35,862 bases of DNA, taken from assembly GCA_903833595.1 (NCBI GenBank), contig CAILFU010000004.1, positions 1-35,862 on the forward strand. The letters are read 5' to 3'. Source of the DNA: an uncultured Pseudomonadota bacterium. Its GTDB lineage: Bacteria; Pseudomonadota; Gammaproteobacteria; Burkholderiales; Methylophilaceae. Below the pieces are notes generated by a model. That model saw only the letters and a list, made by a program, of their open reading frames with translations, searched no databases and was not told the DNA's origin. This document shows positions 1 through 35,862 of the stretch, one piece after another (positions within the stretch are counted from its first letter, which is position 1; every line of letters begins with the position of its first letter). Made by a program: the position numbers and the translations under genes.

Positions 1-479
1 AACCCAATTGCTTGAAGGCGCTTCACATCCGCGTACACTCGGCTATAGGGACGATTCATATCACGTGCTACCTGATAGATATTCTTCGATGAACGGCTGC
101 AGATATCCACATACGTTGCCTTTAATTGTTTGCTCATTGGTTTCTCAATAGCACAGGCATGCCCACTAAAGGCAAAGCCTGTCATCATCATCGACCACAA
201 GCCATCCAAGATAACTTTCCCTTGCCTACTTGAGGTGTGCTCGCTATCCACATCCTGACGCATGCTTTGCCACGCCTGTGCAAACTGGCGATCACCCAGT
301 AATCGGACGAAGTCTGCCCCAGCAATAATGGAGACCGACTGATTTAATACCTTAAGGTGCTCATGGTGGGTGCTGTCGGTGATCGCAGCAACCCAATAAG
401 CGTAAGGCATCACTCTATCGTGGAAACAGGTTCTAGAAAGTTTATTCCACAATATTTCGCGCGCTGACACCCTAGCCAT
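1..479 (-). CDS. Partial ORF (C-terminus off window), partner gene of the AbiEii-like protein; possible winged-helix segment near the visible end
   Basis: Manual minus-strand translation from ATG at 479: MARVSAREILWNKLSRTCFHDRVMPYAYWVAAITDSTHHEHLKVLNQSV...YQVARDMNRPYSRVYADVKRLQAIGL, open to the window edge. Its start overlaps the stop of the 472..1218 gene. Confidence 0.6.
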   Translation of the reverse strand, partial: MARVSAREILWNKLSRTCFHDRVMPYAYWVAAITDSTHHEHLKVLNQSVSIIAGADFVRLLGDRQFAQAWQSMRQDVDSEHTSSRQGKVILDGLWSMMMTGFAFSGHACAIEKPMSKQLKATYVDICSRSSKNIYQVARDMNRPYSRVYADVKRLQAIG

Positions 480-1218
480 AATGAACCATTTCCTTAAACA
501 CTTCTTGCATCCGATTTCTGACGATCGACATCCTATCGACCGGCTTGATATCCGCTATGTATTGATTCGTCTGATCAATATCCATTTGTTCAAACTCATC
601 CATCATAGCGATCCATGGCATAGAGGCCAACCCTGCCAAAAAGGCTTTCTGTGGGAAGTTTGCCCCCTGCTGATTGATTGCCTTCACAAAAGCCGGCATC
701 GGTTGGATCATCCGATCAAGCATCCACAAATCAAACAAATCGCGCGCCGCCTGCCGGCCATCGGTGGGTGTACTTGCATTGCCTGAGCCTGACACGGTTC
801 GAAGCTTACGATGGTACAAGCCTTCTACCGACTCAATCATAAATTTAGCCTGTCCGATGGGCATCACACGACTTGGGAACATACCCGCATAACCGTCCTC
901 AATAAAGGATACCTTCAATCTAACCTCCGCTATCTGGGTGTACCCAACCAACTGATGAACAAAACGTCCACCCACCTCGAACTGAATATCCTCTAGATTA
1001 ATCCCTAGCTGCCCCAACTGCACCGCCAATCGCTCTGGGTTAAATTGGCCGTCGACAAAGAAATCTAAATCGTAAGAAACCCGGTGGTGCAAATATACGC
1101 GCGCCAGTGCGGTGCCCCCGCAGAGGATGAGCTCAAAGCCCAATGGCTGGATATTGCTCATCCTTAAGAGAAACTGCTCTTGGGCTTGGTATAAGCGTTG
1201 TGTAGGCGTGTCGACCAT
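472..1218 (-). CDS. AbiEii/AbiGii-type nucleotidyltransferase-like protein (possible toxin)
   Basis: 248 aa; 'FELILCGGTALARVYLHHRVSYDLDFFVDG' matches the GGTAL...R.S.DLDFF nucleotidyltransferase motif of AbiEii. Confidence 0.8.
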   Translation of the reverse strand: MVDTPTQRLYQAQEQFLLRMSNIQPLGFELILCGGTALARVYLHHRVSYDLDFFVDGQFNPERLAVQLGQLGINLEDIQFEVGGRFVHQLVGYTQIAEVRLKVSFIEDGYAGMFPSRVMPIGQAKFMIESVEGLYHRKLRTVSGSGNASTPTDGRQAARDLFDLWMLDRMIQPMPAFVKAINQQGANFPQKAFLAGLASMPWIAMMDEFEQMDIDQTNQYIADIKPVDRMSIVRNRMQEVFKEMVHYG

Positions 1219-1397
1219 AATTAAACATAAAAAAGTAATATATCACTTATATTAATTTAATCGCCTAAAAAGTCAACCGTTTAATTGAACAATTAAAGCA
1301 ACTAACAAGGGGTAATAGCGGGCCTAAGTCTGCCCTACCCCCAGTCTAGATGAGAATTAGTCCGTTTTGCAAAAATTACTTTTTATAAATTTAGGGC

Positions 1398-1421
1398 AAA
1401 AAAATACCCATCGGTGATGGG
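1398..1421 (-). terminator. Rho-independent terminator of the XRE/276-aa operon
   Basis: Minus strand reads CCCATC-ACC-GATGGG-TA-TTTTTTT: perfect 6-bp stem, 3-nt loop, T7 tract, just after the stop at 1443. Confidence 0.75.
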
Positions 1422-1442
1422 CGGTTGTTTAAAGTGACTTGC

Positions 1443-2273
1443 TTAGTCTTCAGACGAGACGTCGACGGTGTTACGCTCTTGGCGCCAATGCTGGTGCTTA
1501 CGCAGTTCGGACAAGGTCCGGTAGAAGGCACGATCTAAATCATCATGCACGCGCTGGATACTGTTTTGTTGCATAAACTTTAGGAGGCGCGCCTCTTTGA
1601 TTTCTTTAATAATCTGACGAAGTCGCACGATGTGCTCAATGACGCTGACGACATCTTTATATTCGTTTAAGAAATCTTCACAGTAAAACTTAATGAATGG
1701 GTGCACCTTACCATCCGATGTCTTAATGCTCATGGTTGGCCACAGGGCGGAGTCTTGCCTATTATTTCTGACAGCTTCGGCCTCTAAGTAGTCGAAGAGT
1801 AAAGGTGATGATTGCTTTAAAGCCTTCAATTCCTGTGCGGTAGGGATGGTCTCAATATACTGGTTGCAGAGGCCAAATGCTAGCTTCCACTCACCTTCCT
1901 CAACTTGACTCATGGAGTCCACCAAAGTCAGTCCAAAAACCGCTTCACTAATTGCAGCAGGAAAACTCATCTTATAATAATCCGAAGAATCGAATTTAGC
2001 CGTGAGCGCACGAACCAAGCCCGCGTGCTCAATCTTTTGTGCACGCAACTTCTTCCAAGTCAGCACCGTTAGGGTATGCACCATGGTAGAAGCAACGACA
2101 TCCTCAGGGCTAAAGTCCCGGACAAACTGCTCCTCTAGCTCCCGAAAATCTTCCTCACTCTCGCCTGGCAATATGATTAAGGAAGAGTAAGCACCGGTCT
2201 TGATGGCATTGTGGGCACTGGCCATCTTGCCTGCTGCAGTCTTAGGCCCACCGGTACGCTTAGAGTTAATCAC
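1443..2273 (-). CDS. Uncharacterised 276-aa protein with N-terminal 'RTGGPKTAAGK...NAIKTGAYS' motif
   Basis: Long ORF 8 bp after the XRE gene; the N-terminal motif resembles the 'STGPKT..GK..S..NALKHG' type seen in hypothetical proteins; remainder unassigned. Confidence 0.7.
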   Translation of the reverse strand: MINSKRTGGPKTAAGKMASAHNAIKTGAYSSLIILPGESEEDFRELEEQFVRDFSPEDVVASTMVHTLTVLTWKKLRAQKIEHAGLVRALTAKFDSSDYYKMSFPAAISEAVFGLTLVDSMSQVEEGEWKLAFGLCNQYIETIPTAQELKALKQSSPLLFDYLEAEAVRNNRQDSALWPTMSIKTSDGKVHPFIKFYCEDFLNEYKDVVSVIEHIVRLRQIIKEIKEARLLKFMQQNSIQRVHDDLDRAFYRTLSELRKHQHWRQERNTVDVSSED

Positions 2274-2281
2274 GGGTCATA

Positions 2282-2515
2282 TCACTTGTTAAGACGAACG
2301 CCTGGGCGGTCATGCGGCGTTCCTACAAACTCAATGCCAGCTAAATTCATGGCCTGGGTAATTTGATCAATTGTCTTTCCATGGGCAGGAGGAATTCCAT
2401 TAACAGCTTCAATACGCTTAATGGTGGCAACACCTACTTTTGATGCAACAGAAAGCTCTGCCACCGTCATTTTTAGGATTGCTCTTGCCGCTCTTATTTG
2501 TTCGCTTGTAATCAA
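2282..2515 (-). CDS. XRE-family helix-turn-helix regulator
   Basis: 77 aa: 'ITSEQIRAARAILKMTVAELSVASKVGVATIKRIEA' HTH; TTG start at 2515. Confidence 0.8.
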   Translation of the reverse strand: MITSEQIRAARAILKMTVAELSVASKVGVATIKRIEAVNGIPPAHGKTIDQITQAMNLAGIEFVGTPHDRPGVRLNK

Positions 2516-2535
2516 TGCTAAATATCTCTATAATG
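2506..2535 (+). promoter_or_regulatory. Putative sigma70 promoter of the integrase
   Basis: TTGTAA (2506-2511), 18-bp spacer, TATAAT (2530-2535), upstream of the ATG at 2570. Confidence 0.55.
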
Positions 2536-2551
2536 ATACATATGGTATCAC
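2535..2551. promoter_or_regulatory. Putative operator, dyad TGATAC-ATATG-GTATCA
   Basis: Perfect 6-bp arms with 5-bp spacer, in the XRE/integrase divergent region, overlapping the -10 edge. Confidence 0.55.
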
Positions 2552-2569
2552 TTAATGGGCTGAAACATA

Positions 2570-3499
2570 ATGAATGATAATATCCTAATCAGCAATGATG
2601 CAAAAGTTTTATTACATAAAACTATCGAAAAAATCGCTGGTGCTTATGCGCCTACAACCATACGAGCATATAAAGCCGACTTTGCTAAATTTATTGATTT
2701 TTGCGAGTCAAGAGGTGAATCAGCCTTACCTGCCCTGCCTATCAGCATTGCTAGCTATATCGTGCAGTTATCAGCGCAATACAGCTCAGCTTTTATTCGG
2801 CGTATTGTGGTGTCGATCTCTAGTGTGCATAGACTCAACTACTGTGCAGACCCCACCAAGGACCCGGATGTTAATTTAGCAATCAGACGCATGCACCGGC
2901 AGATAGGCAGACACCACCATCAAGCACAAGCCATCAATAAAGATCTTCTTAATAAAATGCTTAAAGCCACAGAGGCTAATCTGCGCGGCATACGTGACCG
3001 AGCATTATTACAGGTGGCCTATGACTCACTATGCCGTAGAAGCGAGATTGTAACATTGCGTTTTGAGGATATAAAAATCACGCAAGCTGAGGACTGTGAG
3101 ACCCCAAGCGTCAGCATCCTGCTACGGCGAAGTAAAACGGATCAAGATGCGCATGGCCGATGGTTATATATTCGATTAGCGACTTGGCATGCAATTCAAG
3201 AATGGATAAGCGCATCCGGAGTAGATTCGGGTTTGCTTTTTAGAGGGGTCAATCGGGGAATTAAGATTACCAAGGGATTAGGCGTGGGCCAAATTGGTAG
3301 AATCTACAAGCGTCTAGTGCGTACCGCCGGCCTAGATGAAAAATTAGCCCAGCACATCAGCGGTCACTCAATGCGCGTAGGGGCAGCGCAAGATCTATTG
3401 CTCTCTGGTGCTAGCCTGCCGATTATTATGGCACGTGGACGATGGACTAAACCGGATACGGTAATGCGCTATATGGAGCATACGGCATTACCTTTTTAA
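2570..3499 (+). CDS. Tyrosine recombinase / site-specific integrase
   Basis: 309 aa; catalytic pattern R ('CRRSEIVTLR'), K ('SKTDQ'), HxxR ('HSMR'), W ('GRW'), Y ('MRYMEH'). Confidence 0.9.
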   Translation: MNDNILISNDAKVLLHKTIEKIAGAYAPTTIRAYKADFAKFIDFCESRGESALPALPISIASYIVQLSAQYSSAFIRRIVVSISSVHRLNYCADPTKDPDVNLAIRRMHRQIGRHHHQAQAINKDLLNKMLKATEANLRGIRDRALLQVAYDSLCRRSEIVTLRFEDIKITQAEDCETPSVSILLRRSKTDQDAHGRWLYIRLATWHAIQEWISASGVDSGLLFRGVNRGIKITKGLGVGQIGRIYKRLVRTAGLDEKLAQHISGHSMRVGAAQDLLLSGASLPIIMARGRWTKPDTVMRYMEHTALPF

Positions 3500-3526
3500 T
3501 ACACTTAAGTTTATTAAATACGCAAT

Positions 3527-4075
3527 TTAATCTTCAAAAACCTCCGCCTGCGACAAAGCCACACCTAACTGATCTTTACCTGACAATATCGGCGCCTGTG
3601 TTATCGGCCATTCAACGTTTATAGTTGGATCATCCCAACGAATGCAACGCTCGTGTTGCGGCGCGTAATAGTCCGTAGTTTTATATAGAAACTCAGTGTT
3701 GTCTTTTAATACAACAAATCCATGGGCAAAGCCTGGTGGCACCCATAATTGGCGTTTATTCTCGGCCGATAAGTGCACCCCAACCCATTGACCAAAAGTA
3801 GCCGATTGGCGACGAATATCCACCGCCACATCAAATACTTCACCTGCAGTGACACGCACTAACTTGCCTTGCGCTTGCTCTATCTGATAATGCAAACCAC
3901 GCAATACGTTAGCAGCAGATTTAGAGTGATTATCTTGCACAAAGTGGGCTTTGATACCCGTGAGGTTTTGGAATGTTTGTTGGTTAAAGCTTTCAAAGAA
4001 AAAGCCCCTTTCGTCACCAAATACTTTAGGTTCCAGTATCAGCACCTCTGGAATAGCCATTTGCACTGCTTGCAT
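3527..4075 (-). CDS. rfbC: dTDP-4-dehydrorhamnose 3,5-epimerase
   Basis: 'EPKVFGDERGFFFESFN', 'QDNHSKSAANVLRGLHYQ', 'WVPPGFAHGFVVL' RmlC motifs. Confidence 0.95.
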   Translation of the reverse strand: MQAVQMAIPEVLILEPKVFGDERGFFFESFNQQTFQNLTGIKAHFVQDNHSKSAANVLRGLHYQIEQAQGKLVRVTAGEVFDVAVDIRRQSATFGQWVGVHLSAENKRQLWVPPGFAHGFVVLKDNTEFLYKTTDYYAPQHERCIRWDDPTINVEWPITQAPILSGKDQLGVALSQAEVFED

Positions 4076-4950
4076 TAAAACACCTGCTCATTCAAAAGTT
4101 GCTTGAGATATTGCCCATAATTATTTTTAATGTATTTGTCCGCCAGCTTATCTAAGGCTGTAGCATCAATGAATTGCATACGGTAGGCAATCTCTTCAGG
4201 ACAAGCAATCTTTAAGCCCTGGCGCTTCTCTATGGTTTGAATAAAGGACGAAGCTTCTAGTAGTGACTCATGTGTACCCGTATCTAGCCAAGCAATACCA
4301 CGCCCCATTACTTCTACCTTCAATTCACCCCGTTTTAAATACTCACGGTTCACATCGGTAATTTCCAACTCACCTCGCGGTGATGGCTTGAGGTTCTTAG
4401 CAATTTCGATTACTTGATTATCATAGAAATATAGCCCTGTAACGGCATATCTTGATTTAGGTGCTTGGGGTTTTTCTTCTAGGCTTATAGCTTGGCCTTG
4501 TGGGTTAAACTCCACAACACCGTAACGCTCTGGATCGCTAACAGGGTAAGCAAATACCGTGGCGCCTTTTGTCATTTTTGCAGCGAGTTGTGTTTTATGG
4601 GCAAGCTCATGACCGTAGAAAATATTGTCACCCAACACCAAGGCGCAACTATCATTACCAATAAAATCTTCACCGATAATAAAGGCTTGCGCAAGACCAT
4701 CGGGTGAAGGTTGCACGGCATATTGAATATCCATGCCCCACAGACTACCATCGCCTAACAACTGCTTGAAACGTGGCGTATCTTCTGGCGTAGAAATGAT
4801 CAACACTTCACGTATGCCTGCTAGCATCAACGTTGTGAGCGGGTAGTAAATCATTGGCTTGTCGTACACAGGCAGTAGCTGTTTAGAAACCACTTGGGTG
4901 ACTGGGTATAAGCGTGTGCCAGAACCTCCAGCTAAAATAATACCTTTCAT
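4075..4950 (-). CDS. rfbA: Glucose-1-phosphate thymidylyltransferase
   Basis: '[38 protein letters not shown]' RmlA signature. Confidence 0.97.
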
Positions 4951-5020
4951 GCTAATCGTATCCTTCGTTTTTCATAATGCTTTTAATTAAGGTCTATAGA
5001 TTTCATTATGGACAGTTGCA

Positions 5021-5521
5021 TTAAACAGCAACAGACACTCTACGCTTTAATTCCATTAAATATTCAGCAGCCTCTGGTGCATCTTCTTCTGGCGCCCATG
5101 CAGCATATTCTTTAGCTTTCTCTGGATTAAACGGCCCTGACTTTACTTCAAACAATATAGAGCCTGGCACTTCTGCAATGACCGTATGCCAAGCACCTGC
5201 AGGCAAATTAACGCCAACGCCAATTACTTGTTGCGACTCATCAGTTTGAGCGCCGAATCTAATAATCTGCTGCACTTGTCCAATATCATCAAATACCAAC
5301 AAAGCCATGCACCCTCGCACAGCGATTAAACATTCATCCTTAGGTTCTATCGAGTGACGGTGAGGCCTAATATAACTATCAATACCGATTGCATTAAATA
5401 AACGCTGACATGGTTCATTATAATGCTGGTGTATATTTTTATGCTGGCGTTGGCGGCTTGATTGCTGAGCTGATTGCGTCAGAGTATCTAAAAACTCTGG
5501 TGAGAAATTTGCTATATCCAC
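5021..5521 (-). CDS. WbuC-family cupin-fold protein
   Basis: 166 aa; 'YNEPCQRLFNAIGIDSYIRPHRHSIEPKDECLIAVRG'; position in a polysaccharide locus. Confidence 0.8.
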   Translation of the reverse strand: MDIANFSPEFLDTLTQSAQQSSRQRQHKNIHQHYNEPCQRLFNAIGIDSYIRPHRHSIEPKDECLIAVRGCMALLVFDDIGQVQQIIRFGAQTDESQQVIGVGVNLPAGAWHTVIAEVPGSILFEVKSGPFNPEKAKEYAAWAPEEDAPEAAEYLMELKRRVSVAV

Positions 5522-5535
5522 GAATTGAAAAAATC

Positions 5536-6204
5536 TTATAAAAAGTATTTTTCTAAAGCTACAGGGGGTTTAGGCAATGATGGGAATATTTTCCAGACAG
5601 CTTTCGACTTAGAAAAAATAACCACCCAAACCGTTAAAGCAATTAATGTAAAGTAAGTCCATAAGCTGTTATTTTTAACATACCAAGCCTCAAGACTACC
5701 CTTGTATGGAGAAATATACTCTTTGTAAAACTGTTTAGCATCAGTATGCTGATGTAGCATTTCCTCTTCAGCGCGAAATACAATCGACCCCATCCCTGAC
5801 AAACCAGGCCGCACGCAGGCAATAGCTTGTTGAACAGTTTGTATATACCCGTCAAAATGATCTTGTGTGAGAGGCCTAGGGCCGATAATACTCATATCTC
5901 CCAGAAAAATATTAAGGAGTTGTGGCAACTCATTAATTTTTGTTTTTCGGAGAAAATTACCCAGAGGCAATATCCGTGGGTCGTTTTTTACAGTCATATT
6001 GCCGGTACCAAGGTTTGGGCTATTTTTAAGCATCGTGGCAAATTTTAGCAAGCCGAAAGATTCGCCATTTATCCCGACTCTATTTTGCTTATAAAAGATT
6101 TCACCTTCACCAGAAAATCGTAAAATAATGACGAGTGGAATCATTAAAGGCGACAATACTAATAAAGCCAATGAAGTAAAAATAATATCAAATATACGTT
6201 GCAT
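5536..6204 (-). CDS. Initiating undecaprenyl-phosphate sugar transferase (PglC/WbaP C-terminal domain type)
   Basis: N-terminal hydrophobic segment; 'LLKFATM', 'RKTKINELPQLLNIFLGDMSIIGPRPL' bacterial sugar-transferase motifs. Confidence 0.9.
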   Translation of the reverse strand: MQRIFDIIFTSLALLVLSPLMIPLVIILRFSGEGEIFYKQNRVGINGESFGLLKFATMLKNSPNLGTGNMTVKNDPRILPLGNFLRKTKINELPQLLNIFLGDMSIIGPRPLTQDHFDGYIQTVQQAIACVRPGLSGMGSIVFRAEEEMLHQHTDAKQFYKEYISPYKGSLEAWYVKNNSLWTYFTLIALTVWVVIFSKSKAVWKIFPSLPKPPVALEKYFL

Positions 6205-6206
6205 GC

Positions 6207-7397
6207 CTACATTCTTCCATCAAGATATTTACCAGTTTCCATGTGTGCAAAATCAGGAATCATTGCGTTGAATAATGCCACAATCTCTGGCTTATCCCAC
6301 GTAGGTTGATGACGCATAGCTTCAATGGTGTTGATAAAATGCTGCAGCTTTTTATCATCAAAAATAGGTGCATTTTTTATCACGCCAACGCTATCAAAAC
6401 GATCCATATCAAGCACCTCATTGGCAGTGAAAAACTCTTCAAAATCCTTCTCGCCAGTGGTGTCACTAGAAAAAAAGTAACAAGGCCACTGTTTTTTAGC
6501 AATTAACTCTGGCGCACGATCTCTGGCTTCATCTTCAGTTGCGCATTCATAAGCTTCGTATCCCAATTCAGCCAAATAACGTACTGCAATGTCAGAGAAT
6601 GTAGTTAAATGCAGATGTTCACTTAGTTTAGGAAAGAAGATATCTCGATTTTCACCCAGTAAACAAGACATTAGACAAAGCTCACCTGACTCTTGGGGTG
6701 TGACAAAATAACGCCTAACATCATTGGGTGCTGATATAGGCTGACGCTTGGAAAAACGTTGATTAAAACCATGTAATAATGAGCCGTCAGAAAAAGCCAC
6801 ATTGGCAAATCGTGCCGTAGAGATTGGCATCTCAAGACTGGCACGCATCAAGAACATTTCCATAATACGTTTACTTGCCCCCATCATATTAACTGGGTTG
6901 GCAGCCTTGTCGGTGGACACACAAAAATACTTAACTGCACCAGCAGCTTTAGCTAATGCAAGGGTGCTGATAGTGTTCAGTATATTCACCTCGATCAAAC
7001 GCATTAGGGTAAACGGGTCTTTCTCACTACGCACGTGCTTTAGTGCAGACAAATTTAGTACATAATCATAACCACCACTCCATTGCATTAATGCACCAAA
7101 CTCAGGCTTACCACAATCGATTGCAAAAGTACGAAAATCGCCTTTAATATAGCCCAGCGTGCTGCGTATATCACGAACCAGTTCCACTACATTATTTTCA
7201 CTGATATCTACCACATGTAGCGCCTTGGGCTCACGCTTAAAAATTTCTCTTGTTACCGCTTGCCCAATTGACCCCGCGCCACCAATAACTAAAAATCGAC
7301 TTGATGACACAATTGCAGAGAGCACTTCTTCATGCTTCGAGATGTCAGATACAAAAAGTGGCCGATCGCGGCCAACCAACTCAAGTATATTGCTCAT
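6207..7397 (-). CDS. UDP-N-acetylglucosamine 4,6-dehydratase-like protein (FlaA1/WbpM-type soluble domain)
   Basis: 'VIGGAGSIGQAVTREIF', 'LNLSALKHVRSEKDP', 'STDKAANPVNMMGASKR'. Confidence 0.85.
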   Translation of the reverse strand: MSNILELVGRDRPLFVSDISKHEEVLSAIVSSSRFLVIGGAGSIGQAVTREIFKREPKALHVVDISENNVVELVRDIRSTLGYIKGDFRTFAIDCGKPEFGALMQWSGGYDYVLNLSALKHVRSEKDPFTLMRLIEVNILNTISTLALAKAAGAVKYFCVSTDKAANPVNMMGASKRIMEMFLMRASLEMPISTARFANVAFSDGSLLHGFNQRFSKRQPISAPNDVRRYFVTPQESGELCLMSCLLGENRDIFFPKLSEHLHLTTFSDIAVRYLAELGYEAYECATEDEARDRAPELIAKKQWPCYFFSSDTTGEKDFEEFFTANEVLDMDRFDSVGVIKNAPIFDDKKLQHFINTIEAMRHQPTWDKPEIVALFNAMIPDFAHMETGKYLDGRM

Positions 7398-7423
7398 ACA
7401 TTTTATGCCCTAAAAATATTCAT

Positions 7424-8386
7424 TTATTTTAATACCGCACCTGGTTGCACATAACCCTCAACCGCCCTCCGCAAACCCTCTTTAACGGAAATAGGCGGAA
7501 CCCAACCTAACAACTGACGAGCCTTACTAATATCCACCTGTAGATTACCGCACAGTCGCTGAGCAACTTCACCTTTACCCAGCAACTTAGCAGCAACTTG
7601 AATAATTAATGCTGGCACTGGCATTAACCTAGAGCTAACCCCCATCGCAGATGCAGCATATTGTAACAATTGAGTAGTCGAAATATCTTCCCCATCACTA
7701 ACGAGGAAGGTTTGATTTGCCGCCGCAGGGTGATGCAAGCAAGTAATAATGAGATCAACCAAATTATCTAGCGCGACTAGACTGCGGGCATTGTTGATTG
7801 CGCCTAAAGGTAGCGGAATGCCTTTATGCAACCAATGCATCATAGACAAAAAATTCCCTTTTACGTCAGGACCATAGACTAGGACAGGCCGGATAATAAC
7901 AACCTCCATACCAGTTTCTTTGGCGACACGAAATAAACCCTCTTCAGCTTCGTATTTAGAAATGCCATATAAATCCAAAGGATAAGCCACATCTTTTTCA
8001 GTAAATGGTCGCCCTTTTTGAGTTTGTTCGCCATTGACTTTAATCGAACTAATAAAAACAAATCGCTTCACACCTGCTGCAGCGGCCTGTTGAGCCAAAT
8101 TTAAAGTGCCAGCAACATTCACACGCCGAAATTCAGCTAAAGGATTAATAGACTGATCTTTCATTACATGCACGCGGGCGGCAGTGTGAACAACCGAACT
8201 AACTCCAATTAATGCTACCGACCAATCAGTATTAGCTTCTAAATCCCCAACTTCTACCACGGGATAATGAGACAACCATTCAATGGGTTTTAATCTCACC
8301 GCAGCAACAGCTAAGGACTTATCAGAAAATAGGCGCTTCATTACGGCACCTCCAACAAAACCTGTTGCTCCAGTAATTAAATACAT
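7424..8386 (-). CDS. SDR-family NAD-dependent epimerase/reductase, WbpV-like
   Basis: 'MYLITGATGFVGGAVMKRLF', 'YGISKYEAE'; beside the 4,6-dehydratase. Confidence 0.8.
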   Translation of the reverse strand: MYLITGATGFVGGAVMKRLFSDKSLAVAAVRLKPIEWLSHYPVVEVGDLEANTDWSVALIGVSSVVHTAARVHVMKDQSINPLAEFRRVNVAGTLNLAQQAAAAGVKRFVFISSIKVNGEQTQKGRPFTEKDVAYPLDLYGISKYEAEEGLFRVAKETGMEVVIIRPVLVYGPDVKGNFLSMMHWLHKGIPLPLGAINNARSLVALDNLVDLIITCLHHPAAANQTFLVSDGEDISTTQLLQYAASAMGVSSRLMPVPALIIQVAAKLLGKGEVAQRLCGNLQVDISKARQLLGWVPPISVKEGLRRAVEGYVQPGAVLK

Positions 8387-8389
8387 AAC

Positions 8390-9637
8390 TTAAGCACTTT
8401 TTGTTCTTCTATCAAATTTATCCATTTTAGTTGTCAGAAGCAGCTGCTCAAGCTTGGTAATTAATATATTTCGATTAAACTCTTGATTACTATATTCAAA
8501 GCCCTTCCTGCCCATCTCTTCAAGCTCTTCAACGCCCATGGCTGACAACTTTAGAACTGAATCTGCTAGCGTCTGAGCATCACCAGCAGGGCAAGCAATG
8601 CCAGATCCGGATTCACTTAGAACTCTAGCACCTTCACCATTAAGCATCGCTAATATGGGTTTTCCTACAGCCAGATAAGATTGGAGCTTGCTTGGAATGG
8701 TCAAAGAAAAAATTGGTTCATCTTTTAAGCTTACCAGCAAAACATTTGCATGTTTAAAAAAGGAAGGCATTCTCTCTGGTGGATGACGGCCCACCATCAA
8801 AACACAATTCTGTAACTTACGCTTCTTTATCTCATTTTTGAGCCAGTCAGCCATTCGCCCATCACCAACAATCAACCAACGGATACGTTTATGGTTTTTT
8901 ATAAGCTCCGCAGCAGCCAAAATAGCAGGAAAGTCCTGGGCCTCGCCAATATTTCCAGCAAACATTATGTCGAAACTCCCATTTTCTATTGGAATTTCTT
9001 CAGCATAAACTACATTACTTAAATCAGAAATATTCTCCGCCCAATTTGGAAAGTAAATCACCTGAGTAAAATCATTTGCATACTTTTTAATATGAGGGAT
9101 AAAGCTTCTAGACTGCGCAAGAATCAAATCGCATCGTTTGTAAATATACCGAACAAGTCCTGCAATTATTCCAAGGATTACCTTTGATCGCACAATGCCG
9201 ATAGCCTGAAGGCTCTCTGGCCACAAATCTTGCACCCAAAAAATCACCGGTGCATTCTTAACCCATCCTAGAAAACACGCTGGAATACCAACAGTTACTG
9301 GGGATGGCTCAAAAACAAAAACAACATCGAAGTCTTGGTGACGTAGTTTATAAGACCCAAACAACGTCGCAGCCAATGCAAACGACAAATAATTAAGTAC
9401 GAGTTGAATTGAATTAACGCCTCTAGGCACAATTGGCACTCGAATTATCTTTGCATTTGCAATCGCCTTAAACTCTGCAGGATCTTCTAGGAAGCTCTCG
9501 TAAATTTTCCCTTCTGGATAGTTGGGCATCCCAGTCAGCACTGATACATCATGACCGCGCCCTGATAAATCAACGACCATATCATTTATTTTAAAATTCT
9601 CAGGCCAGAAATATTGAGTTACAACTAATATTTTCAT
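8390..9637 (-). CDS. Glycosyltransferase family 4, WbuB-like
   Basis: 'MKILVVTQYFWPENFKINDMVVDLSGRGHDVSVLTGMPNYPEGKIY' WbuB-type N-terminus; 'IPSKLQSYLAVGKPILAM'. Confidence 0.88.
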   Translation of the reverse strand: MKILVVTQYFWPENFKINDMVVDLSGRGHDVSVLTGMPNYPEGKIYESFLEDPAEFKAIANAKIIRVPIVPRGVNSIQLVLNYLSFALAATLFGSYKLRHQDFDVVFVFEPSPVTVGIPACFLGWVKNAPVIFWVQDLWPESLQAIGIVRSKVILGIIAGLVRYIYKRCDLILAQSRSFIPHIKKYANDFTQVIYFPNWAENISDLSNVVYAEEIPIENGSFDIMFAGNIGEAQDFPAILAAAELIKNHKRIRWLIVGDGRMADWLKNEIKKRKLQNCVLMVGRHPPERMPSFFKHANVLLVSLKDEPIFSLTIPSKLQSYLAVGKPILAMLNGEGARVLSESGSGIACPAGDAQTLADSVLKLSAMGVEELEEMGRKGFEYSNQEFNRNILITKLEQLLLTTKMDKFDRRTKSA

Positions 9638-9647
9638 TTAAAAGAAA

Positions 9648-10772
9648 TCATTTAGACCATACTGTTCGATTTACATAACCCACATAGCTCATCACTACGC
9701 GCAATATTTTTTTTGAAACTGGGCCACCTTCATAGTCTTCAACTCTATCCATCACCCGTTTAGTTCTGTCATGCTGAGCAATAATTACACGCACCGCATC
9801 CAACACTCTATCTTTCTTTAAACCGCTCATAATTAACGTGCCCACATCCATTCCTTCAGGACGTTCATGTGCGTTACGAATTGTAATGGCTGGCAAATTA
9901 AGCAAGGATCCCTCCTCTGAAATTGTTCCACTGTCTGAAACCACACAGAATGCTTCCATTTGTAGCTTGATGTAATCACAGAAACCAAAAGGTTTTAAAA
10001 ATTGAATAAGTGGGTTGAGATTACCTAGCTCCATGGCATCTAAACGCTTTTTAGTGCGGGGATGGGTTGAAACAATAACCGGATAATTATATGTTTCCGC
10101 TAAGGCATTAAGTGTTTCAACCATGTTCGTCATATTTTCAGGGCTATCGATATTTTCTTCGCGGTGAGCACTGACAATAAAAAATTGATTGGCCAACAAA
10201 CCCATACGTTGCAACACGTCAGATTTCAGGATTTTAGGCATGTAATAATCAAGTACCTCACGCATGTGAGAACCCGTCTTAATAATAGTTTCCGGCGCAA
10301 TGCCCTCAGCAATTAAGTAGCGACGTGCATGCTCAGTTAAAACCAGATTAATATCACTCAAATGATCTAATACTTTACGATTAAGCTCTTCTGGCACGCG
10401 CTGATCAAAACAGCGATTACCAGCTTCCATATGAAATACTGGAATTTTTCGACGTTTAGCCGAAATAACTGAGAGGCAAGAATTAGTGTCTCCATACAAC
10501 ATAATGGCATCCGGTTGCTCTTTAGCCATAACATCATCTGACTTCTCAATTACTCTAGCGATGGTCTGTGCAGTCGTATCGCCAACTGCCTCAAGAAAAT
10601 AGTCAGGTTTGCGAATTTCTAAATCATCAAAAAAAACTTGATTAAGTTCAAAATCATAGTTCTGTCCAGTATGTACAAGTACATGTTCCGTGTGCCGATC
10701 AAACTCAGCAATCACCCGAGACATCTTAATTAATTCAGGACGCGTCCCTACAATAGTCATTATCTTAAGCAC
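9648..10772 (-). CDS. wecB: UDP-N-acetylglucosamine 2-epimerase, non-hydrolysing (FnlC/QnlB/WbjD-like)
   Basis: 'IVGTRPELIKMSRVIAEF', 'HMEAGNRCFDQRVPEELNRKVLDHLSDINL'; follows fnlA-like and RmlD-like genes. Confidence 0.9.
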   Translation of the reverse strand: MLKIMTIVGTRPELIKMSRVIAEFDRHTEHVLVHTGQNYDFELNQVFFDDLEIRKPDYFLEAVGDTTAQTIARVIEKSDDVMAKEQPDAIMLYGDTNSCLSVISAKRRKIPVFHMEAGNRCFDQRVPEELNRKVLDHLSDINLVLTEHARRYLIAEGIAPETIIKTGSHMREVLDYYMPKILKSDVLQRMGLLANQFFIVSAHREENIDSPENMTNMVETLNALAETYNYPVIVSTHPRTKKRLDAMELGNLNPLIQFLKPFGFCDYIKLQMEAFCVVSDSGTISEEGSLLNLPAITIRNAHERPEGMDVGTLIMSGLKKDRVLDAVRVIIAQHDRTKRVMDRVEDYEGGPVSKKILRVVMSYVGYVNRTVWSK

Positions 10773-11775
10773 GAAGCTCTTCCTTAATATAATCTAACTT
10801 GAGCAATAATGTTTTTACTTGTTCGACATTTAAGCGCTCTGTGTTATGAGAGGTGTAATCTTCTTGGTGTGATATCTTTTCTTCGCCTTCGCTAAAGTAC
10901 TGCGCGTAATTAAGATCGCGATTGTCGGCTGGAATGCGGTAGTACCCACCCAGATCTTCAGCTTTCACCATCTCTTCTCGTGAGATTAATGACTCATATA
11001 ACTTTTCACCATGCCGCGTACCAATAATGCGAACCGGCTCATCTTTTTTCAATAGCTCTTTTATAGCTTCCGCCAGATCAGCAACAGTCGAAGCGGGTGC
11101 CTTCTGCACAAAAATATCACCTTGTTTGCCATGTTCAAATGCGTACAAAACTAAATCCACTGAATCTTCCAACGACATAAGAAATCGCGTCATATTGGGA
11201 TCAGTAACAGTAAGTGGCTTGCCTTCTTTAAGTTGTGAAATGAAGAGTGGAATTACGGATCCACGTGACGCCATTACATTGCCATATCGAGTCGCACACA
11301 GCACAGTTTCATCCTCAAGTTGAGTTCGCGCTTTTGCTACCATTAACTTTTCGGCCATGGCTTTAGAAATACCCATTGAATTAATTGGATACACAGCTTT
11401 ATCTGTACTAAGCACAACAACACGTTTCACACCATTGACCGTTGCCGCATTCATTACATTCTCAGTACCTATTACATTAGTTCGCACTGCCTCCATAGGA
11501 TAAAACTCACAAGAAGGCACCTGCTTCAAAGCAGCAGCATGAAAAACATAATCAACGCCCTTCATTGCTTGACTAACGCTGTCGTAATCACGAACGTCAC
11601 CAATATAAAACTTTAATTTCGAATTATTAAACGCAATGCGCATATCTTCCTGCTTCTTCTCATCGCGACTAAAAATTCGTATTTCTCGCACTGCAGTAGA
11701 AAGAAAACGCTTAAGCACCGTACTTCCAAAAGAGCCCGTCCCACCTGTAATCATCAATACTTGATTCGATAACAT
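10765..11775 (-). CDS. fnlA: UDP-GlcNAc 4,6-dehydratase/5-epimerase (FnlA/CapE-like)
   Basis: 'MITGGTGSFGSTVLKRFL', 'AALKQVPSCEFYPMEAVRTNVIGTENV', 'STDKAVYPINSMGISKAMAEKL'. Confidence 0.9.
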   Translation of the reverse strand: MLSNQVLMITGGTGSFGSTVLKRFLSTAVREIRIFSRDEKKQEDMRIAFNNSKLKFYIGDVRDYDSVSQAMKGVDYVFHAAALKQVPSCEFYPMEAVRTNVIGTENVMNAATVNGVKRVVVLSTDKAVYPINSMGISKAMAEKLMVAKARTQLEDETVLCATRYGNVMASRGSVIPLFISQLKEGKPLTVTDPNMTRFLMSLEDSVDLVLYAFEHGKQGDIFVQKAPASTVADLAEAIKELLKKDEPVRIIGTRHGEKLYESLISREEMVKAEDLGGYYRIPADNRDLNYAQYFSEGEEKISHQEDYTSHNTERLNVEQVKTLLLKLDYIKEELRA

Positions 11776-11790
11776 GTTTTGTAATCCTAC

Positions 11791-12645
11791 TTAGTTAAAT
11801 TTATACATTTGATTTATTAGCTCATTCCATGAAGGAGCAACGTATCCTGTCGCCAGAGCAAAGCGCCCCCCATTTAGAGAACGATCAATTATTAGAGTTG
11901 AGTCGGGAGTGATTTCAACTTCTGATCCATAAACTTTTGCTACCAATTTTAGCAACTCATATTTATTGATCGGCGCTGCCGCGACATGATAAACACCCCT
12001 CAACTCAACATGAGGCAGAACGAAATCTCGAATAACACGAGAAAGTTCAACAGTCGGCAAACCAGAAAATACGGCATTTGAATACCCCTTAACCTGTCCA
12101 CGCTGCGCCAAGAACCAACCGATCAAACTTCGATGACCCAATAACTCATGGCCAACAATAGAAGTCCGAAGTGTGACAGCATGAGAATAATCTACCTCCC
12201 CAAGCAACTTACTTCTGCCATATAAATCATTTGCATCAGGGAAATCTGATTCCACATAATTGCCCTTAGCTCCAGCGAACACACAGTCTGTACTAATATG
12301 TACTAAACGCGCGCCGGCTACTTTACAAAGAGCAGCCAAACGGTGAGGCAGAATTGTATTGATAGGAATGGCTTGTAATGGATCTTCAACATCGACAACT
12401 TGCTTAACTAGACCGATACAATTGATAACAACTTCCGGCCTCACTTTACCAAATACGCTCACCAACGAATCATGATGTTCAACATCCACACCGCAAACAA
12501 TCTGTTGACGCAAATTCTCTTTAAAATAGCTCTTGGCCGAATCACTACGAGCGCTACCAAAAACAGTTAGCGCTGGATCTTCCGACAGCATGCGAAACAT
12601 GGCATTACCCAACATGCCCGTCACGCCCAAAATCAAAATTCTCAT
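11791..12645 (-). CDS. RmlD-like SDR, predicted WbvR/QnlA-type reductase
   Basis: 'MRILILGVTGMLGNAMFRML', 'ISTDCVFAG', 'YGRSKLLGE'; about 284 aa, no FnlB/CapF cupin tail. Start moved from 12684 to the internal ATG at 12645 where the Rossmann motif begins. Confidence 0.8.
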   Translation of the reverse strand: MRILILGVTGMLGNAMFRMLSEDPALTVFGSARSDSAKSYFKENLRQQIVCGVDVEHHDSLVSVFGKVRPEVVINCIGLVKQVVDVEDPLQAIPINTILPHRLAALCKVAGARLVHISTDCVFAGAKGNYVESDFPDANDLYGRSKLLGEVDYSHAVTLRTSIVGHELLGHRSLIGWFLAQRGQVKGYSNAVFSGLPTVELSRVIRDFVLPHVELRGVYHVAAAPINKYELLKLVAKVYGSEVEITPDSTLIIDRSLNGGRFALATGYVAPSWNELINQMYKFN

Positions 12646-12712
12646 TAAATATTTCCTATGACGCGGCCATGCATACGTCCGCAAACGTAGTGGCTATTTA
12701 AAAACAAATGCA

Positions 12713-13492
12713 TTACGCCCCCTTCAATGAATCTAAAACTAAATTATCACGCTCAACGATGCTGGGATAATTAATTAGGACAGCTCGATAAACTCCTTTA
12801 AATACGAACAAACTGCCCGCAGCAGCCCCAACCACTCCACAAGTTTGGATCAGGCTTCCGATATCAGAAATTGATCCAGCACCACCGAGTAATGTCATTG
12901 GCAACCTAATAGCCTCGCGTATTTTAGTAGCCAAATTTAGATCGTATCCCGTCATCTGTCCATCAAGATCAATCGAGTTGATAACTATTTCACCGGCACC
13001 CAACCTCTCAGCCTGCTGCGCAACTTCAACCGGCGTACGACCGGTTTTTTTCTTGCCGTTATGAGTATAGACCTCATATTTGCCAAACAAAGATTTTTTG
13101 ACGTCAAGCACTACCACCACACTTTGACTACCAATTTCTGCAGCGATTTCTGTAATTAAATTGGGATTTGAGATAACCTCAGAACTGATTGCAATCTTCT
13201 CCACACCCAGCCCTATAATTCGCCTAGCTTGCTCTACAGTTTTGATACCGCCACCGTAACACAAAGGCATACGGCATTCTGCCGCTAATTTCTGAATCAT
13301 TGCAAAATCAGGCTCAGAACCAGTTGCGGTGGCGTCAATATCCAGCACAATCAACTCATCAGCCTCTTTTTCATTGAATATTTTAACCGCATTAATCGGG
13401 TCGCCAACGTATTTAGTGGGACCAAACTTCACCGTCTTTACTAGCCCCTTACTTCTTACAAGTAAACAAGGAATAATTCTGGGACGTAACAT
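12713..13492 (-). CDS. HisF-like synthase subunit for sugar acetamidino modification (HisF2/WbuZ-like)
   Basis: 'MLRPRIIPCLLVRSKGLVKTVKFGPTKYVGDPINAVKIFNEKEADELIVLDIDAT' HisF fold; next to HisH- and WbpG-like genes. Confidence 0.9.
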   Translation of the reverse strand: MLRPRIIPCLLVRSKGLVKTVKFGPTKYVGDPINAVKIFNEKEADELIVLDIDATATGSEPDFAMIQKLAAECRMPLCYGGGIKTVEQARRIIGLGVEKIAISSEVISNPNLITEIAAEIGSQSVVVVLDVKKSLFGKYEVYTHNGKKKTGRTPVEVAQQAERLGAGEIVINSIDLDGQMTGYDLNLATKIREAIRLPMTLLGGAGSISDIGSLIQTCGVVGAAAGSLFVFKGVYRAVLINYPSIVERDNLVLDSLKGA

Positions 13493-13494
13493 AT

Positions 13495-14109
13495 CTAAAT
13501 TTCCGCAAAGTTTTTAAGCAACTGGGTTCCGAAATGATGGCTTTTTTCAGGATGGAATTGGACGCCATAGACATTTTCACGATGGACTGCACAAGTAAAA
13601 TCTCCACCATAGTCGCTGACAGCTAACACATTAGCCTGTTGACAACACTCAAAATAATAAGAATGTAGGAAGTAAAATCGAGCATCCTGCTCCATGCCCT
13701 TAAACAAACCGCTATCCACAACTGGCGTTACATCATTCCAGCCCATATGCGGCAAGTTAGTACCTTTAGGCATCTTTGAAACATCAAACTTCTTCACTGT
13801 TCCATCTACCCAACCAAGCCCTGGCAATGCGCCCTCATCGCTTGATTTAGCAAGCATTTGCATGCCTACGCAAATACCAAGCACTGGCATAGACTGCTGC
13901 AACACAAGTTGCTCTAAAGACTGACGCATTCCAGATCGATCCAATTGCTGCATTGCATGATCAAACGACCCGACACCCGGCAAAATTAACTTTGTCGCAT
14001 TAGCTAAATCACAGGTAGCCTTTGCAACCACAACGGGAATATTCAAACGGTTATATACATTAACAAAAGCCAACACATTACCTAACCCATAATCAATGAT
14101 GGTTATCAT
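13495..14109 (-). CDS. HisH-like glutamine amidotransferase (WbuY-like)
   Basis: 'IIDYGLGNVLAFVNVYNRL', nucleophile 'LGICVGMQML', 'VQFHPEKS'. Confidence 0.92.
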   Translation of the reverse strand: MITIIDYGLGNVLAFVNVYNRLNIPVVVAKATCDLANATKLILPGVGSFDHAMQQLDRSGMRQSLEQLVLQQSMPVLGICVGMQMLAKSSDEGALPGLGWVDGTVKKFDVSKMPKGTNLPHMGWNDVTPVVDSGLFKGMEQDARFYFLHSYYFECCQQANVLAVSDYGGDFTCAVHRENVYGVQFHPEKSHHFGTQLLKNFAEI

Positions 14110-15248
14110 TTGTACAATCTTTTTTCCAAACCAAGCAAACTCATTACCTTTGAGCCAATTTCTATCAGTGCTCGCTTACTTTTGTAATCATAGCTAGATT
14201 TGTTTTCACCCTCAAATATGGCTCGTAACTCTGCTACGGTTAAATCTAACTTATGTGCAACATACTCAAACTCGCACTCTAAGAAGTGTTCATCCAATTC
14301 AGGTGTGGCAATTCGATCTAGCGCTTCCTGCCTTGTCATTTGACCAGTAAGAATTAAACTTGAAAAATGTGCTCGCCGCCTGTCAAAACCAAACTTCCTC
14401 GGCAGCCAATAATCTTCAAAAAATCGAGTAAACCGAGACTCATGATGTTTATGTTGGAATTTCTTCCATCCAAACCGAGCTTCCAGTAAATCTTCAGCAT
14501 TTTTTTTGATGTATGGAATAAGATCTAACGGCTTAAAAACCTGCATTCCCAAAATATATTTGTAATAAATTTTTGAAGTGAATACATCTATGATTGGAAA
14601 TGTTTTTAGAGGGAATTTGCCAAATTTTGAATGGATATCCAATATCAATGTTTTATCTGTACCCGGATAAGCACCCCACTCTTCTGGCTCGCGACAACAC
14701 TCTGTAGAGTAATTTCCACCCGTCAAAACGTACTTAATTTTGTTTTTTCGTGCAAATTTATACAGCGTCGAAAAAAATGCCGTATCTTGAGCTATATCTT
14801 GGTGTGGAATTTGTGACTTTAACAAGGCAACCTGAAGATCTTTAATCTCCTCCCAATTAATCACTTCAGTGTATAAATCAAGTCCTAATCCATCAACCAA
14901 TTTTTCAATGTTTCCCACTGCCTGGTCAGTATTCCAGCCCGCATCCACATGAAAAAGCAAGGGGCGCAATCCCAGTTTTTCCTTAGCTATATAAGTCAAA
15001 TAGGAACTATCCAAACCGCCACTCAAACCAATAATACAATCAAAGTCTTTTCCTTTACCTTGCTCTTTGATTTTTTCGGCTATTTCTAGTAACTTTTTTT
15101 CACCTCTAGCATCAGTATTCCAACTCGGAAGAATGCTATTGTGAAAATTGTTACAGTACACACACCAATCACGATCATCAAACGTAATGCTTGAATCAGA
15201 AGTATCCATGATGCAATTGCTACAGACTTTATACGATAACGTTTTAAT
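14106..15248 (-). CDS. N-acetyl sugar amidotransferase (WbpG/WbuX-like)
   Basis: PP-loop 'IIGLSGGLDSSYLTYIAKEK', 'CVYC'. The track starts at 15209; the frame is open upstream to an ATT at 15248 with SD AGAGG 7 nt before, adding IKTLSYKVCSNCI (CxxC). Confidence 0.85.
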   Translation of the reverse strand: MKTLSYKVCSNCIMDTSDSSITFDDRDWCVYCNNFHNSILPSWNTDARGEKKLLEIAEKIKEQGKGKDFDCIIGLSGGLDSSYLTYIAKEKLGLRPLLFHVDAGWNTDQAVGNIEKLVDGLGLDLYTEVINWEEIKDLQVALLKSQIPHQDIAQDTAFFSTLYKFARKNKIKYVLTGGNYSTECCREPEEWGAYPGTDKTLILDIHSKFGKFPLKTFPIIDVFTSKIYYKYILGMQVFKPLDLIPYIKKNAEDLLEARFGWKKFQHKHHESRFTRFFEDYWLPRKFGFDRRRAHFSSLILTGQMTRQEALDRIATPELDEHFLECEFEYVAHKLDLTVAELRAIFEGENKSSYDYKSKRALIEIGSKVMSLLGLEKRLYK

Positions 15249-15288
15249 TTTATTGCCTCTTTAATTATAGTTTGGGATTAATCTTGAT

Positions 15289-16458
15289 TTAAGTGGCGGT
15301 TCTGAACAATTCACGATTATCATTCAGCACCTTAGGATCCATCAAACGCTTAAGCGCACTTTGCTTCACTATTGCTCTTTTTTTCAATCGCTCATTAAGA
15401 GGCTCACCAGCCATTTCTTCAATAACCTTAATAAAAAGACTTTCATCCCTCAAATCGACATCCCAGCCCAAACCGTCAACATCTAAATCCAGCCATGGTG
15501 TGTTTTTACTAATGAGTACTTTTGTACCGACAGATATAGCTTCCGCTATCACATGCCCATAATTCTCGCCCTTACTGGGAAAAAAGAACAAATCATAACC
15601 ACTAAAAATCTCAGACACCCGACTAGGGGATACTGCACCATAATAAGTTGCAATTACGTTCTGCGGTAAGCGCTTAATTAACTCCTGGCACTCCCCCCAG
15701 TACTCCGCATCCTCATCCGGCCCATAAATATCGAAGATGACTTTAACGTTCAATTGAATCAGTACCCTCAAAACAAAATCAAGATTTTTCTCCCTAGAAA
15801 ACCGAGAAAGAAAAACAATTCTTAAATACTGATCTGATAAAGCAGAACTATTCGGCAAATCTTCTACGACCTTACTGGGCAAATCTAGCGCCATCTTGAT
15901 TAAATTGCTGATTGGATTCAAAACATCAACAATATCTTGCAACTCATATTCGCTTGTCGCGTGAAACAACGCATTGTTATACAGCCCAAAAAACTTTGCA
16001 AAATAGATAAAAATAATCTTCTTTGCATACTTCAGCCTCAACGACCCCTCACCAAATTCACCTCTTGGCGATAGTAATAGTGGAGATTTTGGCAACCAAC
16101 CCAACTTTCTAGCCAGCATAATCCTAAGAGTAAATACTGGATCAAAATAACTATTTAAGTGGATCAAATCATGCGGTGTATTTAAAGTTAATTTTACTAA
16201 GGTTTTAGCATTAAGAGATTCCGGTGGAAGATAAAGCACCATGGCCCCCTCTACAGACTGCCATTCATTCAATTTCACTTCAGAGTATGGCAACTCACTA
16301 CCCAAGTCTCTATCGCGAGTCACAATCCAGAACTCATAATCATCATTTAACCAAGCAACTGTATTAACAATAGTTCTTAATACTCCTCCGGATTTATATC
16401 CTGGCAAATAATTCAAAACAAACACTAATACTTTAGGTTTTTTTCCTAGATACATCAT
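15289..16458 (-). CDS. Glycosyltransferase family 4/1
   Basis: 'GYKSGGVLRTIVNTVAWL', 'LSRFSREKNLDFVLRVL', 'FFPSKGENYGHVIAEAISVGTKVLIS'. Confidence 0.85.
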   Translation of the reverse strand: MMYLGKKPKVLVFVLNYLPGYKSGGVLRTIVNTVAWLNDDYEFWIVTRDRDLGSELPYSEVKLNEWQSVEGAMVLYLPPESLNAKTLVKLTLNTPHDLIHLNSYFDPVFTLRIMLARKLGWLPKSPLLLSPRGEFGEGSLRLKYAKKIIFIYFAKFFGLYNNALFHATSEYELQDIVDVLNPISNLIKMALDLPSKVVEDLPNSSALSDQYLRIVFLSRFSREKNLDFVLRVLIQLNVKVIFDIYGPDEDAEYWGECQELIKRLPQNVIATYYGAVSPSRVSEIFSGYDLFFFPSKGENYGHVIAEAISVGTKVLISKNTPWLDLDVDGLGWDVDLRDESLFIKVIEEMAGEPLNERLKKRAIVKQSALKRLMDPKVLNDNRELFRTAT

Positions 16459-16533
16459 CGCACTAAAATACCATAAGCATATGTTAAGGATTAGCCCTAA
16501 TATAAAGAAAAATCATGAAACCACCCACCGATT

Positions 16534-16558
16534 AAAAAAGCCACAACTGGCCTTTTTA
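16534..16558 (-). terminator. Terminator-like hairpin at the wzy stop codon (mid-operon)
   Basis: Minus strand: AAAAAGGCCA-GTTG-TGGCTTTTTT; GCCA/TGGC core, A/T flanks with one bulge, T6. Confidence 0.5.
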
Positions 16559-17860
16559 CTTGAAGCAACCGCCATACTTTAGCGTGCTAAGTTTATTATG
16601 CAATGGCTTTTTAACCAAATTACATTCATATTTTTGACTTAGCGACAATGAGATTAGTACGAATAAGATCATATGAAAAATTGCACTATCAGAGGACATC
16701 GCTAAGCCGCCATTAGTGCCCATGTAGAACAAAAATGAAATGCCTACACAAAATAATATATACCCAATATCACCACCAAGTCGCCTTGCGGCATCTATCA
16801 TGTATAAATAGGTGCCGAAATAAAGAACACTCCCCACTATGCCTAGCTTCATTATTGTTGCTAAAAAATCAACCTCATAACTAAAAGGGCGCTCTGTACT
16901 GCGAATTATGCTCGCAAAAGAACCAAAACCACTTCCAAATAGGGGGTTTTCGGTAATTTTATCTAGCAATGCAGGCACCTGTAAGAATCTTTCAAGAGTA
17001 GATGCATCTGAGGTCGTAAAATTAAAACGATCTTGAAGCCACTCAAAATTAATAACTAGTGTGAAAAATAATGGAATAACTACGAGACACAAATAAAAAG
17101 CCATTCTTTTAAACGAAACTCTTGCCTTGATTAAGGGTAACAAAAATAGAATTAGTAGAAACATACTAACAACTAAAGCACGGTGACCATCAGCGAACAC
17201 ACCAAACCCGAATAACAGCATGAAATATATGTGTTTTTTTTCATGGGTAATATAATAATTGTAAAAAGATAGACCAATACCAAGCAATAAAAAATGTGCT
17301 GTGTAAGTATATAACCCTAAAAAACCTCCATTGTGATCAATAATCCAATTCAAGCCCAACAACTTGACATAAAGATTTAGCTGGCCCAAAGATTCAGACT
17401 CAACAGAACCAAACGAAGTGTAATACCACAAAACAATAGCCACACTAATGACTGAAATGAAAGCGCACAATTGAATCAGAAAATTAACAAGATGCTGATG
17501 TAATCGACAAAAACAAATAAAGATAAAAAACACCGGCATGACGAATAGATAAATTGCAAATCCGAGCGAATCCTGTAATGCAAATGCCATGTTATTTTCA
17601 TGCAACGTTGCAACAAGTAACCAGCCGATATAAATCAAAGTGAACATAATAGTAATTTTGAATAAAATGCTATTAAGTATTGGTCGATTTAACAAAAAAA
17701 TATTGACCAAAACAACCAAAAAGATAGCAGTAAAACTAACCGCAATAAAAGGCTGGGCATACTGAGCTAATGGAGGATATAGCGTAAACGAAACCCCAAA
17801 AATATAGAGCAAAGCAATATTCGCTAGTCCAGGCTTAACTTTATATGTATCAACTTTCAA
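16556..17860 (-). CDS. O-antigen polymerase-like multi-pass membrane protein (Wzy-like)
   Basis: Many hydrophobic segments; 'RFLQVPALLDKITENPLFGSGFGSF' typical of Wzy/ligase-type loops. Confidence 0.75.
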   Translation of the reverse strand: MKVDTYKVKPGLANIALLYIFGVSFTLYPPLAQYAQPFIAVSFTAIFLVVLVNIFLLNRPILNSILFKITIMFTLIYIGWLLVATLHENNMAFALQDSLGFAIYLFVMPVFFIFICFCRLHQHLVNFLIQLCAFISVISVAIVLWYYTSFGSVESESLGQLNLYVKLLGLNWIIDHNGGFLGLYTYTAHFLLLGIGLSFYNYYITHEKKHIYFMLLFGFGVFADGHRALVVSMFLLILFLLPLIKARVSFKRMAFYLCLVVIPLFFTLVINFEWLQDRFNFTTSDASTLERFLQVPALLDKITENPLFGSGFGSFASIIRSTERPFSYEVDFLATIMKLGIVGSVLYFGTYLYMIDAARRLGGDIGYILFCVGISFLFYMGTNGGLAMSSDSAIFHMILFVLISLSLSQKYECNLVKKPLHNKLSTLKYGGCFK

Positions 17861-18705
17861 TTCTTTAGGGCCTGAATTAACAATGTAGATAACTTTAATT
17901 TACGCTTCAAATATGCCATTGATTTATTACTGTTTACAACTGTAAAACTATTATTGTCTTCTCTAGGCGTACTTTTAGCGTCTTTATGAATAACTTCAAT
18001 ACTAGGCTGATACAAAACTCTGAGATTATTCTGCATACAGTTATACGCAAGTAAATCTTCCTCACCATACATAAACAACGACTCATCAAGGTAGCCACAT
18101 TGATTAATGTAATGGCTAGTCAAATATAAAAAGCAACCGTGAATCATGTAAACATCACCTCTTTGCGTACCTTTTCTGCCACTGTCTTTTTGCTTACTAA
18201 TAATTCCATTTAAAAAAGGAATTAATTTATAAACCGTCTTACGTAGAAAAGATGCTGCCGAAGGGAAATGAATGTTTAGTACATAGCCAAGACCTGCCTT
18301 TTTCAGCATGGGGTTCTGATTATCATTCTCCAAATTAGTTACCTTCGGCCCAACAATCCCCAAGTCAACAGAATCAATTTGCTCTAACTGCTGAAGAATA
18401 TCTTTACTAACTACAAGAGTGTCACTTGTAGCAATGATTACATCAAAAATATTGAGGGATTCGAGTAGTTTTATTCCACAATTATTACCATAGGAATACC
18501 CCCCATTACGTCCACTAGAAATGACTCTAATATTAGGATGTTGAACATACTTATCGAACAAAACCTCAAACGAATCGTTAGGAGAGTCATTATCAACGAT
18601 CACAATAAAATAGTTTTTGCCAGATATGGCTAAAATACTTTCAACACAAGCAATTGATTCCTCATAATTAGAGTAATTCAATACTACAAAACCAAAATTT
18701 TTCAT
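17857..18705 (-). CDS. Glycosyltransferase family 2
   Basis: 'FVVLNYSNYEESIACVESIL...IVIVDNDSPNDS', 'GGYSYGNNCGI', 'DESLFMYGEEDLLAYN'; start adjusted from 18753 to the internal ATG. Confidence 0.88.
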   Translation of the reverse strand: MKNFGFVVLNYSNYEESIACVESILAISGKNYFIVIVDNDSPNDSFEVLFDKYVQHPNIRVISSGRNGGYSYGNNCGIKLLESLNIFDVIIATSDTLVVSKDILQQLEQIDSVDLGIVGPKVTNLENDNQNPMLKKAGLGYVLNIHFPSAASFLRKTVYKLIPFLNGIISKQKDSGRKGTQRGDVYMIHGCFLYLTSHYINQCGYLDESLFMYGEEDLLAYNCMQNNLRVLYQPSIEVIHKDAKSTPREDNNSFTVVNSNKSMAYLKRKLKLSTLLIQALKN

Positions 18706-18721
18706 CAAAATAAATTCCTGA

Positions 18722-19546
18722 TCATCGCAATTTATTCTTGAGGTGTTTTGCACTAAAAATCATTTTTTTGATTAATTGAAATAAATAGTGCGCCAGTTTT
18801 TCACTGGGCATTAAGAGCTTCCCTTTCAAGTGCTCTTTTGGCCTGGCCTTAAAAATTGTATTATGCTTGATACCATCCCAACCAGAGGGAGCTTCTTTAG
18901 TATAGTAATAAATTGCAAAAGATTTTCTCATTCTATCCATTGGGCAATTTATTGGAGTCACACCATGCCAACTGAAAGATCCAGTTGCAAACCCTGCTAA
19001 CCTATTGAATGTAGGCGCAAAACTCCCAATGCAATTCTTTACATCCTTATCCCATAGATCAAGATATCCACCAAATTCTTCATCCCAGTCCTTATTAAAA
19101 TATATGAGAAGATTCAATCGGCGATGCAACGCCAATTCTTCGTTATAATTAAAGTCAATGTGCACGTCCAAATGCCCACCTGTGTTTGTTGCATGTATAC
19201 CGCCACCACTCATATTTGGATCTGCAATTAAATTTTCAATTCCACTCATTTCGGAGATTAAGGCAACGAACTCCTTAGATACGAGTAAATCATATAATTT
19301 TTTTATAGGTGTTGGGTATTTCATACAGTCTGACACTTGAACTTTTCTTTTCTCGTTTATCGCGCGATACGTAACCCCTACATCAGCAGCTTCTTTATAT
19401 GATGGGAAAGAGTCATGGATTTTTAGTGCAAATTCCTCATCAAGAAAATTATCAAGGCAGAAATGAGGGAACCCTGGTGAATTTTTAAATTGAAATTTAC
19501 AGTTATCTATATCAAACTTATTCAGTAAAGATGAATCCATTTTCAT
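18722..19546 (-). CDS. 2OG-Fe(II) oxygenase-like (prolyl 4-hydroxylase type)
   Basis: 'GGHLDVHIDFNYNEELALHRRLNLLIYFNKDWDEEFGGYLDLWDKD' (HxD), 'FSWHGVTP' (distal His), 'RKSFAIYYYT' (2OG Arg). Confidence 0.8.
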   Translation of the reverse strand: MKMDSSLLNKFDIDNCKFQFKNSPGFPHFCLDNFLDEEFALKIHDSFPSYKEAADVGVTYRAINEKRKVQVSDCMKYPTPIKKLYDLLVSKEFVALISEMSGIENLIADPNMSGGGIHATNTGGHLDVHIDFNYNEELALHRRLNLLIYFNKDWDEEFGGYLDLWDKDVKNCIGSFAPTFNRLAGFATGSFSWHGVTPINCPMDRMRKSFAIYYYTKEAPSGWDGIKHNTIFKARPKEHLKGKLLMPSEKLAHYLFQLIKKMIFSAKHLKNKLR

Positions 19547-19581
19547 ATCCCTTATTATTTAATAACATATCGGATTAACAA

Positions 19582-20769
19582 TTAGCTTTTACTCTGTAGC
19601 TCTTCCAAAATTTCAATATACCTTTCACCAAACTTGATTATCCTAGCTCGTTGATCATTAAAAGAATCAATCTCTAATGAGGCAATCTGAGAATCGTTCT
19701 TATTCCAAACCTCTTCCATTAAATTAGACAACATAGCTGGATCTTTTGGATCGAAATATACGGCGTTCAAAGGATCCTGCTCAAGATGAACATCGATATT
19801 TGAAAGAATAGATTTTTTATTAATACTTCTAGCCTCTTCAACTGATGTGCTCCATCCCTCAAAAAAAGAGGGGTTAAGTAATGCAATGGAATTTCTTAAA
19901 AATCCATAAACCTCTTCAAGTTCTATAAGACCTAAAACTTTAATGTGCTCTTCCAGGTCATTATCTTTTAAAAATTTTAAGAATTTTTTAGCTGTTGTCG
20001 AATCCTTATCCCAAGGGTCATCTAGTGAGCCAGTACAAATAACTCTCACAAACTTCCCCCTTTTTTTAAGAAGTAGCACAGCCTCAGCCACAACAATGTG
20101 ATTCTTATGTTGCCAAAATTGATTGGGTAGGAAGAAAAACTTACCTGTAAAACAAAATTTCTCTTCTAGATACTCACGCGAAAATTTGACTATATTGGCA
20201 TTATTTAAAGTGCTACGAGATGCGAAATGTAACACCTTAGCCTTTTGAATAGCATCATTGCTTGCTATGCTTAAGAAATCTTTTAATGCGCTATGACTAC
20301 TCAATATGACAATATCACTAGCATCAAACAATTCTTTTAATTGCACTGATCGTTTATTTAAATCTAATCCGGGAAAATACTCAGGAAGGTGTAAATATTG
20401 AAAATCTGGGATCCAACTCACCAATCTAGTTGGCAATACATCTTTAACAATCATTGATCCATGAGAAACTACTGAAATGTCATATTTTTTCAATTCAGCT
20501 TTCACCATTATTTGAGATCTAAATAATCTGAATAAAACTCTATGAAAAAACCAACGTACAGTGTATTTAGTTAGAATATCAATAGTAATAACCGTGACAT
20601 ACAAACTAAATTCATCGATTATTTTTTGATTTACATCAGATCCTATAAATAAATATGGTTTAATTCGATTGTCATTTACTTGAGAGATTGAATATAAAAG
20701 ATTTCTAAAGTAATTTAGCCCTCCAGAGTACTCTTGCCCATAGTCGTACCAAAATCCAACTTTAATCAT
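19582..20769 (-). CDS. Glycosyltransferase family 4-like
   Basis: 'FFFLPNQFWQHKNHIVVAEAVLLL', 'LLNPSFFEGWSTSVEEARSINKKSILSNIDVHLEQ'. Confidence 0.87.
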   Translation of the reverse strand: MIKVGFWYDYGQEYSGGLNYFRNLLYSISQVNDNRIKPYLFIGSDVNQKIIDEFSLYVTVITIDILTKYTVRWFFHRVLFRLFRSQIMVKAELKKYDISVVSHGSMIVKDVLPTRLVSWIPDFQYLHLPEYFPGLDLNKRSVQLKELFDASDIVILSSHSALKDFLSIASNDAIQKAKVLHFASRSTLNNANIVKFSREYLEEKFCFTGKFFFLPNQFWQHKNHIVVAEAVLLLKKRGKFVRVICTGSLDDPWDKDSTTAKKFLKFLKDNDLEEHIKVLGLIELEEVYGFLRNSIALLNPSFFEGWSTSVEEARSINKKSILSNIDVHLEQDPLNAVYFDPKDPAMLSNLMEEVWNKNDSQIASLEIDSFNDQRARIIKFGERYIEILEELQSKS

Positions 20770-21697
20770 GATTGCATTTCATATGATTGAGCTTCCATTG
20801 CGCATACTTCTCAATACCCTTATGAAAGGGAATCATCGGTTTCCACCCTAACTTAAACACTCTAGTCATTTCGGCATGATAAAAACGAGGGTCACCCTCT
20901 CGAATTTCGCCATTGAATATTATTTCCGCGTTCACGTCCAATGCCATCTTTAGTGAATCCAAGGTTTTTCTTACAGTAACACGATGACCTGCCGCGCCAT
21001 TAAGTACCAAGTAATGTTCTTGTGAACGTGTTGCAACTATTATCAATTCGACAGCATCATCGATATAAATCCAATCACGAGTTTCATCGCCAGACCCCCA
21101 AAAAATAGCCTTACCATTCCCCGCACTAATTAGCTTATTACTTGCATCCCACAATAATTGCTTATTTAAACCAGGTCCGTAAATTGAAAAAAAACGAATT
21201 GCAACAGATTGGATTCCATAATTTTTTGAGTACGACTCCAAGAGCACTTCGGCAATACGTTTGTGAAAACCATAAGGTGAAATGGGATTAAGATCATCTG
21301 TTTCTTTGATTGGAGCATCTTCTTTAGCACCATAAACGCCAGCACTTGATGGATATACCAATATTGCCTTGGACTTTGTTATCCGTAAAAACTCCAGCAA
21401 CTCTATAGTACCTTGTACAGTTTTCGAGAAATCTTGCAAAGGATTTTCAATTGAATACCCAACCGAACCGTTGCCTCCACAATGCACCACAACATCAAAG
21501 CGATCATTTAAAGTCATTAGGCTTAATAATGAAATATTGCCGTCTAGCCAAATATCAAATCCAAACACTAAAGCTTCTTGGGCACCCCAAAGACCACGGC
21601 CAATCCCTACAACACGATAGCCTAACTGTTTAAACTTATTAGCAACAGCACGGCCAAGAAAGCCAAAACCTCCTGTAATTAATACGGTTTTCTGCAT
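20762..21697 (-). CDS. NAD-dependent epimerase/dehydratase (SDR), possible partner of Gmd
   Basis: 'VLITGGFGFLGRAVANKF', 'YPSSAGVYG', 'YGFHK', 'RDWIYIDDAVELI'; start moved to the ATG at 21697. Confidence 0.8.
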   Translation of the reverse strand: MQKTVLITGGFGFLGRAVANKFKQLGYRVVGIGRGLWGAQEALVFGFDIWLDGNISLLSLMTLNDRFDVVVHCGGNGSVGYSIENPLQDFSKTVQGTIELLEFLRITKSKAILVYPSSAGVYGAKEDAPIKETDDLNPISPYGFHKRIAEVLLESYSKNYGIQSVAIRFFSIYGPGLNKQLLWDASNKLISAGNGKAIFWGSGDETRDWIYIDDAVELIIVATRSQEHYLVLNGAAGHRVTVRKTLDSLKMALDVNAEIIFNGEIREGDPRFYHAEMTRVFKLGWKPMIPFHKGIEKYAQWKLNHMKCNHD

Positions 21698-21704
21698 TAC
21701 TGGT

Positions 21705-22634
21705 TTATACCTTCTTGGTCTTCTCAATTACACCAGAAATTTCAGAAATCTTCTTCAAAGCAGAAGCTTTCAGATCATAAAGTTGCAGATCTCGAATTTT
21801 ATCAAGTCGAGTTTCAAAATCATCATAAGTCAATTGACCATTCTCATCGTGAAATTCACGGAACTGAGCACGACGGTAGGCTTGAGCAGGCGACAACACT
21901 GGCAAGGATCCAACTAGATCATTGCGAACAAAAAATATATTATTGCCCACTGAATTTGATGCTACAAGTGAGTAGCCTTTAGCCGCTGCCAAGGAGCAAA
22001 AAGCTGAAATAGATGCCCCATAATAAATCTTAGAAAAATGCGCTGAATCTCGTACGAATTTGGCGTCATATGGGGTAGTGACCTCAGCCACCGGGCCAAA
22101 ATGGCTGTTATATTCACAAATAATGATACGTGGAGAAATCCTATCAATCGCTTCCCAAACCCAGTAATCATTACCATCAATATCTACCGAAAGCAGGCCG
22201 ATGTCACCCTCAATGCCATTCTTTACAAGCAACTCATTTATATTTTCTTTAGTTATAAAAGAGAGTTCTGCTTTAAGATTAGTCGCCCAGTAAATTTGAT
22301 CGCGACGAATGTAATCAATATTCTCCGAACTGCCATCAATAACTAGCCCAGACCATTGATTATTCGTCAGGAGAAATCGAGTGTTTGACTCAGTGTAATT
22401 CTCCACACCAAACTCAACAAAAATAGACCGTTCAATTGGAACATGATTTAATAAATACTGGATAATTCCATCTTCACCCCATTGTGAGAAAACCCTAAAC
22501 TCCGCCTGTGAATAACTAGCACTTTGAGCTGTTTGCCGTTGCTCTATACGACCAAGAGCCTCTTGAATCCTATAAATGCTACTTATTAGCGATGTGTAAC
22601 GCTCGTAAAATCGATGAATTCTTTTTATAATCAT
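21705..22634 (-). CDS. FkbM/SAM-methyltransferase-like conserved protein
   Basis: 'FRVFSQWGEDGIIQYLL', 'SIFVEFGVENYTESNTRFLL', 'IGLLSVDIDGNDYWVWEAI'. Confidence 0.55.
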   Translation of the reverse strand: MIIKRIHRFYERYTSLISSIYRIQEALGRIEQRQTAQSASYSQAEFRVFSQWGEDGIIQYLLNHVPIERSIFVEFGVENYTESNTRFLLTNNQWSGLVIDGSSENIDYIRRDQIYWATNLKAELSFITKENINELLVKNGIEGDIGLLSVDIDGNDYWVWEAIDRISPRIIICEYNSHFGPVAEVTTPYDAKFVRDSAHFSKIYYGASISAFCSLAAAKGYSLVASNSVGNNIFFVRNDLVGSLPVLSPAQAYRRAQFREFHDENGQLTYDDFETRLDKIRDLQLYDLKASALKKISEISGVIEKTKKV

Positions 22635-22646
22635 AAGTATTTTTCT

Positions 22647-23219
22647 TTAAAGTTTTTTAATAATTTTAGCTGGAACCCCAGCAACAACAGTGTAGTCAGG
22701 CACATCTTTTGTCACTACAGCATTTGCTGCCACAACAGAATTACGACCAATCGTGACACCTGGAAGTATCACAACCCCAATACCTATCCAGCATCCATCT
22801 CGCAAAGTCACCGCTCCTAGAAAGGAGTCACCTTGCAATCGAATTGGAATGGCGAGATCAGAAAAATTGTGATCTGCATCAGATATAAAAACACGATCTG
22901 CAATCAATACGTTATTACCTATTACCACACTCCGCCATGCATTGATTTGTACTAATCGACCGATATAAGTACCATCACCAATACTCAAAGTAGGCTTCCC
23001 ATCAAAACGATCATTCTTAGCATTCAACCATGCCATTTCGCCTATCGTTACACCACCACCAACCTGTATCAACCCTGCCCCAAGAATTTTTGCTCCTCGT
23101 GCTATCCTGGAACTCTTTCCCCAACAGGCAAACTGGCAACTAACGACATGCGAATAGCCTAGTGCCAACGCTTTATTAAGAAAATCAATACTTACATTTA
23201 ATAAATGTAAGAATTTCAT
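22647..23219 (-). CDS. Hexapeptide-repeat acyltransferase (WbbJ-like)
   Basis: Hexapeptide repeats; 'GCWIGIGVVILPGVTIGRNSVVAANAVVTKDVPDYTVVAGVPAKIIKKL'. Confidence 0.93.
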   Translation of the reverse strand: MKFLHLLNVSIDFLNKALALGYSHVVSCQFACWGKSSRIARGAKILGAGLIQVGGGVTIGEMAWLNAKNDRFDGKPTLSIGDGTYIGRLVQINAWRSVVIGNNVLIADRVFISDADHNFSDLAIPIRLQGDSFLGAVTLRDGCWIGIGVVILPGVTIGRNSVVAANAVVTKDVPDYTVVAGVPAKIIKKL

Positions 23220-23256
23220 AACAGACCATTCTGAGCGTGCAGAAAATAAATCATTT

Positions 23257-24648
23257 CTAAATGTGAGAATTCACATCTTCGAGGACTTGCATATACTTTT
23301 TCTCATCAAATGGTTCAAAGAATATAGGTGCTCTATGCAATTTACTAAAGTACTTGCCACTAGAATTATCAAAAAAATTCCTTAATTCAGAAGCATCATC
23401 AAATAGCTCAACATACTCAAAAATATCGTCATGCCAAAAATAATTTGACCGTTTATAAAGACATACTTTTTTTCCTGCCTGTAATGCAATATATAGAGTT
23501 GTTGAATGAATACCGACAACATAGTTGCAACGCTGATATAACTGTGAGAAATCCAGTTCATCACAGATGACCACTATATTGCCTTTCCCACTACAAGCTG
23601 CAACAACTTCACGCATTTTACTAAACTGGTGCGGATGGAGTTTATAGTATATTTTCTTATTCTCTACGAGCGTCGCAAGCTCGATTGCAAGACCAAGTAA
23701 ATCCTCATGGTACATATAAGCAGATACAATCAATACACCGTCATCTTTGCCCGCAATTAATTCTTGATGAAAATAGTCACTACCAATAGAACGCTTCATG
23801 CTCACTGGATAATTTGTATTGTCATTCCAAAAATCGGAATAAGTCAAATAAGCCGTCGGCAATGAAAGTCCCGGATGGTTGCTCTGAATAGATTGAGGGT
23901 ATGACCAAAATATTGTTTTGGATGATGATGCTCCATGCTGAAGCTCGATTACTGGAACTCCCATCTCTTTTGCTGCATGAAATAACCCATCTAATGTTCC
24001 ATTGTTAATGCAGATAACGGCGTTAGGCCGATGCATAGCAAAAAGCTTTATATAATAGTTTCTGTTTTCGAAAAAAGTGGTTATCGGTTCTGCTATTAAA
24101 TTGTAAACATCAATCGAAACATCAAAGTACTTATTTATCAAAGATGAAATTGTGATAACAGCATGTGATATATCAATCTCTCCATGTATTTTACGTACAG
24201 CAACTTGAGGGACCCTAGTCTTTCCACCGGAGATTAACTTCCAATAACTAATCTCAGCCTTATTCATAAGCTCCACTGCAACAGCATCTTTAGATACCAA
24301 ATCACACAAATGATCCGCAATATTGTCAACCAGAGATGTGCCATGTCTGATTCTTTGACCTGTAATAAATATAAATTTAGGTGCTTGAGTGACCAAGTAA
24401 CGACGTGAAATCATATTTACAAATGATTTAGCAACATTCTTGACTTTTGTAAGCATAGGCTTAGCAACTAAAGTTTTTGGGGTTGCAAATGGTCCTCCGT
24501 ATATAGTATGCAAACTCAGATAGATTTGACTTCTGATGGTATCCCAAAAATATATACCATCACCTATCTGTAGTGTGAAAAGATCTTCATATTCTTCCAT
24601 TTTAAAAAAAAGAGCTTGAATATTTTCTATTGTAACTTCACTTTTCAA
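23257..24648 (-). CDS. Putative GT-B-fold transferase (CDP-glycerol/polysialyltransferase-like)
   Basis: 'VPVIELQHGASSSKTIFWSYP', 'YYKLHPHQFSKM', 'LYQRCNYVVGIHSTTLYIALQAGKKVCLY'. Confidence 0.5.
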   Translation of the reverse strand: MKSEVTIENIQALFFKMEEYEDLFTLQIGDGIYFWDTIRSQIYLSLHTIYGGPFATPKTLVAKPMLTKVKNVAKSFVNMISRRYLVTQAPKFIFITGQRIRHGTSLVDNIADHLCDLVSKDAVAVELMNKAEISYWKLISGGKTRVPQVAVRKIHGEIDISHAVITISSLINKYFDVSIDVYNLIAEPITTFFENRNYYIKLFAMHRPNAVICINNGTLDGLFHAAKEMGVPVIELQHGASSSKTIFWSYPQSIQSNHPGLSLPTAYLTYSDFWNDNTNYPVSMKRSIGSDYFHQELIAGKDDGVLIVSAYMYHEDLLGLAIELATLVENKKIYYKLHPHQFSKMREVVAACSGKGNIVVICDELDFSQLYQRCNYVVGIHSTTLYIALQAGKKVCLYKRSNYFWHDDIFEYVELFDDASELRNFFDNSSGKYFSKLHRAPIFFEPFDEKKYMQVLEDVNSHI

Positions 24649-24667
24649 CCAAGCATCTCCAATCGGC

Positions 24668-25606
24668 CTAATTGGGATTTATACCGACATTAATTTGAGA
24701 TGCAACTACTCCATGCTCAGCACGCAGCAACGGAACCCCACGCAATACTGGATATGCAATACCTACCTGTTCTGCATAAAAAATATCACCTTGCTCAGCA
24801 AGTGGGGTACCCGTTAATGGGCACTGCCAACCAGACCATACTAACTTTATATCCGTCTTAGGTGCAGGATGAGGCTTGGCAATCAACACAACGCCACTGG
24901 GATTAAGAGGGTTACTACATATATCCAACAGCCTATACTCAACCACCTTTGCACCGAGTAACTCTGCGACTGACTTTAACCCTCTTACATAGCCATGCTC
25001 GGCCATTCTTTTCTGTGCCAGCTCAGACGCAAGTTCATAAATTGGCTCTACGAGGACCACAGCTTTGCGCGCAACACGCAATAATTCTTTAATGGCAGCC
25101 ACTTCCTGTCCACCGTTTGGCTCTAAAGAGTGTGATGTATAAATAACATCAATTGAATTGTCAGCTAATGGTATGCAAAAAAGGTCACCTACAAACAATC
25201 GTGCATCAATAGCACTTTCTTCTACCCATTGCTGTGCCACTTTAATCCTTGACCAACTTACATCAAAACCAAATGAAATAATTTCGCTGCAGTTAAATTC
25301 CTTTATTACCCCTGCAAGAGTGGTTGCCTCACCAACTCCGACTTCCAGTACACGATCACCTGCCTCTAAATAAGGCTTAATCAGTTCTGAAATCCGTTCA
25401 CACCATGCGTTGATGTAATTAGGATTTGCTCGCGCATTTGCCACATAACTACCCGCTTGAAGATCATAGGCCACTAAGGTGCTCGCAATCGAGTTATCTT
25501 TTCCAGTTGAGTTTGCACGCGCCCACGCCATTGCGTTATCTCCAAGCTCATATGCTCTTCGCATGCCCGCAATAACTCGGCCGAGTTCATGTACATCTGT
25601 TTTCAT
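24668..25606 (-). CDS. Class I SAM-dependent methyltransferase with Trm112-like C-terminal segment
   Basis: 'DRVLEVGVGEATTLAGVIKEF' motif I, 'NSIDVIYTSHSLEPNGG'; C-terminus 'WQCPLTGTPLAEQGDIFYAEQVGIAYPVLRGVPLLRAEHG'. Confidence 0.82.
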   Translation of the reverse strand: MKTDVHELGRVIAGMRRAYELGDNAMAWARANSTGKDNSIASTLVAYDLQAGSYVANARANPNYINAWCERISELIKPYLEAGDRVLEVGVGEATTLAGVIKEFNCSEIISFGFDVSWSRIKVAQQWVEESAIDARLFVGDLFCIPLADNSIDVIYTSHSLEPNGGQEVAAIKELLRVARKAVVLVEPIYELASELAQKRMAEHGYVRGLKSVAELLGAKVVEYRLLDICSNPLNPSGVVLIAKPHPAPKTDIKLVWSGWQCPLTGTPLAEQGDIFYAEQVGIAYPVLRGVPLLRAEHGVVASQINVGINPN

Positions 25607-25693
25607 CGTCGCTACCTTTTATAATAAGTTGTATGTAGTTTAATCATTACAATGATCGTATTTTTATGAAAGCCAAATTTTGGCAAATTTAAG

Positions 25694-26332
25694 CTAACTT
25701 ATTGAGAATAGCATTGCGCGAAAAATTTTAATATTTCCTGCAAATACCTGGCCAAATCTAGACTTACCTTGCCTCTCTCGCACATCAAACAGCACTTGCT
25801 TAATTTGATAACTATTCCTCGCAGCGAAGATCGTTAATTCAGTTCCGACTGACCCGTACGCGTCAAAGTGACCAAGCGCATTAAAAACAGCAATTCGATA
25901 TGCCTTCATTCCGCACAGAGGGTCTTTAATGCCAAAACGCAAGGAAGTATAAAAAGCAAAAATATGCTCTGCTAAACGTTGCTTACGACTCCTAACGCCG
26001 ACGACAACATCGGCACCGGCATCTATGGCATCAATAAACTTCTGTATAAGCATTGGATTATGCTGCCCATCGGCATCTACTGTAATAACCAGATCACAAC
26101 CAATCTCATCTGCCATAAGAAAACCAGAATTAAGTGCTCCATCATAACCACGATTTACACTGTGCGACACAACAACGGCTCCATTTTGTTCTGCCAACTC
26201 TGCCGTTGCATCTGTAGACCCATCATCAACAACAATTGGAACGCCATATTTCTTAGCAGCCATAACAACGGCGGCTATTGTCGCTGATTCATTAAGTGCT
26301 GGGATTACAATTGCTATTCGAGATCTATCCAC
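25694..26332 (-). CDS. Glycosyltransferase family 2 (DPM1-like)
   Basis: 'IVIPALNESATIAAVV', 'IVVDDGSTDATAELAE', 'LVITVDADGQHNP'. Confidence 0.9.
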   Translation of the reverse strand: MDRSRIAIVIPALNESATIAAVVMAAKKYGVPIVVDDGSTDATAELAEQNGAVVVSHSVNRGYDGALNSGFLMADEIGCDLVITVDADGQHNPMLIQKFIDAIDAGADVVVGVRSRKQRLAEHIFAFYTSLRFGIKDPLCGMKAYRIAVFNALGHFDAYGSVGTELTIFAARNSYQIKQVLFDVRERQGKSRFGQVFAGNIKIFRAMLFSIS

Positions 26333-27411
26333 CGAAGATGCTCTCCCACACTAAGATTTCTTCGAACTCTCTTCCCAATTAACTTAGGAAGTTCATATGG
26401 GGGTAGCCCATCAGGAGGACATGGGCGCAAAACTATAAGATGCTCACGCGTCAATGAACAGCCCGCTTCCAGATTAACTGCCATGCGAACAGCTCTGCGT
26501 TGCACTACTACCGTTTCTTTTTCATTATCTTCTACCTGTTTAATCCCACTCCCCATCGCGTTTTCCAGCTCATGAGTACGGTCAACCATATCACGCCATG
26601 ATTTTGGATCCATTGAAAACGCATGGTCTGGTCCGACACGCTTTACATCATCGGTAAAGTGTTTTTCAATCATCCTTGCACCTAATGCAACAGCACCTAG
26701 CACCGTTGCATGACCTGGCGTATGGTCACTCAGACCAAGCACTAAATCAGGGTACATTTCTCGATAAACTTTCAATACATTAAGTTGAATAAATTTAAAG
26801 TTCTCCAGACTGGCTGTATAGTTAGTATTGCACTGCATTAAACATAACATTGGATTTATCGCAATTGCTGCAGAGACCGCACGAAGAACATCATCTATCG
26901 TGGATGCACCTGTCGCCATAATGTAAGGTTTTTGCTTTAAAGCAATATATTCAATCATTTCAATCCAGGTGACATCCCCAGAGCCCACTTTATAAGCCGG
27001 TACATAAGGATCAATATGATCAACAATTTCGAGTGAATAAGGGCTAGTAAAGAAAGCAATGCCAGCTTTATCGCAAGTTTCTTTTAGTGTAGGTGTCCAA
27101 TCCAAACTAACACTCGCATCCTTATAAACTTCAAACACAGATTTCTTCCAACTGGACTGGTGCGACTGCTGTCCTCCCAAAGTTTTAAATCCTAAATCAC
27201 TGACAATTGTACCCGCTGTAAAGTGTTGGAATTTAGCCGCATCAGCACCGGCCTCCGCTGCCAAAAAGATCAAATCTTTAGCTCGCTCAAGATCTCCATC
27301 GTGATTAGCCGCTATATCTGCGATAAAATAAGTTGGATAGTCACGGCCTATTTTCTTTTCATTAATCTCTAAAGTCTGACTAGGTGATTGCATCATATTC
27401 CTTCGCAACAC
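26314..27411 (-). CDS. NeuB-family nonulosonate synthase (divergent) with C-terminal SAF domain
   Basis: 'YFIADIAANHDGDLERAKDLI', 'AYKVGSGDVTWIEMIEYIA', 'LGLSDHTPGHATVLGAVALGARMIEKHFTDD'; SAF tail 'LIGKRVRRNLSVGEHL'. The start may be the ATG at 27396. Confidence 0.88.
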   Translation of the reverse strand: MLRRNMMQSPSQTLEINEKKIGRDYPTYFIADIAANHDGDLERAKDLIFLAAEAGADAAKFQHFTAGTIVSDLGFKTLGGQQSHQSSWKKSVFEVYKDASVSLDWTPTLKETCDKAGIAFFTSPYSLEIVDHIDPYVPAYKVGSGDVTWIEMIEYIALKQKPYIMATGASTIDDVLRAVSAAIAINPMLCLMQCNTNYTASLENFKFIQLNVLKVYREMYPDLVLGLSDHTPGHATVLGAVALGARMIEKHFTDDVKRVGPDHAFSMDPKSWRDMVDRTHELENAMGSGIKQVEDNEKETVVVQRRAVRMAVNLEAGCSLTREHLIVLRPCPPDGLPPYELPKLIGKRVRRNLSVGEHLRWIDLE

Positions 27412-28249
27412 TTTTAATTTGGTCTATTAAGCTAGGTAATTTAACACCTAATGTATTTTCAAACTTTGAATTATCCATCCGCATATCCTTCGGCCTATAA
27501 GCCTTTAGAAAAGTTGCTTGACTAGCATCAATCCGGGTCATCGTTGCTGTAGGTAAATTTAGATAGTCGGCAAAGGCAAAATCAAAATCAGCCTTGCTCA
27601 TGCCATCATGCGATCCAAGGTTAAATATTCCGAGAGGCTTTTTCTCAACGACCAGCTCAATCATTTCAACAAGAGTAGCCATTGAAAGCGGACTAAAATA
27701 TACATCCTTTAGCACTTGAACATGCTTACCGCTTGTTAGCGAGTTATAAACCCAGTCAGTAAGGCTCTCTCTATTTCCAACTTTACTACGCCCAACAAAA
27801 TTAGTTCTAAGTATGGTGCTGGGTACTCGTAAAGCAGCTAACTCACCAGCATATTTTGAAAAGGCATAATTGTTCGTCAAGGTAATTTGATCTTCAGTAT
27901 GCTCGCATGCACCGTCGTACACTTGATCGGTGGAAATTTGAATGAGATGAGCATTTGCTTCCGTTTCTATTATCCATTGAGCCATGTTCTCAACCGTTCG
28001 TGTATTAATCAGGTAGGATTCATTCGCATAATCTTGACAACGCTCAACACTTGTCAGCCCGACAAGATTGATGATAACGCTAGGCTTAAGCTTATTAAGC
28101 AAAGAGAACGTTTCATTTTTACTTGACAAATCCGCAGTGTAATCCGCATTAGCCTGACGTGCGTGAGTGGCTACCGCCCTACCCTGTGCTTTAAATTTTG
28201 GGACTAGAGTTGAACCAAGAAGACCCGTTGAACCAGTAATTAAAATCAT
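27380..28249 (-). CDS. RmlD-like SDR sugar-nucleotide reductase
   Basis: 'MILITGSTGLLGSTLVPKF', 'QISTDQVYDG', 'YAFSKYAGEL'. Confidence 0.85.
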   Translation of the reverse strand: MILITGSTGLLGSTLVPKFKAQGRAVATHARQANADYTADLSSKNETFSLLNKLKPSVIINLVGLTSVERCQDYANESYLINTRTVENMAQWIIETEANAHLIQISTDQVYDGACEHTEDQITLTNNYAFSKYAGELAALRVPSTILRTNFVGRSKVGNRESLTDWVYNSLTSGKHVQVLKDVYFSPLSMATLVEMIELVVEKKPLGIFNLGSHDGMSKADFDFAFADYLNLPTATMTRIDASQATFLKAYRPKDMRMDNSKFENTLGVKLPSLIDQIKSVAKEYDAIT

Positions 28250-28261
28250 GATTTTTCCAAC

Positions 28262-28942
28262 TTACAGTAATGCTTTAAACAACAATTCAGCTCGCATCCA
28301 ATCATCGTCAGTATCTATATCCACGACTCTCCAATTTGGAATAGGCATACCAAGACCTGCTGTATGCATTTTCTTTTTTGCCAACCAAGCTGTGGACTTA
28401 CCCCAATAAAACTGCCCAGCATCATGATAAGATTTTTCCAAATCCTGTGTACGTGTTAGCTCGAACTGGGGCGCATAAAACTCCATTGCACCATCTGGCA
28501 ACCTTCGCATTGCACGCTGTATTGGGTGAGCATATTCTGCAACCGGATAGACAAAATCAGCATTCTGAGCAACAGCTAATTCATACGCTGCCAGTAAATC
28601 ACTGGCCTGCAAAGATGGAGCACACGGATATATACAGCAAGCAAAATTCACTTCCCAACCCAACGCAATACATGATTCAACAGCATGTGCAACCACAGGT
28701 ACTGTAGGTGTAAGATCATCAGCCAACTCTACAGGCCTTTTAAATGGCGTTTCTGCCCCTGAGTCCCGCGCTATTTGCGCGATTTCCTCATCATCCGTCG
28801 AAACAATAATGTGATCAAACAATCCTGAATTCTCTGCCGCTTTAATCGCCCATGAGATCATAGGTCTACCGCAAAATTCTTTAATATTTTTTCTTGGGAT
28901 TCTCTTACTTCCACCACGCGCTGGTATCACGGCTATTTTCAT
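28262..28942 (-). CDS. Acylneuraminate/pseudaminate cytidylyltransferase family (PseF-like)
   Basis: 'MKIAVIPARGGSKRIPRKNIKEFCGRPMISWAIKAA', 'IIVSTDDEEIAQIA'. Confidence 0.9.
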   Translation of the reverse strand: MKIAVIPARGGSKRIPRKNIKEFCGRPMISWAIKAAENSGLFDHIIVSTDDEEIAQIARDSGAETPFKRPVELADDLTPTVPVVAHAVESCIALGWEVNFACCIYPCAPSLQASDLLAAYELAVAQNADFVYPVAEYAHPIQRAMRRLPDGAMEFYAPQFELTRTQDLEKSYHDAGQFYWGKSTAWLAKKKMHTAGLGMPIPNWRVVDIDTDDDWMRAELLFKALL

Positions 28943-28992
28943 AATTCATCCATCCTAGATAAGACGATCCTCTAAACTAACAATATCCTTAA

Positions 28993-30768
28993 TCAAGTCG
29001 CAACGATGTCCTGGTAAGAGCCTACACGTTTAACCCTACCCTCACTAAGCTCTACTATTTGCGTACAATTTTTAAGTGTAGTAAGACGATGAGCGATAAT
29101 CAAAACCGTTAAGTCATTTGCGAGCCCTTCTATTGAGCGCATCACAGCCTGCTCCGTCTCACCGTCTAAAGCACTTGTTGCTTCATCAAAAATAATAACA
29201 TCAGCCTGTTTATATAGTGCACGAGCAATGCCAATACGCTGGCGTTGTCCGCCAGACAAGCGTACGCCACGCTCACCTACAAATGTTTCGTATTTTTCGG
29301 GTAAAGCTTCAATAATATCTGAAATTTGTGCCTGCTTAGCAGCTTCCTCTACACGCGCTTTGTTTATTTGGCTTTTCAATACGCCAAAAGCAATATTTTC
29401 TTCAATGGAACTATCCGCCAGAAAAATTGCTTGTGGCACATGCGCAATATGCGTTTGCCAAGCTCGATGATTAATATTCTTCACAACTTGTCCATCAACT
29501 TCAAGCACACCACCCTCATTTGCATTCAGCAAACCCATAACAATGTCAAGAAGCGTGCTTTTGCCACTCCCAGTCGTGCCGATAAAACCAATCACACTGC
29601 CTTTTTTTATAGTGAGATTTACGTCATTAAGAACACAAGCCGTCAGAGGACTATAGCGAAATGAAAGTTGCCTTATGCATATTTCTTTTTGAAATACTAG
29701 GGGGATAGGCATTGGTTGATCAGCATACTCAGGTAGGGGCTGATCTAACAAATAAAGCGTGTCCTGCAAGGAGGCTTGACCACCTTGAATGCTCGACCAT
29801 GAAGCATACGCTTGCTGTAATATTGGTAATAATCTTTGGGCGCCTAATGCTAAAGCACCAAGTACTGGTATAGCCTTAGCTACTCCACCTGATTGCTGAG
29901 CTAAAGCGTAAGCCAGAATGGCAATTAATACCATACCTAATGATTCCATCCCATATCGAGGAAACATGGAAATGAAAAAGTTATTGCCCTGTGCTCGACG
30001 CAACGACTGATCGGCACGACCATATATCTGACAATAAACTGACTGACTGCCATCAATTAATACATCACGTATCCCGCCCAATCCTTCTTGTAAGGATTTA
30101 ATAACATTAGTTGACTCACGAGCAATTCTCTGGCTATCGCGCATCATCTGATTTCTTGTTAGCTTTATGATAGAAATGTAAATGAGTCCGAATCCAGCAA
30201 ACGCAGATAATGCAATTACAGGTTCAACAACCAACATTGCAATAAGTATAGTAGTAATCATAATGCTGGCGCTTATAAGCGTTAAAATTGGCACGACAAT
30301 ATTGTAGATTACGCCATTGGCTTTATTCGAAATTCCATTAATGACCTCACTACTGTTCCGAGCCACATGTACAGCATATGGTTGATATAGCGTACGACGG
30401 TAAATATTAATACTAAGATCTGCACCTGTTGCAAAAGAGAGTCGAGTACTAACCCAAAGCATTAATAGGCGAGTTATTCCTGCAATACATGCAGCCAAAC
30501 TAAAAATAACCGTCAGCGGTAACAATAGTTGTTTTGACTCTGTTAGACCAAGTACATGAATTAAGGGCTGAATGAGGGGATGCACAAAAATACGATCTGG
30601 TGCAGTCAACACCCCTAAAAATGGTAACACTGCACCAATACTAAAAATTTCAGCAAAAGACGCAAAAATCATAAGGATTAGAAGAATTGCAAATTGTCTT
30701 CTCCTTTTGAAACTGACGTGGAACCAAAGACGTTTTAAAAGACTAGTAATGGATGGATTTGAATTCAT
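28993..30768 (-). CDS. ABC half-transporter (PglK/MsbA-type), candidate lipid-linked oligosaccharide flippase
   Basis: N-terminal TMD; Walker A 'GTTGSGKSTLLD', signature 'LSGGQRQR', Walker B 'VIIFDEATSALD'. Confidence 0.88.
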   Translation of the reverse strand: MNSNPSITSLLKRLWFHVSFKRRRQFAILLILMIFASFAEIFSIGAVLPFLGVLTAPDRIFVHPLIQPLIHVLGLTESKQLLLPLTVIFSLAACIAGITRLLMLWVSTRLSFATGADLSINIYRRTLYQPYAVHVARNSSEVINGISNKANGVIYNIVVPILTLISASIMITTILIAMLVVEPVIALSAFAGFGLIYISIIKLTRNQMMRDSQRIARESTNVIKSLQEGLGGIRDVLIDGSQSVYCQIYGRADQSLRRAQGNNFFISMFPRYGMESLGMVLIAILAYALAQQSGGVAKAIPVLGALALGAQRLLPILQQAYASWSSIQGGQASLQDTLYLLDQPLPEYADQPMPIPLVFQKEICIRQLSFRYSPLTACVLNDVNLTIKKGSVIGFIGTTGSGKSTLLDIVMGLLNANEGGVLEVDGQVVKNINHRAWQTHIAHVPQAIFLADSSIEENIAFGVLKSQINKARVEEAAKQAQISDIIEALPEKYETFVGERGVRLSGGQRQRIGIARALYKQADVIIFDEATSALDGETEQAVMRSIEGLANDLTVLIIAHRLTTLKNCTQIVELSEGRVKRVGSYQDIVAT

Positions 30769-30845
30769 GTATTAATAGATATGAACGCTATTGAGTAGTG
30801 CAAAATGTGGGTGTGTTGCATAAACTCTATCGCGACTCATAACTT

Positions 30846-31967
30846 TTAACTTTCAATACTAACACTCACAATATACCCATTATTTTTTAACAATGCGTGC
30901 TGCTTAGCAGTATCCAAATCAGAGGCCATCATCTCAGCACACATTTCTTGAACTGTAATTTCGGGCACCCAACCTAATTTCTCTTTTGCTTTAGTTGGGT
31001 CACCTAACAACGTCTCAACTTCAGTAGGACGGAAGTAACGAGGATCAATGCGAACAATCACATCTCCTACCTTCAATGCGGGAGCATTATCCCCAACAAT
31101 GGATACAACACTTGCAGTTTCATCCACACCCTTACCATCAAATTTCAAAGTAACCCCAAGCTCTGCTGCAGACCACTCAATAAACTGACGAACACTATAC
31201 TGAACACCGGTCGCAATCACAAAATCATCAGGCGTATCTTGCTGTAGCATCATCCACTGCATACGCACGTAATCCTTCGCGTGACCCCAGTCACGTAGCG
31301 CATCGATGTTACCCATATAAATACAGGATTCCAAACCCTGAGCGATATTAGCTAATCCACGTGTGATTTTACGTGTCACAAAAGTCTCGCCACGACGAGG
31401 GCTCTCATGATTAAACAAGATGCCATTACAGGCATAGATACCATAGGCTTCACGGTAGTTCACCGTAATCCAGTATGCATACATCTTGGCGGCGGCATAT
31501 GGGCTACGTGGATAGAATGGCGTGGTTTCCTTTTGAGGAATCTCTTGTACTAGACCATAGAGCTCTGAAGTAGACGCTTGGTAAAAACGCGTCTTTTTCT
31601 CAAGACCTAGTATGCGGATTGCTTCAAGCAGCCTCAAGGTACCAATCGCGTCCACATCTGCTGTGTATTCCGGACTCTCAAAACTGACCGCTACATGACT
31701 CTGGGCACCTAGGTTATAAATCTCGTCAGGCTGAGTTTCTTGAACAATACGAATCAAGTTACTAGTATCTGTTAAGTCGCCGTAATGTAGTTTGAAGTCC
31801 GCACTTTCAATATGAGGGTCTTGATAAATGTGATCAACACGCTGAGTATTAAGCGAACTGGCACGGCGTTTAATACCGTGCACTATGTAGCCTTTTTCTA
31901 ATAAGAACTCTGCTAAATATGAGCCATCTTGTCCCGTAATGCCGGTAATTAATGCAACTTTTTTCAC
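30846..31967 (-). CDS. gmd: GDP-mannose 4,6-dehydratase
   Basis: '[44 protein letters not shown]', '[25 protein letters not shown]'. Confidence 0.97.
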
Positions 31968-33427
31968 TTTATAACCAACCTTCCATAGGCATCTTCAAAC
32001 CGAATAATATCATCCTCACCCAAATAGGTTCCCGACTGCACTTCAATCAATTCAAGCATTTCCTTTCCCGGGTTTGCAAGTCGATGTATTGCACCCAAAG
32101 GGATGTAGGTCGATTGATTTTCGGCAAGCATGAAAGTTACATCACCACAAGTTACTTCAGCCACGCCATTCACCACAACCCAATGCTCGGCACGATGCTC
32201 GTGTTTCTGTAAGCTTAGACTCTCACCCGGTTTCACCACTATAAGCTTAACTGTAAAATTTTCACTCTCATCTAAACGGTTAAACCAACCCCAAGGTCGA
32301 TGCACCTTGCGTGGCAAAATATGCTCTGAGCGCTTGAGTGCTGCGAGCTCACTCACTATCTTTTTAACATGCTGGCTCTGACTCTTATCGGCTACTAGTA
32401 TCGCATCGGCGGTTTCTACCACAATCAAATTATTTACACCCACGGTGCCAACTAACCGACTACTCGCATGAATAAACGTATTGGTCGTGTCCGCCATTAA
32501 CGTATCGCCGTGCGTCACGTTGCCATCGCCATCCTGTACACTCACCTGCCACACCGCATCCCAAGCGCCTAAATCATTCCAACCTGCATCCAGCGGCACC
32601 ATCTTGATGGCAAAGGCTGAGCCAGGACATTTTTCTAGGACGGCGTAGTCTACTGAGTCACTGGGAATATTCGTAAAAGCGACTTGGTCAGGGCGCACAA
32701 ACTGCGCATCAACCGTTTTTTGGGAGAAGGCTTGTTGGGTTGCACTTAAAATCGCTGGACTAAAATGCGCTAAGGCTTTGAGCCAAGTGCTGGCTTTTAA
32801 GACAAACATACCACTATTCCAGGCATAGTCACCACTGGCTACATATTGCGCTGCCGTCGCTAAGTCCGGCTTTTCGGCAAACTGGGCAACGGTGTACTCA
32901 CTATTCACCCCTTGCACACCCTGGTGCTTGATATACCCATAACCCGTCTCTGGTTTATCGGGGGTAATGCCTAAAATTACAATACTGCCATCGGCCGCGG
33001 CGCGGACGCTTTGTTGCAAGGCTTGAGTAAACGCTGGGTCATTCATTACTGTTTGATCTGCAGGGGTCACGACAAGAATAGGATCTTCACCATCCTTAAC
33101 CGCCTGCAAAGCCGCAAACGTTAAAGCCGGTGCGGTATTACGTCCCACCGGTTCTAACAACAAGGTCGCCGCAACCTCAGGCATCTCACGTAACTGATCC
33201 AGTGCCAAGAAGCGATGCTCTTCCCCCGTCACAATCAAGGTGTCACCCAGCACAATATCCTCTGCGCCTAAGCCATTCACGCGTTCTATTGCCTGCTGGA
33301 ATAAACTCGTTGTGCCAGACAATACCAAGAACTGTTTTGGAAATCCTGCTCGAGACAATGGCCACAGCCTGGTGCCAGAGCCACCACAGAGAATTACCGG
33401 TACAATTTGATGAGGATGTTTATTCAT
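31964..33427 (-). CDS. manC: Mannose-1-phosphate guanylyltransferase / mannose-6-phosphate isomerase
   Basis: '[27 protein letters not shown]', '[10 protein letters not shown]', C-terminal cupin 'RPWGWF...[19 protein letters not shown]'. Confidence 0.96.
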
Positions 33428-33493
33428 TTATTATTAGTTAGGCCCGCTATTGCCCGCTCTCAGCCGACCTTCTGCAAAACACTGTTTTGGCTT

Positions 33494-34756
33494 TCACAGA
33501 CGGCCATCCACTTCATCTTTGGGAAACATGCCCTTGATATCGTAGATGACGCCAGTGCCGCTCACCAGTCGACGAATGCCCTCAATACCAACGCTTTTAA
33601 ACTCATCATGGGCAACCGCTACAACCACCGCATCGTAACGCTCCTCTACGGGCATCGCTGCTAACAGGTCAATGGCATATTCATATTTTGCTTCAGCGCG
33701 ATCAGCCCATGGGTCGTAAATATCAACCTGAGCGCTAAAGCCTTCTAGCTCTCGCACCAGATCAATCGTGCGCGTATTACGCAGGTCGCCACAGTTCTCT
33801 TTAAAGGTAAAGCCCAGTACCAATATGCGTGACCTGGCAATCGTATGGCCTTTATGAATCATGCGCTTTATCACTTCACCGGCTACGTGATTGCCCATGG
33901 AATCATTAATGCGTCTGCAGGCAAGTAAAATGTCTGGATAGTAGCCCACTGACTGCGCCTTTTGAATCAGATAATAAGGGTCCACACCAATGCAGTGCCC
34001 CCCCACCAAGCCCGGCTTGTATGGCAGGAAGTTCCACTTGGTCCCGGCGGCCTCCAGAACATCGTGGGTGTCGATCCCCAAACGGTTAAAAATAAGGGCA
34101 AACTCGTTAATCAAGGCAATGTTTACATCCCGCTGCGTATTCTCGATGACTTTAGAAGCCTCTGCCACCTTAATGCTGGGCGCCTTGTGCGTGCCGGCGG
34201 TGATGATGCTCCTGTATAGCGTGTCCACCAATTCCGCAGCCTCAGGGGTAGAGCCAGAGGTTACCTTGGTAATATTGACCAGACGCCGCTGCTTGTCCCC
34301 TGGATTAATGCGCTCAGGACTATAACCGACGGTGAAGTCTACGTTTAATTTTAAATTCGAAAGTCGTTCGAGTTCCGGTATGCATATCTCTTCGGTCGCC
34401 CCTGGATATACGGTGGATTCGTAAATCACCAGGTCGCCTTTTTTTAGGACAGTGCCAATCATTTGGCTGGCTATCACCAAGGGACTTAAATCTGGGCGCT
34501 TGTCATCATCAACCGGCGTGGGTACTGTGGTGATAAATACGGTACAGTCCGCAAGCGCTAAAATGTCGGTGGTGTATGTGAGGAATCGAGCCTCATTGAG
34601 CTCTTCCGAGTTCACCTCTAGGGTGTGGTCATGGCCGGATTGAAGCTCCGCAACACGCTTGGCGTTAATGTCAAACCCTACGACCGGGCCCTTCTTGCCA
34701 AATTCCACAGCAAGCGGCAGTCCGACATACCCTAGACCAATAATCGCTATCTTCAT
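33494..34756 (-). CDS. tviB: Nucleotide-sugar dehydrogenase (TviB-type UDP-GlcNAc 6-dehydrogenase)
   Basis: '[31 protein letters not shown]', '[29 protein letters not shown]', '[17 protein letters not shown]'. Confidence 0.92.
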
Positions 34757-34899
34757 TTTGATATACTTACTTTAATAAAAAAAATTATGATTATACAGAA
34801 AGTGCTTTACTGACTCGTAGACAGCAAGCAACACTTCCCTATATGGCGGTAACAGGGCAAAGTGAACTATTTACACCCATCTCATTAACCTCCAACAGC

Positions 34900-35286
34900 T
34901 TAGCCATGACCACGCTCATAAGGCACAGCCTCAACGACAAGCGCCTGCACGTCCATTTGTTGTTGCAGGGCTTCAATCTCGGCCTTTAGGGCGACGTATT
35001 CTTGCTGCTTGCGCTGTAAAAAGTGCGCAGTCAACGACAGCTTCTCGGCCATGCCCTGCGGCGTCAACAAATAAGCATAACCCAACTTATTGTCGTTCGC
35101 TTGGAAGTTGTGCATCTTGATAAGGCCCTTGGTCACCAGCGCACGTAAGCAATAGTTGACGCCACCCAAGCTCACGCCCAAGGCTTTAGCCATCTCGCGC
35201 TGATTCAAATCAGGCTGACTTTCGAGCAAGCTGAGCACCCGGAAGTGGGTGTCCTCTTGCAACTGCTGTTGGCGGGTCAGGGGCAT
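34900..35286 (-). CDS. MarR-type EPS-associated transcriptional regulator
   Basis: 'LTRQQQLQEDTHFRVLSLLESQPDLNQREMAKALGVSLGGVNYCLRALVTKGLIKM' wHTH; coiled-coil tail. The track start is GTG at 35307 (inside the ops element); the internal ATG at 35286 is preferred. Confidence 0.85.
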   Translation of the reverse strand: MPLTRQQQLQEDTHFRVLSLLESQPDLNQREMAKALGVSLGGVNYCLRALVTKGLIKMHNFQANDNKLGYAYLLTPQGMAEKLSLTAHFLQRKQQEYVALKAEIEALQQQMDVQALVVEAVPYERGHG

Positions 35287-35303
35287 AATGTAGGGATATC
35301 TAG

Positions 35304-35316
35304 GCACGCTACCGCC
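35304..35316 (-). promoter_or_regulatory. ops (operon polarity suppressor)/JUMPstart-type element
   Basis: Minus strand GGCGGTAGCGTGC, matching the ops core; 17 nt before the ATG at 35286 of the first gene of the minus-strand locus. Confidence 0.8.
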
Positions 35317-35352
35317 CTACTGTGTGGCCATCAGTCGGGCGGGGGGTGCGTC

Positions 35353-35380
35353 TACAAGGGGTATGATTGAAGCCCTTGTA
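35353..35380. repeat. Inverted repeat TACAAGGG-12 nt-CCCTTGTA
   Basis: Perfect 8-bp arms in the divergent intergenic region. Confidence 0.7.
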
Positions 35381-35602
35381 CGAAGTTGAACAACTGTAGC
35401 ATAGCCGGGTTTCATTTGTCTATCATTAGACGGTCATTTACCTGAATTATTGATGGGCATGCCCTATTCATGCCTGGCGCTTGCGAAATAAGGACCGCAT
35501 GTCGCATAATCAACCCTATGCATAACCGCTCTCATCCTGATCAAGCTCACCCTGAAGCTTCACTCCCTTTATTGCTAACCTCCTCTACTTAAGCGCCCCC
35601 TT

Positions 35603-35862
35603 ATGACCGCTAAAACAACCCCGATTCACCTAGACCGTCTGATGACCACCTCCAACGTCGGCTTTGGCACCAGCGGCGCGCGCGGTTTGGTGAGCGACAT
35701 GACGGACACGCTGTGCTACGCCTATACCCTGGCATTTTTACAGGCGGTGGTAGGCAGGCCTTGCCCGCTGGTGCTCGGTCATGATTTACGTCCGAGCAGC
35801 CCACGGATGGCAGCAGCCTGTGCTACGGCGATGCGGGATGCGGGCTATACGGTGATCTACGC
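35603..35862 (+). CDS. Phosphomannomutase/phosphoglucomutase, partial (runs off window)
   Basis: Manual translation: MTAKTTPIHLDRLMTTSNVGFGTSGARGLVSDMTDTLCYAYTLAFLQAVVGRPCPLVLGHDLRPSSPRMAAACATAMRDAGYTVIYA; 'FGTSGARG' and 'GHDLRPSS' phosphohexomutase motifs. Confidence 0.9.
   Translation, partial: MTAKTTPIHLDRLMTTSNVGFGTSGARGLVSDMTDTLCYAYTLAFLQAVVGRPCPLVLGHDLRPSSPRMAAACATAMRDAGYTVIY

Follow-up and report, generated by a model that had tools for sequence, protein, structure and literature searches.

A candidate ops/RfaH system in the leader of a surface-polysaccharide operon of an uncultured Methylophilaceae bacterium

We believe that this uncultured Methylophilaceae bacterium very probably has an RfaH-loading ops site in the 5' leader of a long operon for surface polysaccharides. 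The stretch of DNA that was analysed (35,862 nucleotides, hereafter the window) and its relatives support, at the level of sequence, a genuine ops/RfaH system, a good, lineage-specific example of a mechanism known from gut bacteria, in which the signal loads RfaH so that transcription reaches the end of very long gene clusters. In the proposed course of events, RNA polymerase would start at a predicted promoter at 35393-35422 on the minus strand. Initiation there would probably be under the control of a MarR family EPS-associated transcriptional regulator (MarR_EPS), itself encoded in the operon, which would bind a palindrome that covers the start site. After a further 70-80 nt or so the polymerase would pause at ops, where RfaH, encoded approximately 1.76 kb upstream, may read the exposed non-template strand. 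RfaH would then remain on the polymerase, exclude NusG and Rho, and carry the polymerase, perhaps with a ribosome, through approximately 31 kb of glycan genes.

The ops element and the operon that it precedes

The ops element, GGCGGTAGCGTG, is located at 35305-35316 on the minus strand, matches the canonical 12-nt ops exactly and is kept in the leaders of relatives; the non-template strand carries the 12-nt GGCGGTAGCNTG. The letters given in the initial annotation, namely ops at 35316-35305, the two arms around it, and an ATG at 35286-35284 that follows 3 nt past the second arm with no purine-rich Shine-Dalgarno (SD) sequence, were all found as described. There is one exact copy of GGCGGTAGCGTG in the 2.06-Mb genome, which is also the sole exact match in the window, where 12 matches with up to two mismatches were found (approximately 5 expected). 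A second genomic GGCGGTAGCNTG is antisense to the fabD/fabH genes, and there are no others. The letter match on its own is weak evidence. Among the 187 genomes of the window's family, 12 of the 17 exact ops 14-mers were inside ORFs, and raw ops counts per genome were uninformative, because chance copies also occur in genomes without RfaH. We judged the element to be real because of its position, its conservation and its co-occurrence with RfaH. Within the family genomes G371-G479, a conserved FAD-oxidase-like gene (GGSVP motif) was observed to hold exact ops 14-mers repeatedly, and this gene is a coding-constraint decoy in ops searches.

The first gene of the operon (34900-35286, minus strand) encodes MarR_EPS, a protein of 128 aa that scored 152.1 bits against the TIGR04176 equivalog cut-off of 88 bits. 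Its SD-less ATG lies 18 nt after ops, and this start is supported by alignment. An in-frame GTG inside ops (35307) was considered as the start and rejected, since the frame and the distance to ops vary in close relatives and the ATG region aligns. On the same strand, MarR_EPS is followed by 31 further colinear genes (3527-34756), presumably RfaH-controlled, for nucleotide-sugar enzymes, glycosyltransferases, an ABC transporter, a Wzy-like protein, an initiating sugar transferase, nonulosonic acid functions and RmlA/RmlC. The run of 32 genes from 35286 to 3527 covers 31.8 kb with a largest gap of 143 nt, which bears out the locus of approximately 31 kb proposed earlier. Terminator-like sites within 16000-35000 were not above shuffles. 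The 143-nt gap, which could hold a second promoter, separates MarR from the next gene; a crude promoter scan of that strand found none in it. We believe that ops serves the long operon and not MarR, because two related loci (L051 and L055) have an intact ops leader although stop codons or a lost start have broken MarR_EPS, a leader of this type stands before manC in G413, and ops follows MarR in G088.

Two other regions of the window were observed. Inside the glycan operon, positions 12713-15209 hold a HisH/HisF-like pair, which resembles the amidotransferase modules of acetamidino-sugar pathways, and an adjacent protein without a Pfam match. At the far end of the operon (472-3499) there are a phage integrase-family gene (2570-3499, plus strand) and an AbiEii-type toxin gene (472-1218, minus strand), and their presence suggests a mobile or island boundary.

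RfaH and its co-occurrence with ops

The initial annotation had proposed that a specialised NusG paralogue acts on this locus and that the genome should be searched for its gene. Such a gene was found, adjoining the locus. The genome encodes NusG in the usual secE-nusG-rplK setting and one second paralogue, RfaH, which passed the TIGR01955 equivalog cut-off (169.9 versus 144.5 bits) and had the E. coli RfaH structures as its best solved relatives; its UpxY score was below the cut-off (75 versus 100 bits). The right end of the window carries the 5' part of a phosphomannomutase/phosphoglucosamine-mutase-like gene (35603-35862, plus strand), which is divergent from the operon. Inside this gene, the window shares a 141-base exact overlap (reverse complement) with contig C166, which has rfaH on the other side. 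When the two contigs are joined, the order is a wzz-like gene, rfaH, an opposite-strand gene, the promoter, ops and MarR_EPS, and the rfaH stop codon stands approximately 1.76 kb upstream of ops. The shared end is assembly evidence for the adjacency of rfaH and ops, short of proof. On two related contigs (L086 and G432), rfaH and ops-MarR_EPS are present on a single contig, and rfaH adjoins ops-MarR in several further lineages. L086 is filed under a Geobacter MAG, has a MarR_EPS 83% identical to the window protein, and is either a misbinned contig or a case of transfer.

The order was sampled with 300 genomes, among which MarR_EPS (TIGR04176) was over or near the cut-off in approximately 49. 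A separate collection scan used a single protein as its query, because the MarR alignment was too diverse. Limnobacter humi NBRC 111650, a cultured relative with the same layout, has both ops-MarR_EPS and an RfaH. RfaH was called above 95 bits, well apart from NusG, and ops was counted when an exact or one-mismatch copy was no more than approximately 100 nt upstream of the MarR_EPS gene. RfaH was present in 19 of the 49 genomes, and ops preceded MarR_EPS in 13 of these 19 and in 0 of the 30 genomes without RfaH (Fisher p = 1.0e-7, a value of the kind that relatedness inflates). Three families (f1, f21 and f46) each hold both states, and the contrasts within them agree with the link between ops and RfaH. 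The relatives with ops at the same place span nine families of the order, and the flank is conserved. In three of the six exceptions with RfaH (G088, G295 and G236), ops was just downstream of the MarR/HTH gene, and in G088 it was directly before gmd. Within the window's family, 12 of the 187 genomes had RfaH; a leader ops near the polysaccharide locus was found in 6 of these 12 and in 1 of the 175 others. Genome G410 (98% complete, 80 contigs) had a leader ops, and RfaH was not found in it. Taken across these genomes, the sequences support an ops that is conserved and tied to RfaH.

In E. coli RfaH, the side chains named as touching ops directly are those of K10, H20, R23 and R73 (PMC5995543). 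RfaH residues from 19 related loci were aligned with E. coli RfaH. The RfaH of the window's genome keeps K10 and carries H20N, R23Q and R73I. Across the 19 loci, K10 was present in nearly all, H20 was mostly N, with H only in one damaged copy, R73 was variable, and N70 was replaced by R throughout. The autoinhibition contacts E48 and R138 were present in the window's RfaH and in nearly all of the 19 loci. Recognition of ops by this RfaH is not guaranteed, because the H20 (N) and R73 (I) contacts are missing. The mismatch lowers the case for an identical mode of recognition and leaves the assignment to the RfaH family intact; the DNA signal has stayed the same, and the surface that reads it is partly altered.

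Promoter, leader structures and competing explanations

The predicted promoter consists of a -10 TACAGT with an extended TG (35393-35398, minus strand), for which TGCTAyAGT is also found in L086, and a -35 TAGACA (35417-35422, minus strand; spacer 18) called from a consensus match only. Because the predicted promoter is upstream of ops, ops should be transcribed; a transcription start site (TSS) downstream of the element, which would speak against the initial annotation, is not what the sequence predicts. The promoter, 60-105 nt upstream of ops, is overlapped by a conserved palindrome, and in the window this is the predicted MarR_EPS operator TTGTTCAA-CT-TCGTACAA (35376-35393, minus strand) over the predicted TSS. 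With a TSS within the palindrome, ops should be at about +70 to +81. The sequence TTGTTCAACTTCGTACAA (35393-35376), directly after the -10, is the genome's best match to TTGTTCAANNTTGAACAA, with two mismatches and at a single place. A perfect GTTCA-N4/5-TGAAC was present close to the start in 38 of 50 MarR_EPS genes, compared with 0 of 1000 shuffles; therefore, the palindrome is very probably the MarR_EPS operator. Exact GTTCAAN{2,4}TTGAAC had zero matches in the window's own genome, and the degenerate 18-mer search located the site. The automated palindrome scan chose a weaker site in the window, and 35376-35393 was placed by alignment together with the degenerate genome search. In the ops-less relatives among the approximately 50 MarR_EPS loci, all without an SD, the start codon was observed to follow the palindrome by only about 5-30 nt, and their mRNAs are therefore probably near-leaderless.

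A conserved leader block of the type CTGATsGnnnACrGyAk (35317-35340, minus strand) is at a constant distance from ops in 13 sequences aligned without gaps, and a related block is located before manC in G413. This block contains a short stem-loop (35319-35335, minus strand; ACUG 35335-35332 paired with CAGU 35322-35319) on the immediate 5' side of ops, in a JUMPstart-like position, with a stem of 4-5 bp, a loop of 9 nt and a distance of 1-2 nt to ops. In the 13 leaders, 90.8% of the stem cells were paired, compared with 18-55% when the partner was slid. In four sequences one stem pair was A-U in place of G-C; this may reflect a single event. The Rfam JUMPstart model RF01707 gave 16 bits for the window and 24.6 for L087, against a gathering score of 35. 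We infer that this stem-loop stabilises the ops pause. A longer pairing of the 5' half of ops with an upstream CCGCCC arm was tried and rejected: its z was -2.6 to -3.2 in the window, and in relatives the pairs differed and z was weak.

The initial annotation had explained the same leader by another arrangement, in which ops sits in a hairpin (GTAGGG 35320-35315 and CCCTAC 35295-35290; 35290-35320, minus strand) beside an SD-less start, and ribosomes recruited by RfaH control the translation of MarR_EPS. The ATG is only 18 nt past ops and has no SD, E. coli RfaH is able to recruit 30S to SD-less leaders (PMC5995543, PMC13015549), and TAGGG/CCCTA can pair in three of four close relatives. However, the spacing of this pairing varies and its downstream arm is absent elsewhere; the hairpin is potential only, with a z of -0.5 to -0.9 and 67 and 36 of 200 shuffles folding equally well, and it is missing from the full-leader MFE, where a better upstream stem competes. 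The letters of the hairpin were therefore upheld, and its role as a regulatory structure was not. An SD (4-nt match, proper spacing) was found in none of the approximately 50 MarR_EPS genes, 30 of them from genomes that have neither RfaH nor ops, compared with a match at 11% of random window positions; half of the genes in the window's operon also have no recognisable SD. Genes with and without ops or RfaH share the SD-less start, which therefore characterises the MarR_EPS gene family; the proposal that it marks RfaH-dependent translation of the first gene is not supported. Since ops can also follow MarR (G088, G295 and G236), and the leader and ops remain where MarR is broken (L051 and L055), we consider this translational explanation unlikely.

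It could also be argued that a 12-mer came to lie near a gene start by chance, for exact 14-mers do arise by chance or coding constraint, as their frequency inside ORFs of the family indicates. The recurrence of the element at one position in relatives from nine families, with a conserved flank and RfaH co-occurrence, refutes this in practice, and we find it scarcely credible. An ops that is only a pause of RNA polymerase, or a NusG-dependent pause, with RfaH uninvolved, is a better supported but still distinctly improbable reading. The window's RfaH is without two ops-contact residues, and approximately 13 nt separate the end of the stem-loop from the expected 3' end of the pause downstream of it, which fits the spacing rule for hairpin-stabilised pauses. 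Moreover, ops is described as a consensus pause for diverse RNA polymerases in a passage of PMC7593976. Yet an RfaH-free pause would be expected in relatives that lack RfaH but share the MarR_EPS promoter, and it was seen in 0 of 30. We thus return to an ops that loads RfaH for the long operon as the preferred explanation.

Comparison with known systems

No paper on TIGR04176, or on Methylotenera with RfaH, was found in our literature search. What appears to be new, judging from these alignments, is the conserved stem-loop 5' of ops, the predicted MarR_EPS operator, and a set of RfaH homologues with K10, E48 and R138 but without H20 and usually without R73. The ops is unchanged in lineages whose RfaH lacks two residues thought to be essential for its recognition, which offers a test of whether the reading of ops is older than H20 and R73 or does not depend on them. 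With the layout of rfaH, promoter/operator, ops and MarR_EPS, the uncharacterised MarR_EPS family also acquires a concrete operator prediction and an operon as its target. The mode of RfaH recruitment is known in detail for E. coli RfaH only, according to a passage of PMC7593976. We tentatively speculate, as a possibility that we would not yet favour, that the Burkholderiales RfaH reads the same ops by other contacts (K10 kept, H20 to N, R73 variable, N70 to R), helped by a pause-stabilising stem-loop and behind a MarR_EPS-controlled promoter, which would make one cassette a two-gate switch, with MarR_EPS acting at initiation and RfaH at elongation.

The closest known systems are in part the same. 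Polarity suppression by ops and RfaH at E. coli rfb, rfa, kps, hly and tra shares with the window the exact 12-nt ops, its position in the leader of a long operon for envelope polysaccharide, and an RfaH paralogue, with E48 and R138, beside the housekeeping NusG. In contrast to E. coli, rfaH here adjoins its target and is not remote, the first gene is MarR_EPS, H20 and R73 are not conserved, and residue 70 is R in place of N. In JUMPstart RF01707, too, a stem-loop directly precedes GGGCGGUAGCGUG ahead of polysaccharide genes (PMC2864571), but the stem-loop sequence here is another one, and the Rfam score is below gathering. The cis-acting NusG paralogues, namely UpxY, TaA and monomorphic RfaH (PMC13015549), are similarly encoded beside a glycan operon; the system in the window differs from them in using an exact ops. 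Genes of RfaH cluster CL4 neighbour an HTH regulator in a passage of Wang et al. 2020 (PMC7593976), and this neighbourhood is very likely the same as the rfaH-MarR_EPS neighbourhood of the window; the passages on CL4 describe no ops, operator or leader, and it is in these three elements that the present system differs from that account.
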